A stretch of 64,000 bases of DNA from contig CP011265.1 of NCBI GenBank assembly GCA_000972765.1, positions 3,159,001-3,223,000 of the forward strand, written 5' to 3'. Below the pieces are notes generated by a model. It saw nothing but the letters and a program-made list of their open reading frames with translations, was not told where the DNA came from and did no database searches. A program made the position numbers and the translations under genes. This document shows positions 1 to 64,000 of this stretch, in pieces. The DNA comes from Verrucomicrobia bacterium IMCC26134. Its GTDB lineage: Bacteria; Verrucomicrobiota; Verrucomicrobiia; Opitutales; Opitutaceae. Numbering within the stretch: the stretch's first letter is position 1; the number at the start of each line of letters is the position of its first letter.

Positions 1-51
1 GCAGGCGCAGGCGACGAGAATGGAAGGTAAAATCAGGACGGAAGGTTTCAT
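1..51 (-). CDS. DUF4266-type small lipoprotein, 5' end only (partial)
   Basis: The start codon overlaps the stop of the thioredoxin gene in a TAATG arrangement (49-53), so the two are translationally coupled. The 17 visible codons read MKPSVLILPSILVACAC, a short lipoprotein-like signal with Cys at its end. In other bacteria a small DUF4266 lipoprotein sits in the same cluster as ApbE, a TlpA-like thioredoxin and DUF3570, and this is the expected place for it. Everything after codon 17 lies outside the window, so the family call rests on position and signal peptide only. Confidence 0.5.
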   Translation of the reverse strand, partial: MKPSVLILPSILVACAC

Positions 52-551
52 TATTTTTCCTCAATAAGTTTAATAATCTCGGCGCGGAGCTTCTGACCAT
101 CGGCGTCGCCGTGGAATCCGCTGTGCATGAGGCGGAGCACGCCATGACGGTCGAGCAAGTAGCACGTCGGCATGGCGGGTGGTTGAATAGCCGCGACCAT
201 CTTTTGCCCGCTATCGCGGACGGTGGCAAAGGCAGGAGCGAAGCGTTTGATGAACTCATCGAAGGGCGCGGCTTTTTTGTCCACGCTGACCGCGATCAGA
301 GTGAAGCCAAGAGGCGCCAGTTCGGTTTGCAGCGCGCTGTAGAAGGGAAATGACGCCTTGCAAGGCGCGCACCAAGTCGCCCAGAAATCGATCAAGACCA
401 CTCGCCCCTCGTGCGGCGGAAGCGATCCTTCGAGTGAAAAGGTCGCGAGCTCAGGAAAAGGCGCACCGACCTTGACCTCGGCAGAAGCGACAAAAGCGCC
501 CAGGACGAGACCCAGCAGGCAAGCCAACGATGTATTTTTAGGAGACCACAT
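51..551 (-). CDS. TlpA-like periplasmic thioredoxin
   Basis: A 166-aa secreted thioredoxin-fold protein. Residues 1-24 form a signal peptide ending ASA. The redox motif WCAPC has its cysteines at 61 and 64, and the cis-proline loop reads MPT near 126-128. The fold points to thiol-disulfide exchange in the periplasm, most likely keeping a partner reduced. It is third in a minus-strand operon after DUF3570 and ApbE: its start overlaps the end of apbE by 14 bp, and its stop overlaps the start of a small lipoprotein gene. This grouping suggests a flavinylated envelope electron-transfer module, an inference from context. The redox partner is not identifiable here. Confidence 0.85.
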   Translation of the reverse strand: MWSPKNTSLACLLGLVLGAFVASAEVKVGAPFPELATFSLEGSLPPHEGRVVLIDFWATWCAPCKASFPFYSALQTELAPLGFTLIAVSVDKKAAPFDEFIKRFAPAFATVRDSGQKMVAAIQPPAMPTCYLLDRHGVLRLMHSGFHGDADGQKLRAEIIKLIEEK

Positions 552-1524
552 ATTTGAAAAATCCTCTGGATTGATGAACCGAATGATCGGTGACGATGCG
601 GGCTTCCGCGCCCATGATCTCGGAGGCCAGATTTAATCCGGATTCCGGCCCGAGAATAAAAATTGCCGTGGAAAGCGCGCCTGCAAGCAGACAGGACGGC
701 GCGACTACGGTGACCTGCCGGCACCCATTTGCGACCGGCCAGCCAGTGGCCGGATTGACGATGTGACCAAAGCGCTTACCTTCGATCGAGAAGCCACGCA
801 GGTAATCACCTGAGCATGCCACGCCGACATTTGTAGCCGCGAGACTGCCTTTGCAGGGACCGGCGGGGTCGGACGGGTTCTCGAGTCCGATGTGCCAGCC
901 GGGTTTACCCGGAGGAGCACCGAAGGCCATCAGGTCATGACCGAAGTCCACCAGGATATCATCGAGACCATGGGCACGGGCGAGGGCGGCAACCGCATCG
1001 ACCGCGTATTCCTTACCCCAGCCGCCGAAGTCCAGCGCCATGCCGGCCTCGGGCAGGCGAACCTTGCCGTGGGCACGCTGCACCTTTGCCCAGCCGACAA
1101 GACGAAGCGCGGAGGAAATCTCGGCAGCGGAAGGGATGCGTGGAACCGCTGCCTTGTAATCCCATAGCCTCAGCACCGGCGTGGCGGTCACGTCCATGAC
1201 CCCCTTGGTCATGAAGTGCAGAGAAGCACAAAAGTTAAGCATGTGCTCCATTTCGCTATCCACCGGAATCCAGACGCCGGCTCCGGCAGCGGCGTTTATC
1301 CGGCTGACGAGACTATCGGGACGGAAACGCGAATACCTGGCTTCGAACGCGGCCACCCAGGCGACGGCGGCGGACTCAAAGCGGCGGGCGCGCCCGCCAT
1401 CCTCACACACAAACTGCAGCTCGCAAATTGTGCCAAGGGCGGGCCAGCGACATTTATGCAGCTCCGCACCTGAGGCGCGGGATGCAACCCTGGGAGCCGG
1501 CATGGACTCGACGCTGGTGCTCAT
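538..1524 (-). CDS. apbE: FAD:protein FMN transferase (ApbE family)
   Basis: A 328-aa ApbE-family protein. ApbE enzymes attach FMN from FAD through a phosphodiester bond to Thr or Ser of target proteins, usually in the periplasm. Visible family motifs are DFGGWGKEYAVD (FAD/Mg site), GHIVNPATGWPV near the C-terminal third and the ALSTAIFILG segment. The N-terminus (MSTSVESMPAPRVASRASG) has no clear signal peptide or lipobox, which is unusual for an exported ApbE, so the true start or location is uncertain. The gene lies 5 bp after the DUF3570 gene and overlaps the thioredoxin gene. No protein with an obvious flavinylation motif is seen in the window. Confidence 0.9.
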   Translation of the reverse strand: MSTSVESMPAPRVASRASGAELHKCRWPALGTICELQFVCEDGGRARRFESAAVAWVAAFEARYSRFRPDSLVSRINAAAGAGVWIPVDSEMEHMLNFCASLHFMTKGVMDVTATPVLRLWDYKAAVPRIPSAAEISSALRLVGWAKVQRAHGKVRLPEAGMALDFGGWGKEYAVDAVAALARAHGLDDILVDFGHDLMAFGAPPGKPGWHIGLENPSDPAGPCKGSLAATNVGVACSGDYLRGFSIEGKRFGHIVNPATGWPVANGCRQVTVVAPSCLLAGALSTAIFILGPESGLNLASEIMGAEARIVTDHSVHQSRGFFKYVVS

Positions 1525-1529
1525 GCCGA

Positions 1530-2780
1530 TCAGCGCGAGAGTTTAAAGCCGACCGTGAAGACGTTGGCGCTGGAATAGGCGGACTGTGGCGTGTCCCCGT
1601 CGAGACCATGCATCAGGTATCGTTCGTAGGCGAAATCCAGCGAACAATGATCGTTGATGATGTAGCCCAGCTTCAACCCCAGATTAACGGTCTCCAACTT
1701 GGAGAGACGATAGTCGGAAGAGTAAAACGGGCCTTTTCCGGTGCCGGTCTCAAAGAGTGGATCGTAGGACGTCACGACGCCGGCGGCGTCGAGATTTGTA
1801 TAATAGAAGTCGGCGGCGGACTGCCGCGAATACCGAAGGACAGGCTCAATCAAAAAGTGCGTTCCAGCGCGCTGCACCCACTTCAACTCCACCGTATGGC
1901 TTTTGATGCCGAAGGTGTCCTGATAATATCGATACGAACCGTCGAGTGCGGCATCCAGCTTCTCAAAGTGCCGGTTGGTGCCGAGAAAAACGCTGACCTT
2001 TTCCTTTTCACGGGGACGGTTTTCCGGAGGCGTGTAGTAAGTGCCGGGATCGACATCCAGATTCTTGGTCGAAACGATCTTGTAGGGATCGCTCATGAAA
2101 CCGGTGGAGCGACCGTAGCTAACATTGGCCGTGACGGACATCTCGGGAGATAGAAGCTGGGTGGCCCCGATAATGAGATCGTCACCGGTCTTGTAACGAT
2201 CACGGGACCAAAACTTCTCCATGATCCGGTCGTCGGTATGGCCCCAACCGAGCAACAAGGTGGTGTTTTTCTGGTTAAAATCGGTGAGCGTATTGATCGA
2301 ATACCCATTGGAAACGTAGTCGCTCTCGCGGCTGACGCCGTAGCTCACGGCGACATTCAACCGCTTGAACTGGTAGGCTACATTGGCGTCCCACGCTTTG
2401 CGCTCCTCCTCCATGTGCGAGGAGGGAATGGCGGCGCCAGGGGCGGCAGGTTGCTCTCCGGTGGGGGTGGCGCCGGCGATGGTATCGATCAAGCCCATGA
2501 CCTTGATCCGGGCATCAGGCGTGATATTAGCCTCGACCAAGGCATACTGCGAATCGACACGGATGCGGTGATCATCCTCCTGCCAAGATTGCGCCTTCAG
2601 CGTGAGGCTGTCCTCGGCCTGAGCGGGCCGAGTCTGGGCGAGCGCGGCGATGGTGCCGAGACATCTCAGAAATTGACCGGCGCGGTCACGCCGAAAACGT
2701 TTCACATCCCCGCGAAGAGCAACGGCGTTGAGCGGTGCGGATAACTTATCGGGTGAAGGGGAGGAGGTATGGCAAGTCAC
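1530..2780 (-). CDS. DUF3570 outer-membrane beta-barrel protein
   Basis: A 416-aa protein first in the minus-strand ApbE/thioredoxin operon. The mature part opens with EDSLTLKAQSWQEDDHRIRV, typical of DUF3570, and continues with alternating amphipathic strands rich in Tyr, Ser and Arg, as in outer-membrane barrels, ending VFTVGFKLSR. The first 55 residues contain RFRRDRAGQFLRCLGTIAALAQTRPAQA, a likely signal region ending near residue 55, so the real start may be downstream of the one given. DUF3570 proteins recur with ApbE, TlpA-like and DUF4266 genes; their biochemical role is not established. The upstream 400 bp is AT-rich and must carry the operon promoter. Confidence 0.8.
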   Translation of the reverse strand: MTCHTSSPSPDKLSAPLNAVALRGDVKRFRRDRAGQFLRCLGTIAALAQTRPAQAEDSLTLKAQSWQEDDHRIRVDSQYALVEANITPDARIKVMGLIDTIAGATPTGEQPAAPGAAIPSSHMEEERKAWDANVAYQFKRLNVAVSYGVSRESDYVSNGYSINTLTDFNQKNTTLLLGWGHTDDRIMEKFWSRDRYKTGDDLIIGATQLLSPEMSVTANVSYGRSTGFMSDPYKIVSTKNLDVDPGTYYTPPENRPREKEKVSVFLGTNRHFEKLDAALDGSYRYYQDTFGIKSHTVELKWVQRAGTHFLIEPVLRYSRQSAADFYYTNLDAAGVVTSYDPLFETGTGKGPFYSSDYRLSKLETVNLGLKLGYIINDHCSLDFAYERYLMHGLDGDTPQSAYSSANVFTVGFKLSR

Positions 2781-3193
2781 CCGATCACCCTATCACAACA
2801 AAATGAATACAAGATGAATTGAATATGAATTTAGTTTAATAAAAAATATGTAAACAACTCCTCATTAGTAGGTAATAGAATAAAAATAAACGAATTACGT
2901 TAAGTTCTGACTGAGCAGTATGTTACCTGCGACTGCGGTCCTCGAGCGACAGTTTTAAACTCGTTTGATGTAGGGGCCGGCAGAGCGGAAGTGACCATGA
3001 TCGCAGCTGCTATAAAAACGAAATGTAAACCAAGTCATAAAACATCTCGACAGGCGGGAGGGTAACGTAGACCGAAACAAGCATTCGAAAATCGCCCGCC
3101 GACCTACGTCCGGGCGGCGATAAAAACCTCCCCGCTCGTCGCAACGTGTAAAGTTGCGTGTTGGTGCGAGGACGTCTAAGTGCAAAGCCCGCA
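2781..3193. other. AT-rich intergenic region between divergent operons
   Basis: This 413-bp gap separates the minus-strand DUF3570 operon from the plus-strand exporter gene and should hold both promoters. The part next to DUF3570 (about 2810-2900) is strikingly AT-rich compared with the surroundings. On the minus strand TTTACA followed by AT-rich sequence near 2830-2860 could serve as a weak promoter, but no confident -35/-10 pair can be assigned. A GC-rich imperfect inverted repeat (CGCCCG ... CGGGCG) lies around 3092-3118. No convincing gene is present. Confidence 0.4.
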
Positions 3194-4426
3194 ATGTCCT
3201 CCCCATCGTCCGCTAACCATACTCAAACTGACTTTAATATCGCAGGACGGTCCGGTGCGCAACAGGCGCGGGGGTTGGTATTGATCCTCGGTATTCTGAC
3301 GGCAATCGGGCCACTGGCGATAGACATGTATCTGCCGGCCTTGCCGGAAATCGCAAGTGAACTGGGCGCGGATGCTGGCGCGGTGCAATTAACCCTGTCG
3401 GTATTCATGATGGGCATGGCGGTGGGGCAGGCTTTTTACGGTCCGATCGCCGATAGGTTCGGGAGGCGCGCGCCCCTGTTGGCAGGATTGGTGGTGTTTT
3501 CGATCGCGGCCTTCGAATGCGCCGGCGCGCAGTCGATGCGCGCTCTGCTGTTTTGGCGCCTGGTGATGGCGCTGGGCGGGTCTGCCAGCATGGTCATTCC
3601 CAGGGCGGTGGTCCGGGATCGCTTCGCGACGAAGGACTCCGCGCGGGTGTATTCTGCGCTCATGCTGATCCTCGGCGTGTCGCCGATCCTGGCGCCAACC
3701 CTGGGTGGATGGATGCTGGGTGCCACAGGGTGGCGTGCGATTTTTTGGGTGCTTTCAGGCGTGGGGATAGCAAGCACAATTGCGGTGGCGTGGGGGCTGG
3801 AAGAGTCTTTACCGCCCGATAAAAGAACGGCCGGCGGACTCGGACCCGTGCTGCGCACGTATGGCGAGCTGTTGAGAAATCGCAGTTTTCTGGGCGTGGT
3901 GCTGGCGGCGGGGCTGACCCTTGGCGGCTTATTCGCCTACCTGTCGGCGTCGGCGTTTGTATTTATTCAACTGCACGGTCTGACACCTTCTCAGTATGCG
4001 CTGGTGTTCGGCCTTAACGCAGCGGGCATGATCGGGGCCTCGCAATTGAACTTGCGGCTGGTCGGGCGCTTCTCGCTGCGCGGAGTGCTCGGGACGGCGC
4101 TCTTCGTAAATGGACTGGCGGGGCTGGCGCTGGTGCTCGCGGCAGCGACGGGCTGGGGCGGACTGACAGGCCTGATCGCGCTGCTTTTTTTAAGCATGTC
4201 AGCCACGGGCGTGATATTCCCCAATATCTCTGCGCTGGCCATGGCGCCGTTCGGCGCGGTGGCAGGGAGTGCGTCAGCTTTGCTAGGCGTATTCCAGTTT
4301 GGCCTGGCGGCGGCGGCGGGAGCAGGCATCGGGCTGGCCCACAACGACACGGCGCTGCCGATGGCGATCGGGCTCGCCGCCTGCGCGGTGGCGGCGTGGG
4401 GAGTTTTTCGAACGCTGGCGAACTGA
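3194..4426 (+). CDS. Bcr/CflA-type multidrug efflux MFS transporter
   Basis: About 410 aa with roughly 12 hydrophobic segments. The N-terminal helix reads AIGPLAIDMYLPALPEIA, the hallmark of the Bcr/CflA subfamily of drug:H+ antiporters. The MFS loop 2-3 motif follows as GPIADRFGRRAPLL. These inner-membrane pumps expel drugs such as bicyclomycin or chloramphenicol, but the substrate here is unknown. The longer open frame begins at 3158, but MSSPSSANHTQ at 3194 is the better start because the upstream extension is basic and not family-like. It is convergent with the solute-binding protein gene that follows. Confidence 0.85.
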   Translation: MSSPSSANHTQTDFNIAGRSGAQQARGLVLILGILTAIGPLAIDMYLPALPEIASELGADAGAVQLTLSVFMMGMAVGQAFYGPIADRFGRRAPLLAGLVVFSIAAFECAGAQSMRALLFWRLVMALGGSASMVIPRAVVRDRFATKDSARVYSALMLILGVSPILAPTLGGWMLGATGWRAIFWVLSGVGIASTIAVAWGLEESLPPDKRTAGGLGPVLRTYGELLRNRSFLGVVLAAGLTLGGLFAYLSASAFVFIQLHGLTPSQYALVFGLNAAGMIGASQLNLRLVGRFSLRGVLGTALFVNGLAGLALVLAAATGWGGLTGLIALLFLSMSATGVIFPNISALAMAPFGAVAGSASALLGVFQFGLAAAAGAGIGLAHNDTALPMAIGLAACAVAAWGVFRTLAN

Positions 4427-4455
4427 AGCAAGGCAGGTGTCGTAAGCGGCTAAAG

Positions 4456-5901
4456 CTACCGGACAGGGGCGGCAGCAGAGGCGGCAGGCGCGGACATGCC
4501 GTCATCGCGCAGAAAGACATTTCGCTCGATCAATGTCTTCATCTCACGCTGCGCTTGCGCGAGACGTTCGCGCGCCTCAGGTAACAGCACGGCCGGATCG
4601 GTTATTTGCTCCTGATTCACCCGATCCACCAGTGCGATCAGCACATCGGAGAGGCGCGCGACCACCAGATCGTTATAGGGGGAACTCGTTCGGGCGGGGA
4701 CGTTGCCGGCCTGAGAAATAAAGAGCTGGCCGGACACCTGACCCGAAAAATACGGATCCGGTGCGGAGAAGATCGGATCGCTCCATGAAGCCTTTGCGGG
4801 TGGAATGATTGTGGTCTTGGCGAAGAACTTGGCGTGGGTGTCGCGGTCAAGGTAGAGCCGTTTGGCGAAAGCCCACGCGGCCTCGAAATCACGCGTCGTT
4901 TTGGGAATGCCGAGCATCGTGCCGCCGATCACGCTGGTGCGCAGCCCGCCCTTTTCCCAAGCGGGCAAGGGCATGAGCTTCAGTTTACCGGCGAGCGTGG
5001 GCATATCCTTCTTCCACACTCCCCCCAGCCAATCAGGCATGAGTGACGCGATTACTGTGCCGCGCATCTTGAGGGTGTTGCCCGGCGCGGTGAACTCGGC
5101 CGCATCCACCACCACGCGTTTGGGGCCGCCACACCAGGTCGCCAGCGTCGCCAGCACGAAGGCGTTGCGTTCCGAGTTGATAAAAACGTGTTCGCGTTCG
5201 TCAAATAAGGTGCCTCCCGACTGTAGCATTAAAATCTCGAGCAACTGGCGCTGGGTCGCCCAGAAATTCAGCGGATAACGATCGGGCCGGCCGTCCCCGT
5301 CTTCGTCCACCATAAGCGGTCGCATCGCAGCAAAAAAGTCCTCCCACGTCTCGACCTTGGAGAGATCGATGCCCGCCGTCTCGACAATATCAGAGCGGTA
5401 AACCAGCAGGACGGGATGCACGTCGTGCGGGATGCCGAATATGCGCCCGCGTGAAGTCCAGGGAGCAAAAGACGGACCGTTGATGGCATCGAGCAAGCCT
5501 TCCGCGTGCAACCGGTCGGTGATGTCCACGAAACCTATGTCTCCCACCGGCCCGGTAAAGGTCTTAGCCGCGACCGAGCGCTCAGTCTCGACCAAATCGG
5601 CGACTGGTGTGCCCGACATAAATCCGGAAAGAAGACGCCGCTCCAGTGCCGTCATATCGATCAGCAGAGTCTCAATCTGGGTAGCGGGCGTCGCTTGCTC
5701 GCTGTCCCAATCTCTGGCCACGCGGTCGTAGACGTCTTGGTGTGCCTTGTTGAACAACCATATCTTCATGCCGCTTTTCTGAGCTGAGGAACGGGGTAAA
5801 ACGATGGCCGCGGCGCCGATAGTCAAGGCGAGCAACACCCAAACGGCCGGAGTGGTAACGGCGAACAAATCAACCAGACGTTTTTTGATTTCAGTTAGCA
5901 T
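4456..5901 (-). CDS. Extracellular solute-binding protein (ABC sugar type)
   Basis: About 481 aa. The start MLTEIKKRLVDLF at 5901 is preferred; the frame stays open to 6141 but the extension looks non-coding. Residues 17-36 form one hydrophobic segment (signal anchor or uncleaved signal) followed by a bilobal-type sequence, KIWLFNKAHQDVYDRVARDW, typical of cluster B/family 1 sugar-binding proteins. Later segments (FGIPHDVHPVLLVYRSDIV, AMRPLMVDEDGDGRPDRYPL, GGTMLGIPK) fit that family. It should capture a carbohydrate outside the membrane for an ABC importer, but no permease or ATPase gene is nearby, so it may be an orphan or serve a distant transporter. The ligand cannot be predicted. Confidence 0.8.
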   Translation of the reverse strand: MLTEIKKRLVDLFAVTTPAVWVLLALTIGAAAIVLPRSSAQKSGMKIWLFNKAHQDVYDRVARDWDSEQATPATQIETLLIDMTALERRLLSGFMSGTPVADLVETERSVAAKTFTGPVGDIGFVDITDRLHAEGLLDAINGPSFAPWTSRGRIFGIPHDVHPVLLVYRSDIVETAGIDLSKVETWEDFFAAMRPLMVDEDGDGRPDRYPLNFWATQRQLLEILMLQSGGTLFDEREHVFINSERNAFVLATLATWCGGPKRVVVDAAEFTAPGNTLKMRGTVIASLMPDWLGGVWKKDMPTLAGKLKLMPLPAWEKGGLRTSVIGGTMLGIPKTTRDFEAAWAFAKRLYLDRDTHAKFFAKTTIIPPAKASWSDPIFSAPDPYFSGQVSGQLFISQAGNVPARTSSPYNDLVVARLSDVLIALVDRVNQEQITDPAVLLPEARERLAQAQREMKTLIERNVFLRDDGMSAPAASAAAPVR

Positions 5902-6163
5902 GGGTTTCTGGAGTGGATGGGCTCGTTTCAATGAGGGGATAAATAAAACGGGGGAATATCGCACCCTTTTCTGGCGGCAGAGAGAGCAGCGGATTCGATG
6001 CCATTCGGTCGGTGTTTTGAATGGAAGACGATGAATAAATCGAGCGACCCGCACATGAGCCACGGTCCAGCAACTGGGGAGGGACCGTGCGGAGTATCCG
6101 CAGGCGCTCAGGCAAAAGGGAATGAAACTGCCCGCCATCACCCGTTCGTAGACGCTTCAATGA

Positions 6164-9103
6164 TCACCCCGGTCCACGTCGCCTCCATTTACGAAAACCG
6201 GACCAGGCAAAGAAGCCACCCAGCAGCCACACCCAGGAAGGCGCGGGCGTTTCCTTAAAGCTCAGCGCCGCGTTTTGATCGAGTTTCTGGCGCTCGCTCA
6301 CGTCGAGCATCCGCGACTGCGCGGAGTTCTCCACCACGATGTAGCTAGTCGAAGGCAGCATCACGCCAGTGTCGCGGCTTTCTTTCACCAGCGTCTTCAG
6401 GTCAATACCGGCGTCGCCCGGGGTGCGATCATGGTCTTGCTGGGCGAGGTGCAAAGCGACGGCCTTCGCCCATGGCGAGGTCACGTCCACCAGCGTGACC
6501 GAAGCAACAGACTTCCACTTTTCTGCCATAGGCGACCAATACTCGAGCGGCGCGTCAGCCTGGGCGTTTTTGAAGCGCAGCATACGGCCCGGCACGAGCG
6601 GGCGGATGGATTTACCCAGACGGAGCAGGGGTATATCGATGTCACCCGACACCGGCCAGGTGGTGAATGAACCGGTCGCGTCAAAACCCTGCACCTCGAG
6701 TGCCGGCAGCAGGTCGAGCCAAGCCTCCGCCACGCCCGGAGCAGGCGCCTGGGCCGGATTCTTGCGACTCAAAATCACAAAAACCGGACGCGGCGGCGGC
6801 GTTTGACCGGTTGCGCCATCAAGCTCGATTTCGCGGTGGCGGCGGATTGCCTGCGCGAGCGCGAGGTCGGGCGCGAAGCCTCCGCGCAAGGGCAAAGCGG
6901 CGAGCGAGGCCGTCGTCACCGCCTGCGCGTCTGGCAAGGCAACGGTTTCATAGTTCGCCAGTGTCACCCGGGGCGGACGGGCGGCGGGATAGCGCGCGGC
7001 CAGTTGGGCGAGCGCAACGGGCAGATCGCCGTCGAAGCCGTTATCCGCTGAACGGTCCACGATGACATGAAGATAGGGTGCACGTTGCGTCGGAGGCGGC
7101 GGGTTGGCCGAGAAGCCTCCGGCGATCACACTGCCGCGTTCGGATGACACGCGAACCGGACGCAATAATGCGCCGATGCGCATGAGCACCGCCGCAGGGT
7201 CATTCGAGTGTTCGGCCAGACTGGCGGCGTCTAGTCCGGCAGGCACCAGGAAATCCATCTCCACCACGCTCGGCTTGCCAGCAACGACAGGAAACACCCG
7301 CAGTTCGAGCGCATCGGGCGTGATGTAAAAAAGCAGTCCCGGATCGCGCCTCTCGCTGTCACGAATCATGGTGTAAACCCAAAGCGCGGTCTTCTTTTCT
7401 GTGATGCGTCCCGGCACCGGCTTGCCGTCAACATAGAGCCGGAATCCGCTCACGAAGATCCCGGCGGGCAAGCGCAGCCTGTGCGCGTATTCTGCATTGG
7501 TCTCGCCGTTGTTCTTGAGGGTCAAGGAACACGTGACGAGGGTCGCGCCAGCCTCAGACAGGGTTAAACGCAGGTCGAGGCTCTCCTCGGCAACTGTTCG
7601 CGGGGGGCTGGACTGGCGCGGCATATGATTACGTTGCCGGTTGGTGCTGCCGCCGAAGATTCCACTTCCGCGTCGGGTTGGATCCGATGATACCGCCGCT
7701 CTGGTCTCGCCAAGGAATACCTTTTCAAGCCGTCCCAGTTTATCATCAGGCAGCACCAGATTATCAAACACCAGCCACGCGTAATAATCCGAGAGCAGCG
7801 GATAATAGATTCCGTTTTTATAGCTGCGATGGTTGGCCAGCGCACGGCGCAAATTCACCAGGCTGGAAGAGTAGCGGATCGAGCCTTCCTTGATCGCCGG
7901 AGCATATACATAGTCGAGAGCGGCGTTGAGCGCGGCTTTGTCGGCGAGCGACCGCACCGTAAAAAACCCCGGTAGCAGCAGGAAGCAAATCGCCCCGGCA
8001 GCAAAGTGCCGACGCCGCGAGCCGCGACGGGCTTTGTTCAACAAGCAGAGATGCAGAATCAACAACAGCGTGGGTGCCAGAACAAGGAAACCCGCGCCCA
8101 TCAGAACCACGCCGATAACGGAGAGCGGCAGAAAGGGCAGGAACACCACGAAGAAATAAAGAGTGAAGGGCAACGTCGCGCAGAGCAGTCCGAAACTAAA
8201 CACTGGCCGCCGGGCATGTTGCCACGAAGCGAGCAGCAGCACGATGGCGTTGACGGCAGTGAGCATGTAAACTTCCCACGCTTGAAAGTCGTTCGGGAAT
8301 GGAATCTCGCGATTCAGCAATAAGCCGCCTACCGGAATAGCCAGCGCGAAGACGAGGATGGCAACGCGCTCGAAGGCGGGGCGCCAAGTCTCGATATCGC
8401 GAAGACCGAGCGCGAGCGCCCGGATGACTCCCACAAACATCGCCAGCCCGCAGCCGATCATAAACGTGGCCATGACGAGCGCGCCGAAGGCAAACAAGCC
8501 GTCGCTTAGCCGGAGGCTTTGGAAGATCAGATAAAGCAACACCGGTGCGCCAATCGCGATCGTGAGACTCACCCCCACCGCCCGGCCGCTGCTTTTTGGC
8601 ACGCGCGCACAGGCGATGCGCATCAGTCCCCAGAAGAGCGGCACCATCGCGAACGCGAACTGGTTGTAGAGATAACGCTCCGGCGGATAGATCCACGCGA
8701 TCACGGAGGCGGGCAGAAGCTGGTTCTCCATCCAGCTCATTGCCAGCCACAGGTAGGCGACATGCACCAGCACCGCCGGCACGCCCCACCACGCGGAACG
8801 GGCGGCCGCCAGACCGGAGTCGTCGCTCGCCCGGCGCATGCGTTGCTTGACCAGCCCGTAAATCGTCAGCGCCGCCCCGAGGTCGAACAGGCCGGCAAGA
8901 CCGAGAATCAACGCACGCCCGCGCTGACTGGCGTCCATGTTGCCCTCGATCAAGGCGTAGCCCTGAAGGTTAAGCAGCAGCAGCACCAGGACGGGGAGCG
9001 CCCATAGCCAAAGCACTGCCCCCGGCCCTAGGATCACGGCGGGCAGAAGCGGACGAGGCGCTGCCGGTTCAGTCGCGGGAGGCAGGGAGGGATGTGCGTC
9101 CAT
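6164..9103 (-). CDS. MSEP-CTERM-type membrane protein, presumed XrtK substrate
   Basis: A 979-aa protein whose start overlaps the end of the exosortase K gene by 35 bp. Roughly residues 1-400 contain about ten hydrophobic helices. A VIT-like beta domain follows, recognisable from DPGLLFYITPDALELRVFPV near 600. Next comes a VWA-like segment beginning YLHVIVDRSADN near 680. The last 30 residues form a sorting-signal-like tail: a short motif (TPAPSW), a hydrophobic stretch VWLLGGFFAW and a basic cluster RKWRRRG. Exosortase K loci are known for a single dedicated neighbour called MSEP-CTERM, and this gene fits by position and architecture. The literal MSEP motif is not conserved here. Function is unknown; surface anchoring after XrtK processing is inferred. 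Confidence 0.75.
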   Translation of the reverse strand: MDAHPSLPPATEPAAPRPLLPAVILGPGAVLWLWALPVLVLLLLNLQGYALIEGNMDASQRGRALILGLAGLFDLGAALTIYGLVKQRMRRASDDSGLAAARSAWWGVPAVLVHVAYLWLAMSWMENQLLPASVIAWIYPPERYLYNQFAFAMVPLFWGLMRIACARVPKSSGRAVGVSLTIAIGAPVLLYLIFQSLRLSDGLFAFGALVMATFMIGCGLAMFVGVIRALALGLRDIETWRPAFERVAILVFALAIPVGGLLLNREIPFPNDFQAWEVYMLTAVNAIVLLLASWQHARRPVFSFGLLCATLPFTLYFFVVFLPFLPLSVIGVVLMGAGFLVLAPTLLLILHLCLLNKARRGSRRRHFAAGAICFLLLPGFFTVRSLADKAALNAALDYVYAPAIKEGSIRYSSSLVNLRRALANHRSYKNGIYYPLLSDYYAWLVFDNLVLPDDKLGRLEKVFLGETRAAVSSDPTRRGSGIFGGSTNRQRNHMPRQSSPPRTVAEESLDLRLTLSEAGATLVTCSLTLKNNGETNAEYAHRLRLPAGIFVSGFRLYVDGKPVPGRITEKKTALWVYTMIRDSERRDPGLLFYITPDALELRVFPVVAGKPSVVEMDFLVPAGLDAASLAEHSNDPAAVLMRIGALLRPVRVSSERGSVIAGGFSANPPPPTQRAPYLHVIVDRSADNGFDGDLPVALAQLAARYPAARPPRVTLANYETVALPDAQAVTTASLAALPLRGGFAPDLALAQAIRRHREIELDGATGQTPPPRPVFVILSRKNPAQAPAPGVAEAWLDLLPALEVQGFDATGSFTTWPVSGDIDIPLLRLGKSIRPLVPGRMLRFKNAQADAPLEYWSPMAEKWKSVASVTLVDVTSPWAKAVALHLAQQDHDRTPGDAGIDLKTLVKESRDTGVMLPSTSYIVVENSAQSRMLDVSERQKLDQNAALSFKETPAPSWVWLLGGFFAWSGFRKWRRRGPG

Positions 9104-9611
9104 GGAATTCGAGAAGAAGGTTGAGCCCGATCAAGGCGGGTAAAAAGACTGCCGCGCCGGTCGCCATGTGCAGGAAGGCGTCGTAACTCGACGGCATCCG
9201 CGAGATCACCCAGCGGTGCGCGTGCGCCACCGTTACGATGCGCAGCGCGTTTACGAGGAGCGTGACCGGCACGGCCGCGAGAAGCGCTGCCGCCACCGCC
9301 ACCGGCAGCCATACCAGGCTGCCGGCGCGGCGCATCAAATGCCATGCGAGCAATGCCGTCGCCATGACGTAAAAATCCGTGGCGGCGCAGGCCTTCGTCA
9401 CCAGTATCGGCTGCGCCAAGTAGGTCAGCGCCCAACCGGCATCCGTGCGCATGACCCCCGCGCCTAAAAAAAGACCGGCCAGCTTGGCGGCTCCTTGCAT
9501 TAAAAACCCGGTCGTAAACCAAGGAGAGAATCGCACCGCCGCCAACCCGCCCGCCAGTGCAAGCCCGGCCGCCAGGGCCGGCACGATCCCTCGAGACGTA
9601 TGGTTTGGCAT
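9069..9611 (-). CDS. xrtK: Exosortase K (XrtK) family transpeptidase
   Basis: A multi-pass membrane protein of 180 aa from the start MPNHTSRGIV; in-frame ATGs at 9650 and 9722 are alternatives, and none has a good ribosome binding site. The exosortase/archaeosortase catalytic triad is visible: Cys75 in KACAATDFY, Arg124 in VNALRIVTVAH and His148 in FLHMATGAAVF. Exosortases cut and transfer proteins carrying C-terminal sorting signals at the inner membrane. The K type usually acts on one adjacent protein rather than a large PEP-CTERM set, and the overlapping downstream gene is the candidate. The gene is divergent from the CstA-family gene. Confidence 0.85.
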   Translation of the reverse strand: MPNHTSRGIVPALAAGLALAGGLAAVRFSPWFTTGFLMQGAAKLAGLFLGAGVMRTDAGWALTYLAQPILVTKACAATDFYVMATALLAWHLMRRAGSLVWLPVAVAAALLAAVPVTLLVNALRIVTVAHAHRWVISRMPSSYDAFLHMATGAAVFLPALIGLNLLLEFHGRTSLPASRD

Positions 9612-9775
9612 GTTCACGGGCGGCAATGAAGGCAGGGGCGGAACCACCATGAACACAACGCCGCAATGAATCCGCTCGCAGGTCGGTCCTCCCAACCCGC
9701 CCTTGCGCAAGGCGCGATTCACTGTCAGCGAAACCTAAGCTCGGTTTTAACTCTCCAACCCTTTCGAAAGACCCC

Positions 9776-11524
9776 TTGAAACTCATCCTTTTTCTCGCGC
9801 TGTCCGCCCTGATCCTTGGTTTTGCCTATCGCTGGATGGGACGTATCCTCGTCCGTGCCGCCGGCCTCGACAACACGGAGACCACGCCCGCCCACACCCT
9901 GCGCGACGGCAAGGACTTCGAACCCGCCCGCTGGAGCTGGCTGCTTCCGCAACATTTCTCCGCCATCGCCGCCGCCGGCCCCATCGTGGGACCCATCCTC
10001 GCCGCGACCTGGTTTGGTTGGTTGCCCGCCTGGATATGGATCATCGTCGGCTCCATCTTCATCGGAGGCGTCCATGACTTTTTCACGCTCGTGGCCTCGG
10101 TTCGCCATGGCGGAAAATCCATCGCCGAGGTCGTGAGGCAGCACATGAACCGCCGCTGCCACCTGCTGTTTCTCGCATTTGTCTGGATCTCGTTGATCTA
10201 CGTAATCGTCGCCTTTGCGGATGTAACCGCCGGGGCCTTTACCCAGGCAGCTTCCGCCGCCGACGGCGACGCCCCCGGTCCAGCCGTGGCGACATCGTCC
10301 ATCCTCTACCTCTGCCTCGCGCTAGCGATGGGCTGGGTCATGCGCAAATGCGCATGGGGCGAAGGCAAGGCGCAGGCGGTTTTCCTGCCTCTGGTGCTGG
10401 TCGCCATCGCGGTCGGACCGCTGCTGCCCCTCGATATCGCGCACTGGCTCCCTGCAGGAGTGAATGCCACCACCGCTTGGAACATCGCCCTGCTGGGCTA
10501 CTGTTTCGTGGCCGCGTTGGCCCCCCTGTGGTTGCTCATGCAACCGCGAGGCGCTTTGGGTGGATACTTCCTCTACGTGATCACCCTCGCCGGGGTGATC
10601 GGAGCCATTGTAGGCGGACTGCGCGGCGAGCTCGACATCTCCGCGCCGGCGTGGGGTTCCGCGCCCCTGCTCACCACCGGAGGCGCACTACCGCCTTTGT
10701 TTCCCGTTTTGTTCATCACCATCGCTTGCGGCGCCTGCTCGGGGTTCCACGCCATCGTCTCCAGCGGCACCACCGCAAAACAGCTTGATCGTTTGCGCGA
10801 TGCCCGCCCGGTCGCGTATGGTGCGATGTTGCTGGAGGCTTTCTTCGCCTGCATCAGTCTGGCGGCGGTCATGATCCTGGCCCAGCCCTCGGGCCGGCCC
10901 GACGCGGTGTTTGCCAACGGCGTCGCTTTATTTCTCCACCACGCGAGCTTCGGCCTGCTCCCGATCGGCGTGGCGCATGGCTTCGCATTGTTGTGTTTCG
11001 CGACCTTTATCTTCGATACCCTGGACGCCTGCACCCGTCTCGCGCGCTATGTGTTGATGGAGCTGCTCGGCTGGGAGGGCACCGGACGGGCGCTGCTCGC
11101 CACCGGGCTCACTCTCGTCGGCCCGCTCGCCCTCGCGTTGCTTCCCCCAGCGAAGGTGGGGGGCCAAACCCTGCCTTTGTGGCGGGTGTTTTGGGGGCTC
11201 TTCGGCACATCGAACCAGTTGCTCGCCGCGCTCACTTTGCTCGGCCTCACCGTCTGGCTCTACCGGCGCGGACGCGGCGCATGGTTCACCCTCGGGCCAG
11301 CGGTGCTCATGCTGGGCGTATCGTTATGGAGCCTCGGACTGATGCTGCAAACCCACCTCGTTCGCCTGCGCGGCACGGCTCCCATCGCTCCCGTGCATCA
11401 CATTGAAGCCGGTGTAGCCGCTCTGCTCGTGGTGCTGGCGGGCTGGCTGGTCATCGAGGCGGTCGTGCTGACTCGCTCGCTGCGCCGCTCACCGTCTGTG
11501 ACCTCCGCGAGCGTGGTGGTTTAA
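9776..11524 (+). CDS. cstA: CstA-family carbon starvation / pyruvate transporter
   Basis: 582 aa with many membrane helices throughout. The diagnostic N-terminal sequence includes HFSAIAAAGPIVGPILA, GGVHDFFTLVASVRHGGKSI and, later, ACGACSGFHAIVSSGTT, all typical of CstA/BtsT. Family members import pyruvate or peptides under carbon limitation. Length is shorter than the Escherichia coli proteins (about 700 aa), as in many CstA homologues outside the enterics. The frame starts at a TTG codon (9776), and no ATG lies upstream in frame. It stands alone, followed 60 bp later by an RND pump gene. The substrate is not predictable from sequence alone. Confidence 0.85.
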   Translation: MKLILFLALSALILGFAYRWMGRILVRAAGLDNTETTPAHTLRDGKDFEPARWSWLLPQHFSAIAAAGPIVGPILAATWFGWLPAWIWIIVGSIFIGGVHDFFTLVASVRHGGKSIAEVVRQHMNRRCHLLFLAFVWISLIYVIVAFADVTAGAFTQAASAADGDAPGPAVATSSILYLCLALAMGWVMRKCAWGEGKAQAVFLPLVLVAIAVGPLLPLDIAHWLPAGVNATTAWNIALLGYCFVAALAPLWLLMQPRGALGGYFLYVITLAGVIGAIVGGLRGELDISAPAWGSAPLLTTGGALPPLFPVLFITIACGACSGFHAIVSSGTTAKQLDRLRDARPVAYGAMLLEAFFACISLAAVMILAQPSGRPDAVFANGVALFLHHASFGLLPIGVAHGFALLCFATFIFDTLDACTRLARYVLMELLGWEGTGRALLATGLTLVGPLALALLPPAKVGGQTLPLWRVFWGLFGTSNQLLAALTLLGLTVWLYRRGRGAWFTLGPAVLMLGVSLWSLGLMLQTHLVRLRGTAPIAPVHHIEAGVAALLVVLAGWLVIEAVVLTRSLRRSPSVTSASVVV

Positions 11525-11584
11525 ACGGGGTTTCCACTTACGCCGCTTGCTCATCCCAAAGCGGTCGGACTAATTGGTCGCGCC

Positions 11585-14500
11585 ATGTGGATCGTCCTCT
11601 TCGCCCTGCGCTACAAATACACGATCGCCGTCTTCGCGATCCTCATCGCGCTGTTTGGCGTTCTGTCCATCAAGCGCATGTCCACCGACATCATGCCGCG
11701 GGTGGACAGCCCCGAGATGCAGGTCGTGTGGTCCTACGGCGGCCTCAACGCCTCCGAGATGGCTTCGAAGGTCACCTCCTTCTCCGAGATCGCCATCCTC
11801 AACAACGTCGACGACCTCATCGAGGTCCGCTCCGAGACGCTCAACGGCGCCGCTCTCGTCAAACTTCGCTTTCAGCCCGATGTGATCATCGAGCGCGCCC
11901 TGGCCCAGGTCACCGCCGTCTCCCAGACCATCCTCCGCCGCATGCCCGCCGGCACCGTGCCCCCGCTCATTGTGCAAACCAGCCCCTCGAGCGTGCCCAT
12001 CCTTCAACTCGTCATTTCATCCGACACCCTCTCCGACGGCGCTCTCTCCGATTGGGCCCGGCTCACTTTGCGCGCCCAGATCCAGAGTATTCCGGGCATC
12101 CGCCTCTCCGCTCCTTATGGTGGCGCCTCCCGCCAGATCATGGTCGATCTCGATCCCGATGCGCTGAACGCCTTCGGCCTCTCCGCCACCGATGTGAGCC
12201 GCGCCATCGGCAGCCAGAATCTCACCCTGCCTTCCGGTTCCCTTCGCGCCGGCACCCGCGACCTGGGCGTCGCGCTCAACGGCAGCCCCGTCACGATCAA
12301 CGAGTTTCTCGACCTGCCGCTGCGGAATGTGGACGGACGACTCGTCCTGCTGCGCGACGTCGCCAATGTCCGCGACGGCGAATCCGTGTCCAACAACATC
12401 ATCCGCCTCGACGGTCAAAACGCCGTCATGGCCACCGTGCTTAAACTCGGCTCCGCCTCCACCCTCGACATTGTCAGCGGCATCCTCGACCGCCTGCCCG
12501 CCATCCGCGCCAGTGCGCCCGAGGGTCTCAAAATAGAACCCATTTTCGACCAATCCATCTTTGTCCGCTCCGCCATTGAAAACATTCTTATCGAGATCGC
12601 CTTGGTCGGTGCGCTGGTCGCCCTCGTGGTCCTGCTTTTTCTCGGTTCCTGGCGCTCGACCTTGATCGTGCTCACCTCGATCCCGCTCGCCCTGCTGTGC
12701 TCGGTCATCGGGCTGGGCCTCGCAGGCGCCACCTTCAACCTTATGACCTTGGGCGGCCTCGGCCTCGCCATCGGCATTCTGGTCGACAACGCCTTGGTTG
12801 AGATCGAAAACATCAAACGCCAGATCGCTTTCGGCAAACCCGTGCGCCAGGCCATCCTCGACGGCGCGCGCCAGGTCGCCTTCCCCGAGTTCGTTTCCAC
12901 CCTCGGCATCTGCATCGTCTTCCTGCCCGTTTTCCTGCTCTCCGGCACCGCCGCCTTCGTCTTCAAACCACTCGCCCTCGCCGTCATCTTTGCGATGATC
13001 GCCAGCTACCTGCTCTCGCGCACCCTCGTCCCCGTGCTCGCCTCGCTGCTCCTTCCGACCGAGACCCGCATCGAGGCTGCGGCGAGCGCCTCGAACCGCC
13101 CGCCCCGCGGCCTGCTGCGGCTCCACCACGTCATCGAGAAATCCCTCGACGTAGCCTCGCTTCGTCAACGCATCGCGCTCGACCGTTTTATATCCCGGCC
13201 CTGGCTCATCCCCGTGCTCGTGCTCGCGGTCGCCCTGCTCGGAGGTCTCGCCTGGAAATCCCTCGGCCGCGACTTTTTCCCCGCCACTGACGCCGGTCTG
13301 ATGCGCGTCTTTCTTCGCTTCCCCGGCGGCACGCGCGTCGAGGAAACCGCCCGGCGCTGCGCCGAGGTGCAGCGCGCCATCCGTGCCTCCATTCCCGCCA
13401 AAGAAGTCCAGTTCATCGTCGAAAACATCGGCCTGCCTTCCTCCATCAACCTCGCCTGGGTCGAAAGCACCGCCATCGGCCCCTACGACGCCGAGTTGCT
13501 CATCCAGCTTGCGCCCGGCCACTCGCCCACCCCCGGTCACATGGCCGCGTTGCGCACGCTGCTCGCGGAAAAAATTCCCGACGCCCAGTTTTTCTTCCGC
13601 CCCGCCGATGCCACCAGCCAGACGCTCTCCGGCGGCGCGCCTACCGCCTTCGAGTTCCGTTTCATCGGTCGCGATGCGCCCGGCAACCTCGCCCTCGCCA
13701 ACCGTCTCCGCCAGGAGCTCCGTTCCATCCCGGGCGCGGTCGACGTGACCTTGCGCGAGGCGCTCGGTGTGCCGGAATATTACCTCGAAATCGACCGTGT
13801 GCGCGCCGCCCGTTTTGGCATCAGTCAGCAAGACGCCGTCAGCGCCCTCCTGACTGCACTCGGCTCCGGCGGCAGTGTGGCGCCGACTTACTGGTCCGAC
13901 CCCAAACTCGGCATTTCCTTCGACGTCCAGGTCCAGGTGCCGACCGGCCGTTTCCGCGACGCCGAACAACTGCTCAACCTGCCCGTCCGCCCCGCCGCCG
14001 GTGGCGCGCCGGTGCTCCTCGGCGCCTTCGCCAAGCTGAGCGAACGCCCCGCGATCGCCAGCGTATCGCGCACCACCTTGCTGCCCACGCTCACCGTGCT
14101 TGCCAATGTCCAGCACACCGACCTCGGCGCCGTGCTCGACCGCCTAGACCCCATTCTCGCCGGGCTGCGCAAGAACCAGAAGCCGGGCAACCGCATCGAA
14201 CTCGCCGGCCAGGCCGCGCTCATGCAATCCGCCTACCGCGAACTCCTCGGCGGCCTCGTCCTTGCGGCCGTGCTGGTCTTCCTCGTCATGGTGGTGAATT
14301 TCCAGTCGTGGTCGCTGCCGCTGGCCGCGATCAGCGGCCTGCCGCTCGCGATATCGGGGGCTTTCTTCGCGCTCTGGATCACCGGCACTTCGCTCAGCAT
14401 CCCCGCGCTCATGGGCCTCATCATGGTCGTCGGCGTCTCCACCGCCAACAGCGTGCTCGTCACCAGCTTTGCCCGTGATCTTTGGGTGGCGGGCGAGACG

Positions 14501-14761
14501 GGCGCGCGCGCCGCCGTCACCGCCGCCACCACCCGCCTGCGCCCGGTCTGCATGACCGCCCTTGCCATGATCCTCGGCGTGCTGCCCATGGCGCTGGGCC
14601 ACGGCGAAGGCGGCGAGCAAAACGCCCCGCTCGGCCGCGCCGTCATCGGCGGCCTGCTGCTCGGCACCGTGGCCTCGCTCTTCGTCGTGCCCTGCATGTT
14701 CTCCGTCCTCAAACGCCGCCCCGCCCCGCCAGCCGACCCAACTCCCGACTCCGCGCCATGA
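11585..14761 (+). CDS. RND efflux transporter permease subunit
   Basis: 1058 aa with the RND plan: one N-terminal helix, a large periplasmic porter domain, six helices, a second porter domain and five helices. Helix 4 reads LAIGILVDNALVEIENIKR, so the Asp-Asp pair of AcrB-type pumps is Asp-Asn here. The C-terminal half reads GLIMVVGVSTANSVLVTSF, with no lysine at the AcrB relay position. It therefore belongs to a subfamily with an altered proton relay. The stop overlaps the start of the adaptor gene (ATGA, 14758-14761), so both are coupled. No outer-membrane channel gene is adjacent, so a TolC-like partner must be encoded elsewhere. The export substrate is unknown. Confidence 0.9.
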   Translation: MWIVLFALRYKYTIAVFAILIALFGVLSIKRMSTDIMPRVDSPEMQVVWSYGGLNASEMASKVTSFSEIAILNNVDDLIEVRSETLNGAALVKLRFQPDVIIERALAQVTAVSQTILRRMPAGTVPPLIVQTSPSSVPILQLVISSDTLSDGALSDWARLTLRAQIQSIPGIRLSAPYGGASRQIMVDLDPDALNAFGLSATDVSRAIGSQNLTLPSGSLRAGTRDLGVALNGSPVTINEFLDLPLRNVDGRLVLLRDVANVRDGESVSNNIIRLDGQNAVMATVLKLGSASTLDIVSGILDRLPAIRASAPEGLKIEPIFDQSIFVRSAIENILIEIALVGALVALVVLLFLGSWRSTLIVLTSIPLALLCSVIGLGLAGATFNLMTLGGLGLAIGILVDNALVEIENIKRQIAFGKPVRQAILDGARQVAFPEFVSTLGICIVFLPVFLLSGTAAFVFKPLALAVIFAMIASYLLSRTLVPVLASLLLPTETRIEAAASASNRPPRGLLRLHHVIEKSLDVASLRQRIALDRFISRPWLIPVLVLAVALLGGLAWKSLGRDFFPATDAGLMRVFLRFPGGTRVEETARRCAEVQRAIRASIPAKEVQFIVENIGLPSSINLAWVESTAIGPYDAELLIQLAPGHSPTPGHMAALRTLLAEKIPDAQFFFRPADATSQTLSGGAPTAFEFRFIGRDAPGNLALANRLRQELRSIPGAVDVTLREALGVPEYYLEIDRVRAARFGISQQDAVSALLTALGSGGSVAPTYWSDPKLGISFDVQVQVPTGRFRDAEQLLNLPVRPAAGGAPVLLGAFAKLSERPAIASVSRTTLLPTLTVLANVQHTDLGAVLDRLDPILAGLRKNQKPGNRIELAGQAALMQSAYRELLGGLVLAAVLVFLVMVVNFQSWSLPLAAISGLPLAISGAFFALWITGTSLSIPALMGLIMVVGVSTANSVLVTSFARDLWVAGETGARAAVTAATTRLRPVCMTALAMILGVLPMALGHGEGGEQNAPLGRAVIGGLLLGTVASLFVVPCMFSVLKRRPAPPADPTPDSAP

Positions 14762-15816
14762 ACTTCGCCCTCCTCGCCCTCCTCGCCCTCATCCTCCCCG
14801 CCGCCAGCCTGCCCGCCGCCACCGCGCAAAAGCTCCAGCTGGTGAAACCCGAGCCCGCACCGGCCGCCGAGCCCTTGCGCCTGCCCGTCCGCACCGCGCC
14901 GGCCGAGCAGGCCTTTCTCTACTCGAGAGCCACCGGAGTTCTGGCGGAGCGCCGGGTCGATAGCGGCGACACTGTAAAAGCCGGCGACCTGCTCGCTGTC
15001 ATCGCCGCCCCGGAAGTTATCCGCGCTGCTGAAAAAGCCAGTGCCGCCGTCACCCAGGCCGAGGCCCGGGCCGCGCTCGCCGAAGCAAACCTGCGCCGCA
15101 CCCGCAGCCTCGCCGAGAAAGCGGTGCTCTCCAGCGAAGAGGCCGACATCGGAGAAGCCGCCGCCAAGAGCGCCGTCGCCGACCTCGCCGCCGCCAAAGC
15201 CGAGGCCGGCCGCCTCGCCGCCCTGGTCGCCTTCCAGCAAATCAACGCGCCTTTTGATGGCATCGTTGCCGAGCGTCAATTCGACCGCGGCGACTTTATC
15301 CCCGGCGACTCCGCCGCCAACGGCCGCTGGCTGTTTCACCTGATGCGAGTCAACGAACTACGCGCCCTGCTCGACGCCCCGCCCGCCACCGCGCTCGCGC
15401 TCCGCGTCAACCAGTCCGCCACGGTCGAGTTCACCGAGTTACCCGGAAAAAAATTCCCCGCCAAGGTCGCGCGCACCGCCGGCGTCATCGACCCCGGCGC
15501 CGGCACCATGCGCATCGAGTTGTCGCTGCCGAACCCCGATCGCGTCATCCCCGCCGGCCTCAACGGCATCGCCTACCTCGCCCTCTCGCCCGACCCCGCC
15601 GCCGCACCGATCCTTCGCATCCCGGTCAACTGCCTCGTCAATCGCGATGGCCGCTCAAACGTCGCCTTGGTGCGCGAAGGCAAGGTCGCCTTCATCCCCG
15701 TAAAAACCGGCCGCAACTCCGGCCAACGCATCGAGATTCTCGAGGGCCTTTCCCCCGACTCGGCCGTCATCCTCAACCCGAACGCCCTGCTCCAAGAGGG
15801 ACAATCAATCCCCTGA
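14758..15816 (+). CDS. RND efflux periplasmic adaptor (membrane fusion protein)
   Basis: A 352-aa secreted adaptor that links the RND permease to an outer-membrane channel. Residues 1-23 form a signal peptide (MNFALLALLALILPAASLPA). A biotinyl-lipoyl half-motif GVLAERRVDSGDTVKAGDLL comes next, followed by an Ala/Glu-rich alpha-hairpin (about 85-155, AAEKASAAVTQAEARAALAE). The second lipoyl half is FDGIVAERQFDRGDFI, and a beta-barrel/membrane-proximal domain follows. Within a longer open frame the ATG at 14758 is chosen because it overlaps the permease stop codon and starts the signal peptide directly. There is no lipobox cysteine, so it is probably soluble in the periplasm. Confidence 0.9.
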   Translation: MNFALLALLALILPAASLPAATAQKLQLVKPEPAPAAEPLRLPVRTAPAEQAFLYSRATGVLAERRVDSGDTVKAGDLLAVIAAPEVIRAAEKASAAVTQAEARAALAEANLRRTRSLAEKAVLSSEEADIGEAAAKSAVADLAAAKAEAGRLAALVAFQQINAPFDGIVAERQFDRGDFIPGDSAANGRWLFHLMRVNELRALLDAPPATALALRVNQSATVEFTELPGKKFPAKVARTAGVIDPGAGTMRIELSLPNPDRVIPAGLNGIAYLALSPDPAAAPILRIPVNCLVNRDGRSNVALVREGKVAFIPVKTGRNSGQRIEILEGLSPDSAVILNPNALLQEGQSIP

Positions 15817-15867
15817 CTTATTCCGCGGGGAACCGGCGCGCTGAGGTCCCGGGCTTAGAATCAGCGG

Positions 15868-16908
15868 TTAACTATTCCCCGCCCTCGACAAATCATCGGT
15901 CAAGGTCGGGCCTTCCTGCCACCTGCCCGCCACACTCAGGACCGCCGAGGTCGCCGGCACGCCGAATTCATTTTGCTGCAAGTTGGCGATCACCGCCTCC
16001 GCGCTTCTGCGCCCGATCAACTCCGGCTGCAGATCTATGCCCGCGCAGGGCGCCTCGGCCATGAGCAGGTTCAAGCAGACAAACCCATGCGTCTCGGGCA
16101 CCTTCGCGCCCTCCTTGATCATCCACGGGATCACACGCGTCCAGTGGCAGATGACCACATCGGGTCGATGTTTGCGAAACCAGGCGCGGAACTCCGCCTC
16201 CTCCACCTCCATGCCCGTCGAGCGCAGAGGCACCACCGGACGGTCCTGCGCCTGATGGCTCTGCATCACCAGAAACGCACCTTCCCAACGGTGGTGCAGA
16301 CGCTCGTCGATATGCTTGGAAAGCACCAGCCCCGGCCTCCGATAGCCCGCCGCGCGAACTCGCACCAGCGCCTCGATCATGTTGCGATGATGATCCGGGC
16401 ACACCGTGTTGAGCGGCGGATGGTGGATGGAGTAGTCGGTGTAGATCCCGGCATACTTGGGCCAGTCCAGTTGCTCGTAGTGCGGCTCGCCCCAGCACGG
16501 CAGGAGAATGATCCCGTGGATGCCGCGCGCCTTCAAAATGCCATCCAGACGTTTCACACTCACCCCGCGCGACGAAACCGCCAGCCGCTCCGCCTCGAAG
16601 CCCAGCTCCCGGGCTCGCTTACGGGCCGCCAAGCGCACTTTTTCAGGAAACTGTTTCGCATAACCCGGCCGGCCGTCATCCTCGACCTCGACCAGGGCCA
16701 GAACACCGCGAAAGGTCCCGCCCTCCGAACGCCTCATCTGCGACATCAACGCCGCCGCCAGGGGATTGCTCCGGTAGCCCGCCGCCTCGGCCGCCGCCTG
16801 CACACGCGCCACCGTCTTGACGTTTACACGTGGCAAGCCTCGCAAGGCCTCGGAAACCGTGGCGCGAGATAATCCCAACTGAGCAGCGAGGGTGCGAATG
16901 GTGGCCAT
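15868..16908 (-). CDS. LacI/GalR family transcriptional regulator
   Basis: 346 aa. The N-terminal LacI helix-turn-helix is clear: TIRTLAAQLGLSRATVSEAL, then RVNVKTVARVQAAAEAAGYR (residues 3-46). The hinge SNPLAAALMSQMRR matches the form common in Opitutae regulators. The rest is a periplasmic-binding-protein-like sensor domain (HGIILLPCWGEPHYEQLDW, RAAGYRRPGLVLSKHIDER). Such regulators usually repress sugar-use genes until a saccharide binds. It is divergent from the pseudopilin and beta-repeat genes, which it may control; no operator was identified with confidence. The effector is unknown. Confidence 0.9.
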   Translation of the reverse strand: MATIRTLAAQLGLSRATVSEALRGLPRVNVKTVARVQAAAEAAGYRSNPLAAALMSQMRRSEGGTFRGVLALVEVEDDGRPGYAKQFPEKVRLAARKRARELGFEAERLAVSSRGVSVKRLDGILKARGIHGIILLPCWGEPHYEQLDWPKYAGIYTDYSIHHPPLNTVCPDHHRNMIEALVRVRAAGYRRPGLVLSKHIDERLHHRWEGAFLVMQSHQAQDRPVVPLRSTGMEVEEAEFRAWFRKHRPDVVICHWTRVIPWMIKEGAKVPETHGFVCLNLLMAEAPCAGIDLQPELIGRRSAEAVIANLQQNEFGVPATSAVLSVAGRWQEGPTLTDDLSRAGNS

Positions 16909-17058
16909 GGATCAGACTGTCTGAATTCTGCCCGTTGGCCCCCCGCGTCAAGAGCAATCAGGTTTACCGCGCTCCCATCCCCACCCCACCGATCGGCCCC
17001 TCCTCCCCACGCCGGACGTTTCGACCTCTGTCGCTCCCCCGCCCCGACATCCCCCGCC

Positions 17059-17784
17059 ATGCAGTCCTCTCCTAATAAAATCGGCTCAACCCGTGGTTTC
17101 ACGCTCATTGAGCTCCTGACCGTGATCGCCATCATCGGCATTCTCGCTGCGATCATCATCCCGACCGTCTCCAAGGTTCGCGCCAGCGCCAAGAACGCCC
17201 AGTGCGTCGCCCAGCTTCGGGAGTGGGGTCGCGTCATCGCACTCTACGCCAACGACAACAAGGGGTTCTACTACGCCAAAAACTGGGCGAGCGTCGCCCC
17301 CGCCGACGCCCCGATGGGCCGGAACTACCAAGACTATTACAACAAGTCCAAATTCGAAGGCTTTCGCATGCGCTACTGCCCGGCCGATCCCGAGACCCCC
17401 AACTTGCTTAGCACCGCCAACAACCCCCGCTACGCGATGATCATCGGCGCCCTCAACGGAGACCTTAACAGCCTGCCCTCCGAATCGACCGCCAAGCCGG
17501 CCGCCATTCCGCTCAGCCGCGCCAGCACGCCTTCCCAATACATGCTCATGATCGATAGCGTGGAAAACTCCAACGTGACCCTCGCCGGCAAAAACATCGC
17601 CGACCTCCAAACCTACCTCCTCCCCCTCGTCGGCCCAGCCTACGAACAGCGGCACGGCTCACGGTTTAACGCCGTCTTCGGCGACTGCAGCGTAAAGCGC
17701 GTCTCCTTCAGCACCGCCGCCACCTCGCTCTCGGATAAGACCAATGTCTGGGCCATGCGCTCCGTCTGGTTCCAGCTCAACTGA
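17059..17784 (+). CDS. Type II secretion-type pseudopilin (prepilin-like)
   Basis: 241 aa. The class III signal is textbook: a short basic leader, Gly13 then FTLIELLTVIAIIGILAAII, with the expected Glu at mature position 5. Prepilin peptidase would cut after Gly13 and methylate Phe14. The C-terminal RHGSRFNAVFGDCSV matches the H-x9-D(G) motif of the large pseudopilin-like family expanded in Verrucomicrobiota, Lentisphaerota and Planctomycetota, except that Cys replaces the usual Gly after Asp. These proteins are numerous per genome and often sit next to LacI regulators and carbohydrate genes, as here. Individual function is not known. The large beta-repeat gene follows after 77 bp. Confidence 0.88.
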   Translation: MQSSPNKIGSTRGFTLIELLTVIAIIGILAAIIIPTVSKVRASAKNAQCVAQLREWGRVIALYANDNKGFYYAKNWASVAPADAPMGRNYQDYYNKSKFEGFRMRYCPADPETPNLLSTANNPRYAMIIGALNGDLNSLPSESTAKPAAIPLSRASTPSQYMLMIDSVENSNVTLAGKNIADLQTYLLPLVGPAYEQRHGSRFNAVFGDCSVKRVSFSTAATSLSDKTNVWAMRSVWFQLN

Positions 17785-17861
17785 GCATCGCACACCTTTC
17801 ACCCTCAGAACCCAAACCTTAGACCGCTTCGGCTCAATCCATAGTCCCCCCTTCCTACCCC

Positions 17862-20800
17862 ATGAATCCCCCAAACAAACGTTCTTTCCAAGCCCGCTCC
17901 GCCGCATCCCTCCTGCTCGCCGCTATAGCCGCCTTGCCGGCCTTCGCCTACGACTTCTATAAGGCCGACAACGAAAGCAACCTGAACGTCGCCGCCGCCT
18001 GGGTGGACTCGACCGGCACCACGGTCACCGTCGCACCCCACAACAACGAAAACGTCACTCCGAATTTCTATGTCAATTCAGGCGACAACTGGATTTGGGA
18101 CAGCCGGGTCACTGCCGCCACCTACCTTGACGGCGTGCAAAACGTCCTCCTCGGCAATAATATCTGGACCAAGAGCCTCGTATTTAACGGCAACGCCGTG
18201 CCCGTTATCATCACGGGCACAACCAGCCTATCACTGACGATTAACAACGGCGGTGGCATCGACATGAGCGCCGCCACGCAGGATGTGACTTTTCAAACCC
18301 TTGCCACCGCCAGCAACGCCGGCATCCGCATATCCGCCGCGTCCAGTTCAGTTGCCTTCAATGTCGCCGCCGGTCGCACCCTGACCTTCAACGCCACCAA
18401 AATCGCAGTGCGCAGCGGTGGCAGTAATTCCCTTGTTACCTTTGCCGGCCCGGGCAAAGTCGTGTTCAACGATCAGTTCCAGGCCAGTCACGCCTCCATC
18501 GCCGGCGGTCGCGTCGAGTTCAATAGCACCACCGGCACCACTCGTATCGCCACCGCCACCACGGGAAGCCCCGTCCCCCCCATCAGCTACACCGATATCA
18601 ACGGCGGCGTAGTGATGGTAAACAACACCAGTGGCTCCGCCACCGGCGACAGTATCGTCAACGTCAACAGCACCGGCACCCTCGGCGGCGCCGGGAAGAT
18701 CACCGGCTCGACCAACAGCGTGGTCAACGCCGCCTCAGGCTCCACCCTCGCCCCCGGTAACGATGGCGTTGGCACCCTGAGCATCGGTAAGCTCAACCTC
18801 GGTGTTGGCAGCCTCATCCGCTGGGAGGCGACCAACCCCGCGACCGCCGATCTGCTCGCCATCACCACGCTCAACGGACTCACCCTCAACGGCGGCACCG
18901 TGTCCCTCTACAACCCGGGCACCACCGCCCCCCTCACCGCCGTCGGCACCTTTAATCTCTTCACTTACAGCGGCACCCTGAACGGCGCGCTCGCCAATCT
19001 CGCCATCGACCCCGCCACCATGATCGAGGGTCGCATCTACACCCTTGGCAATACAGGCACCGCCATCACCCTCACCATCGCCACCGAAGCGGCCATCGAA
19101 CGTTCGTGGGATGTCGACTCCTCCGGCAACTGGTCCACTGCCACCAACTGGACGGCGGACACCGTGCCCAACGCCGCCGGCACCATCGCCAAAATCACCG
19201 GCGTCGCCGGTGCGGTTCTCACCGCCCCGAGCACCATCACCCTCGATGCCCCGCACACCGTCGGCACCCTCGCCCTCGATGCCACCCAATCCGTCACGCT
19301 CGACGGCTCCGCGACCCTGACCCTCGATAACAACCTCACGGCCGCCACGGTCAACTCCTCCGGCGCCAACCACTTCATATCCGCTCCGCTCGCGCTCACC
19401 ACGGGCGGCGTTCTCGCGGACGTCGCAGCCTCCACCACCCTCACCCTCTCAGGCGATGTCAGCGGCACCGGAGCCGGTATCACCAAGTCCGGCGCCGGGA
19501 CCCTCCTGCTCACCGCCAACAACACCTACACCGGCTCCACCTCGGTATCCGCCGGCACCCTCCAGATCGGCGACGGCGGCACCACCGGTTTCGTGAGCGG
19601 CAACATCACCAACAGCGGCGTGATCCGCTTCAACCGCTCCGACTCTATTGCAGTGAGCGGCGTGCTGGGCGGCACCGGTCAAGTCCAGTTCACCGGCTTG
19701 GGCGACACGACCCTGTCCGCCAACAACACCTATTCCGGCGGCACTACCCTCTCGGCCGGCACACTCATCCTGAGCAATGGAAACGCGCTTCAAAACAGCA
19801 CGCTCACCTACTCGAGCACCGGAGGCAGCCTGAGCGTAGCCGATCCGGTCACGTCGCTCACGCTTGGCGGCCTCGCCGGCGACCGCGCACTGCCTTTGAC
19901 CAACACGCTCGGCACCGCGCTTGCCCTGAACGTCGGACAAAACAACTCCACCACCACTTACTCCGGCACGCCTTCCGGCAGTGGCGCCACCTTCACCAAG
20001 TCCGGCACCGGCGCGCTCACCCTCACCGGTAGCCATACCTACACCGGTAACACCACCGTATCCAACGGCACCTTGGAAATCGGCACCGGGTCCACCTTCA
20101 CCACTACCGCCGCTACTCTCGGTTCCGGCTCAGCCGCGCGTCTCTTGGTCAGCGGTGGCACTCTCAACGCCTCGGCTGCCTCCCTGCTCACCAACGCCTC
20201 GATCGGCTTTGAGGTCACAAGCGGCGTGGCCAACTTCGCTGGGGGCATCACCACTGAATCGAGCAACTCAGCCGCAGAACCGTTTATCAAGGTCACCGGC
20301 GGCACGCTCAATGCGTCCAGCATCAGCCTGAGCCGCGGCTCACTCAACGTCACCACAGAGCCGACCAGCGGCCAGGTGGCACAGGGACTCTATATCAACG
20401 GCGGCTCGGTCAATGTCTCCGGCGATCTCGGCATAGGATCGGTCTCGGGTGCCAACTCCTCTGTGAGCGCCCGCATGGACTCAGGGTCGCTCACGGTGGA
20501 CGGCGCCTTGACGGTCGGCATCAACAACACCGGCCGCTGGTCGGTCCTCGACATCAACGGCGGCACACTAACCGTCAACGACGCCACCTCCGGCCTGCTT
20601 ATCGGCAGTGGCTTTGCTGGTGAGGCGACCATGATCGTCCGCGGTTCCGGTGTCGTAAATGTGCCTCGCATCCAGTTCGGCCAGGGCGCTCTCGCCGGAA
20701 AATCCTATCTGAGTCTTTCCGCCGGATCGCTCTACGTCGGCACCGGCGGCCTGACCTTAGGCTCATCCGAGCCCACCTTCACCGCCGGTATCCGCCTCTT

Positions 20801-21800
20801 GGGCGGCACCCTCGGCGCCACTGGTGACTGGATTTCCACCATCCCGGTCAACCTGGGCGGCAGCCCCGCCATCGTCACCGGCGCGGACGCGGTAGACGCC
20901 CCGCACACGATCGACCTTCAAGGCACCGCCACCGGCCTGGGTTCACTCACCAAGAACGGCTCCGGCACGGTCCGTCTCTCCTCACCAGCGAACAACTACT
21001 ACGGTCCCACCATCGTAAATGGCGGCACCCTAGCGCTGGCCGGCCTCACGACCGATTTGGTCACCGTTAACACCACGGGCGCGCTCACCCCGCTCGGTCT
21101 TCTCACCGCCGAAATCGGAGCCACCATCAACGGCCGCCTCAATATCGGCTACAATGCCGCCGCCCCCACTCCGGTCAGCGGCATCACCAGCACCGCAGGC
21201 ACCATCACCCTCGGAGCGGCCTCCTCCCTCGACATCAGCGGCACCGGCACCCTCTCCGCCCCCGCCTATGTGCTGTTGAGAGACCTCGGAGCGACCGGCA
21301 TCACCGGCACCTTCGCGACCGTCACCGGCGTGCCCTCCGGCTATGTCCTGAACTACACCTACGACGATGACGCCAACGAGACCACTCCTCCCGTTGTCGC
21401 CTTGGTTGCAGCTCCCGTGTCCGATCCCTACACCGTCTGGGCCGACGCCTATCCCACGCTAAGCGACAGGCTCCTGGGTTCCGATCCGGATGGCGACGGC
21501 CTCACGAACCTGCAGGAATACGCCTTCTCCACCTCCCCGGTGGCCAGCGACAGCGCCGAAGCGTATGCCTTGGGCCGGGCTAGCAACAACCTGACCCTGA
21601 GCTTCGACCACCCGGCCGACTCCACGCTCACCTACGAGGTGCAGGCCAGCGACAACCTCACCGCCGCCAGCGGCGGTTGGTCCACCGTCAATACCTTCAC
21701 GCCCTTCGCCACGTCTGGCAACGCGACCTACACCGACACGGCCGACCTCACCGTCACGCCCCGCCGCTTCCTGCGTCTCTCGGTAACAAAAACACCCTGA
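17862..21800 (+). CDS. Giant secreted protein with autotransporter-associated beta-strand repeats
   Basis: 1312 aa with an N-terminal signal peptide (basic RSFQARSAA, then hydrophobic LLLAAIAALPAFA). The body is low-complexity Gly/Thr/Ser/Asn sequence of beta-helix type. It carries several copies of the autotransporter-associated beta-strand repeat, for example TKSGAGTLLLTANNTYTGST, TKSGTGALTLTGSHTYTGNT and the more diverged TKNGSGTVRLSSPANNYYGP. Near residue 1200 comes DPDGDGLTNLQEYAFSTSP, a calcium-loop-like linker common before C-terminal modules in Verrucomicrobiota, and the end is RRFLRLSVTKTP. There is no autotransporter barrel and no PEP-CTERM signal. It is probably a surface or secreted adhesin-like or carbohydrate-contact protein, an inference. 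A strong terminator follows. Confidence 0.85.
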   Translation: MNPPNKRSFQARSAASLLLAAIAALPAFAYDFYKADNESNLNVAAAWVDSTGTTVTVAPHNNENVTPNFYVNSGDNWIWDSRVTAATYLDGVQNVLLGNNIWTKSLVFNGNAVPVIITGTTSLSLTINNGGGIDMSAATQDVTFQTLATASNAGIRISAASSSVAFNVAAGRTLTFNATKIAVRSGGSNSLVTFAGPGKVVFNDQFQASHASIAGGRVEFNSTTGTTRIATATTGSPVPPISYTDINGGVVMVNNTSGSATGDSIVNVNSTGTLGGAGKITGSTNSVVNAASGSTLAPGNDGVGTLSIGKLNLGVGSLIRWEATNPATADLLAITTLNGLTLNGGTVSLYNPGTTAPLTAVGTFNLFTYSGTLNGALANLAIDPATMIEGRIYTLGNTGTAITLTIATEAAIERSWDVDSSGNWSTATNWTADTVPNAAGTIAKITGVAGAVLTAPSTITLDAPHTVGTLALDATQSVTLDGSATLTLDNNLTAATVNSSGANHFISAPLALTTGGVLADVAASTTLTLSGDVSGTGAGITKSGAGTLLLTANNTYTGSTSVSAGTLQIGDGGTTGFVSGNITNSGVIRFNRSDSIAVSGVLGGTGQVQFTGLGDTTLSANNTYSGGTTLSAGTLILSNGNALQNSTLTYSSTGGSLSVADPVTSLTLGGLAGDRALPLTNTLGTALALNVGQNNSTTTYSGTPSGSGATFTKSGTGALTLTGSHTYTGNTTVSNGTLEIGTGSTFTTTAATLGSGSAARLLVSGGTLNASAASLLTNASIGFEVTSGVANFAGGITTESSNSAAEPFIKVTGGTLNASSISLSRGSLNVTTEPTSGQVAQGLYINGGSVNVSGDLGIGSVSGANSSVSARMDSGSLTVDGALTVGINNTGRWSVLDINGGTLTVNDATSGLLIGSGFAGEATMIVRGSGVVNVPRIQFGQGALAGKSYLSLSAGSLYVGTGGLTLGSSEPTFTAGIRLLGGTLGATGDWISTIPVNLGGSPAIVTGADAVDAPHTIDLQGTATGLGSLTKNGSGTVRLSSPANNYYGPTIVNGGTLALAGLTTDLVTVNTTGALTPLGLLTAEIGATINGRLNIGYNAAAPTPVSGITSTAGTITLGAASSLDISGTGTLSAPAYVLLRDLGATGITGTFATVTGVPSGYVLNYTYDDDANETTPPVVALVAAPVSDPYTVWADAYPTLSDRLLGSDPDGDGLTNLQEYAFSTSPVASDSAEAYALGRASNNLTLSFDHPADSTLTYEVQASDNLTAASGGWSTVNTFTPFATSGNATYTDTADLTVTPRRFLRLSVTKTP

Positions 21801-21841
21801 AGCCAACTGTTCGGGTTGATCCAGCCCTGAACGTCTAGCTG

Positions 21842-21872
21842 CCCCGCCGGCCCCGTGCCGGCGGGGTTTTTT
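21842..21872 (+). terminator. Rho-independent terminator after the beta-repeat gene
   Basis: Perfect 9-bp GC stem CCCCGCCGG / CCGGCGGGG (21842-21850 with 21858-21866), 7-nt loop, then six T. It lies 42 bp after the stop of the large repeat protein. Confidence 0.92.
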
Positions 21873-21986
21873 ACGCCCGGTCCGCTCGCGCCCGACTCAA
21901 CGCACGATCACGAGACGGCAGTCGCCGCAGCCGGAACTCCCGCCAGACTGGCTAATTTCGCGGACTCAGCCTACTGAATTCCTGTC

Positions 21987-22613
21987 ATGGCCCCCGCGTT
22001 CAACGACCCCGATCAACCGCCGCCCGATTCGGCGGAGTCCGATCCCGTCGCCCATGACGCAGCGTTGATCGCCCGCGCCCGCGCCGGCGAAGAGCGCGCT
22101 TTCGGCGAGTTGATGCAGGCCCACTATCCCGCGACCTTCCGCCTCGTCGTCGCCATCCTGCGCCACGAACACGATGCCCGGGATGTTTGCCAGGAAGTCT
22201 GGCTCACCGTCTGGAAAACCCTCCCGACCTATCGCGGCGAGTCGCGCTTCTCCACCTGGCTGCACCCCATCGCCACCCGCCGCGCGATCGACCACCTGCG
22301 CAAACGCCGGCGTTGGTTCTCACGCTTCCTGCCGTTTTCCACCGGCCCGGATGATCGCCTGGGCGTGCCCGAACCTCCATCCGCTGTCGATACGCCCGCC
22401 GATTTCGCCGCCGCCGAACGCCGCGCCCATTTCGAAAAAGCTCTCGCCGAGCTGCCCCCGCTCCTGCGCGCCGCGCTCGCCTTGCGCGAGATCGAGGGCC
22501 AGACTTACGAACAGATCGCCCGCTCGCTCGAGTGCCCGGTCGGCACCGTCATGTCCCGCCTCCACAAGGCCCGCCACCTTCTCGCCAAAAAACTCCAGTC
22601 CTACCGCCCATGA
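21987..22613 (+). CDS. ECF-type RNA polymerase sigma factor
   Basis: 208 aa. The sigma-70 region 2 is seen in FGELMQAHYPATFRLVVAIL and RDVCQEVWLTVWKTLPTYRG, the latter with the core-binding and -10 recognition helices. Region 4 is seen in REIEGQTYEQIARSLECPVG followed by TVMSRLHKARHLLAKKL, the -35 helix-turn-helix. Length and domain content fit the extracytoplasmic-function group. The stop overlaps the start of a secreted protein gene (ATGA, 22610-22613), and a zinc-finger anti-sigma gene lies three genes on, so this is a sigma/anti-sigma unit with two envelope proteins between. The stimulus is unknown. Confidence 0.9.
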   Translation: MAPAFNDPDQPPPDSAESDPVAHDAALIARARAGEERAFGELMQAHYPATFRLVVAILRHEHDARDVCQEVWLTVWKTLPTYRGESRFSTWLHPIATRRAIDHLRKRRRWFSRFLPFSTGPDDRLGVPEPPSAVDTPADFAAAERRAHFEKALAELPPLLRAALALREIEGQTYEQIARSLECPVGTVMSRLHKARHLLAKKLQSYRP

Positions 22614-23065
22614 AAATCGCCGCCGTCCTCTTCGCCGCCGCCTGCCTCTTCACCACTTTTTCCGCCCGCGCCCTGGCCCAGGCCGCGCCCGCCGCCAAGA
22701 CCGCCATTGAGGCCGTGCTCGTCGTCGCGTCAAAAGCCCCCGGCAAAGCCGATCCCCGCCTCGCCGCCTACGATACCACCCTCCGCCGCGTGCTGCGGTT
22801 TGAGAGTTTCCAATACGTAGGCCGTGGACGCGCGGCCCTGACCATCCCCGGCGAAAGCAGCCTCGACCTTGGAGGCGGCCAGCACCTCGAACTCAAGACC
22901 GCACCCGCCGCCGACCAGCGCCTCCATGTGCAGGTGAGCTGGTTCGACGGCCCGCGCTTGCGCATGAACACCGTCCTCGTGCTCCGGCCCGGAATTCCCG
23001 CCGTCCTCGGCGGCCCCGCTCGCGCGGACGGAGCAGTTTACGCCATCATTCTCACCGCAAATTGA
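22610..23065 (+). CDS. Secreted hypothetical protein in the sigma-factor operon
   Basis: 151 aa starting MKIAAVLFAAACLFTTFSAR, a signal peptide cleaved near ALAQA. The mature part is small and beta-rich (FESFQYVGRGRAALTIPGES, DQRLHVQVSWFDGPRLRMNT, AVYAIILTAN), with no motif I can assign. The start at 22610 is preferred over the longer frame from 22532 because it begins with a signal peptide and overlaps the sigma gene stop. Translational coupling suggests co-function with the sigma factor, perhaps as an envelope sensor, but this is only inferred from position. Confidence 0.7.
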   Translation: MKIAAVLFAAACLFTTFSARALAQAAPAAKTAIEAVLVVASKAPGKADPRLAAYDTTLRRVLRFESFQYVGRGRAALTIPGESSLDLGGGQHLELKTAPAADQRLHVQVSWFDGPRLRMNTVLVLRPGIPAVLGGPARADGAVYAIILTAN

Positions 23066-23150
23066 GCCGCCGGTTTTCGGGTTTAAAAAATAAAGCGAAT
23101 AAACGCTGCCTGGGCTTCGTCTCACCTTCCGAACCCAACCCGGGAACACC

Positions 23151-23654
23151 ATGAAAACCTCCATCATCCTCGCCGCCGCTCTCTCTGGTCTCGCCACCGT
23201 GCCCCAGACCGCCAGCGCCGGCCACAACGACAAAGCCTGGATCGCTGTCGGCAGCTTCCTCGGCGGCGTCCTCATCGGTTCGCAAATCGAACGCCACTCG
23301 GGCCCGCCCCCCGTCGTCTATTGCCCTCCACCGCCCTGCAAGCCCGCGCCTTCCGGCTACTGGAAGACCGTGCAGACTCGCATCTACGTTCCCGCGCGCT
23401 GGATCATCACCACCGACCGCTGCGGCCGCCAGACCCGAGTCTGCCAGCCAGCCTACTACACTTACGAATCCCATCGCGTATGGGTGGACACCACTCCCGT
23501 CTACCGCGTGGAACACCACGATCATCAGGACCGCGACTGGGGCCAAGATAGCCGCCGGGATCATGACGACCGAGGCTACAGTTCCTCTCGTCCCGACGAA
23601 CGCACCGATAACTTCGTCGCCTCCCACGAGACCCGCCCTCGCTCTCGTTTCTAA
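23151..23654 (+). CDS. Secreted hypothetical protein, proline/tyrosine/histidine rich
   Basis: 167 aa with a signal peptide (MKTSIILAAALSGLATVPQT, cleaved near ASA). A glycine-rich hydrophobic helix follows (GSFLGGVLIGSQIE), then a Pro/Cys segment (PPPVVYCPPPPCKPAPSG). The core is GYWKTVQTRIYVPARWIITT ... YYTYESHRVWVDTTPVYRVE, resembling the YXWV-type repeat proteins of Gram-negative envelopes. The tail is charged and disordered (His, Asp, Arg). Four cysteines are present in the mature part. It lies between the sigma and anti-sigma genes. No enzymatic function is suggested. Confidence 0.7.
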   Translation: MKTSIILAAALSGLATVPQTASAGHNDKAWIAVGSFLGGVLIGSQIERHSGPPPVVYCPPPPCKPAPSGYWKTVQTRIYVPARWIITTDRCGRQTRVCQPAYYTYESHRVWVDTTPVYRVEHHDHQDRDWGQDSRRDHDDRGYSSSRPDERTDNFVASHETRPRSRF

Positions 23655-23675
23655 ACCACCCGCCGTCCCATTAAC

Positions 23676-24194
23676 ATGAACTGCCGCGACGTAACCCCGC
23701 TCCTGTCCGCCGAACGCGACGGCCCGCTCAATGCGGCCGTGCGCGAGGCGCTGGAGCGGCACGTCGCGGCCTGCACGTCCTGCCAGCGCACCCGCGCCAG
23801 CCTCGCCGAAGCCACCGAGGTCTGGCGCACCGGGACCGGCCACACCACCACGCCCGATCCCGCCGGCGAGTGGCGAACCCTTCGCGCCAGCATCCGCTCC
23901 ATCGACTCCGGAAAAGTCCGGCTCGCGCCACGTCGCCTGACCGCCTGGCTGCTCGCGGCCGGCGCCGTCCCCTTTGCAACCGCCGCCGTTTGGCTGGCGA
24001 TTCTCGCGCTAAAACCCGCCGTCCCCTCTTCGATCAACACCGCTCCCGCCACCGTCGCCCTGTCCGCGCCGGCTCCCGCGCGAGCCGACTACGTCGAGAC
24101 GCCCGCCGACACTTCTCCCGTGGTCTACCTCGACCAGGAAAGCGGCTGGCTCATCGTCTGGGCTGAATCCACCGCCGCACCCGCTTCCGGCTAG
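23676..24194 (+). CDS. Zinc-finger anti-sigma factor (membrane)
   Basis: 172 aa. The N-terminal anti-sigma zinc finger is seen as H29-x3-C33-x2-C36 in ERHVAACTSCQ, preceded by MNCRDVTPLLSAERDG. One membrane helix follows (about 88-111, LTAWLLAAGAVPFATAAVWL), then a short periplasmic tail. It should hold the ECF sigma factor at the membrane until a signal releases it. Unlike most pairs, it is separated from the sigma gene by two small secreted-protein genes. Its 3' end overlaps the convergent sugar-kinase gene by 4 bp. Confidence 0.82.
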   Translation: MNCRDVTPLLSAERDGPLNAAVREALERHVAACTSCQRTRASLAEATEVWRTGTGHTTTPDPAGEWRTLRASIRSIDSGKVRLAPRRLTAWLLAAGAVPFATAAVWLAILALKPAVPSSINTAPATVALSAPAPARADYVETPADTSPVVYLDQESGWLIVWAESTAAPASG

Positions 24195-25156
24195 GCCGGA
24201 CTTTGCCCTACCCGGCGGATCTCCACCCTGTCTGCCCACCCGGCGATTGTTCCCGTGCCCGCCAAGGCCCGCAATGAATACGCCGTCGCCCGCCGGGCGC
24301 ACTCCGCCAGGGACAAGCCCTCCAGCCGGGAAGCGACGATCCCTGCCACCATCGCGTCGCCCGCCCCCACCGTGCTGCCCTCGCGGATCATCGGGCCACG
24401 CGCCAACACCACGGCATCCGCCGTCACAAAACACCCCCCCTCCGCACCGCGGGAAACCACCACCAATCCCGTCCCCGCCGCGACAATTGCTTTCGCCGCG
24501 GCCACAATCGAGTCCGTATCCGGTAATCTACGACCTGCGATTTCCTCCAGTTCATGCACATTGGGCTTTGCCACCTCCGGCCCCGCCGCCAATCCGATCC
24601 GCAAAGCTTCTCCGCTCGTATCCAAAGCCACCCGCACGCCCCGCACCTTTAAACGGCGGATGGAGCTCGCGTAAAAGTTCGCCGGCACGCCCGGCGGTAG
24701 ACTCCCCGCCAGCACGCACCAGGTGGCCTCCGCCGCATCAATGCGAGCAGCCAGCTCCACGAGAGCGGAGTCGTCCGGCCCGAGGCCGGGAAAATTCAGG
24801 TCCGTCGTCTCGCCGCGCGCACGGTCGACGATCTTGATCCCCATGCGCGTCGCTCCCGGCAGCCTCACACAATTGTCCGCAATCCCTGAGGCATCGAAAA
24901 ACGTGGCAAATTCCGCCTCGTTCTCCCGCCCGAGAAACCCGTGCGCGGACACCCGGTGCCCCTCACGCGCCAACGCCGCCGCCACATTCACCCCCTTGCC
25001 ACCAGGCAGTCGCCCGCCGGATTCGACCCGGTTCACCGCGCCTAGGTGCAGCTCCCTCGCCAGCACCGTAACGTCGATGGCGGGGTTGAGCGTGACTGCG
25101 ATCACCGCGGGAGCGAGGGGGGAACGAGCTGTGTAAGTCGGCACCCCGTCACTCAA
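24191..25156 (-). CDS. 1-phosphofructokinase-type PfkB sugar kinase
   Basis: 321 aa of the PfkB/ribokinase superfamily. VTLNPAIDVTVLARELHLGA near the start and RLPGGKGVNVAAALAREGH match the hexose-phosphate kinase branch (1-phosphofructokinase, tagatose-6-phosphate kinase). The catalytic signature is TVGAGDAMVAGIVASRLEG near residue 272, where Asp is the general base. It should phosphorylate a sugar phosphate with ATP in the cytoplasm, with fructose 1-phosphate the leading candidate. No fructose PTS or sugar transporter gene is adjacent, so substrate assignment is tentative. It is transcribed alone. Confidence 0.82.
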   Translation of the reverse strand: MSDGVPTYTARSPLAPAVIAVTLNPAIDVTVLARELHLGAVNRVESGGRLPGGKGVNVAAALAREGHRVSAHGFLGRENEAEFATFFDASGIADNCVRLPGATRMGIKIVDRARGETTDLNFPGLGPDDSALVELAARIDAAEATWCVLAGSLPPGVPANFYASSIRRLKVRGVRVALDTSGEALRIGLAAGPEVAKPNVHELEEIAGRRLPDTDSIVAAAKAIVAAGTGLVVVSRGAEGGCFVTADAVVLARGPMIREGSTVGAGDAMVAGIVASRLEGLSLAECARRATAYSLRALAGTGTIAGWADRVEIRRVGQSPA

Positions 25157-25363
25157 CCCAATCCTCCGCCGCCCGGCAAAACCTTTGCGCCGCCCGTCGT
25201 CACCGTCCCCTCCGCGCCTTTAACTCGCAGGGTATGCGCCGCCATTTTTTGCGACTGTTTTCGATGCGCACAGAGCAATGCCGCCGCGCGCACTATTAAG
25301 TTAAAGACGCATTGGCTCTCTTTGTGCTGCTAATGCCATCAGGACACAACCAGTCCCCTCTTC

Positions 25364-25957
25364 ATGGTCCATCCCCATACGGAAATCCGGTTCGTCAACG
25401 ATATCATCGGCTGGGGCGTTTTCGCCAACCGTTTCATACCCAAGGGCACCATCATCTGGGCGCTCGATTCCTTGGATCAGCACTTCACCCCCGAACAAGT
25501 CGCGGCCATGCCGGCCTATGCCCAGCGACAGATCGGCATCTACGCCTACGTGGATTCCCGCTCAAACCATATCTTGTGCTGGGACCACGCCCGGTTTTTC
25601 AACCACTCCTGCGCGGCCAATTGCCTGAGCGTCGGCTATGATTTCGAGCTGGCAATCCGTGACATCCAGCCGGGCGAGGAGCTGACAGACGATTACGGCA
25701 CGCTGAACCCGGCCGAGACCTTCCCCTGTCATTGCGGCTCCGCAAGCTGCCGCCAGTCCGTGCTGCCGGACGACATGCTGCGCCTTGGCGAACGCTGGAA
25801 CCACGCCGCCCGCGAGGCTTTTTTCCTCATTCCCAAGGTCCACCAACCTCTCTGGGAAATCGTGCGCGACCGCACCGAGATCGAAGCCGCGCTCGCCGAG
25901 CCGCCGCGACTGCGTCCGATCCATCATCACTACTATGCGCGTGCCGTAGGGGCCTAG
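25364..25957 (+). CDS. SET-domain protein (putative lysine methyltransferase)
   Basis: 197 aa. SET-domain landmarks are all present: GWGVFANRFIPKGTIIW at the start, the S-adenosylmethionine and knot motif FFNHSCAANC (Asn-His-Ser-Cys at 80-83), GEELTDDYG (near 104-112, with the Tyr of the active site), and a post-SET cysteine cluster CHCGSASCR (C122, C124, C129) able to bind zinc with a cysteine in the knot. Such proteins methylate lysines; bacterial targets are mostly unknown. The gene is convergent with the DTW-domain gene, 2 bp apart. It probably derives from the small bacterial SET group rather than the chlamydial NUE type. Confidence 0.85.
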   Translation: MVHPHTEIRFVNDIIGWGVFANRFIPKGTIIWALDSLDQHFTPEQVAAMPAYAQRQIGIYAYVDSRSNHILCWDHARFFNHSCAANCLSVGYDFELAIRDIQPGEELTDDYGTLNPAETFPCHCGSASCRQSVLPDDMLRLGERWNHAAREAFFLIPKVHQPLWEIVRDRTEIEAALAEPPRLRPIHHHYYARAVGA

Positions 25958-25959
25958 CA

Positions 25960-26712
25960 CTACGCAGCTCCGGCATCCCCGGTCTCAGCGTCTCTGACAG
26001 CCGCCGCTTCAAGGTTGGGCCTGCGCCTGGCATACTCCGCCAATAACTCCGGAAACGCGGTAGCCACAGGCGAATCGGCTAGATAGGCCGCAGCCTCCGC
26101 TTTGCGCCCACGGGCGCACAGACCCGCATAGACGTGCACCTCGAACTGAAGGCGCAGTCTTGCAGCCGGCTCCGCATGACCTAGCGCATCCAACAAAAAC
26201 AACATGGCCTCGAATGTGGAAAACCTGCCTTCGCCATTTTGCGCGCGGAGTTGATAACGGCTCGTCCCTGCCATAGGCAGTCGCACGCGACGGCCCCAGC
26301 CCTCCACCGCGGCCAACATCCCGCCTGCCTGGGCCCAGCTCGCATCCAACAGCAGCACTTGCAGGCGGACTCCCTTTCCCACCGCAGCCTCAGGCAGCAT
26401 CTCGCCATGCGGATGGAGTATCCACAGCTCCGCACCGGACCGCATTATCTCCTCCTTCACCAACGGTCGCTCCCTCCGATAAAGGTGAATGCGGGCGCCA
26501 TCCACCACCCGCGTAATCAAATTACCGGTGCTTGTAGGCCTGTAAGACTCCAAATGATGCTGCAAAATATCTATATCCACAGGACAAGGTCCGGCGGACT
26601 GGACCGCACATATACACCAGCGCCGTGGCAGCTCACATCGTTCACAACGCACTACGCCCTTCAGCACCACGCTTCGTCCCATAACATCAAAGTTGGCCAC
26701 CCCCTTTACCAT
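25960..26712 (-). CDS. DTW-domain tRNA-uridine aminocarboxypropyltransferase
   Basis: 250 aa. A zinc-type motif CERCELPRRWCIC (C23, C26, C33, C35) opens the protein. The domain then runs DIDILQHHLESYRPTSTGNL, LWILHPHGEM, LLLDASWAQAGGML (the 'DTW' signature, here DASW at 123-126) and GRFSTFEAMLFLLDAL. Members transfer the aminocarboxypropyl group of S-adenosylmethionine to uridine to make acp3U in tRNA. An alternative start is Met11 (26682). It is convergent with the SET gene; the 220 bp upstream is AT-rich. Confidence 0.82.
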   Translation of the reverse strand: MVKGVANFDVMGRSVVLKGVVRCERCELPRRWCICAVQSAGPCPVDIDILQHHLESYRPTSTGNLITRVVDGARIHLYRRERPLVKEEIMRSGAELWILHPHGEMLPEAAVGKGVRLQVLLLDASWAQAGGMLAAVEGWGRRVRLPMAGTSRYQLRAQNGEGRFSTFEAMLFLLDALGHAEPAARLRLQFEVHVYAGLCARGRKAEAAAYLADSPVATAFPELLAEYARRRPNLEAAAVRDAETGDAGAA

Positions 26713-26930
26713 TGGTCAATAGCACCGCTGAAAACACGAGCCCCACCCCTCGTAATCCCGCCGAGTAAAACCCAACTCTATTTTATTATCACAAGGCCTG
26801 CGTAATAATACGTATACCCAAACAGCACATTGCCTTTTGACACACAAGAGCTGTGAAAATATAGTAAAACATCAATAACGCTGATATCTTGCGGAAATAT
26901 ACATGTTTTGTTTTTTATAATTTTTAAGCC

Positions 26931-27440
26931 ATGAGCAGCCAAATCGCCAACGCACTATCCAAGGCCAGGGAACGCACCGGTCTCACGTCCGCACCCTTTA
27001 TGACGCAAGGGCGTGTGCCCAAAGCTGTAGTGATGCCCAAGTATAGGAACACTCAACGCACTTGGGTGATCCTAATGACTGTGGTCATGCTGATCACGAT
27101 TGCCTTCATTTGGTCCTCTAACAAGCTTAACACAAACGAGAGCCAAGTTAGGCAACCGCGAGTTAAGCAACAATATCCCATCTTATCAGAATCATCAACG
27201 TCGCCAGCTTCAGAAGAACCCCAACCCAGTCGCCCGGAAATAAAACCAGAAATAGAAGCTTTGATTAAATCATTTATGATAAGTGCGGTAATGCCTGGAT
27301 CCGTGCCGCGGATAATCATGCAGGGCCGAGTGATCAAAGTCGGAGAGACCGTGGAGCGGAACCTGATCTTCAGTGGTATCAAAAGCGGCAACCTATTATT
27401 TACCGACGAAAATGGCGCGGTCTATCACCGTCATTATTGA
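26931..27440 (+). CDS. GspB-like membrane protein (type II secretion / pilus assembly related)
   Basis: 169 aa. A cytoplasmic N-terminus with a basic patch is followed by one membrane helix (about 44-62, TWVILMTVVMLITIAFIW), a Pro/Glu/Ser-rich linker, and a small periplasmic domain reading PGSVPRIIMQGRVIKVGETV and LLFTDENGAVYHRHY. This plan matches GspB-type proteins, where the C-terminal domain packs as a small beta sheet and helps assemble the secretin or energy complex. No other secretion gene is next to it, so the role is tentative. It is AT-richer than its neighbours. Confidence 0.55.
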   Translation: MSSQIANALSKARERTGLTSAPFMTQGRVPKAVVMPKYRNTQRTWVILMTVVMLITIAFIWSSNKLNTNESQVRQPRVKQQYPILSESSTSPASEEPQPSRPEIKPEIEALIKSFMISAVMPGSVPRIIMQGRVIKVGETVERNLIFSGIKSGNLLFTDENGAVYHRHY

Positions 27441-27517
27441 CTGGTTTTCCACTGGCAACCCCAGTTGTCTGGCGTATCGGCAAAGCTCCACTACCAGCCT
27501 AAGCCAATCTGAAACGG

Positions 27518-28459
27518 TCAATCTGCCGCGGCCACCATTTGCTCGGTTTCGGCAACGATTTCGTCGATAGACTCAAGATCGAGCTCCAACCGCATCAACT
27601 GGCGGAGCGCTTCCCAGAAGGGATACACGTAACTCTCAGCGCCCGAGCCACTATTGGCGACCATGGAGGCTTCGCTAACGTAAACGGCGCGCGCTTCCAT
27701 CGCCGTGTAATCCAGCTTGGCACGCAAATCCATCAAAGCCCTGCGCACTGGCTCGCCCTCCAAACGAGCCCACTGTGAGACCACGGGGCCAAATTGCCTT
27801 TCAGGCATCCGTTTCAACGTTTCTGCCCCGAGCGCACCGTTGCGTCTTTGCATATCCGCGATTCGATTGAAAAACGTGAATTCGTAATCCAACAAGGCCG
27901 CCCACTGGCGCGCCGGCATAAGACACTCAAAGGCGCCTGCATTAGCCGCCAAAGCCATCCCCCCGGGAACCACTCCCAGCGAAGAGAGAACGGTGCCCAG
28001 CGCTGCCCGGAAACCAGCCACTCGCTGATCAAACCGAACAATCATTCTCTGCCAATCGTCGGGAAACCTGTGCATGGCCAAACCAAGCAGGTAGGGCGGC
28101 TGGCTATCGCGCAAAAACGTCTCCAAGTCATCCTCCACCCAGGCGTGAACCCTGGGTTGTGCTGCGATCAGCTGTTGTAGTCCACGAGCCAAGGCAGCCT
28201 CCGAGTCGATAGCTCCCGCCGAGCGTTCCTCAAACTCGGTTCGCGTATTTTTTGCGTGTAAAAACAAAAACGGAGGTCGGGTTTTGCGCAGGACCTCCGA
28301 CTCAACTCGGACTTGCGCCAAGGCGTTCTCAATCTGCGCCCGCGTGATTTCTAAACAGACTTCGCGACGCAGCAAATCATGCAGCCGCACGGGAAGTTGC
28401 GCAATCGCCGGCGGCGACGCGACAAAAGCAGGAGTGGTGTGGGAAGGATAGCTATCCAT
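27518..28459 (-). CDS. Hypothetical protein, predicted all-helical
   Basis: 313 aa, no recognised family. The sequence is rich in Ala, Leu, Arg and Glu and reads as mostly alpha-helical (LPVRLHDLLRREVCLEITRA, MIVRFDQRVAGFRAALGTVL, LRQLMRLELDLESIDEIVAE). There is no signal peptide, and the short hydrophobic stretch near 165-190 (GTVLSSLGVVPGGMALAANA) is too weak for a clear membrane helix. It is a stand-alone gene between the GspB-like gene and the tRNA-Glu locus. Codon use resembles the host's. I assign no function. Confidence 0.7.
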   Translation of the reverse strand: MDSYPSHTTPAFVASPPAIAQLPVRLHDLLRREVCLEITRAQIENALAQVRVESEVLRKTRPPFLFLHAKNTRTEFEERSAGAIDSEAALARGLQQLIAAQPRVHAWVEDDLETFLRDSQPPYLLGLAMHRFPDDWQRMIVRFDQRVAGFRAALGTVLSSLGVVPGGMALAANAGAFECLMPARQWAALLDYEFTFFNRIADMQRRNGALGAETLKRMPERQFGPVVSQWARLEGEPVRRALMDLRAKLDYTAMEARAVYVSEASMVANSGSGAESYVYPFWEALRQLMRLELDLESIDEIVAETEQMVAAAD

Positions 28460-28802
28460 GCAGAATTGAAGTTCAGCTAAACAAATGTGAAAGTGTTGTT
28501 AAAGATATTAATGTATCCGCTCCCATAATGCCGTCTCTAATTCCTTGGGACGTGAGTAACATACCTCAATGCTGTCGTTGTAAATTGGTTTTTAAAAGCC
28601 TAAAGCGGACCCTCAGTCATTAGGTAAATGAGATGGGGCCAAACCCATCACCTGTCTCCTGAATATGCAGGTGAAGTCACCAAGACCGAGAAGTCCCCAA
28701 AACCACAGCGCATATACTAACCTTTTGGGCTTATGCTGCTGGTCCGCAGAATAACCTTGCTTGCGACCATGGAAAATTTTTTGTTCCTACTTCGGTCGGT
28801 TC
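28460..28802. other. Intergenic region upstream of tRNA-Glu
   Basis: 343 bp without a credible gene. It has lower GC than its surroundings. It must contain the tRNA promoter; TTGCTT at about 28759 is a possible -35 element but the -10 match is poor. No repeats or terminators were recognised. Confidence 0.5.
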
Positions 28803-28879
28803 GTCCCCATCGTCTAGCCCGGTCAGGACGCCTCCCTTTCACGGAGAGAACCGGGGTTCGAATCCCCGTGGGGACGCCA
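28803..28879 (+). tRNA. tRNA-Glu (anticodon UUC), CCA encoded
   Basis: Cloverleaf read directly: the 7-bp acceptor stem GTCCCCA (28803-28809) pairs with TGGGGAC (28869-28875). The anticodon loop CTTTCAC contains TTC. The T-arm is CCGGG GTTCGAA TCCCCG-like (28851-28868). The discriminator is G28876, followed by encoded CCA. The anticodon stem has one C-A mismatch at its top (27-43). An integrase gene begins 72 bp downstream on the same strand, so the 3' end of this gene is the likely insertion site. Confidence 0.96.
28850..28879 (+). other. Presumed left attachment site (attL) in the tRNA-Glu 3' end
   Basis: Tyrosine integrases commonly use the T-arm and 3' end of tRNA genes as the crossover core, and the integrase here starts 72 bp away in the usual orientation. 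The tRNA remains intact, as expected if the element restores the 3' part. No second copy of the T-arm sequence GGTTCGAATCCCCG was seen downstream in the window, so the other end is not defined. Confidence 0.5.
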
Positions 28880-28951
28880 ATTTAACTCCTTGATAGCAAG
28901 GAGTTCCAATTTCACCGGAGCTAGGTTGCCAGTTGACGTGGCAACCTTCAC

Positions 28952-30178
28952 ATGCCCGATACTGCATTCGACGTCAGCCGCTACGATAATCGTAACGGCG
29001 TCACCTCTTGGCGAGTCGCCGGCTGGCTTCACGGCCTCCGCATCCGAAAGAACTTCAAGTCCCGAGAAGAAGCAGCCGCCGAAGCAGCCACCTTGGAAAT
29101 CAAGGCGCTGCAAGCCACCTCCGGCCTTCGCTCTCTCGCCACCACGCTCACCGACGAGCAGGCCCGCGAGGCCGAGGCCGCGTTCCGCCGCCTCGCCGAC
29201 AAGCCGCGCCCGCTCTCGTTCTACCTCGACTTTGCCCTCGCCAACTATCGCGAGCCCGAGAGCCAAAAGTCGCTCTCCGACGCCATCACAGACTACAAGC
29301 GTTCAAAGTCCCACGAGCACGAGCAAGGCCAGCTCTCCGCCCCTCAGCTCGCCCGCATCGGCTGGGACTTGAAGCGCCTCGACGAGCACTTTCCCAAGCG
29401 CTCCGTGGCCGAGCTGACATTGCCCGCCATCGTCGCGTTCTTGGAGAAAGGCCGCCCCGGCATGAAGACCTACAACAACCGGCGCGGCATCGTCTCGACG
29501 TTCTTCAAATTCGCATTTCATCGCGGATGGATCGCCGAGAACCCCATGCCGAAGGTGCCTCACTACCGCATCCGCCGTAAGCGCGGGTCGGCCGTCACCT
29601 TCTCCACGGCCCAGGCCGCCGAGATGATGGAACACTTCGAGACCTACGAGGGCGGGCGTTGGATTCCTTACTTCGCCTTGTGCTTGTTCGCCGGCATCCG
29701 CCCCGGTGTGCCGGACGGCGAGATCACGAAGATCAAGCCCGAGGACGTGAACATTGACACCGGGGTTATCTCGATTTCCGCCGACGTCTCCAAAGTTCGC
29801 GAGCCGCGCCGCATCACTATTCAGCCCAACCTTGCCGCTTGGCTGCGTGCCTACCCACTCACGAAATTCCCCATCGTGGTCGGCAACTTCAAGAAGCGCC
29901 GCGAGAAGTTCCGCGACCGCTTCAACCTTTCCCACGACGTGCTCCGCCACACTTACATTTCGATGTTCGTCGCCAAGTTCCGCTCCATTGGCGAGGCCTC
30001 GATCCAAGCGGGCAACTCCGAGTCGATCATTCGTCGTCACTACCTCGATTTGAAGAGCACGGAAGAGGGCGCGGCATTCTTCGACATCATGCCGAAGCAC
30101 GCCCCGGCGGCATTGCTGCCCACGGGCACCCCCGCGCCTGCGCTCGAATCGCCGCCAGCGGCTCCACTCGCCGCGTAA
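28952..30178 (+). CDS. int: Tyrosine recombinase / phage integrase
   Basis: 408 aa. N-terminal arm-type DNA-binding segment (NGVTSWRVAGWLHGLRIRKN), SAM-like core-binding domain (about 150-215, LTLPAIVAFLEKGRPGMKTY), and C-terminal catalytic domain. Catalytic landmarks are Arg near 250 (CLFAGIRPGVPDGEITKI), His-x2-Arg near 328-331 (LSHDVLRHTY), and the nucleophile Tyr near 363 in RRHYLDL. The His-Arg and Tyr boxes are intact, so it is probably active. It directs site-specific insertion and, with a partner, excision at the adjacent tRNA-Glu. It is the first gene of the mobile element and ends in a good terminator, separating it from the rest. Confidence 0.93.
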   Translation: MPDTAFDVSRYDNRNGVTSWRVAGWLHGLRIRKNFKSREEAAAEAATLEIKALQATSGLRSLATTLTDEQAREAEAAFRRLADKPRPLSFYLDFALANYREPESQKSLSDAITDYKRSKSHEHEQGQLSAPQLARIGWDLKRLDEHFPKRSVAELTLPAIVAFLEKGRPGMKTYNNRRGIVSTFFKFAFHRGWIAENPMPKVPHYRIRRKRGSAVTFSTAQAAEMMEHFETYEGGRWIPYFALCLFAGIRPGVPDGEITKIKPEDVNIDTGVISISADVSKVREPRRITIQPNLAAWLRAYPLTKFPIVVGNFKKRREKFRDRFNLSHDVLRHTYISMFVAKFRSIGEASIQAGNSESIIRRHYLDLKSTEEGAAFFDIMPKHAPAALLPTGTPAPALESPPAAPLAA

Positions 30179-30191
30179 GCGGATCCCCACC

Positions 30192-30220
30192 AGCCCGCAC
30201 CCTCGCCGGTGCGGGCTTTT
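30192..30220 (+). terminator. Rho-independent terminator after integrase
   Basis: Perfect 10-bp stem AGCCCGCACC / GGTGCGGGCT (30192-30201 with 30208-30217), 6-nt loop, followed by T residues. Confidence 0.9.
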
Positions 30221-30273
30221 CGTGTGCGCGCAGTGCTCCCCGCCGCTACCCGAGTAGACATCACGGCCCCGGC

Positions 30274-30522
30274 ATGAACACTCCACTTCCTTCCAGTTCC
30301 GTCGCCTCGTCTCCCGTTGTTGCGCCTACATTGACCGATGTTTTCGGCCTGCGGTCGTCAGGTATCTTTCCGGCCAATAACGAGCCGTCGATTCGCACCC
30401 TTCGCCAGTGGACAAAACTGCGTCGCATTCCCCATCACCGCGTCGGCCACTTCGTTTATTACGATCCTGCCGAGGTCTCCCACCACATCCGCACGAAACT
30501 CAAAATCCCCGCGCGCGGGTGA
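30274..30522 (+). CDS. Small HTH protein, excisionase / AlpA-like
   Basis: 82 aa from the ATG at 30274 inside a longer open frame. After a flexible Ser/Pro-rich start comes a winged-helix segment: VFGLRSSGIFPANNEPSI, then RTLRQWTKLRRIPHHRVG and HFVYYDPAEVSHHIRTKL. The pattern (helix, Arg-rich helix, 'hxVyydpaEV') is that of MerR-like excisionase/AlpA DNA-binding domains, which bend DNA at attachment sites or activate satellite genes. Its place just after the integrase supports a role in excision. It is flanked by terminators on both sides, and a 16-bp palindrome lies 22 bp after its stop. Confidence 0.7.
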   Translation: MNTPLPSSSVASSPVVAPTLTDVFGLRSSGIFPANNEPSIRTLRQWTKLRRIPHHRVGHFVYYDPAEVSHHIRTKLKIPARG

Positions 30523-30543
30523 TTTGGCTGGGCCGCACGTCTC

Positions 30544-30559
30544 CGGTCACACGTGACCG
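30544..30559. repeat. 16-bp palindrome, copy 1 (CGGTCACACGTGACCG)
   Basis: Inverted repeat CGGTCAC-AC-GTGACCG, 22 bp after the small HTH gene. The same 7-2-7 pattern with only the second spacer base changed occurs at 40534 and 48281, all within this element. Probable binding site of a dimeric regulator. Confidence 0.75.
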
Positions 30560-30636
30560 ATATGAATCGTTTTCATGCCCTGTAGGGCTTGCCGATCTGG
30601 CGTAAATTCACAGTCTTATTGCATCAAGCCGCCGCC

Positions 30637-30666
30637 AACCGCGCCCGCTTCTGGGCGCGGTTTTTT
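30637..30666 (+). terminator. Rho-independent terminator before the cargo genes
   Basis: Stem CCGCGCCC / GGGCGCGG (30639-30646 with 30653-30660), 6-nt loop, flanked by AA and six T. It isolates the integrase/HTH block from the following genes, which start 12 bp later. Confidence 0.88.
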
Positions 30667-30677
30667 CGTCTCCAACC

Positions 30678-31988
30678 ATGCGCACCCGCCCTCCGATCAA
30701 CTACCGTAAGTTCAACGCTCCAAGGTTTCTAAATAAATTCCACCAAGGCGGGGAGCCCCTTGTCCGCGAGTTCTTCGCCGCCTACCTTCCGACCTCACCC
30801 TTCGCCACCGCCGACGAAATCCGAATAGGTGATGTGATCGCCTTTATCGAGCGCTACCTTCCGGCTACCAACCGACCGGCGCCCGCGACCGCTACCGATC
30901 CTGTCACACCTACCCCGGCCCCGGCCGATCCCACCGCCCCCGACGCCCCCGCCGTCGTCGCCGAGCCCTTCACTCGCGAGCAGGTCGAGCAAATCCACCG
31001 CCTGCTTTTCGACGCCTACGACCTCGGCGACCTTCAAGGTGCCTTCTTCCTGCGCAAGTCGCTGCAAACTTATCGAATCACCGGCGCACCCGCTCACGAT
31101 CTCGCCCCCGAGCATCTGAGCCTTATCGTGCTCACGCGTTGGCCAGAGGTCTTCATGGCGGCCTACGACCGCCTGGGAATGGCCAAGACCGACAACTTCG
31201 CTTTCTACACCGGCCCTCGCGCCGTAGCTCTGGCCGATCCGGTTCGCATCGCAGAAATTTTCCAGACCGAGCTTCGTCGCCTCAAGCGCACGCCCAAAGT
31301 TGTCGTCCGCTCTTTCGTCGAGGATCACATCGCCAATTTCATTTTCTACCACGAGAAGGCCGCGCGCGCCCCACTCGTCATCCGCGACGACCTGCAGATC
31401 GCCGGACTGCTCCACCGTCCCGCCCAACAGGATTTCATTTCCTACGACACCACCACAGGCCACCTAGAAATCGAAGTCGGCAATCGTCCGGAACAGGCCC
31501 CAATCCGCCAGGCCTTCGCCCGCGTCGCGCTCGGTGACGAAACATTCTACGAAACGCCGCAAAGCACCCGTCTCCTCGACCTCGATCTTCTTCTCACGCC
31601 CGACTTCACCTTTCCCGACGACACGATAAAACTTCGTTACCTTCAGATCGTCCTCGATCAGGTGGAACAACCCACCTTCGAGATTCGTTCCCAGGACGTC
31701 TTTCGCTCCCTCGACCTCAATCGCATCCGCGAAAACCTCCAGCTCCCGCTTCGCCCTGCACCCGCGCCGGCCGCAGAGCCGCCCGCCACGCCGGAGGAGC
31801 CGGTCGCTGTTCATCTCGATGACCGCTGCACGCGCGTCCGCGCTGCACATCTCGCGATCCGCGTCCCGCACAAGACACGCGCCATCCTCGTCGAGCTGAC
31901 CGCGCCCAACAAAGTCTCCTTCCCGCGCTCGATGCACTCCGCGCATGTCTTCGCCGTCCTGCGCCACATCGGCCTGCTCCGCGCGTGA
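30678..31988 (+). CDS. Hypothetical protein, first of a coupled cargo pair
   Basis: 436 aa, no family recognised. The N-terminus is basic (RTRPPINYRKFNAPRFLNKF). A Pro/Ala/Thr-rich linker lies at about 68-98 (PATNRPAPATATDPVTPTPA), and a second Pro/Ala linker lies near 365-380. The central part looks globular and mixed alpha/beta (HEKAARAPLVIRDDLQIAGL, QQDFISYDTTTGHLEIEVGN). The end, VFAVLRHIGLLRA, runs into the next gene: the stop TGA (31986-31988) overlaps a GTG start at 31985, so the two products are made together, probably as a complex. It lies between the integration and replication modules, a common place for accessory or anti-phage genes in satellites. Function unknown. Confidence 0.75.
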   Translation: MRTRPPINYRKFNAPRFLNKFHQGGEPLVREFFAAYLPTSPFATADEIRIGDVIAFIERYLPATNRPAPATATDPVTPTPAPADPTAPDAPAVVAEPFTREQVEQIHRLLFDAYDLGDLQGAFFLRKSLQTYRITGAPAHDLAPEHLSLIVLTRWPEVFMAAYDRLGMAKTDNFAFYTGPRAVALADPVRIAEIFQTELRRLKRTPKVVVRSFVEDHIANFIFYHEKAARAPLVIRDDLQIAGLLHRPAQQDFISYDTTTGHLEIEVGNRPEQAPIRQAFARVALGDETFYETPQSTRLLDLDLLLTPDFTFPDDTIKLRYLQIVLDQVEQPTFEIRSQDVFRSLDLNRIRENLQLPLRPAPAPAAEPPATPEEPVAVHLDDRCTRVRAAHLAIRVPHKTRAILVELTAPNKVSFPRSMHSAHVFAVLRHIGLLRA

Positions 31989-33190
31989 CCCTGCTCGACC
32001 TCATTTTCCAAAAACTCCACGCCCAGGCCGCGCCCCTGCTCTGGCACCGCGACTGCGTCGCTTATCCCGCCGAGTTTAAGGCGCTTCTCGCCTCCGGTCT
32101 CCTTCAGCCCGCGCCGGATGCCACCGATCTCCCCGCCGGACATCTTCCCGGCGTCCACGTCCCGCTTCAGGTGCGCTGGGTTCGATCCGCCCCGCTCGGC
32201 ATCGCCAACCACGACGAGGAGCCGGACGAGCACCCTTTGAGCCCCGAGGCCATCGCGCGCTTCCGAATCGACCTGCCCGTTCTCGCTCGCCGCTTGCGCT
32301 CGGCCCTTGGCACGACTGGCGGAGTGAGCGAGCGCTTCGACGACGGGCTTCTCCGCCTCGGCGACCATGCGACTTTGCCGGGGCGGCCCAGTTTCTATCT
32401 CGCTGCACCCGTCACCGATCCCGAGGCCTTTGTTGCCCGCTGCCGCCGTCTGCACCACCTCCACCCATCACGCGCCGTTATCGTCCTCACCTTCGGCAAT
32501 GTCTCGCTCGACGTCTCATTGCAGGAGGAGTTCGACCGCGACCTCCGTTTTCAGCATCACGTCCTAATCGACACCCACGGCCGCGCCACATGGACGCCGC
32601 CCGAGCTACAAACCGCACTCACGCCTGCCCCCGAGCCCGACGCCTCTCACGTCTTTCGTCCCGACGGCGCGGGCTGGCAAATCGTCTGGGCCGGTCGGCC
32701 CGTGGCCGTCTCTCCGACACTCATCGGCCTGCGCTACCTTCACTATCTCCTCACCCATCCCCGCGACCCCGTCGCGGTCGAGACGCTCATCGCCGAGGCC
32801 AATCCGCATCCCGACCAGGTAGGCGAGCGAGGCGCCGTCCATGCCATTGCCTCCGCTCCGGACGACAGCGCGCCCGATGCCGCCGCCTTTGCCGCCCTCC
32901 GCGCGAGACGCAGCCAGATTAAAACCGAGCTACCCCAAGCCAAAAGCCGCGCCCGCGAGCGCCTGCGCGAGGAGTTCGACCAGATCGAACGCTACTTAAA
33001 AAAGCACGGCGGCAACTCGCGCCCGGTTGGCAAGGCGGCCACCGCCAAGCGCGTTGCCGTTGCCAACGCGATCAACCGAGCCCTCGCGCAATGTCCGCCT
33101 CCGATGCGGAAGCACTTCGCGCCCCCTCGCCTTAACCTCGGTCATCAGGTCGCGTATTTCCCTGATGAATCGGTGGATTGGGAAACTTGA
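31985..33190 (+). CDS. Protein with C-terminal 'GLRYL' winged-helix/coiled-coil module
   Basis: 401 aa starting at GTG, overlapping the upstream gene by 4 bp. The first 220 residues are not recognised. From about 222 the sequence reads VFRPDGAGWQIVWAGRPVAV then SPTLIGLRYLHYLLTHPRDP. This resembles a winged-helix-like domain seen at the C-terminus of some large bacterial regulators and ATPases. It is followed by a basic coiled coil (RARRSQIKTELPQAKSRARE) and a terminal helical domain (AKRVAVANAINRALAQCPPP) ending HQVAYFPDESVDWET. That order matches those proteins. It suggests DNA binding or regulation, but the partner and target are unknown. The match is from memory of the motif, not a search. 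Confidence 0.6.
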   Translation: MTLLDLIFQKLHAQAAPLLWHRDCVAYPAEFKALLASGLLQPAPDATDLPAGHLPGVHVPLQVRWVRSAPLGIANHDEEPDEHPLSPEAIARFRIDLPVLARRLRSALGTTGGVSERFDDGLLRLGDHATLPGRPSFYLAAPVTDPEAFVARCRRLHHLHPSRAVIVLTFGNVSLDVSLQEEFDRDLRFQHHVLIDTHGRATWTPPELQTALTPAPEPDASHVFRPDGAGWQIVWAGRPVAVSPTLIGLRYLHYLLTHPRDPVAVETLIAEANPHPDQVGERGAVHAIASAPDDSAPDAAAFAALRARRSQIKTELPQAKSRARERLREEFDQIERYLKKHGGNSRPVGKAATAKRVAVANAINRALAQCPPPMRKHFAPPRLNLGHQVAYFPDESVDWET

Positions 33191-33194
33191 TTTA

Positions 33195-33236
33195 CGGTAA
33201 CGCCCCCGCGTTACCGAGGTAACGCCGGACGTTACC
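33195..33236. repeat. Twin inverted repeats (GGTAACG / CGTTACC) ahead of replication genes
   Basis: Two adjacent hairpins: CGGTAACGC / GCGTTACCG (33195-33203 with 33208-33216, 4-nt loop) and GGTAACG / CGTTACC (33218-33224 with 33230-33236, 5-nt loop). They lie 100 bp upstream of the replication operon. The GGTAACG unit occurs four times, alternating in orientation, which fits an operator for two dimers or an origin element. Confidence 0.75.
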
Positions 33237-33335
33237 GCAAAGGAGCCGAAGGGAAACCTCCGGCAATCCTGACCAGCTCGCGACGAGCCCCGGCCAGCCA
33301 CGTCGCCGGAGTCCCTGACCACATCAAGGACTCCT

Positions 33336-34421
33336 ATGTCATCCGTTCCTAAATCCACCGCGCCGATCTCGATCACGCGCGGTCTCATCCAGAGCGCAAC
33401 GCGCCTCGCCCTCTACGGGCCCGAGGGCGTCGGCAAGACCACCATCACCGCCGGTTTTCCCGAACCGGTGTTCATCGACACCGAGGGCGGCACCGCCCAC
33501 CTCGACGTCGCCCGCTTCCCTCGTCCCCGTAACTGGGCCGAGTTGATCGCGGCCATCAACCACCTGCTCACTGCCGAGCACGGTCACAAGACCCTCGTCA
33601 TCGACTCCATCGACTGGGCGGAAAAACTCCTAATCGAGGAAGTCTGCCGCAAAGCCAACAAGGACGGCCTTGAGGATTTCGGCTACGGCAAGGGCCTCGT
33701 CTATCTCGCCGAGGAGTTCGCCCGCTTCCTCGCCCTGCTCGAAAAGCTCCGCGACCGCGGCGTCCATGTCGTCCTCGTCGGTCACAGCACCATCCGCAAG
33801 TTCGAGGCCCCCGACGCGGCCGGCGCTTACGACCGCTTCGAGCTGAAGCTCGCCAAGCAGGTCGCCGCCCTCGTCAAAGAGTGGGTCGATGCCCTTCTCT
33901 TCGTGAACTTCGTCACGAAGGTGACCGAGAAAGACGGCAAGCAACGCGCCGTCGGTGGCCGCGAGCGCGTGATCCACACAACGCACACCGCCGCTTGGGA
34001 TGCCAAAAATCGCTACAACCTCGACGAAAAACTCCCCTGCGTCGCCGCGTCCCTCGCCCCGATCTTCGCCCGCGTAGGCGCTCCACCCACGCCGCCGCCG
34101 ACCACTCCGGCCCCATCTGCCCCCGCTCCCGCGCCCGCCGCGAGTGCTCCGGCTCCCGCGCCGCGTCCCGGCCCCGTTCTCCTCATCACCCAGGAGCAGG
34201 CCGCCAAACTCGATCTTTACTGGACGACCCTCAAGAAGACGCCCGAAGACCGCGCCAAGGCCTTCGCGTGGGTCGGCTGCGACAGCATCGACCTCCACTG
34301 GAATGAACTCACCGCCGAGCAGGCCGCCAAGCTCATCTCCAAGCTCCAAGACCAGATGAACAAGATCGCCGAGGCTTCCACCTCGACGGCCGCCAAAGCC
34401 GGCAAAGGAGGTGCCCGATGA
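33336..34421 (+). CDS. Sak4-like phage ATPase (RecA-fold, AAA_24)
   Basis: 361 aa. Walker A GPEGVGKTT lies at 28-36 in ALYGPEGVGKTTITAGFPEP. The Walker B region is TLVIDSIDWAEKLLIEEVC, followed by VHVVLVGHSTIRKFEAPDA. This layout matches phage Sak4/AAA_24 proteins, single-strand annealing or recombination ATPases encoded next to DUF669-type SSB-like proteins, as here. A Pro/Ala linker (about 250-290) joins a C-terminal helical domain not seen in the shortest family members. A Shine-Dalgarno AAGGA (33326-33330) precedes the ATG. It is the first gene of the replication operon. Confidence 0.8.
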   Translation: MSSVPKSTAPISITRGLIQSATRLALYGPEGVGKTTITAGFPEPVFIDTEGGTAHLDVARFPRPRNWAELIAAINHLLTAEHGHKTLVIDSIDWAEKLLIEEVCRKANKDGLEDFGYGKGLVYLAEEFARFLALLEKLRDRGVHVVLVGHSTIRKFEAPDAAGAYDRFELKLAKQVAALVKEWVDALLFVNFVTKVTEKDGKQRAVGGRERVIHTTHTAAWDAKNRYNLDEKLPCVAASLAPIFARVGAPPTPPPTTPAPSAPAPAPAASAPAPAPRPGPVLLITQEQAAKLDLYWTTLKKTPEDRAKAFAWVGCDSIDLHWNELTAEQAAKLISKLQDQMNKIAEASTSTAAKAGKGGAR

Positions 34422-35080
34422 GCACCTACATCTTCGACATCGAAACCGGCCCGCGCTCCCGAGCCGAACTCGCCGAGTGCGTGCCCACCTTCGAGGCTCC
34501 GTCCAACTGGAAAGACCCCGAGAAAATCCGCGCCTACGTCGCCGAAAAGGAGGCCGAGTGGTTCCAGTCCGCCGCGCTCTCCGCGCTCACCGGTCGCGTG
34601 CTCGCCATCGGTTACGCCAACGAGGACACCGGTGAAATCGGCTTCTTCGCCACCGGCGACGAAGCCGCCGACCTCGCCGCCTTCTGGCGCTTGGTCGCAC
34701 CCACCGGCTACCTGAACGCCGAACTCATCGGTTTCAGCTCCAACCGCTTCGACCTGCCATTCCTCATTCGCCGTTCCTGGCACCTCCGCGTGCCTGTCCC
34801 GGCCGATCTCGTTTCCGGTCGTTGGCTCCCGTCGCAGTGTCGCGACGTGCTCGACTGCTGGCGCTGCGGCAACCGCGAGGACTCCGTCTCGCTCGACCGC
34901 CTCGCCCAGTTCCTCGGCGTCGGCCGCAAGAACGGCAGCGGCGCCGACTTCGCCTCGCTCTGGGCCACCGATCCGGCCGGTGCCCTCGACTACCTCGCCA
35001 ACGACCTCCGTCTCACCCGCCGCTGCGCCGTCGCGCTCGGCCTCATCGCTCATCCCTCCGTCTCCCAACCCTCCCTCTAA
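34418..35080 (+). CDS. DnaQ/PolB-type 3'-5' exonuclease
   Basis: 220 aa, RNase H-like exonuclease fold. Exo I is MSTYIFDIETGP (Asp7, Glu9); the Exo II region is IGFSSNRFDLPFLIRRSW (Asn-x2-Phe-Asp); Exo III includes DYLANDLRLTRRC with a later Asp. Likely a proofreading-type or recombination exonuclease working with the neighbouring Sak4 and helicase. A strong ribosome binding site AAAGGAGGT precedes the ATG, whose sequence overlaps the upstream stop (ATGA). The same GGAGGTGCCCGATGA block precedes the nuclease gene at 39289. Confidence 0.78.
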   Translation: MSTYIFDIETGPRSRAELAECVPTFEAPSNWKDPEKIRAYVAEKEAEWFQSAALSALTGRVLAIGYANEDTGEIGFFATGDEAADLAAFWRLVAPTGYLNAELIGFSSNRFDLPFLIRRSWHLRVPVPADLVSGRWLPSQCRDVLDCWRCGNREDSVSLDRLAQFLGVGRKNGSGADFASLWATDPAGALDYLANDLRLTRRCAVALGLIAHPSVSQPSL

Positions 35081-35085
35081 TCGCC

Positions 35086-35550
35086 ATGAAATACACTTCT
35101 TCCAACGAAGCCCCGAAATCCTACCACCTCCCCGCCGGTGACTACTCCGTCACCATCGTCGAGGCCTCCGAAACTGTCTCGCGCTCCACGGGCGCGGACA
35201 TGATCAAGCTCACGCTCGACGCCGAAGCTCCCGACGGCGCGACCGCCAAGGTCTTCGACTACCTCGTCGCCTCCGCGTCCTCCGCCTGGAAAATCGACGC
35301 CTTCCGCCGCGCCCTCGGTCACGAGGTCGTCCAAGGCGAACCGGTCGAACTAGCCGCCGAAGACCTCATCGGCCGCACGCTCCGCGCCCGCCTCAAGGTC
35401 GAGGAGTTCAACGGTCGCGCCAACAACAAGGTCGAGGCCTGGCTCGCCCCGCTCGCCGGTTCCGGCAACGCGCCCGCTCCCGCGCCGCGTGCCTCCGCTC
35501 CGACCGCACCCACCACCAAAAAGGAGGACTCCGCCATTGAGCCGTTTTAA
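35086..35550 (+). CDS. DUF669-type phage protein, SSB-like
   Basis: 154 aa. The start KYTSSNEAPKSYHLPAGDYS followed by VTIVEASETVSRSTGADMIK and LTLDAEAPDGATAKVFDYLV is typical of DUF669 phage proteins found beside Sak4-like ATPases and thought to bind single-stranded DNA. The core is an OB-like beta region to about 125, followed by a Pro/Ala tail and an acidic-hydrophobic end SAIEPF, like the C-terminal tip of SSB proteins. A Shine-Dalgarno for the next gene lies within its 3' end. Confidence 0.78.
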   Translation: MKYTSSNEAPKSYHLPAGDYSVTIVEASETVSRSTGADMIKLTLDAEAPDGATAKVFDYLVASASSAWKIDAFRRALGHEVVQGEPVELAAEDLIGRTLRARLKVEEFNGRANNKVEAWLAPLAGSGNAPAPAPRASAPTAPTTKKEDSAIEPF

Positions 35551-37075
35551 CCTCCGTCCCTATCAATCGGCGTGCGTCGAGTCCGTGCTCACGAAGTTCC
35601 GTGAGCGCGGCAAGCTCCTCGCCGTCCTCCCGACCGCCGCCGGAAAAACCGTGATTTTCTCGCACACGGCCGAGCGGTTCCAACCCGGTCGCACGCTCAT
35701 CCTCGCGCACCGCGAGGAGCTACTCACCCAGGCTGCCGACAAGCTGACCCGCGCCACCGGTATCGTCGCCGAGACCGAGTGCGGAGACGACTACGCCAGC
35801 CTCACCGCGCCCGTCGTCGTCGCCTCCGTCCAAACGCTGATGCGTGAAAAACGCCTGCACCGTTGGCCGCGCGATCACTTCAACCTCGTCGTCGTTGACG
35901 AAGCCCATCACGCGCTTGCAGAAAGCTACCAGCGCGTGCTCGGCTACTTCGACGGCCACGCCAAAATCCTCGGCGTCACCGCGACCCCCGACCGCGGCGA
36001 CAAGAAGAGTCTCGGCGCTTACTTCGAGGACATCGCGTTCGAGGTCAGTCTCCACGAACTCATCGAACAGGGTTATCTTGCCCGCATCGCCGTCCGAACG
36101 ATGCCGGTCGAGATCGACCTCGCGAGCGTCCGCACACTCGCCGGTGACTACAGCGACGCCGACCTCGGCGACGCCATCGAGCCTGCCCTCCGCGAGATCG
36201 TGTCGGCCATGCGTGCCGCCATCGGCACCCGCAAGACCATCGTCTTCCTCCCGCTCATCCGCACATCCCGCCGCTTCGTGGAACTCTGCGAAGAGGCGGG
36301 CCTGTCCGCCGCCCACATCGACGGCCAGAGCGAAGACCGCGCCGACATTCTCGCCCGCTTCGCCGTCGGTGAGTTTCAGATCCTCAGCAATTCTATGTTG
36401 CTCACCGAGGGCTTCGACGAGCCCTCCGTCGCGTGTGTCGTCTGTCTCCGCCCGACCAAGGTTCGCGCACTCTACGCGCAGATCATCGGACGCGGCACGC
36501 GGCTTCACCCCGGCAAGGAAAACCTCCTCGTCCTCGACTTCCTCTGGATGACCGGACGCCACTCCCTCGTCCGTCCCGCGCACCTTGTCGCGTCCACCCC
36601 CGAGATCGCCGACGCCATGATCGCCAAGGCCGCAGCGGCCGGCGACGAGGAGCACGACCTCCTTGCCGACGAGATCGACGCCAAGGCCCAGCGCGAGGCA
36701 GCCCTCGCCGCCGAGCTGGCCGCGCACGCCAAGCGCGCGTCCCGCCAGCTCGATCCGGTCGAGTTCGCCTTGTCCCTGCACGAACTCGACCTCGCCGAAT
36801 ACGAGCCGACGATGCCCTGGCACAGCCAGCCCGCTTCGCCCAAGCAGCTCGCCTTGATCGAGCGCAACGGACTCGACCCGACCGCCATCCGCGACAAGGG
36901 CCACGCCGCCGCGATCATCGACCGCATCCTCGCGCGTCGAAACCTCGGCCTCGCCACGCCCAAGCAAGTCGCGTGTCTCCGCCGCAACGGACACCCGCGC
37001 CCCGACCTCGTCACCTTCGACGAAGCCGGTGCCTGGATGAATGACCGCTTCGGCCAACAACGGAGGGACGCCTGA
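35537..37075 (+). CDS. DEAD/DEAH-box superfamily II helicase
   Basis: 512 aa. The best start is TTG at 35537, with a perfect AAGGAGG at 35521-35527, nine bases ahead, and the protein then begins LSRFNLRPYQSACVESVLTK. Motif I is LPTAAGKTVIF, motif II VVVDEAHHAL, motif III GVTATPDRGD, and motif VI ALYAQIIGRGTRLHPGKENL. The C-terminus carries two copies of a short TPKQ/SPKQ helical motif (SPKQLALIERNGLD, TPKQVACLRRNGHP), probably a DNA-binding module. It should unwind DNA in element replication or recombination. The TGA stop overlaps the next ATG (37073-37077). Confidence 0.88.
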   Translation: MSRFNLRPYQSACVESVLTKFRERGKLLAVLPTAAGKTVIFSHTAERFQPGRTLILAHREELLTQAADKLTRATGIVAETECGDDYASLTAPVVVASVQTLMREKRLHRWPRDHFNLVVVDEAHHALAESYQRVLGYFDGHAKILGVTATPDRGDKKSLGAYFEDIAFEVSLHELIEQGYLARIAVRTMPVEIDLASVRTLAGDYSDADLGDAIEPALREIVSAMRAAIGTRKTIVFLPLIRTSRRFVELCEEAGLSAAHIDGQSEDRADILARFAVGEFQILSNSMLLTEGFDEPSVACVVCLRPTKVRALYAQIIGRGTRLHPGKENLLVLDFLWMTGRHSLVRPAHLVASTPEIADAMIAKAAAAGDEEHDLLADEIDAKAQREAALAAELAAHAKRASRQLDPVEFALSLHELDLAEYEPTMPWHSQPASPKQLALIERNGLDPTAIRDKGHAAAIIDRILARRNLGLATPKQVACLRRNGHPRPDLVTFDEAGAWMNDRFGQQRRDA

Positions 37076-39081
37076 TGCCCCTGCGCTACACGTCGCCCTC
37101 CGATTGCGCCGGGCCGCTCGACCTCATCGAGCGCGCCCGGCGTTACCTCGCCAAGATGCCGCCCGCCATTTCGGGGCAGCACGGCCACGACCAGACCTTC
37201 GCCGTAGCCTGCACGCTTGTGCAGGGCTTCGGCCTGTCGGTTGCCGAAGCCGCCCCTCTCTTCGCCGAGTATAACGCCCGTTGCTCGCCCCCGTGGTCGG
37301 AGCACGACCTCGCCCACAAACTTACCGACGCCGACCGCGCGTCACCACCCACCGAAGGACGCGGCCATCTCTCCCGCTCCACCGGCCCCGCGTCTCCACG
37401 CCCTCACGCATCCTCCGTGTCCACCATCGCCACACCTTCCACACCCATCCCCGACGCCACCCAGTTCGAGACCTTCCTCCGCGCCTCCTTCGAGCCTGCC
37501 GACGTGCTCTCCATCGCCCCCGGCACGCTCCACCCCGAATCCGAGCGCGCCATCCCCGAACACGGCGGCGTCAACACCCTCAGCCGCGACGCCTGGCTTG
37601 AGCGTGCCGCCTCACGCGGCGGCATCGCCCGCGTCTTCACCTCCCGCCACGGTCTGTTCATCCGCATCAACCCGGTGCGCTCCGGTGCCGACGGCACCGA
37701 CGAAGACGTGACCGCGTTGCGCCATGTCCTCGTCGAGAGCGACGCCATCCCGAAGGCCGAGCAGGAGCGCCAGCTCCGCGCCTCCGGCCTGCCCATCGCC
37801 GCCCTCATCGACTCTGCCGGTGCATCCGTCCACGCATGGGTTCGCATCGACGCCAAGACCCGCGAGGAATACCACGCCCGCCGAGAGAAAGTCTGGGCCT
37901 CGCTCCCCGGCTTCCAGATCGACAAAGCCAATAAGAATCCCTCGCGCTTCTCTCGTTGCCCCGGCGGCCTGCGCGGCGAGGGCGTGCAACGCCTTCTCGC
38001 CGTCAACCTCGGCTCTCCCTCGTTCGCCGATTGGGAAGCCACGCACGAGGACGCCCGCGACATCGTCGCCGCGTCCACGTTCTGCGCCGAGGACGAGCCG
38101 GATCCACCGCAGCTCATTGAGGGCATCCTGTTTCGCGGCGCGAAGATGATTATCGCCGGGCCGTCGAAGAGCCGGAAAACCTGGAATCTCACCGACCTCG
38201 CCATCTCCGTCTCCCTCGGTCGCCCGTGGTGCGGCTTCACCACGCGCGCCTCTGCCGTCCTCTACGTCAACTTGGAGATTGCCCGGTTCAGTTACCGCAA
38301 GCGCATCCGCTTCGTCTGCGCAGGCCGGGGCTTCACGCCCTCCGACCTCGCCCGCTTCCACGTCTGGAATCGTCGCGGCAAGGACAACGAGATCAGTCAG
38401 CTCTCCGCCCGCCTTCGCCGCCAGGCCGCGCGCGTCGGGGCCGACCTCATCATCATCGACCCGATCTACAAGACCTACGGGGACAGGGAGGAGAACTCGA
38501 ACACCGAGATGGCGCAGGTCTTGAACGAGCTGGAGAAGCTCGCGCAGGACACCAGCGCCGCCGTCCTCATCGCCGCCCACTTCCCGAAAGGGAATCTCAC
38601 CGGCCGCGATGCCATCGACCGCGTGGCGGGGGCGTCTGTCTTCGGTCGCGATCCCGACGCCCTCCTCATCATGACGCCGCACGAGCAGCCCGACGCGTTC
38701 ACCGTGTCGCCCATCCTCCGCGACCTCCCACCGCAACCCGAGTTCGTCATTCAGTGGACGGCCCAGCACTTCGAGCGCATCGCCGCTGATCCGAAGTCTA
38801 TCCAGGGCCGCGACAAGCCCGCGCACGAGAAGGCCGGGGGTTCCTACCTCATCGGCAGTCACCGCGCCCTGTTCTCCAACATGCCGCCCGTGACCTACGA
38901 CCGCGCCGACCCTCATGGCTGCGAAGTCGTCACCCACATCGCCCAGAAGCTCGCCGAGGCCGGCAAGGATTCATCTAAGGCCCTCGCCGCTTTCCATTAC
39001 ATGCGGAAGAGCGACCGGGGGATCATCGTCTTCGATTCTAACCTCAAAAAGTGGAGGGGCTGTGACCATGTCGTCGCCTGA
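37075..39081 (+). CDS. PrimPol-like primase fused to AAA/RepA-type helicase
   Basis: 668 aa. Residues 1-105 resemble the small N-terminal domain of phage primases (LIERARRYLAKMPPAISG, WSEHDLAHKLTDADR). Residues about 150-330 look like a PrimPol (archaeo-eukaryotic primase) core: LRHVLVESDAIPKAEQERQL, DSAGASVHAWVRIDA and NKNPSRFSRCPGG, giving the Asp, Ser-x-His and Arg expected. The last half is a RecA/RepA-like ATPase: Walker A MIIAGPSKSRKTWNL, Walker B DLIIIDPIYKTYGD, then LIAAHFPKGN. A primase-helicase of this type is the usual replication initiator of P4-like satellites and plasmids. An iteron array follows directly. Confidence 0.72.
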   Translation: MPLRYTSPSDCAGPLDLIERARRYLAKMPPAISGQHGHDQTFAVACTLVQGFGLSVAEAAPLFAEYNARCSPPWSEHDLAHKLTDADRASPPTEGRGHLSRSTGPASPRPHASSVSTIATPSTPIPDATQFETFLRASFEPADVLSIAPGTLHPESERAIPEHGGVNTLSRDAWLERAASRGGIARVFTSRHGLFIRINPVRSGADGTDEDVTALRHVLVESDAIPKAEQERQLRASGLPIAALIDSAGASVHAWVRIDAKTREEYHARREKVWASLPGFQIDKANKNPSRFSRCPGGLRGEGVQRLLAVNLGSPSFADWEATHEDARDIVAASTFCAEDEPDPPQLIEGILFRGAKMIIAGPSKSRKTWNLTDLAISVSLGRPWCGFTTRASAVLYVNLEIARFSYRKRIRFVCAGRGFTPSDLARFHVWNRRGKDNEISQLSARLRRQAARVGADLIIIDPIYKTYGDREENSNTEMAQVLNELEKLAQDTSAAVLIAAHFPKGNLTGRDAIDRVAGASVFGRDPDALLIMTPHEQPDAFTVSPILRDLPPQPEFVIQWTAQHFERIAADPKSIQGRDKPAHEKAGGSYLIGSHRALFSNMPPVTYDRADPHGCEVVTHIAQKLAEAGKDSSKALAAFHYMRKSDRGIIVFDSNLKKWRGCDHVVA

Positions 39082-39093
39082 TTTTTCATTCCC

Positions 39094-39189
39094 GTATCCC
39101 GCCCTGTGTCCCGCTCGGTATCCCGCCTGTGTCCCGCCCCCTAGCACCCGGGACACACACCCGGGATCTAGACCGGGACATATCCCGGG
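39094..39189. repeat. Iteron-like array, candidate replication origin
   Basis: Octamers alternate GTATCCCG (39094), GTGTCCCG (39106), GTATCCCG (39118), GTGTCCCG (39129) at 12, 12 and 11 bp. The array then inverts to CGGGACAC (39149), CGGGATCT (39162) and CGGGACAT (39174) at 13 and 12 bp, ending in CATATCCCGGG. About one helical turn separates each copy, so a protein would line up on one face. It lies just after the primase-helicase gene, a usual place for a satellite or plasmid origin. Confidence 0.75.
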
Positions 39190-39194
39190 CTCTA

Positions 39195-39246
39195 TTCTTC
39201 TAAAGAAGAAGTGGGAGAGCATCGCTATCGCTCTCCCACCTTCTTT
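39195..39246 (+). promoter_or_regulatory. Two mutually exclusive hairpins upstream of the nuclease gene
   Basis: Hairpin A: TTCTTC / GAAGAA (39195-39200 with 39205-39210), 4-nt loop. Hairpin B: GTGGGAGAGC / GCTCTCCCAC (39211-39220 with 39230-39239), extended past one bulged C by 39205-39210 with 39241-39246, 9-nt loop. The segment 39205-39210 can join only one of them. This resembles an attenuator or a weak terminator 30 bp before a ribosome binding site. Confidence 0.55.
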
Positions 39247-39288
39247 CGACGGGACAGACAAACCGCGCCGCGTCGCAGGAGGTGCCCG

Positions 39289-39675
39289 ATGAACTCCCGC
39301 GAAAAAGGAAAGCGCGGCGAGCGCCGTTGGCGTGACGTGCTCCGCGATGCCGGATTCCAGAAGGCTCATCGCGGCGTCCAGTATTCCGGCGGCGCGGACT
39401 CGCCCGACGTCGCCTGTCCCGAGTTGCCGGGGATTCACTTCGAGGTGAAGGCCGTCGAGGCGCTGAACATCTGGCGCGCGATGGCCCAGTCCATCACCGA
39501 CGCCGGGGATAAGAAGATCCCTGTCGTCGCCCACACCCGCAACCGCTCCGGCTGGCTCGTCACCATGCGCGCCGAGGACTGGCTCGCCCTCATCCGCGAG
39601 TCCGACCACGTCGCGCCGCCCGACACTTCGCCCATCGCCCCGAGCCCATCGCCCACACCGGAGGTGTCGCCATGA
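39289..39675 (+). CDS. PD-(D/E)XK nuclease, Holliday-junction-resolvase-like
   Basis: 128 aa from the ATG at 39289, which has AGGAGGT six bases ahead; a longer frame to 39211 runs through the hairpins and is not used. The sequence KGKRGERRWRDVLRDAGFQK followed by ADSPDVACPELPGIHFEVKA gives the conserved Glu, Asp and Glu-x-Lys of PD-(D/E)XK nucleases, in the spacing of Hjc-type resolvases and small phage endonucleases. It would resolve branched DNA for replication or packaging. Its stop overlaps the next start (ATGA, 39672-39675). Confidence 0.75.
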   Translation: MNSREKGKRGERRWRDVLRDAGFQKAHRGVQYSGGADSPDVACPELPGIHFEVKAVEALNIWRAMAQSITDAGDKKIPVVAHTRNRSGWLVTMRAEDWLALIRESDHVAPPDTSPIAPSPSPTPEVSP

Positions 39676-40238
39676 CCTACGCCGACCGCCAGGCCGAGCG
39701 CGATTCGGCTTACTCCACCGCCTACCGCGATTGGGTCGCCTCCCTACCTCCCGCCGAGCGCGCCGAGCTCGCGGCGGGGGGCTTGTCCGAGCCCGACGCC
39801 ACCCGCCACACCTGCACCCGCCAGCACGACGACGCCACCCTCGACCGCACCGCCGCGCCCGAGCCCACGCCCGACGACGTTGCCGAGTTGGCCGACGAGC
39901 CCGCCCCCGTCTCGCCCGCCACACCCACCGACACCACGACCGCCGCCGATGTGCTCGCCTCGTTCTGTGCCCGCATCCGTTCCCACCCGAACCCGCTCCT
40001 CGCTTTCGACGCCGCCTGTTTTGCCTCCGGCCTCATGGACGTCGAAGGTCTCAGCGAGACCGCCCTCGCCAAGCGTCACCGCGTCACCCGCGCCGCCTTC
40101 TCCAAACTCGTCGTTGCGTGGTCGGAGACCTTCGGCCTCCCGCCCTCGCGGGGGATGCGTTCGAAACGCGCCCGCCACGCCTACCGCCAAGCCCGATTGA
40201 CATCCCTCGCCCAACACCATGACCAAGCCCAAACCTAA
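39672..40238 (+). CDS. Hypothetical element protein with C-terminal HTH
   Basis: 188 aa, family not recognised. The N-terminal third is charged and helical (DRQAERDSAYSTAYRDWVAS). A Pro/Thr/Asp-rich linker follows (about 63-93). The C-terminal part has a likely helix-turn-helix (LSETALAKRHRVTRAAFSKL), comparable with sigma-region-4-like or phage regulator domains. It is coupled to the nuclease gene upstream (ATGA) and overlaps the next gene by 20 bp. It may control late genes or act in replication, but nothing shows this directly. Confidence 0.65.
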   Translation: MTYADRQAERDSAYSTAYRDWVASLPPAERAELAAGGLSEPDATRHTCTRQHDDATLDRTAAPEPTPDDVAELADEPAPVSPATPTDTTTAADVLASFCARIRSHPNPLLAFDAACFASGLMDVEGLSETALAKRHRVTRAAFSKLVVAWSETFGLPPSRGMRSKRARHAYRQARLTSLAQHHDQAQT

Positions 40239-40806
40239 GCTCGTCGCCCCTCTCGAAGTCCTCCCGCCCGACACCACCGCTCCCGACACCCAGGGGGCTA
40301 TGTTGAGCATCGACCTCTCCGCCTCGATCAACGCCGCCTTTGCCACCGCCCGCACCGCCGCCGACTCCGCAACCAACGAGGCCCGCTCCGCCATCACCGC
40401 CGCCGTTCAGTGCGGCGACCTCCTCACCCGCCAGAAGGCCAGCGTCCCCCACGGCACTTGGCTCGATTGGCTCGCCACCCATTGCCCCGACATCTCCGCC
40501 GAGACCGCCCGCCGCTACATGCGTCTCTCGAAACGGTCACAAGTGACCGATCTCACCGACGCCGCCTCCCTCCGCCAAGCCTACCTCGCCACGGGGGTTC
40601 TTCCCGAAGAACCCCCTCGCGACAACGACACCCCCGACGCCAACGCCCCCGTCGTCACCTTCACGCGGGGGCTTGATCAATTCCGCCGCTGGTTCCACCG
40701 CCGCACAGAAGACAAGCCCCTCGCCAAGTGGACGCCCGAAGCCCGCCGCCTCCTCCGCAACGAACTCGCCTGGTTCAAGAAGCTCCACGACGACCTCGCC
40801 GCCTGA
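40219..40806 (+). CDS. DUF3102-like HTH protein
   Basis: 195 aa. The central segment GDLLTRQKASVPHGTWLDWL followed by ISAETARRYMRLSKRS matches the DUF3102/ParB-like pattern ('HG.f..Wl...... S..tArryMrla'), a helix-turn-helix found in phages and mobile elements. N-terminal and C-terminal parts are helical, the end reading LRNELAWFKKLHDDLAA. A copy of the element's 16-bp palindrome lies inside its coding sequence (40534). It is the last gene before a 1.5-kb non-coding stretch. A regulatory or partition-like role is possible. Confidence 0.65.
   Translation: MTKPKPKLVAPLEVLPPDTTAPDTQGAMLSIDLSASINAAFATARTAADSATNEARSAITAAVQCGDLLTRQKASVPHGTWLDWLATHCPDISAETARRYMRLSKRSQVTDLTDAASLRQAYLATGVLPEEPPRDNDTPDANAPVVTFTRGLDQFRRWFHRRTEDKPLAKWTPEARRLLRNELAWFKKLHDDLAA
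40534..40549. repeat. 16-bp palindrome, copy 2 (CGGTCACAAGTGACCG)
   Basis: Inverted repeat CGGTCAC-AA-GTGACCG inside the DUF3102-like gene. Identical to the copies at 30544 and 48281 except for one spacer base. Confidence 0.75.
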
Positions 40807-42321
40807 CAACGCCATCGCTCACTGCGTTCGCTCGGCGAACCACGCTAACGCGCTCCGTCGCCGCGTCCTCGATAATTCGCCCGCAGACGGTGCCGCTCGG
40901 CCTCCCTCCATTCCGCTCCGCGCTACCGTTCCGCCTACGGTGCGCCGACTCCGCCCAGTCGGGGGCCGCAACGCCCTCCGCCCCTGACGTCACGGATCTC
41001 GCCGAGCCGAGAACCGCGCCGTCTCGCTTCGCGAACGGGGCTGCGGTCGTCGCGGCTGATCCCCGACCCGGCGTCGCCGTCGCCCCTTCGGCTCCACGTC
41101 CGCACTCCGCTCCATTCCGGTCGCCCGACCGTCACCGACTGCTCGACTGTCCGGCTCACAACGCCCAAGGCCCCGAACCAACGCCAGCGCGTCGAGACGC
41201 CGTCACTCGGTTCCGCGTCCGCCAAGGCGGGTGCTCACCGAGCGCCGCCGACTCGCCGGGCCAACACGCAATCCGGCCGCCGCTCGCGCCCGTCGCGCAC
41301 AACGCGCGCCGGAAGCTCGCTCTGCCCGGCCTCAAACGCCGGTCGGCTTGATGCTCGCCGCGAACAACGCGGCTCGAACAACGAGTGCGGTTCGTTCGCA
41401 AAGCTCACTCACGACCCAACGACCACGCGCGCCCGTAATGCGAAAGCCCTCCGCTCGCCACCGGGCACGTCGCCCGCCCGCGTCGCTGGCGATACGGGTT
41501 GGCCTTCGTCACGGCGAGGCGCTGGCACTGCGACGGCGTTCCTTCGTTCACGTCCGACGTCGTGTCCCGCGTCCATCGTCCGAGTCTTGTCGGCCAACCC
41601 TCCTCGTCCCGCGCCACCGTCAGGCGACCTGCTTTCCCCTGCGCGCACTACTTACCTTATGCCCAATATGCCCTCCTTCGGAGCGAGTCCGGCACCCTGT
41701 CAGGGCACCCGCCCGGAGGCATTTTTGACATAAGGTGGAGTAGTGCGCTCGGGCCGGCAGCGAGCTTCGGGCGTCACCAGTCCGCGCGCGCGAACCAATT
41801 CCACTGCGGCTTCGCCGCGCCTCAACGAAGATTCTAGCGGCGCTTCGCGCAATGAATAGGTTCCCCCGCGCCCGCCCTGGCCGTCCGTTTTCGGTGCCTT
41901 GTCCCCGATGCCACCTCGCTCACAAGCCATCGTCGGTTCTGCCGTCGCCACGCGCCCCCATCGTTCTCTCGCTTCGCTCGTTCACTGGGGAGCTTCCCCC
42001 CGCCACCCAAGCAGGGCGGTGGCCCCGCCCGTCCCTGTCGGCCTAGCTTCGCTGGCCGACCGGCGGGCTTGCGCGCCTCTGGCGCGCCGCTTCGCCCTGT
42101 CACCCGCGCGCTCCGCGCAGAACCAGCGGGCGACGGGCTCCGCCTCCGTCGGGCCGGGCGCGCCGAGCCGCGCGTCGGCCCTCCTGCGCCTCGGCGGCGG
42201 CAAGGATGCCGCCCACTCGTTGCGGCGGGCTAACGCCCGTCGCTGCAACCCGCACCGTTCACGCGCGTTTTAAGCCATCGCCAAATCCGCCCGCGCGCGT
42301 GTTGACAGCCTTCCCCCGGCG
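40807..42321. other. 1.5-kb non-coding, hairpin-rich region upstream of terminase
   Basis: No open frame here has a credible protein: all are Arg/Pro/Ala-rich strings overlapping in several frames, without domain patterns. The DNA is instead full of short GC palindromes around small loops (for example GCGCGCCTCTGGCGCGC, GCGCGCTCCGCGC, GGGCTAACGCCC), most dense at 42000-42260. It contains the long inverted repeat at 41643-41748. It sits between the early genes and the terminase, where a packaging site (cos or pac), an origin or a structured RNA could lie; it could also be the remains of lost genes. Confidence 0.55.
41643..41748. repeat. Long imperfect inverted repeat with structured centre
   Basis: The left arm GCGCACTACTTACCTTATG (41643-41661) pairs with the right arm at 41729-41748 (reverse complement GCGCACTACTCCACCTTATG), differing only at a 2-to-3-base internal loop. 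The 67-nt centre can fold again (ATGCC-CTCC with GGAGGCAT; CCCTGTCAGGG). This is the only AT-balanced, clearly ordered structure in the surrounding 1.5 kb, so it is probably functional: structured RNA, terminase site or recombination site. Confidence 0.65.
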
Positions 42322-42849
42322 ATGCCCATCGCCGTCCCGAAAGCCGACAAGGTCGGGCGCAGCTCCAAGTTCAGCCGCGCCCTGTTCGACCGCGTCCTCA
42401 CGGCGATACGTGACGGCGCGCCGTCCCTGAACGCCATCGAGACGCAGGGCATCGACCAATCCACGTTTTACCGGCACTTGCAGCGTCAGCCCGACCTCGT
42501 GCCGTTGCTCCAAGCCGCCCAGCTCGAACGCGACCGCGTGCGGAACGCGTCGCGAATCGAGGAGGCCGAGCAGGAGTTGAAGCGCCGAGGCATCGACGGC
42601 TGGACGGAGCCCGTTTTCGACGCGAAAGGCCAGATGTGCGGCGAGCGCCGCCGCTACTCCGACGCGTGCCTGATTTTCTTCCTCAAGGCCCACAAGCCCG
42701 AGCTTTACCGCGACCAGCCCACCACCGTCGTCGCCACCCAAGTCAACATCACGCCCGAGAAGGAAAAAGACATCATGCGCGAGTGGCGTTCGCGTCTCGG
42801 CGCGACGGAAGCCCCGGCACCGGCCACGACCACGCCGCCCGCGCCATGA
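42322..42849 (+). CDS. Terminase small subunit-like HTH protein
   Basis: 175 aa. It begins with a helix-turn-helix segment: KFSRALFDRVLTAIRDGAPS, then LNAIETQGIDQSTFYRHLQR. A helical stretch (RDRVRNASRIEEAEQELKRR) and YSDACLIFFLKAHKPELYRD follow; the last pattern is typical of small terminase subunits and related phage HTH proteins. It should recognise the packaging site and hand DNA to the large subunit. Its stop overlaps the next start (ATGA, 42846-42849), which is the large terminase gene. Confidence 0.78.
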   Translation: MPIAVPKADKVGRSSKFSRALFDRVLTAIRDGAPSLNAIETQGIDQSTFYRHLQRQPDLVPLLQAAQLERDRVRNASRIEEAEQELKRRGIDGWTEPVFDAKGQMCGERRRYSDACLIFFLKAHKPELYRDQPTTVVATQVNITPEKEKDIMREWRSRLGATEAPAPATTTPPAP

Positions 42850-44243
42850 GTGCCGCCCGCAAGAAATCCGGCACTCCCGAGCGCCGCCTCGCGGTCACTC
42901 CACTCGACCTGCTCTTGCCCTACCAACGGGCGTGGGTGCAAGACGCCGCGCGCTTCAAAATCTGGCTCAAGTCCCGCCAGATCGGCGGCTCGCTCGCCGC
43001 CTCCTTCGAGGTTGTTGCCGACGCCATCGAGACGGGCGGTGACTGGGTGATCTTGAGCGCGGGAGAGCGGCAGGCCTTGGAGTTCATGGACAAGGTGAAC
43101 CGCGCCGCGTCGATCTTTTGCGACGCCGTGAGCTACTCGTCGGGCCGCGAATACCGCCCCGAGATCCAGAAATCCCAACTTCGATTTCCCAACGGTGCGC
43201 GCGTGCTCGCACTTCCCGCCAATCCGTCCACCGCGCGCGGCTACTCCGCCAACCTCGTCCTCGATGAATTCGCGTTCCACGAGAACCCCGAGGAAATCTG
43301 GCGCGCGGTTTATCCGATCATCTCCAACCCGCTGCGCGGTGCGCTCAAACTCCGCGTCATCTCCACCCCCGCCGGTCGCAACAACAAGTATTTCGACCTC
43401 TGGGAACACGCCCCTGCGTTCTCGCGCCACAAAACCAGCGTTTACGACGCAGTCACCCAAGGTCTCGCGCTCAACATCGACGAACTACGCGCCAACCTCG
43501 CCGACCCCGACGGCTGGGCGCAGGAGTTCGAGTGTCAGTTCATGGAGCACTCGTCCCAGGTGTTCGGGGCCGAACTGGTCAAGGGCTGTGAAAGCGAAGA
43601 CGCCACGCTCGATCCGCCGGGCGAGCTATTCTCAACCATGCTCCGTCCGCGTCCGGCCTTGTTCGTCGGCATCGACGTTGGCCGCAAACGCGACCTCACC
43701 GTCGCCTGGACGCTTGAGCGTGTCCACGGCGGCAACCTCGTCACCCGCGAGGTGCTTGTCCTCGACCGCGTGCCATTCCCGCAGCAAGAGGCCATTCTCG
43801 CGCCGCGCGTCATGGCCGCAGCCTTCACCGCCATCGACGCGACCGGCATAGGCGGCCCGGTAAGCGAACACCTCGCCGCCGCCCTCGACGAAACCCGCTT
43901 CGAGGGCGTCACCTTCACCGGTGACCGCAAGCGCGAGCTGTTCGAGCGTTTGAAGAAGGCCATGCAGGCCCGAGGCGTCGCGCTGCCCGCCGCCGCCGTC
44001 ATCCGTGACGACCTCGGCAGTATGCAGCGCATCGTCAGTCCCGGCGGCACCATCCGCTACGCCGCCGCCCGCACCGCCGACGGTCATGCAGACCGCTCCA
44101 CCGCGCTCGCTCTCGCGATCCACGCCGCCCAGCGCAACCCGTCCGCCGGGTGCGGAGCGTTCGCCGCCGAGCGCGTTCCGACCGGCCTCAATGCCCGCCA
44201 TCGCCCCGCGCTCACCCGCTACCGCGGCGCGTGGGCGCGATGA
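42846..44243 (+). CDS. Phage terminase large subunit (Mu gp28-like)
   Basis: 465 aa. The ATPase half has a variant Walker A KSRQIGGS (42-49) with Lys at the front, as in lambda gpA, and a Walker B NLVLDEFAFHENPEEIWRAV. The nuclease half has the RNase H-like start FVGIDVGRKRDLTVAWTLER with the metal-binding Asp, then FTAIDATGIGG and the late Asp near the end. This powers DNA packaging into heads and cuts the genome. The portal gene follows after 15 bp. The Mu-like relationship is also supported by the neighbouring DUF935 portal and gpI protease. Confidence 0.88.
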   Translation: MSAARKKSGTPERRLAVTPLDLLLPYQRAWVQDAARFKIWLKSRQIGGSLAASFEVVADAIETGGDWVILSAGERQALEFMDKVNRAASIFCDAVSYSSGREYRPEIQKSQLRFPNGARVLALPANPSTARGYSANLVLDEFAFHENPEEIWRAVYPIISNPLRGALKLRVISTPAGRNNKYFDLWEHAPAFSRHKTSVYDAVTQGLALNIDELRANLADPDGWAQEFECQFMEHSSQVFGAELVKGCESEDATLDPPGELFSTMLRPRPALFVGIDVGRKRDLTVAWTLERVHGGNLVTREVLVLDRVPFPQQEAILAPRVMAAAFTAIDATGIGGPVSEHLAAALDETRFEGVTFTGDRKRELFERLKKAMQARGVALPAAAVIRDDLGSMQRIVSPGGTIRYAAARTADGHADRSTALALAIHAAQRNPSAGCGAFAAERVPTGLNARHRPALTRYRGAWAR

Positions 44244-44258
44244 CACGGAACCCCGAGC

Positions 44259-45884
44259 ATGTCTGATTCACCGACTCCTCAAAAACTCGCCGCCCCTGTC
44301 ATCCGTCCGTCTAATCGCGACTACGAGCCGCAGCTTTTCGGCCGCTCGCTGTCGCCCGACACGGTCGGCGCGCTGCTCGACGCCGGCGCCCGTGGCGACC
44401 TCGCCGCGCAGAGCGATCTTTTCAACCTGATGGAGGACACTTGGCCGCGCCTCCGCGCCAATCTCCAGAAGATCAAGAACGCCATCCGCAAGCTGCCTCT
44501 CAACGTGCAGCCCTTCACTCCGAAGAACGGAAAGCCATCCGCGTCCGCGCAGGAGAAAGCCGCCTTCGTAGAGTCCGCGCTCCACCTCCAACGCGGCTAC
44601 GTGGACACCACGCGCGCCCCGCTCGGCTCTGCCGTTTATGAACTCATGGACGCGGTTGCGCGGGGCCTGTCCGTCGTCGAGATCGACTGGACGACCGACA
44701 CCACGGGTTTCGTCGTCCCGGTCGGCTTCCGCCGCGTGCCGTCGCGTTACCTCGGCATCAACACCGACGGCACCCTGGCGCTCCGTCTCGATCCCGCCGC
44801 GCTCTCCGCGCTCACGCCCTTTGCCAAACACCCAGGCAAATTCTTGACCGGCGTTTTCCAGTCCAAGTCCGGCGCGCTCGGCGAGGCCGCCCAGCTCCGC
44901 GCCCTCGCTCCGCTCTGGCTCGGTCACATGCTCGGTTGGGAATGGCTTGTTCAAAAGGCCGAACTCTTCGGCACGCCCTTGCGTTGGGCCAACTACCCGA
45001 CCACCGCCACCCAAGCCGAAATCGACGCCATCACCGCCGCGCTCCGCAACATGGGCACCGCGTCATGGGGCGCGTTTCCGCAGGGAACGAATCTGCAAAT
45101 CCTGCAAGGCACCACGCCCGGCGTGTCCGGCCCGAACGATCCGAGCGAACGCCTCATGGGCATCGCCGACCGCGCGTGCGACATCATGCTTCTCGGTCAG
45201 AACCTCTCCGTTGAGCATAACGGCCAGGGAAGCCGCGCCGCCAGCGAGGTTCATCGCGAGGTCGAGTTGGATCTCTTCGAGACCTACGCCGAGTTCATCG
45301 TCGCCGTCCTCAACGACCAACTCATCCCCCAGTTGATCGCGCTCAACTGGGGCAGCGCCGAGGAAATCCCCTTCGTTGAAGTCGAGATTTCGCGACCCGG
45401 TCGCGAGCAAGACATGGCCGCCCGCGACAAAACCCTGTTCGTCGAAATGGGTCTGCCGGTGTCGCTCCAATACCTTTACGAACGGCATAAGGTGCCGACG
45501 CCCGACGCAGGCGAGGCGCTTTTCACGCCGGCCAAACCCGTCACGCAGGCCGTGCCGACGGAACAGAAACCAGCCCCCGCCGACGCTAAGGCGTGCGCGT
45601 GCGGTTGTGGCGTGCCAATCGACGCCACATCGGAAAGCAGCGCCGAACTTGCCGCCCGCCAAGCCGCCGCCCAGGCCGATTTCCCTCAGCAAGTCGCCGA
45701 GGCCATCGCCGCCGACGAATACCTCGTTTGGGATGCGACCCTCGACAACCGCACCACGCCCCTTTGCCAAGGCCGCCACGGTCGCCGTTGGGGTGACGGT
45801 TGGTTTTCGCCGCCACCCGCGCACTACAACTGCCGCAGCGTTTTGACCCGCGTGCCCAAGACCGGCTACCAATCGCCGGATTGA
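44259..45884 (+). CDS. Portal protein (DUF935, Mu gp29-like) with fused MuF-like C-terminus
   Basis: 541 aa. Residues 1 to about 420 match the Mu gp29/DUF935 portal family: DYEPQLFGRSLSPDTVGALL, SVVEIDWTTDTTGFVVPVGF, GWEWLVQKAELFGTPLRWAN and AELIVAVLNDQLIPQL-type sequence. The last 60 residues read LVWDATLDNRTTPLCQGRHG and PPPAHYNCRSVLTRVPK, the C-terminal signature of the MuF/SPP1 gp7 minor head proteins that are normally separate genes. Between them is a Cys cluster ACACGCGVP. So the portal seems to carry a shortened minor-head module in the same chain. It is the DNA entry channel of the capsid. Confidence 0.83.
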   Translation: MSDSPTPQKLAAPVIRPSNRDYEPQLFGRSLSPDTVGALLDAGARGDLAAQSDLFNLMEDTWPRLRANLQKIKNAIRKLPLNVQPFTPKNGKPSASAQEKAAFVESALHLQRGYVDTTRAPLGSAVYELMDAVARGLSVVEIDWTTDTTGFVVPVGFRRVPSRYLGINTDGTLALRLDPAALSALTPFAKHPGKFLTGVFQSKSGALGEAAQLRALAPLWLGHMLGWEWLVQKAELFGTPLRWANYPTTATQAEIDAITAALRNMGTASWGAFPQGTNLQILQGTTPGVSGPNDPSERLMGIADRACDIMLLGQNLSVEHNGQGSRAASEVHREVELDLFETYAEFIVAVLNDQLIPQLIALNWGSAEEIPFVEVEISRPGREQDMAARDKTLFVEMGLPVSLQYLYERHKVPTPDAGEALFTPAKPVTQAVPTEQKPAPADAKACACGCGVPIDATSESSAELAARQAAAQADFPQQVAEAIAADEYLVWDATLDNRTTPLCQGRHGRRWGDGWFSPPPAHYNCRSVLTRVPKTGYQSPD

Positions 45885-45899
45885 CACGGCGGCAGCGGC

Positions 45900-46889
45900 A
45901 TGACCCAGCCGCTTCACGCCGCCTTTTCAAACGCCCTCGCCGAGGGCTCCACGCTCCCCGCCGACATCCAATACATGCCGCCCGGTCGGCATCGCATTCG
46001 GGCCTCTCAAGGCGGCAAGCCCGTGTCGGTCGAGGTCGCCGTGAGCGCCGCGACCGCCGCCGTGCTTCAATCCTTCCTCGCGGCCAAGATGACCGCCGCC
46101 GCCGAAGGCCGCGAAGATCGGCCCTTCTTCGATTTCAACCACGAAGACCGCGAGGCCTCCGCCTGGCCGACCGAGTTCTACTGGGCCGGTGACGATCTGC
46201 AGGCCGGCGGAGTGCGCGCCCGTATCGAATGGTCGGACGCGGGTAAACGCGCCGTCGAAGGCCGCACCTTCCGCCGCTTCTCGCCGACCTTCCACCTCGA
46301 CGCATCCGGCCACGTCACCGGCTCCGAGATCAACATGGGCGGCCTCGTCAATCGTGCCGCCTTCAAGCGCATCGCCCCGCTCTTCGCCGCCGCTCCCGTT
46401 GACACCGCGACCGAGCCGATGCCCATGCAAACTCTCATCTCCACCCTTCGCTCGCTCTCGCTAGTCGAGGCGTCCGCCACCGAGGAGGCCGACCTCGTCA
46501 CGCAGGTCTCGCGCTCCGTCGGTTCGCTCAAATCCGAAATCACCGACCTCAAATCGACTCTCGCGACGCAGGCCCGCCAACGCGCCGAGTCGCTCGTTGA
46601 TGCCGCCGTCCGCGCCGGTCGCCTCCCCGCCAAGGACACCGACGCGCGCGGCTTCTGGGTCGATGCGCTCCTCCGCGACGAGGCCAAGGCCGTGAAGGCG
46701 CTCGACGCCCTCACGATCAACCCAGTGCTCGCCCGCCTCACCCCCGGCCACGAGGACGCCGCCAATCCCGCGAACCTCATCACGCGGCAGGAGCAAAAGC
46801 TCGCCGCCGTCCGCGCCGCCCACCCGAGCGCGGATTTCCAGACCATCTACGCCAAGGCGAAAGCCGAGGCTCCCGAACTCTTCCGCTAA
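45900..46889 (+). CDS. Phage head protease / scaffold (Mu gpI-like)
   Basis: 329 aa. The protease domain (about 1-170) has the Mu gpI signature: FFDFNHEDREASAWPTEFYW, VRARIEWSDAGKRAVEGRTF and RRFSPTFHLDASGHVTGSEI, with His and Ser at the expected catalytic places. The C-terminal part is helical (ATEEADLVTQVSRSVGSLKS, TLATQARQRAESLVDAAVRA) and should be the scaffold, as in Mu where protease and scaffold are nested. A possible internal start is Met173, in MPMQTLISTLRSL (near 46416), which would make a scaffold-only product. It matures the capsid. Confidence 0.83.
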   Translation: MTQPLHAAFSNALAEGSTLPADIQYMPPGRHRIRASQGGKPVSVEVAVSAATAAVLQSFLAAKMTAAAEGREDRPFFDFNHEDREASAWPTEFYWAGDDLQAGGVRARIEWSDAGKRAVEGRTFRRFSPTFHLDASGHVTGSEINMGGLVNRAAFKRIAPLFAAAPVDTATEPMPMQTLISTLRSLSLVEASATEEADLVTQVSRSVGSLKSEITDLKSTLATQARQRAESLVDAAVRAGRLPAKDTDARGFWVDALLRDEAKAVKALDALTINPVLARLTPGHEDAANPANLITRQEQKLAAVRAAHPSADFQTIYAKAKAEAPELFR

Positions 46890-46910
46890 CCGCCCTCCCG
46901 CATCCTTCCC

Positions 46911-47306
46911 ATGAAGACCTCTCTCGCTCGCACCAACGCCATTCTGCCTTTCGAGGCCAGCGCCGATCTCACCGGTTTCGTCGGCCGCTTTGTCGTTCTT
47001 TTCCTCGGCAAAGTCGCCCTCGTTACGCTTCTCCCCGTCAAGCCCCTCGGCATTCTTCTCACCGACGGCAAATCCGGTGATCGCGTCACCGTCGCCATCG
47101 GCGCGGGCGGCCTCGCCGGCACCGTCCGCGTGAAGCTCGCCGCCGCCGTCACCGCTCCCGGCACCTACCTTCAGCTCACCGCCGATGGTCGCGTCATCCC
47201 AGACGCTGGCACGGGCTCGCGCACTCTCGTTGCGCAGGCCCTCGAAACCGGAGCCATCGATGAACTCATCGAGGCCGTCCTCATCGCCCCGCAATCCCTC
47301 ACCTAA
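46911..47306 (+). CDS. Capsid decoration-like protein
   Basis: 131 aa. Beta-rich with Gly/Ala/Val/Thr: GRFVVLFLGKVALVTLLPVK, SGDRVTVAIGAGGLAGTVRV and GTYLQLTADGRVIPDAGTGS. Length, composition and position between protease and major capsid match the DUF2190-like decoration or cement proteins of phage heads. No direct catalytic motif. The call is mainly from context. Confidence 0.65.
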   Translation: MKTSLARTNAILPFEASADLTGFVGRFVVLFLGKVALVTLLPVKPLGILLTDGKSGDRVTVAIGAGGLAGTVRVKLAAAVTAPGTYLQLTADGRVIPDAGTGSRTLVAQALETGAIDELIEAVLIAPQSLT

Positions 47307-47340
47307 GCCGCCCGCCCTTTAGCCCTCAGCTCACACGCCC

Positions 47341-48243
47341 ATGTCTTCCACGAAATACAACGTCACTCTCACCAACTACGCGCGCGGCCTCGCTCAGGAC
47401 ATCTCCGCCACGCTCGCCAACTTCCTCGCGCCCGAGGTGGTTGTTCCCGCCGCCACCGGCCAATACAAGAGCTTCGACGACAAGAACACGTTCCAAGTCA
47501 TCGACACCTCCCGCGCCGTCGGCGGCCCCGCCAAGCGCCTTGAGTTCGCCGCCAGCGATCCGACTTACAACTGTCTCCCTCAGGCCCTCGAAATCGCCAT
47601 CGACGACCACGAGCGCGACGAGGCCGGCCAGAACGATCCGCTCCGCCTGGAGGAGGCCAAAACGCAGACCCTCGTTTCGTCCGCCGTCACCTCGCACGAG
47701 GCCAAGGTCTTTGCCGCGCTCACCGCGCTCGCCGCCGCGACCAACATCACCCTCGCGAGCGACGACCCCATCGCGAAGATCGACGAGCAGATCGAGGCGC
47801 TAGCCACCGACACCGGCCGCATGCCCAACCGCCTCGTCATCGGCCTGCCCCTCTGGAACAAGCTCCGCAACAACGCCAAGGTCATCGCCCGTTTCCCCGG
47901 CGCGGCCTCCGTTGGCGTCAGCATGGCCCAGTTCGGTTCGCTGCTCCTCAACCCGAGCATCGACGTCCGCGTCGGCATCCTCGCGAAAGACACCGCCAAG
48001 CTCGGCGCGGCCAAGGCCAACGTGAACATCGTCGGTCAACAGCTCGTCGTCTTCCACGCCAACGCCAGCCCCACGCTCTACGATCCGAGCTTCATGAAAA
48101 CCTTCCGCCTGCGCCGTGGCGGCGTGGACGTCGTCCGCACCTACCGCGACGACTCCGCCCGCTCCGACATCCTCGCGGTCGATTGGTCGGAAGACATCCG
48201 CGTCACGTCCTCCGTGTGTGCCCGCAAGGTCACCGCCTCGTAA
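47341..48243 (+). CDS. Major capsid protein
   Basis: 300 aa, directly after protease and decoration genes, so the major capsid is expected here. Features of HK97-fold phage capsids of this group are YARGLAQDISATLANFLAPE at the N-terminus, the P-domain-like KAQTLVSSAV-type helix (EAKTQTLVSSAVTSHEAKVF), NRLVIGLPLWNKLRNNAKVI and a beta-rich end with VDVVRTYRDD and DWSEDIRVTS. No long N-terminal scaffold arm is present, in agreement with a separate scaffold in the protease gene. A hairpin terminator follows at 48272, so no connector or tail genes are transcribed with it. Confidence 0.85.
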   Translation: MSSTKYNVTLTNYARGLAQDISATLANFLAPEVVVPAATGQYKSFDDKNTFQVIDTSRAVGGPAKRLEFAASDPTYNCLPQALEIAIDDHERDEAGQNDPLRLEEAKTQTLVSSAVTSHEAKVFAALTALAAATNITLASDDPIAKIDEQIEALATDTGRMPNRLVIGLPLWNKLRNNAKVIARFPGAASVGVSMAQFGSLLLNPSIDVRVGILAKDTAKLGAAKANVNIVGQQLVVFHANASPTLYDPSFMKTFRLRRGGVDVVRTYRDDSARSDILAVDWSEDIRVTSSVCARKVTAS

Positions 48244-48271
48244 GCTCCGCCGCCACCTCGCACAGCCAACC

Positions 48272-48307
48272 ACGGGCGGCCGGTCACATGTGACCGCCGC
48301 CCGTTTT
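48272..48307 (+). terminator. Hairpin terminator after the capsid gene, containing palindrome copy 3
   Basis: Stem ACGGGCGG / CCGCCCGT (48272-48279 with 48297-48304) continues, after one bulged C, into CGGTCAC / GTGACCG (48281-48287 with 48290-48296), with an AT centre, then TTTT. One of the largest hairpins in the window. Confidence 0.8.
48281..48296. repeat. 16-bp palindrome, copy 3 (CGGTCACATGTGACCG)
   Basis: A perfect palindrome and the core of the terminator hairpin. Same as the copies at 30544 and 40534 apart from one spacer base. Confidence 0.75.
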
Positions 48308-48354
48308 CGTGCCCATCCCTCCGGTTTCAAGTCTCAGCCGTAATCCTCCCTCCG

Positions 48355-48549
48355 ATGATTTCTACGATCCTATCCGTCCTCCGCGACCCCGTGCCCTACC
48401 GGGGCGGCCTCGGCATTTTCGCCATCGTCACCCTCGAACGCCTCAACGCCTTCGTTGGCCTCATGGTCGGCATCGCGACCCTGGTATATCTCTGCCTCCG
48501 CATCCGCCGCGAATACCTCAACCGCCACCGCCCGCCGTCCGGCGATTAG
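48355..48549 (+). CDS. Small membrane protein (holin-like)
   Basis: 64 aa. One or two hydrophobic segments (GLGIFAIVTLERLNAFVGLM, VGIATLVYLCLRIRREYL) and a basic, Pro-rich tail. Size and placement behind the capsid gene resemble phage holins, but no endolysin is nearby, so function is open. Confidence 0.6.
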   Translation: MISTILSVLRDPVPYRGGLGIFAIVTLERLNAFVGLMVGIATLVYLCLRIRREYLNRHRPPSGD

Positions 48550-48561
48550 GGCGGGGCACCG

Positions 48562-48777
48562 TTGACACCGGTCATCCTGCGTATGAACGCCAAAACCATC
48601 CGCATCCTGTCCTTCCTCGGTAAGACCGCCGGTCTTGTCCTCACCGTAGCCGGCCCCTTCTCCGGCACGCCCATTGGCCTCACGGTCTTCGCCGTCTCAT
48701 CCTTTCTCAAAGACGCCGTGAATCGCATGGGCGACCTCGCCGACGACGGCAAACCCAACGACTCCTTCAAGACCTGA
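48562..48777 (+). CDS. Small membrane protein, second of a pair
   Basis: 71 aa from a TTG at 48562, or 64 aa from the ATG at 48583 (MNAKTIRILSFLGKTAG). A hydrophobic stretch LVLTVAGPFSGTPIGLTVFA spans about 26-45 and the end is charged. It is 12 bp behind another tiny membrane protein and directly ahead of a strong terminator. Holin-like by size and position only. Confidence 0.55.
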   Translation: MTPVILRMNAKTIRILSFLGKTAGLVLTVAGPFSGTPIGLTVFAVSSFLKDAVNRMGDLADDGKPNDSFKT

Positions 48778-48817
48778 TCCGAGCACAGTCCCCGTCGCTG
48801 CCCACTCATCCCGCCAC

Positions 48818-48849
48818 AGCCCCGGCCGCTTCCCGCGCCGGGGCTTTTT
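48818..48849 (+). terminator. Rho-independent terminator closing the phage-like block
   Basis: Perfect 9-bp stem AGCCCCGGC / GCCGGGGCT (48818-48826 with 48837-48845), 10-nt loop and a five-T run. It marks the end of the GC-rich phage-like genes. Confidence 0.92.
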
Positions 48850-49134
48850 CATGCACACGGGCAACCTCCAGTGCCTGAAACTTCGAGATTTTTTTAGGAT
48901 TTCGACAAAATCTAGCAGCCTAAGACCGTAATTGTCCGACCCCATCGGTTATTTTCTGACCTTAACCCTGCAACCATAACGTTGCTTCATTTATTTTAAC
49001 TTACTCGACACACCACGTTTACCTGAAAAACACTATGTGGCTACCTATTCTTCGGTCGATCCGACTCATCAACGGGATTTTAAGTGACCCAGACCTTTTT
49101 GCAGACGATTCATTCAAGGCTTAATCATCACGAA
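48850..49134. other. AT-rich junction upstream of the ssp operon
   Basis: 285 bp without a gene, clearly AT-richer than the phage-like region before it. It should contain the promoter of the defence operon: TTGCAG (49099) and TAATCA (49122), 17 bp apart, are a weak candidate that would start the transcript almost at the ATG of sspB. No copy of the tRNA-Glu 3' end was found here, so it does not look like the right attachment site. Confidence 0.45.
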
Positions 49135-50072
49135 ATGCCCGCTACCTTCCCCCCCCTCAAACTTACCGGTTTAGCGGCCATCAAACTTTCCCGCTGCGGA
49201 TCGCTTGGCTACCAAAAGCACTAGGTGAAATAGCCGTTTGCCGTGATCCACTCACCAACATCGATGAGGGTATCGTTTACTTGGGGTTAGGGAAAAACAT
49301 GGTTGAGGCGTTAAGGTGCTGGATCGAGGCGTTTCAGGTCGCAAAAAAGATTGAGAGCGGCTGGACGTTAACCCCGATTGGAGAACTTGTGTTTGGCTCA
49401 TTCGGTGGGTTAGACCCCTATCTTGAGGATCACTCCAGCAGTTGGTTGCTTCACTGGCTTATTAGCACGAACACAGATGCTCCATTCTTCGCTTGGGAGT
49501 GTTTGTTCAACCGCTGGCCTACTGCGGAATTTAGCGCAACCGCTGTGGTAGATGCTTTCCGTAAGGAATCAGCCCAGAACCCCAAACCAGCTTCAATCGT
49601 CACGCTCCAACAACACTGGGAGGTTTTTCTTCACAGTTACCGCCCCCCCCGCGGGGCCCGAGGCGAAGATCATCTTGACTGCGTCCTATCTGTTCTCGGC
49701 CTAATTCAAGAATCCGGGGAGCGTCAAAACGCAGCCGGAAAATGGGAAACATTATACGCGTTCGATACCGGGCCTAAAACAGCGATACCGCAGCAGCTTT
49801 TTACATTCTTCATTCACGATTGGTGGAATAGGGGGTTTCCATCCGAACAAACTGTTGCCTTGCGGGAACTGGTTGCGGGTGACCACAGCCCTGGTCGCAT
49901 TTTAAGGATGTCAGAGAGCGAGATTTTGCACCGGATTTCAGATCTCGCACGGGTTCAGCCTAATGTTTTCCAGACGACAGAGTCGGCAAACCTGCGCCAA
50001 CTACGCCGCGTTCGTTCAAGTAACGGGCACGCCGATCTGCGTGCCGCCTACGAAAAACCCCGCTTCCTTTAG
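49135..50072 (+). CDS. sspB: SspB, DUF4007 protein, frameshifted at a C8 tract
   Basis: The main frame (from 49281, MGLGKNMVEALRCWIEAFQV onward) is a DUF4007 protein: DPYLEDHSSSWLLHW and ALRELVAGDHSPGRIL are visible. Its N-terminus is in the same frame upstream (YRFSGHQTFPLRIAWLPKAL, about 49173-49232), but that frame has no start codon. An ATG at 49135 joins it only if the run of eight C (49149-49156) had nine; the product would then begin MPATFPPPQTYRFSGHQTF, a normal family start. A second C8 run lies at 49643-49650, in frame. DUF4007 with an ATPase and a PAPS-reductase-like gene is the sspBCD set; SspB is reported as the DNA nickase of phosphorothioation. Confidence 0.78.
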
Positions 50073-50105
50073 CTGACATCGCTTCCTTTCCTCGTTCCCA
50101 CCGAC

Positions 50106-53100
50106 ATGCAAATTTCCTCACTGCTCCGAATCCATCCGCGTTTTATGCGGTCGGTTCACCTTGAGCGCGACTTCAGGGATCCTGACTCGTCTTTAGGATA
50201 CATCCTCACCCCCATCGCGCAGCAGGCACTTGAACGAATCACTGCGGGGTTTCGCACAAACTCAACACAGCGCGCATGGCGTATTGCTGGCGACTACGGT
50301 TCCGGTAAGACCGATTTCGCACTCGCTATGGCTCGCATCGCGGAAGGTTCCAGAAACGAGCTTCCAACGGATCTCCGGCGTTTCGTTGGGCAAACAACCT
50401 TTGGAGCAGTCTTGGCGACGGGCGACAACGAGCCCCTTGGTGTGACAGTTCTTCGTGCCTTGGGGGTAAAATCGGAAGGTCGTCGCGGTCGACCCGACAC
50501 CGAGGAAGTGCTGGAGGCAGTGAGAAAGAGAGTGAATATCGCGCAAAGTAGTCGGCACGCAGGGCTTCTCCTAATCCTTGACGAGCTCGGCAAGAACTTG
50601 GAATACGCTGCGCGCAACCCTGAGTCTGATGACGTTTTTCTTCTTCAACGTCTTGCTGAAGAAGCCACACGCAGCGGAAACAAGGCTTTCGTCATTGTCG
50701 TAACACTTCATCAAGGCATCGCAGCATATGCCACAGGTTTGGATTCGGCGGCGAAGCGCGAATGGGACAAGATCGCGGGTAGATTCGAAGAGATTGTTTA
50801 TGCGCAGCCGATTGAGCAGGTCGCTGCTTTGATCGCTGCGACTTTGAATGTAGAAACCGCCCGGATACCTGATGCACTAAGGAGAGAATCGGGATCTGCT
50901 ATGACCACTGCGCTTAAGGCGGGCATCTATGGGCCATCTGCGCCCGTATCGCTTACCGACCTGGGCCCGAAGATATTTCCGATTCATCCGACAACTCTTC
51001 CGGTGCTTGTCCGCACAATGCGCCAGTTCGGGCAGAATGAACGATCACTATTCAGTTTCGTCTCTTCGTCTGAACCGATGTCGCTTCAGCAGCACGCTGC
51101 GCACCCAGTCGATATTGCAGGCCACTTCAGAATCCATCACCTATTCGACTATGTGAGATTGAATCTACTGCCCACAATCACGACCGGTCATTCACACACA
51201 CACTGGGGCGTTATCGAAGCAGTTCTTGCATCCACCGAGGTCGCAACTCCGACAGAGGACGCGGTTCTTAAGACAGTGGCCATGCTCAGCCTCTTGGGTT
51301 CACCAGACCTTCCGGCAACAGAGGAGATTGTAGGAGCGTCTGTCGGTGGTGAGCGAAGGGCGGTGCATGAGGCAATCAACGCACTACGCTCTCGCGGTGT
51401 CATTTACGAGCGGGGCACCATTAAAGGCCTCTGCCTTTGGCCACATACATCGGTAATTCTCGATGAACTCTTCGCAAAGGCAATAGAAGCCGTGTCCAAC
51501 AAGGGGGATGGCATTAAGCAGCTTTGCGATCATGTCCGCTCTGAACATCTTGTTCCGAGAGCGTTTTACGCGCGTAACGGGACTTTAAGGTATGCAGCGG
51601 TATCTCTCATTCCAGCAACCGATCTTAATGAACTTCTAGCCAAACAACCGCAGCTAGATGGCGTGGGTGCAGATTTAAATTTGCGGGTTATCCTGCCAGC
51701 TGATCGGGCACAGCAACGCATCGCAAAGCAAACATTACACGACCGAAGAAACACCCTCACCAAAGGGCTTTTTGTGGCGGTGGCTGAACCACCAGACTTG
51801 GCGGTATCTGCTCTCACCGACTTGGTCGCATGGGAATGGGTGGTTAGAAACACACCTCAACTCGCAGGTGATCGGTATGCCCGCGAAGAAGTCTCGCGAC
51901 AGATTAATCAAGCAAGGCGAAATCTCCGCATCCGACTTGGAGGCTTAGACAATCTAGCCCTTCCAACCGGCAAGCGAATCGAATTGTTTTATAATGGGAC
52001 GAGTAGCCCTAAAGAGTTGGCCACAGGTCGAGAACTTTTAACCTTCCTTGGCGATAGGTGTCGCCGAATATATTCAGAATCCCCGATGGTTTTGAACGAA
52101 CTGATTAACCGCCACTCACCGAGCGGCGCCGCTATCAGCGCTAGAACAAAATTAGCAGAGGCTATGGCAACTGCCTCTGAGAAACCATATCTCGGCATGG
52201 ACGAGACTAAGCGACCTCCTGAAATGGCTTTGTATCTATCGATCCTTAAAAAAGGGGGGTTCCATACAGAAACTAAGTCGGGTTGGATGTTTCAAATTCC
52301 CACGCCAGATAATGATGAGTGTAAGTTACTACCCGCGATTTCGCTAATTACCGAGACACTTAAAGCAAAAGGCACTGATGCTTTGATTCCAGTTAGGGAG
52401 ATTTTCAATGCGCTATCGTTACCCCCATTCGGAGTGCGCGAAGGCCTTCAGCCACTGATCATGGCCATTTATCTGGCCACGCATCATCAGCATGTCGCGC
52501 TATACGAGGACGGCACATATCTCCACGAGGTTGGCGGCAATGTATTTCTTCGGCTCACCAAGGAACCTGAGTTCTTTTGCCTCCAATACTGTGAGCTTAC
52601 AGGCGTTCGTTCAGAAGTTTTCACTAAACTTCTTCGATTACTACAAATCGACGCCCGCGATGCCAGCAGGACGGATCTGATCGATTTGGTGCGTCCACTG
52701 GCTATCTTCATTGGTAGGGAGATTCCTGAATACAGTCGCAAGACAAACAACCTACCGGCTGTTACGGTGGCTGTCCGACGCGCGCTTATAGAAGGTCGCG
52801 AGCCCGTGAAACTCGTCTTTACTACTTTACCCGAAGCGTGCGGGCTTCCGCCAATCGGAAAAGATGGGCTCAGGACGCCGGACGAACTGGCCGTTCGCTT
52901 GCGCACTGCGCTGCATGAGATTCGGACAGCTTACCCTAAGCTCATTGAGCGACTCCGTAATGCAATTGACGCTGCCTTCGATATCACGACCCAAACCTCA
53001 AAGGGAAGAAGCATCATAGCCGGCCGCGCGGCCCAACTTGCAGTCACCGTCACGGAACCAGCAATCAAAGTATTCGCCCTGAGACTTGCTGACACAGCAC

Positions 53101-53474
53101 TCGATGATAGGGGATGGGTAGAATCTATCGCGAACCTCCTTGCCCGTAAGTCGCCGGAACGATGGCTAGACAACGACGAGACGGAATTCCACCATCAATT
53201 AGAACTCGCAGCCGCTCGCTTCAAGCGCACCGAGATGGCACTGATAGGCACGACGCGGAAACTCAACGGCCACGCCTGTCGTATTGCCATTACCAAGAGT
53301 GACGGCAGCGAAGTCGGTGACTTAGTTGATTGGAACGGAATGGATGAGAGTCGCATTCGGCCGGTCGAAAATGAAATACAGCAGATACTTTCTAAACACG
53401 GGCGCCACGGTTTAGCGGCCGCCATGCGTGCGATCTGGACTGAGCTTAACGCGATAGAAAAAAAGAAATCCTGA
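50106..53474 (+). CDS. sspC: SspC-like large P-loop ATPase
   Basis: 1122 aa. Walker A is GDYGSGKTD (62-70) in RIAGDYGSGKTDFALAMARI; Walker B is LLLILDELGKNLEY (154-167), followed by a sensor-like FVIVVTLHQGI. The remaining 850 residues are mixed alpha/beta with winged-helix-like stretches (EEIVGASVGGERRAVHEAIN, ALRSRGVIYERGTIKGLCLW) and no second catalytic motif. It lies between DUF4007 and the PAPS-reductase-like gene, the order of sspBCD, where SspC supplies ATP hydrolysis for phosphorothioate insertion. It also resembles BrxC/PglY of BREX in its N-terminal ATPase, but no PglZ or methylase is present. Confidence 0.78.
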   Translation: MQISSLLRIHPRFMRSVHLERDFRDPDSSLGYILTPIAQQALERITAGFRTNSTQRAWRIAGDYGSGKTDFALAMARIAEGSRNELPTDLRRFVGQTTFGAVLATGDNEPLGVTVLRALGVKSEGRRGRPDTEEVLEAVRKRVNIAQSSRHAGLLLILDELGKNLEYAARNPESDDVFLLQRLAEEATRSGNKAFVIVVTLHQGIAAYATGLDSAAKREWDKIAGRFEEIVYAQPIEQVAALIAATLNVETARIPDALRRESGSAMTTALKAGIYGPSAPVSLTDLGPKIFPIHPTTLPVLVRTMRQFGQNERSLFSFVSSSEPMSLQQHAAHPVDIAGHFRIHHLFDYVRLNLLPTITTGHSHTHWGVIEAVLASTEVATPTEDAVLKTVAMLSLLGSPDLPATEEIVGASVGGERRAVHEAINALRSRGVIYERGTIKGLCLWPHTSVILDELFAKAIEAVSNKGDGIKQLCDHVRSEHLVPRAFYARNGTLRYAAVSLIPATDLNELLAKQPQLDGVGADLNLRVILPADRAQQRIAKQTLHDRRNTLTKGLFVAVAEPPDLAVSALTDLVAWEWVVRNTPQLAGDRYAREEVSRQINQARRNLRIRLGGLDNLALPTGKRIELFYNGTSSPKELATGRELLTFLGDRCRRIYSESPMVLNELINRHSPSGAAISARTKLAEAMATASEKPYLGMDETKRPPEMALYLSILKKGGFHTETKSGWMFQIPTPDNDECKLLPAISLITETLKAKGTDALIPVREIFNALSLPPFGVREGLQPLIMAIYLATHHQHVALYEDGTYLHEVGGNVFLRLTKEPEFFCLQYCELTGVRSEVFTKLLRLLQIDARDASRTDLIDLVRPLAIFIGREIPEYSRKTNNLPAVTVAVRRALIEGREPVKLVFTTLPEACGLPPIGKDGLRTPDELAVRLRTALHEIRTAYPKLIERLRNAIDAAFDITTQTSKGRSIIAGRAAQLAVTVTEPAIKVFALRLADTALDDRGWVESIANLLARKSPERWLDNDETEFHHQLELAAARFKRTEMALIGTTRKLNGHACRIAITKSDGSEVGDLVDWNGMDESRIRPVENEIQQILSKHGRHGLAAAMRAIWTELNAIEKKKS

Positions 53475-53477
53475 CCA

Positions 53478-54329
53478 ATGTCGACCACAGCGCCCATAAA
53501 AGATAATAAATGGCCGGAAGATCCGACCTTAGTTCGTCACGTGTTAAGTCTCTCAGGGGGCAAGGATAGCGCCGCGCTTGCCGTTCATCTCCGCGATCGG
53601 GTGCCAAACATGGAATACATCTTCCATGACACCGCTAAAGAGCTGCCAGACACATACGAGTATTTAGAACGTTTGGAGGGTTATTTAGGTAAGAAGATCG
53701 TGCGAACGACCTTCGGAACCACATTCGACCACATACTACGGATGAAGGGCGGCATGCTTCCGTCTAACCACCGTAGATGGTGCACCGACCTAATGAAGTT
53801 AAAGCCATTTGAGGATTATATCAGTAATGATTTCTGTATAAACTACGTTGGTATTCGAGCCGATGAGGATCGAGTGGGCTACATCAGTCACAAACCTAAT
53901 ATACGCGCGGTTTTCCCTTTCAGGGACGATGGTATTGATTATGAGGGTGTGCAGCGTATACTTGAAAATTCAGGATTAGGCATGCCTCCATATACTGAGT
54001 GGGGGCGCACACGGAGCGGATGTTTTTTTTGTTTCTACCAACAGAAGATTGAATGGGTTCGCCTTAAACAGCGCTATCCTAATTACTTTGATGAAGCTAA
54101 GGCTTACGAGAAGCCAAACCGCGTGAACGGTAATATTTTCTATTGGTGTGGTGACGAGTCGTTGGCTGAGTTGGAACAGCCACAACGCATGGCGCAGATT
54201 GAGGAGAACTGGCAGAAGTCCCAGGATCGTCTCGCAAAACGCCAGCCCAACCAATCTCTCGCCGAAACAATGGGTGGCCTGAAGGTCGCCCGTAAGCGCC
54301 GTGAAGGGTGCCTGATTTGCCAACTTTAA
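53478..54329 (+). CDS. sspD: SspD, PAPS-reductase-family sulfur-activation enzyme (DndC-like)
   Basis: 283 aa. The PP-loop SGGKDS (26-31) in HVLSLSGGKDSAALAVHLRD binds and splits ATP. Cys102 (HRRWCTDLMK), Cys182 and Cys185 (SGCFFCFYQ), with another pair near the C-terminus (Cys278, Cys281), could hold an iron-sulfur cluster, as in DndC. It activates the backbone phosphate so sulfur from the cysteine desulfurase can replace an oxygen. It starts 4 bp after sspC, so both are co-translated. DndC proper is longer and is normally followed by DndD and DndE, which are absent here, favouring SspD. Confidence 0.88.
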   Translation: MSTTAPIKDNKWPEDPTLVRHVLSLSGGKDSAALAVHLRDRVPNMEYIFHDTAKELPDTYEYLERLEGYLGKKIVRTTFGTTFDHILRMKGGMLPSNHRRWCTDLMKLKPFEDYISNDFCINYVGIRADEDRVGYISHKPNIRAVFPFRDDGIDYEGVQRILENSGLGMPPYTEWGRTRSGCFFCFYQQKIEWVRLKQRYPNYFDEAKAYEKPNRVNGNIFYWCGDESLAELEQPQRMAQIEENWQKSQDRLAKRQPNQSLAETMGGLKVARKRREGCLICQL

Positions 54330-54341
54330 TAGCATCGTTTT

Positions 54342-56180
54342 ATGTCGTCGCTAACTAAGGGAGAAAAATGGATCAAGTTGCTAAGAGCCTATGGCCCTGT
54401 TGCAGACAACGAGGCCATGCAGGCTGAACACGTTGGCAAGCTGTCCGCTCATCTTGGAATTCCAAAGCTCACCTTCAATCATCCAGCACGAGAACTCATT
54501 TTAAACTGTTTCCCTGTCTCAACAGGATTATTCCGAAATGTGGTGCTGACGGGCACTGCGGGAGAAGGTAAAACCTCACTCTGTTTTGAGTTGGTGCAGG
54601 CGTTGACAGGTAAGTCTGCCGAAGGACACAACGGTGTAGAAATCATCACCATCAATACCGAGGCAGGGCAGCGAACAATCACGTTGATTTACGATGTTAC
54701 GGCATGGCGAAAGAAGACGGACGGGCACCTCAGTCCAGAACACGTAGGCGTGCTCACCAGGATGGCAGCGTCGGCGTTCGGCACGAGCGACGAGTTTTTT
54801 GTTTTAGCGGTAAACGACGGTCAGATGCATGAACTTTTCCGGGCTCTCCCTAATGATGCTCCTGATCTCCTCCGCAGGCTGCAAAAGACCTTAATCGGAC
54901 TTCACGCACGCTGTGAAAAAGACAGCGGTGAACGCCTCCGGCTGATCAATCTAAGCATGGTTCCAAGCGAGAAAATAATGAGCCTCTGTCTTGAGGCGGT
55001 TCTCGACCGTTCGGACTGGGTTTGTTTTACAGAGCAAAGTGATATACCTCTCTTCTCGGAGTCCTCATCGCTCTCAAGAAACTATCGTGCGCTCAATACG
55101 CCGGCAGTAAGAACTAAGCTCATCATGCTCGCGCGCATTGCGGATGTGACGGGGCATCATTTACCAACGCGCGGAGTGCTTTGCTTACTTTCCAACGCAT
55201 TATTAGGACATCCTGACGCTAGAGATTGTGTCATCCGTCCCGGAGCGGAAGCCAATACAATTGGGAAGTCCGGAAAAGCTCATAAAGCCGCGCTTCATCG
55301 GACTCTTTTTGGCGAAAACCTCACAGCCAGCAACCGGCGGAAACGCGAAGTTTACCGATTCCTCTCCATGCTCCACGTCGGAGACGAGACGACCAATGAT
55401 CTCGATGAACTGCTTATTTTCGGAACGAGAGACGGAGAACTCAAAGAGGCGCATGACGAACTGGTCTTGCCCGATCCCTTCAGCCAGCGTAATCCCGAAT
55501 TCGATTCTCTGCTCACTCGCTACATTCGTGGCGACATCAACGAAAACGAAGAAATGTCTTTGTTTTTGGCAGAGCTGGCGGCAGAGCGACGCCGAGTTTT
55601 TCTCCAAGCGTCCCAGGCACAGCTTCAGAAATATCATCTGTGGAAAATCACCGTTTTCCATCACGCGCGGGAATACCTCGAAGAAATCCTCAAGCCACTT
55701 GAGGAAGGAAAATCACCAGCTCGCCTGCACCTCCGCAAGCTCGCCTCTGGGCTTAATCGGATATGGACAGGATTGCTACTAGCGGAAAATGCAAACGAAG
55801 TCTATCTTGCCACGGGACTCGATCTGACGACATCGCCGGTGAGTGACATCCATCTCGCACAGCTCGACTTGGATTCTGAGCCGCCCGGCCTGGAGATACT
55901 GCGTAAAGACGCCGGCAGTGTCCCTGAGGCAGTGCTTCGCACCAATGGTAGGGAGTTTCGCTTTCCCCTGACGCTTCCTCGATTGGAGTTCCTGTGCCGC
56001 GTGGCTGATGGCGCCATGCCGTCAAGCTTCTCACGGGAATCTTGCGCCGACTTTATGTCATTGAAACAAAGATGCCTCCGTGACCTTCGACTCAAAGCGA
56101 GTTCACGGTCACTGCATCTGATCGAAGTTCACGGAGCCGGCACGATTCATCGGCTTCCTATTCACCTCGCAGAAAAATGA
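54342..56180 (+). CDS. sspF: SspF-like P-loop protein (DptF-related restriction component)
   Basis: 612 aa. Walker A GTAGEGKTS (71-79) lies in NVVLTGTAGEGKTSLCFELV. A Walker-B-like region and FVLAVNDGQMHELFRALPND follow. The rest is mainly helical (FRALPNDAPDLLRRLQKTLI, LAELAAERRRVFLQASQAQL). Size, Walker A and position resemble the dnd-associated DptF proteins and SspF of the SspFGH restriction set. In that system SspFGH damages DNA that lacks phosphorothioates. It is followed by sspG with an ATGA overlap (56177-56180). Assignment rests on order and similarity in outline, not on alignment. Confidence 0.7.
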   Translation: MSSLTKGEKWIKLLRAYGPVADNEAMQAEHVGKLSAHLGIPKLTFNHPARELILNCFPVSTGLFRNVVLTGTAGEGKTSLCFELVQALTGKSAEGHNGVEIITINTEAGQRTITLIYDVTAWRKKTDGHLSPEHVGVLTRMAASAFGTSDEFFVLAVNDGQMHELFRALPNDAPDLLRRLQKTLIGLHARCEKDSGERLRLINLSMVPSEKIMSLCLEAVLDRSDWVCFTEQSDIPLFSESSSLSRNYRALNTPAVRTKLIMLARIADVTGHHLPTRGVLCLLSNALLGHPDARDCVIRPGAEANTIGKSGKAHKAALHRTLFGENLTASNRRKREVYRFLSMLHVGDETTNDLDELLIFGTRDGELKEAHDELVLPDPFSQRNPEFDSLLTRYIRGDINENEEMSLFLAELAAERRRVFLQASQAQLQKYHLWKITVFHHAREYLEEILKPLEEGKSPARLHLRKLASGLNRIWTGLLLAENANEVYLATGLDLTTSPVSDIHLAQLDLDSEPPGLEILRKDAGSVPEAVLRTNGREFRFPLTLPRLEFLCRVADGAMPSSFSRESCADFMSLKQRCLRDLRLKASSRSLHLIEVHGAGTIHRLPIHLAEK

Positions 56181-57742
56181 TTTATCCAGATAACATTGAG
56201 GAGTTCTTCGGGTCGAAGGACAGAAATGAAGCATGGATCGCGGAAGCGATTTGGGGGCACCGCTTGGAGCGCCAGCCGTTCTCTGCTTTGATGCTCGAAT
56301 TCCTCGGTATGGCCGAAGGAATGTTTCGTCAGGGGAAGCTACTATCAAACACGCGCCCAGGTGAGAACCCTGAATATGTCGCAAACCGATCACTGCAACT
56401 TCGTAACCTGCTTTTCAACAATCCCCGCATGGAGGAGATTCTTCGAAATGCTCAAGGGAGTGATGAAGAGAGTTGGATCACATGGTTGCGGGTCATGAAG
56501 GAAAGTGCCTCCGTAGGAGAACACCTCACTCCCGACTTTTCGTATCTTCGCACCCGTTTCGACACTTTTGCTGAATTGGTCAGCGTAGTTCGATTGCTGC
56601 GTCGTATAGCTGTGGATCCAGGGAGCGAGCGCAGTTGGACAACACAGTTCGTTTTCCCGATTGGGCCAGCAGCACTCTACGAGGCTATTTTGGAAAAAGG
56701 GGAAGGCTTTGAAAGAACACGACGCGTTTTCACGCGAACCGGTGAGCTTGCTTACCTAATGCTTTCGCGCGCTTCTGAGCCTTTACGTGCTAGGATTCGT
56801 GAAAGTCTAGCCCCGTCCTTTGATCCGAATACTTCACGTAATAAATTGGTTCTGCGGCTGATCTCATCACCTGAACCTGATCGAGGTGATTCGAAGGGAG
56901 GCACCTACCTTCCATACAAAAAGCACCCAGCATTCGACCGTATGGCGGAGGATGTTGCTGCAATCCTAAGCTTAAATCTTCCGGATCAGGACGCCTTCCA
57001 ATATCTACAGCCGCTACTCGGGTTGCATCTCTACCTCTACGGCATCGAGACTGCTAATTACATGCAGGGCGACTCTCAGTTGCCCGCGCTTATCTGCGAA
57101 ATTCTCGCTCCAAAGAGTGATCTCGTAAGGAAGGCGGCAGTTGGTTCATATCTCCAAAACGACAGTCTAGGTGCAATGGCGGTTCGCAAATTCATCGACA
57201 AAACCGCCTTTGCCGACACTGAGCTTCACAAGACGCTCGCCGATAAAGCCCTAGATGATTTGGCGAAGAAGGAATACCTAGCTGAGCACCTAGCTCGCAC
57301 TTGTGCGTTCAAGAAGGATCGCATTGAGGCACCCGATCCAACGACTCTTACCCAAAAATTTTACAGCTTCGCTGATCGCCTATATCGTAATGGCACTGCT
57401 GATGGGCTTACCGCACTAGCCACCGGATGTGGCCTAGCATCGAAGAGAGGAACCAACCGCTATCGCTATGCACCCACAGACGATCTTCTTCGCGCACTTG
57501 TGCTCGCGAACGTCAATGCACCACTTGAGGAAAGCGCATTCTTGAGTCACATCCACAAACGTTATCGGATCGTGATCGGCCCAACGGAGGCCAAGAACGA
57601 GGTGCTCAACTACCTCTTCGACGAAACGGACTTCAAAAAGAACAGGGATAGACTTGCTCAGCACCTCATCGGCATGGGGCTGGCTCATCGAATGAGTGAT
57701 GCCTGCACCTACGTTATCAACCCTATGGATTCACGCGAATGA
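56177..57742 (+). CDS. sspG: SspG-like restriction component (DptG-related)
   Basis: 521 aa, alpha-helical by composition, with no nucleotide-binding or nuclease motif that I recognise (SKDRNEAWIAEAIWGHRLER-like start, KFIDKTAFADTELHKTLADK, AEHLARTCAFKKDRIEAPDP). It overlaps both neighbours in ATGA arrangements, which is strong evidence for a fixed stoichiometric complex with SspF and SspH. By order and length it corresponds to SspG/DptG. A catalytic role in nicking would need testing, since no motif shows it. Confidence 0.65.
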   Translation: MIYPDNIEEFFGSKDRNEAWIAEAIWGHRLERQPFSALMLEFLGMAEGMFRQGKLLSNTRPGENPEYVANRSLQLRNLLFNNPRMEEILRNAQGSDEESWITWLRVMKESASVGEHLTPDFSYLRTRFDTFAELVSVVRLLRRIAVDPGSERSWTTQFVFPIGPAALYEAILEKGEGFERTRRVFTRTGELAYLMLSRASEPLRARIRESLAPSFDPNTSRNKLVLRLISSPEPDRGDSKGGTYLPYKKHPAFDRMAEDVAAILSLNLPDQDAFQYLQPLLGLHLYLYGIETANYMQGDSQLPALICEILAPKSDLVRKAAVGSYLQNDSLGAMAVRKFIDKTAFADTELHKTLADKALDDLAKKEYLAEHLARTCAFKKDRIEAPDPTTLTQKFYSFADRLYRNGTADGLTALATGCGLASKRGTNRYRYAPTDDLLRALVLANVNAPLEESAFLSHIHKRYRIVIGPTEAKNEVLNYLFDETDFKKNRDRLAQHLIGMGLAHRMSDACTYVINPMDSRE

Positions 57743-60700
57743 GTATCAAAGCACCTGACGCCCTGGTAGGGGCCATCGCACTCGAATACGTATTGTTGAA
57801 ACTCAAGCCACAGCTTGAAGAAGACCCAGATTTCCGTGGCGCGTTCCACGTCCTCTCCGGATTCTCTGCGGAGCAGTTGGTCGGTTTTATTCAGGCGAAA
57901 GATGCAGCGGGTTCCCGAGCGAAGCGTCTCCAAATTCAATTCCCCGAGTTCGAGCTGCGCGGACACTGCGTTGATGCCTCCTACATGACATCGGAGTCGT
58001 CTGTGAATGTCCGCAATCGGGAGCGTAATGGTTCAGTAACACTTACTGCTGAAGTAGAGAACGACGCAGAGGCGTCGCTTGCCGATAGCGACAGAACTGA
58101 CGCTTCGGATTTGAAGGCCAAGGAGATCGCGCACATCTGGGTCGATTTCGTTGCCAAGACCATCGGCGTTAATCTTCTACCAGAAGACCGCAGGAAGGCG
58201 GAGGCGATGCTCAAGGGACTGTTCGATACAGGGCGCTGCCCAACGGCAAAGGCCGGTGAATTTCTTACAGATGTCCTCACCCTTTTTCATAGTGGAGAAG
58301 TTCTAAATCGCGCCGCAGGCAAAGCGCTGCCGATTATCGGACTGCCTCTTTTCGAGGACTGTTTCAGTTCGCTAAACGAAGTAAAGATGGCGCAGCCATC
58401 GCAGTGGGCGGCTAAATTCAAGAACCACTATTCATTGGAATGCTATCTCGATAAGCGCGGGCTCGCACAAGAACTCCTGGATCCGGATGTTCTTAGGGGC
58501 CGACTCACTCAGCTTCGGTCGCCTGACCAACAGCCACCTATTCCAGATCCGGTTCTGGCTGGGTTTCAAGACTACATTGATTCCACGGGCACGAGGAATT
58601 CCGCGACGGAAAACCTGCTCTTCAAATTCGACTGGAATTACACCAACCATTGTTTCGACCGAGCAAAGAAGACATCTGCCAAAGATTTTGCGGAACGAAC
58701 CCGCAATGCATTGGAGGCTGAAGCGATCACACCAACTCAGGACGACGAGTTGGTGCTTAATGCTCTTACTAAGATCGCGCGCAAGCCCGGCTCCGCGTCC
58801 GATGAGTTTCGAGAGTTTTTTGAACGCCGGACAGATGCTCTGGAGAAAGACACCCATCTTTATCTAGAATGGGAGGACTTCGTTCACGGCAAGAAGATCG
58901 AATGTGTAGATCTGTTCCAAGGTATCTTCGAATGCGTGCAGCGCGCGATTCGCGGACTGTCGTCTCTCGATGGAGCTTATGTCGTTCTTGAAGGCCGGCA
59001 GCAAAAGAAACCGAACAGCTTCATGGAGATGAATCAGCGCGCCTGCGAGTTCTTCGAGCGCGCCTATGGCTCACTCGAAGCTCGCACCAAGAAAAAGATT
59101 CAATTCACAGAGACATTGATCTGCAGCTACTCCCAGGACGTCCTCCCGAAGATTAAAGATAAGTCAAAGTTTAAGGGATCGGGCAAGTCAGGGCGCGCAA
59201 CAACGCTGAATTTTCTCGTCTCTATCTTTCAGAAACAGCGAGGTGGATCTGACCGCAAGGTCGTGACGCTGTCACTTTCTTGGAATTTCCCAATCAGTTC
59301 CGTTCTTGGGCAGGAGGCGGCAGATTTCGATGCTATTTGCCGTTATCAAGCGCAACGCGGCACTGCCTTGGTCGAGTGCGTAGCCGAATACGAAGTCGTC
59401 GGTCGAAAAGGACTTCCTGTCTCGCTGTCACTCGAGAACGTGGAAGGTTTCGCCGACGTCGCTCGTGGAGGTGGCCGTGGGGCATTCATTCCGGCCCAAG
59501 ACCGCATCAAATCCCTGGCTACTCAATGGAAGGAAACGCTGGATGGCTCCGCTTCCCGCCACTGGCTGTTGCCCGAACAGATCTCGGGGCTGTCGTCTGA
59601 CTTTTCCGCGTTTGAATCCATCTATGGCGAGGCCGTGCTCGCGCTGCGTAGATGCGCACTAGCTGTAGAAAAGGTCGCCGGTGTTTCCGCAGCGTATCGA
59701 AGTCTGCTCCTCAACATCAACGGCCTCAAGCATCAGGATGCCAGACGGCAACTACTACGTATCGTCTTGAAAGTGGGTCTCGCACAAGTGCAGCGCTCTG
59801 GAAGGCGCCCTCCCATGACGGTCATTTGCCCGTGGCACCCGTTACGCATGGAAGCCTCTGCCGGTCGCCATCACCAGGTTCTCAGTCTCATCGACCAGCT
59901 ACTAGGTAAGGATCGGCCAGCGTTTTCGGATGGAACAACAGGATCGCTTTTCTTCCGCGAAGTTGAACAACTTCTCGCGCACCCCCTCTATCCCGAAATG
60001 ACGGTGGTCTGGGAGAACACTCAAGCGTTTCCTCGCATCGTGACTCAGGCTTTTGCTGGTTATACACTTCATCAACCACCCGAGCCATCGAGCGAGTCAG
60101 CGATGCCTGCGCTGGACGATGAGTCTAGCACGGCTGCCGCAACAATTGAGCACGAGATGATCGAATATCTCCGGCTCCAGCCGCACGAACGGGACAACTT
60201 TTCGGTGCTGCTCTACAACTGCGACTCTCCGGATCTACCAATAGCGGTCGTCGAGAGCATTAACCGCATCAATGCCAAACGGGAAGATGACAAGATCACT
60301 TGTCAGGTGCTGCTCATGCATAGGGATGAAGATCACTTACGGCAGATTTATCGCGATCTTGTGGCGCGAGGTGTGGACACCGAGGCGGATCCAACTGAAG
60401 CCTCTGGGGATTTCCTCGCCAAGGTTCGAGTGAATATTACCGCCGCTAACCGCTTGCGCCGCGAAGGCCGCTCACAGCCTGTCGATATTGCATACTGCCG
60501 CGACCTGATTTCCCGAGAGGCAAAACCTGTTTGGGAATGGCTCTCGCGTGAAACCGCTACTCCCCAGGATCTCCAACCTCACCAATGGAGCCGTCGCCTT
60601 CCGGTTAGTGAGGGTGACAGGAAAGTCCGGCTCCAACTCGCTTGCCCTGCTCAAACTGAAACCGGCTGGGCTTACCTCTATGCCCTCGCGGTGCTGTGCG

Positions 60701-63192
60701 CTTCTGGTGCTGACGATGCCTGGGTGGTCGGCAAGTGTCCGGTGCTCATGCGGTGCCTCGACTTCGACGACCAGAGCGTTGAGCGGATTTTTAGGGAAAC
60801 GCACGAATTGGCGACTTGGGTCGTCAATCAGGACGAGTTGCTCGACCGCAAATTGCTCGATGCACAACACGTCAAAGTCATTCGCTACGTTCAATCCGCG
60901 ACGCATGGTCGAAACCTAATCATCTCTTCGGATGCGCGAGAGACTTTGCTAGTGAACACTCTTAAGGAGAAGTTGAAGGCATTACTAACCTCGGAAACTC
61001 CGACAGGTGTAATTGACAGCCTATGCAAGCGATTCATGGAGGACGCCAATAAGATTTCAGGCGGGCTCGTTCTCAAGGCAGCTCGACGCGCAAACAACAC
61101 AAATGAGCTGCTCGGCATGGTGCTTTCTCGCTACCTAGTTCAATCAGAGCTTGGAGCGGGCCGACCAATCGCATGGTGCTTCCTAGACGATTACAGCCAA
61201 TGGCTTGGTAAGAAAGAGGGTGCCAACATCGCTGATTTGCTCGTGCTCGCGCCAAAGACCAACAAGGACGGCTCAATGCACCTCGACGTTGTAGTCACGG
61301 AGGCGAAGTTCGTCACACATGACGCACTAGGTGGAGCGGCAAGCACGTCAGCAAAGCAGTTGTTGGACACACTCTCGCAGTTGACCGAGGCGATGGACGG
61401 TGAGGCCCGCACCATCGACCAAGATATCTGGCTGGCTCGCCTGTCGGATTTGCTTGTTTCACAGACCGTTGTCGCACCAGGCCAACCACCTTTGGACGCC
61501 GTTGCTTGGCGTCGAGCAATCCGGCAGCGCCAATGCACAGTCCGCATTTGGGGTTACTCCCATGTTTTCGTCAATGAGCCTCACGACCTCACTGCCCAAG
61601 TTTCAACGGTTAAGGGAATCCCGGCAGGCAAAGGCCGGCCCGACCTTGATTCTTTGCAGGAAACCTTCGGGCCTGGGCATGTTCGCGAACTCATCGTCCA
61701 ATACAATGACGCCAACCACAAGGCGACTGCCGAACTACGTTTGCGAAACGGTCATCCCGCGTTTGGAAAGTCAAAGCTCTACCACTTGGCCAGCAAGGCC
61801 GAGGGCAAAGAACCGTCGAGGAACAGTGATCAAGGGCCCCCGCCCGACGATACGCAGGGTGGATCTGGCGCACCGCACGATCCGGGACTACCCGCGCCAG
61901 TCCCGCCAAATTCTGCGGCCTCCGGCGAGCGCACCCCCGGTTTGGTTCCGCCCCCAATTGCCGATTCCAGCGCATCGCAGAGCCGCACTCCCGGAGTATC
62001 GTCGGCACCTCTAATTGCCTTTCTCGAAGCGCGTGCAGCGATGTTTCAAACCTCTGAGGAAGAAGGCCAGACATGGCTTGAAGCGACTACCGTGCAACTC
62101 CGCCAAGCGTTGGTCACACGGGGGCTTCCTGCCAAACTTATCGAGGGTGTAGCGCCAATTCTTACACCCAACGCAGGAATCATTAAATTGCAGGGATCGA
62201 AGGATCTTACTGTTCAGGCAGTGGAATCACGTGCGGACGAGATTTTCACTTCGGATGGAGTTAAAATCATTAACACCACGCCCGAATCCGGACGAGTTTC
62301 AATCGCCGTGGAGCGTCCGAATCGGCAAATCCTACACACCGAGCCGGTGCTACTTGCCTACCTTCGTAGTTATGGCGAAGGGACGCTTGGAGAAAAGCTT
62401 TGCGTCGGTATCCGCGAAGAGGATGGGAAGCCATTGCTACTGGATCCGTTCAACCAACCCCACACCCTAATTGCGGGGATCACGGGAAGCGGAAAGTCGG
62501 TGTTGATGCAGAACCTCATCTTGAGCATCGCTGCAACTCGGTCACCGGAGGAGGCGCATATATACCTCATCGACCCGAAGTATGGGGTGGATTACCGCCC
62601 GCTCGACGAACTTCCCCATGTCGAGGTTGGCTCAGGCGGGATAATTGATGATCCAGCAAGGGCTGTGCAAATTCTCGGTGGGCTAGTCGCGGAGATGAAT
62701 GGGCGATACGAACTCTTCAAGCAGGCTAAGGTCGCCAACATCCACGCCTACCGCCGCGCCACCGGTAAGCCTCTGCCAACACTTTGGATCATACATGACG
62801 AGTTCGCTGACTGGATGCAGACCGAGGACTACAAAGATTCTGTTCCCAGCATCGTAGGGCGCCTGAGTGTAAAGGCACGTGCCGCAGGGATTTTTCTTCT
62901 GTTTGGCGCTCAGAGGCCAGACAAAGACGTGATGCCGATGCAGCTCCGTTCGCAGCTTGGAAACCGGTTAATCCTCAAGGTCGATAACGCCGGAACAGCG
63001 GAGATCGCAACGGGCAATAAGAACTCCGGCGCGGAGAGGTTACTCGGACGCGGGCACATGCTCGCCAAAACGGGTGACACGCCGGAGCCCGTGTTCGCGC
63101 AAGTCCCATTCATCGATATGGAGCAAACAATCCCGCAGATTGTGAGGCTCATACGTATTCAATACGGACGACCCGTTGAACCGCAGTCATGA
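57739..63192 (+). CDS. sspH: SspH-like giant FtsK/HerA-type ATPase (DptH-related)
   Basis: 1817 aa, the largest gene in the window. Only the C-terminal motor is recognisable: Walker A AGITGSGKSVLMQNLI (Lys1586), Walker B LWIIHDEFADW (Asp1687-Glu1688), a RecA-like sensor region LFGAQRPDKDVMPMQLRSQL and GRGHMLAKTGDTPEPVFAQV. About residues 1355-1430 are a disordered Pro/Ser/Gly linker. Residues 1-1350 are not assigned; VVVTEAKFVTHDALGG near 1185 has a Glu-x-Lys that could be part of a nuclease site. DptH and SspH share this plan and would translocate on DNA during restriction. Both ends overlap neighbouring genes. Confidence 0.75.
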   Translation: MSIKAPDALVGAIALEYVLLKLKPQLEEDPDFRGAFHVLSGFSAEQLVGFIQAKDAAGSRAKRLQIQFPEFELRGHCVDASYMTSESSVNVRNRERNGSVTLTAEVENDAEASLADSDRTDASDLKAKEIAHIWVDFVAKTIGVNLLPEDRRKAEAMLKGLFDTGRCPTAKAGEFLTDVLTLFHSGEVLNRAAGKALPIIGLPLFEDCFSSLNEVKMAQPSQWAAKFKNHYSLECYLDKRGLAQELLDPDVLRGRLTQLRSPDQQPPIPDPVLAGFQDYIDSTGTRNSATENLLFKFDWNYTNHCFDRAKKTSAKDFAERTRNALEAEAITPTQDDELVLNALTKIARKPGSASDEFREFFERRTDALEKDTHLYLEWEDFVHGKKIECVDLFQGIFECVQRAIRGLSSLDGAYVVLEGRQQKKPNSFMEMNQRACEFFERAYGSLEARTKKKIQFTETLICSYSQDVLPKIKDKSKFKGSGKSGRATTLNFLVSIFQKQRGGSDRKVVTLSLSWNFPISSVLGQEAADFDAICRYQAQRGTALVECVAEYEVVGRKGLPVSLSLENVEGFADVARGGGRGAFIPAQDRIKSLATQWKETLDGSASRHWLLPEQISGLSSDFSAFESIYGEAVLALRRCALAVEKVAGVSAAYRSLLLNINGLKHQDARRQLLRIVLKVGLAQVQRSGRRPPMTVICPWHPLRMEASAGRHHQVLSLIDQLLGKDRPAFSDGTTGSLFFREVEQLLAHPLYPEMTVVWENTQAFPRIVTQAFAGYTLHQPPEPSSESAMPALDDESSTAAATIEHEMIEYLRLQPHERDNFSVLLYNCDSPDLPIAVVESINRINAKREDDKITCQVLLMHRDEDHLRQIYRDLVARGVDTEADPTEASGDFLAKVRVNITAANRLRREGRSQPVDIAYCRDLISREAKPVWEWLSRETATPQDLQPHQWSRRLPVSEGDRKVRLQLACPAQTETGWAYLYALAVLCASGADDAWVVGKCPVLMRCLDFDDQSVERIFRETHELATWVVNQDELLDRKLLDAQHVKVIRYVQSATHGRNLIISSDARETLLVNTLKEKLKALLTSETPTGVIDSLCKRFMEDANKISGGLVLKAARRANNTNELLGMVLSRYLVQSELGAGRPIAWCFLDDYSQWLGKKEGANIADLLVLAPKTNKDGSMHLDVVVTEAKFVTHDALGGAASTSAKQLLDTLSQLTEAMDGEARTIDQDIWLARLSDLLVSQTVVAPGQPPLDAVAWRRAIRQRQCTVRIWGYSHVFVNEPHDLTAQVSTVKGIPAGKGRPDLDSLQETFGPGHVRELIVQYNDANHKATAELRLRNGHPAFGKSKLYHLASKAEGKEPSRNSDQGPPPDDTQGGSGAPHDPGLPAPVPPNSAASGERTPGLVPPPIADSSASQSRTPGVSSAPLIAFLEARAAMFQTSEEEGQTWLEATTVQLRQALVTRGLPAKLIEGVAPILTPNAGIIKLQGSKDLTVQAVESRADEIFTSDGVKIINTTPESGRVSIAVERPNRQILHTEPVLLAYLRSYGEGTLGEKLCVGIREEDGKPLLLDPFNQPHTLIAGITGSGKSVLMQNLILSIAATRSPEEAHIYLIDPKYGVDYRPLDELPHVEVGSGGIIDDPARAVQILGGLVAEMNGRYELFKQAKVANIHAYRRATGKPLPTLWIIHDEFADWMQTEDYKDSVPSIVGRLSVKARAAGIFLLFGAQRPDKDVMPMQLRSQLGNRLILKVDNAGTAEIATGNKNSGAERLLGRGHMLAKTGDTPEPVFAQVPFIDMEQTIPQIVRLIRIQYGRPVEPQS

Positions 63193-64000
63193 TCTTCCTC
63201 GACAACAACGCAACAACTCAGCCGACAGTGCGCGTTGTTGAGGCCATGCTGCCTTACCTTACCGATTGCTATTATAACGCTTCGGCTTCGACAGCCGCAT
63301 TTACCGGAGCCGATAGGCCGAGACACGAAGCGGCTTCAGCGATGGCTAGGCTGCTTAACGCTGAGGAGCCGAATTGCTTCACCTTCACGTCCGGCGCTAC
63401 AGAATCAAATAACTGGGTTTTTAAGTCGGTTGCCGGAGGACGCAAGATAGGGCGTGTTCTAGTTAGTAGTATCGAGCACGCTTCAGTTTCTGAGCCCGCC
63501 GCGGAACTTGCCCGTGCCGGGTTTGAGGTAGTTGAAGTTCCCGTGGACGCTCAGGGAGTTGTCCGACTGGATGCACTCCGCGATGCGCTGCGTGAGGATA
63601 CCGTTCTGGTTTCCATAATGGCCGCCAATAATGAAACGGGCGTATTAGAGCCCGTGGAGGAGATCGGGCGATTAATTCATGATCTTTGCCCGACGGCCCT
63701 ATTTCACACCGACGCCACTCAGGCAATCGGCAAGATTCCCGTCGACCTTCAGGGGGAATGGCAAAATGTGGATTTACTCTCGTTTTCTGCTCACAAGTTC
63801 CACGGCCCAAAGGGGATTGGGGGCCTCTACATTCGTCCTGGCCTAGAGCTTGAACCTTTGCTTTTGGGCGGTGGGCAGGAGGGCGGCCTCCGTGCTGGAA
63901 CATCTAATACACCAGCTCTGGCTGGACTGGCAGTCGCTGCTTTATCGCGTGAATTCCATGACGAATCTATCCGAAACTTGCGGGATAACCTTGAGATTAA
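63189..64000 (+). CDS. sspA: Cysteine desulfurase SspA/DndA (partial, cut by window end)
   Basis: Open to the window end, 270 codons visible. The ATG overlaps the sspH stop (ATGA, 63189-63192). The protein begins MIFLDNNATTQPTVRVVEAM, has FTSGATESNNW, SSIEHASV and HTDATQAIGKIPVDL, and the PLP lysine Lys203 in SFSAHKFHGPKG, then QEGGLRAGT: a class V aminotransferase fold of the NifS/IscS/DndA type. It takes sulfur from cysteine and passes it to SspD. The catalytic Cys loop near the C-terminus lies outside the window. Placing sspA last, after the restriction genes, differs from the order I know. Confidence 0.9.
   Translation, partial: MIFLDNNATTQPTVRVVEAMLPYLTDCYYNASASTAAFTGADRPRHEAASAMARLLNAEEPNCFTFTSGATESNNWVFKSVAGGRKIGRVLVSSIEHASVSEPAAELARAGFEVVEVPVDAQGVVRLDALRDALREDTVLVSIMAANNETGVLEPVEEIGRLIHDLCPTALFHTDATQAIGKIPVDLQGEWQNVDLLSFSAHKFHGPKGIGGLYIRPGLELEPLLLGGGQEGGLRAGTSNTPALAGLAVAALSREFHDESIRNLRDNLEI

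What the first reader, a model, noticed from the sequence alone, without database searches (positions are those of the whole stretch)
30678..33190. Coupled two-gene cargo of unknown function in the accessory slot of the element
Two proteins (436 and 401 aa) overlap by GTGA, are isolated by a terminator in front and sit where satellites keep anti-phage genes. The second ends in a winged-helix/coiled-coil module of a type otherwise known in large regulators and ATPases. Neither matches a defence system I know, so this is a candidate new two-component defence or interference pair.
Basis: inference. Interest (0 to 1): 0.55.

Follow-up and report, generated by a model that had tools for sequence, protein, structure and literature searches.

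The report
Swappable DNA-clamp gene pair in prophage
Two overlapping genes in a virus-like element of a Verrucomicrobia-type bacterium encode a protein predicted to have the DNA-clamp fold of RdgC, lambda RexA and the kinetochore protein CENP-N, plus a partner with exchangeable DNA-binding-like ends; the pair sits in a slot where related elements carry other cargo, so it is a good but untested candidate for phage exclusion.

Summary
In detail: ORF1 (436 aa) and ORF2 (401 aa) overlap by GTGA behind a conserved terminator-like hairpin. ORF1 matches no Pfam, NCBIfam, PHROGs or PADLOC family up to E 1; ORF2 only sub-threshold. The pair is swappable cargo: the same chromosome holds a sister element about 92% identical in backbone DNA but with an ORF1 only 17% identical, and two related elements carry a QatC-type pair there. 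The window element also contains an Ssp defence locus. ORF1's model matches inner-kinetochore CENP-N/Chl4 and bacterial RdgC (Z 10.5/10.4; 15 of 15 Foldseek PDB hits at E<=0.001), the fold of lambda RexA. ORF2 has no membrane segment, an N-part weakly resembling an inactive PD-(D/E)XK fold, and a C-terminal DNA-binding-like domain that recombines between relatives and is shared with the QatC-like proteins. Three tblastn queries found no homologue in 50,697 phage records; homologues often lie near recombinases, and in at least 5 of 15 surveyed loci near restriction or BREX genes. Best reading: a Rex-like exclusion cassette with a non-RexB partner (0.45). Rivals: recombination modulation, lysogeny control. 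No function was tested. New variant of a known kind.

The parts
28803..28879 (+). tRNA-Glu (TTC), integration target; 25 bases at its 3' end (28857-28881) recur at window-equivalent about 65987-66011, beyond the window (attR)
   Evidence: ARAGORN; repeat
28952..30178 (+). tyrosine integrase
   Evidence: PHROG integrase 1.8e-23
30331..30522 (+). small excisionase-like protein; start not certain, function by my reading
   Evidence: gene; similar frame (52% over 58 aa) next to int in the sister element
30544..30559 (.). element-specific palindrome CGGTCACNNGTGACCG (further copies at 40534-40549 and 48281-48296)
   Evidence: 6 sites in the 4.0 Mb genome, 3 in this element and 3 in its sister; backward control 0
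30637..30666 (+). terminator-like hairpin and T-run in the leader of ORF1
30678..31988 (+). ORF1, predicted RdgC/RexA/CENP-N-fold protein
   Evidence: AF2 pLDDT 84; Foldseek; VIA
31985..33190 (+). ORF2, partner without membrane segment: N-part (about 1-214) weakly like a PD-(D/E)XK fold without the catalytic motif; C-part DNA-binding-like plus coiled coil
33195..33236 (.). tandem inverted repeats (GGTAAC...GTTACC) just after ORF2, possible binding site
   Evidence: 0 of 500 shuffles as good
33336..40806 (+). replication/recombination backbone (Sak4-like, exonuclease-like, DUF669-like, helicase, primase, resolvase-like nuclease, g188, g195)
   Evidence: DUF669 name by my reading
42322..48243 (+). 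terminase small and large subunit, portal, protease, scaffold-like protein and major head protein
   Evidence: all six match head/packaging PHROGs
49281..63998 (+). second cargo: SspB, C, D, F, G, H (49281-63192) and a cysteine-desulfurase-like gene that runs past the window
   Evidence: PADLOC; cysteine desulfurase by my reading

Best explanation
A two-gene exclusion cassette carried as swappable cargo by a family of tRNA-integrated elements, some with head genes. Likely working (inferred): ORF1 forms an RdgC/RexA-like clamp on DNA; ORF2 places or gates it through its exchangeable DNA-binding end, perhaps on the repeats behind its own gene; when a competing phage or sister element replicates or recombines, the loaded clamp blocks its DNA metabolism or triggers an effect like lambda Rex. 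Shown: the coupled pair, its conservation as a pair, the slot swapping, the domain swapping and the predicted fold of ORF1. Inferred: DNA binding, complex formation, trigger and outcome.
For: Slot swapping: backbone 89-97% identical in DNA by block (about 92% overall) between two elements of one chromosome, yet different int and pair (ORF1 17% identical); genome G011 carries the backbone at 94% over 6.8 kb with another pair. Two related elements hold a 262-aa + QatC-like pair in the same place (PADLOC QatC 1e-52 for L095). The window element contains an Ssp locus. ORF1 fold: 15 of 15 Foldseek PDB hits at E<=0.001 are inner-kinetochore chains (12) or RdgC (3); VIA Z 10.5 (188 aligned, rmsd 5.5) and 10.4 (218 aligned, rmsd 5.3), first other fold 7.0. 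Lambda RexA has the RdgC fold, and rex-like genes of several temperate phages exclude phages (PMC11077077, abstract and passages). ORF2 C-part is exchanged between relatives (L102: 83% N / 43% C with L103, 29% N / 64% C with L047) and shared with the QatC-like proteins (2.7e-19 and 6e-13). Restriction or BREX genes within five genes in at least 5 of 15 loci. A gene of ORF2 size follows ORF1 in all 23 loci with readable flank (in L042 one gene lies between), and N-part profiles of the ORF2 groups match one another (near-far 91.9%, near-pair II 85.8%, bridge-far 99.1%, far-pair II 96.8% probability).
Against: No assay. ORF2 is not RexB-like: no hydrophobic segment reaches a membrane-span value. 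No sequence-level relation to lambda RexA, Sbash gp30 or E. coli RdgC (hhalign probability under 1%; single-sequence targets). The pair stands directly before recombination genes in five elements. The other ten homologue loci were not scanned one by one for defence genes; the neighbour comparison (164 against 24 PADLOC models) counts redundant models, not proteins, and its control is weak. One ORF2 profile comparison is poor (near-bridge 19.5%, pair II-L048 39.0%). VIA Z near 10 with rmsd about 5 and Foldseek TM of 0.25-0.36 by query is a fold match, not proof of homology.
Confidence: 0.45

Rival explanations
1. Recombination or replication accessory: ORF1 works like RdgC, coating DNA and restraining RecA-type strand exchange for the Sak4/exonuclease module downstream, with ORF2 loading it near the replication genes.
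For: RdgC fold; phage RdgC or recombination-associated proteins are 5 of the 14 viral fold hits at E<=0.001; position directly before Sak4 in window, L047, L102, L103, L139.
Against: The pair also precedes a different primase/helicase module (L011, L012) and lies near type I/III restriction genes elsewhere. Pair II is followed by a terminator-like hairpin before Sak4. L095, with the primase/helicase backbone of L011, has QatC cargo and no ORF1/ORF2 in this place. No tblastn match in phage records.
Confidence: 0.25
2. Lysogeny or superinfection-immunity control module: the pair tunes the element's own switch, and divergent versions let two sister elements live in one cell.
For: Two sister elements with divergent pairs in one genome; conserved element-specific palindromes and a leader hairpin before ORF1; lambda RexA biases the lysogeny switch (PMC11077077 abstract); DNA-binding-like C-part of ORF2.
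Against: The palindrome is the same in both elements although the pairs differ, so the pair is unlikely to read it. Homologues near restriction genes.
Confidence: 0.2
3. DNA maintenance module: the ORF2 end binds the tandem repeats behind its gene and ORF1 clamps there, holding or partitioning the excised element.
For: Tandem inverted repeats after ORF2 in window and L139 (0 of 500 shuffles), and after the QatC-like gene of L013 (2 of 500); weaker in L011 (13) and L012 (42); CENP-N-like fold.
Against: L095 has no such repeat (259 of 500 shuffles as good); the elements are integrated, where partition is not needed; I recognised no partner ATPase beside the pair.
Confidence: 0.06

Closest known systems
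RexAB exclusion systems (lambda RexA/RexB; actinophage Sbash, CarolAnn, Toast; P. putida RexAB-type)
   Same: Two coupled genes in a prophage-like element; first protein of the RdgC fold (predicted here; crystal structure for lambda RexA, PMC11077077)
   Different: Second protein without membrane segment and with a DNA-binding-like end, instead of the four-helix membrane protein described for P. putida (PMC12894663, passages); no sequence relation detected; ORF1 has a helical part in front of the RdgC-like core
RdgC
   Same: Core fold aligned over model residues 169-436 (Z 10.4)
   Different: Not matched by a Pfam model; followed by ORF2; accessory and swappable
Kinetochore CENP-N/Chl4 and CENP-L/Iml3
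   Same: Fold, and for CENP-N also part of the helical region in front (model range 111-432, Z 10.2)
   Different: Bacterial element gene; no detectable sequence similarity; no nucleosome context
QatC-type cargo pair (L095, L013)
   Same: Same slot; same C-terminal module as ORF2
   Different: QueC-like enzyme domain and a different first gene; no ORF1
Capsid-forming PICI-type satellites (recalled)
   Same: Integrase, replication and head genes without a recognised tail module
   Different: Helper dependence untested; no comparison with described examples was made

Membership tests
RexAB exclusion system | First subunit with the RdgC/RexA fold | tested here: met
   Predicted model: RdgC Z 10.4, 218 aligned, rmsd 5.3. 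RexA itself is not in the rows shown.
RexAB exclusion system | Sequence relation to RexA | tested here: inconclusive
   hhalign probability below 1% against lambda RexA and Sbash gp30; single-sequence targets
RexAB exclusion system | Membrane-spanning RexB partner | tested here: not met
   Highest 19-residue hydropathy mean 1.66 among 21 ORF2-type proteins, 1.09 in ORF2 itself
RexAB exclusion system | Excludes phages / binds DNA as a dimer | not testable with these tools
   needs bench work
RdgC family (PF04381) | Match to the family model | tested here: not met
   no Pfam family for ORF1 up to E 1; hhalign with E. coli RdgC 0.2%
CENP-N/CENP-L | Shared fold | tested here: met
   Foldseek E 2.5e-5; VIA Z 10.5 and 10.2; predicted model only, rmsd 4.4-5.5
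CENP-N/CENP-L | Sequence family match | tested here: not met
   no Pfam hit; no PDB chain below E 0.2 in the profile search
PD-(D/E)XK nucleases (ORF2 N-part) | Fold | tested here: inconclusive
   Z 4.2-5.6 to FokI, XisH, AF2093, EcoT38I and others, a level that may be chance
PD-(D/E)XK nucleases (ORF2 N-part) | Conserved catalytic D...(D/E)xK | tested here: not met
   not seen by eye in the alignment of 21 ORF2-type proteins
Known anti-phage systems of PADLOC-DB 2.0.0 | Match to a model | tested here: not met
   0 families for ORF1 and ORF2 up to E 1
Capsid-forming phage satellite | Head and packaging genes without tail genes | tested here: met
   six of six proteins 42322-48243 match head/packaging PHROGs; no tail family for the ten proteins scanned at E 0.01; weak tail-family hit of g195, E 0.0033, discounted; the Ssp genes were not scanned with PHROGs
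Capsid-forming phage satellite | Helper dependence | not testable with these tools
   needs induction with a helper phage

The most novel reading that the evidence does not exclude
ORF1 founds a prokaryotic lineage of the RdgC/RexA/CENP-N fold that keeps CENP-N's helical front part, works as a DNA clamp tethered by a site-specific partner, and is traded between mobile elements as an immune or exclusion cassette; such a lineage would be a candidate prokaryotic relative of the CENP-N/CENP-L kinetochore subunits.
Probability: 0.15. Interest if true: 0.88.

Novelty: new variant of a known kind. Interest (0 to 1): 0.62.

Why it matters
If right, the Rex type of prophage exclusion extends to Verrucomicrobiota and, by metagenome-assembled records, to a Thermogutta and a Deltaproteobacteria bin, with a new partner whose DNA-binding end is exchanged, which would make its specificity testable. 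A bacterial protein whose model spans both RdgC and CENP-N would also give the question of where the kinetochore CENP-N/L fold came from a concrete test object. The two sister elements in one genome, alike in backbone and different in their left cassettes, are a natural experiment.

Tried and rejected
Direct family matches: none for ORF1 up to E 1; ORF2 only DUF6887 E 0.057 and phrog_7885 E 0.2, not used. Sequence-profile search of PDB: nothing below E 0.11. Weak hits dropped before counts: G096/L006 (59-residue ORF1 match, E 1e-3) and G050/L010/L014 (ORF2 match antisense to a glycosidase-like gene). Plasmid searches with two homologues: no match. ORF2 as a membrane partner: rejected. The element-specific palindrome as the target of ORF2: rejected as unlikely, because elements with different pairs keep it; with up to three mismatches it is not above chance in the window (6 against 5.1 expected), only the exact matches stand out. 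Rfam scan of 28500-48800: only the tRNA above its gathering score. RdgC family in relatives: 0 of 19 genomes; E. coli control positive. Foldseek for ORF2: nothing at E<=0.001. G043 (L154) and G011:C19 (L155) carry the C-terminal module, but the gene calls there did not resolve the host protein. The right end of the sister element: an MTase/helicase locus stands behind its head genes, but no attR was found in the stretch fetched, so it is not shown to lie inside that element.

Papers: searches of the PMC open-licence library gave no report of this pair that I recognised in the listings; most subscription papers are not held. Of PMC11077077 I saw abstract, outline and passages; of PMC12894663 and PMC4080450 passages; of PMC12839542 a term search with no occurrence; all others only as listings.

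The neighbour survey is a weak test: I cut the 109 listed neighbours of 15 loci to 100 (nine entries of L037, L043 and L140, mostly look-alikes of entries kept); the control is a random 110 out of the 192 proteins from 54 integrase-family loci, those of 1300 aa or more left out, not random genome; the tool lists models, not proteins. The ten proteins I had picked as suspects. The ORF2 assignment of L045 and L046 is by eye; for the other distant loci it rests on alignment and on the profile comparison.

Full report
What is there. ORF1 (30678-31988) and ORF2 (31985-33190) are overlapping, co-directional genes with clearly coding codon usage and purifying selection in four pairs of relatives each (dN/dS 0.055-0.192 for ORF1, 0.157-0.263 for ORF2; several dS near saturation). 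They follow a tRNA-Glu-anchored integrase and a small excisionase-like gene and precede Sak4-like, exonuclease-like, helicase, primase and resolvase-like genes, then terminase, portal, protease and head genes. No tail family was hit by the ten late and right-end proteins scanned; a weak tail-family hit of g195 (E 0.0033) is discounted. The last 25 bases at the tRNA end recur about 37 kb on (window-equivalent about 65987-66011), so the element also contains an Ssp-type defence locus, SspB, C, D, F, G, H, with a cysteine-desulfurase-like gene behind it (by reading).

The pair is swappable cargo. The same chromosome carries a sister element next to a tRNA-Ser gene: 33343-48778 of the window aligns to it in five blocks of 89-97% DNA identity (93% in the largest, 9.0 kb; about 92% overall), whereas the integrases share 57% of residues and the ORF1 proteins 17% (locus L102). 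In genome G011 the backbone is 94% identical over 6.8 kb with yet another ORF1/ORF2 pair. I surveyed the stretch behind the integrase in 65 loci (60 fetched, plus five already held), out of about 90 integrase matches by my count: ORF1-family genes occur in 7 (one of them, L105, cut short), and two loci (L013, L095) have a 262-aa protein and a QatC-like protein in that place (PADLOC QatC E 1e-52 for L095). L095 shares the primase/helicase backbone of L011, and both L095 and L013 share the g188/g195 genes. The other 56 have other contents or too little sequence. Behind its head genes the sister element is followed by an MTase/helicase locus; no attR was found in the stretch fetched, so whether that locus lies inside the element is open.

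Conservation of the pair. Among relatives of the window genome, 4 of 189 genomes have an ORF1 match including the window's own, one of which I dropped as weak; with a three-row profile, 12 of 387 genomes of the phylum, the window's own included. The one scan of the genome collection gave 6 loci, among them a Thermogutta and a Deltaproteobacteria record. A gene of ORF2 size follows ORF1 in all 23 loci where the flank is readable (window, L011, L012, L033-L037, L039-L048, L102, L103, L139, L141, L142); in L042 a trypsin-like gene lies between. The near-family ORF2 profile hits only L033, L034, L041 and L042 among the distant loci, but N-part profiles of the groups match one another: near-far 91.9%, near-pair II 85.8%, bridge (L041/L042)-far 99.1%, bridge-pair II 97.1%, far-pair II 96.8%, far-L048 77.4%, with two poor values, near-bridge 19.5% and pair II-L048 39.0%. 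L045 and L046 are assigned by eye. L038 and L140 are cut by contig ends and L105 is disrupted.

What ORF1 is. AlphaFold2 with 24 rows gives pLDDT 84, pTM 0.76. All 15 PDB hits at E<=0.001 are inner-kinetochore chains (12) or E. coli RdgC (3) (reading chain letters as CENP-N/Chl4 or CENP-L is mine). VIA-align gives Z 10.5 (a Chl4 chain, 188 aligned, rmsd 5.5), 10.4 (RdgC, 218, 5.3), 10.2 (human CENP-N, 172, 4.4), 8.0-8.9 for CENP-L/Iml3-type chains, then 7.0 for the first other fold, by my reading TBP. Human CENP-N aligns from model residue 111, RdgC from 169. Foldseek TM-scores are low (0.25-0.36 by query), as can happen for multi-domain proteins with different domain angles. Among predicted viral structures 14 match at E<=0.001, five of them named RdgC or recombination-associated protein. 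No sequence-level relation was found. The kinship of the RdgC, RexA and Iml3/Chl4 folds is published (PMC11077077, passages; PMC4080450, passage).

What ORF2 is. Residues 1-212 are modelled well, the rest poorly except the coiled coil. The core 95-214 hits many PD-(D/E)XK proteins at Z 4.2-5.6, a level that may be chance, and the catalytic motif was not seen in 21 ORF2-type proteins. It has no membrane-like segment. The C-part exists in several types (by reading); between L102, L103 and L047 it has been exchanged: L102 shares 83% of the N-part with L103 but 43% of the C-part, and 29% and 64% with L047. The window's C-part type is also the end of the QatC-like proteins in the same slot and occurs in 8 of 141 relatives at E<=1e-6, two of these partial.

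Regulation. The leader hairpin before ORF1 is kept in 7 of 8 aligned ORF1-bearing leaders even where the proteins are far diverged. A palindrome CGGTCACNNGTGACCG occurs at six sites in the 4.0 Mb genome, three in each sister element, and its backward control never. Tandem inverted repeats follow ORF2 in the window (0 of 500 mononucleotide shuffles as good; L095 259 of 500).

Interpretation. Slot swapping, an Ssp locus in the same element, restriction/BREX neighbours in at least 5 of 15 loci (L033, L041, L042, L048, L142) and the RexA-type fold favour an exclusion cassette. Direct adjacency to recombination genes in five elements and the RdgC fold keep a recombination role possible; the leader, the palindromes and the RexA precedent keep lysogeny control possible. 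None of the functional steps was tested.

Noticed in passing
window 49281-64358 (end lies in L017): SspB, C, D, F, G, H phosphorothioation-type defence locus plus a cysteine-desulfurase-like gene inside the same element, between head genes and attR.
   Followed up: partly
L148 and L102 (same genome, 2776000-2806200): Sister element next to tRNA-Ser with about 92% identical backbone, another left cassette, and behind its head genes a defence-type locus (HmaB/DUF1156-type MTase, PLD/DrmD-type helicase) whose place inside or outside the element is open.
   Followed up: partly
window 30544, 40534, 48281: Element-specific palindrome CGGTCACNNGTGACCG at three places, one inside the g195 gene; exact copies elsewhere in the genome only in the sister element. 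The binding protein is unknown.
   Followed up: partly
window 40807-41944 against L011 8397-9509: Stretch with no convincing gene that is 88% identical between elements, more than the g195 gene beside it (74%); no Rfam match. Possibly packaging or origin DNA or an RNA.
   Followed up: no
L013 6812-9722 and L095 6731-9695: 262-aa protein plus QatC-like protein with an ORF2-type end: a possible short Qat-like two-gene cargo.
   Followed up: partly
L105 5498-8408: ORF1 cut short, followed by genes that look like a HipBA toxin-antitoxin pair (by reading only).
   Followed up: no
L102 8858-10165, L105 8884-10191: A 435-aa gene on the opposite strand between integrase and excisionase, unknown function.
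   Followed up: no
L042 9477-10211: Trypsin-like peptidase gene (PADLOC LmuA, 2e-8) between ORF1 and ORF2.
   Followed up: no
   Followed up: no
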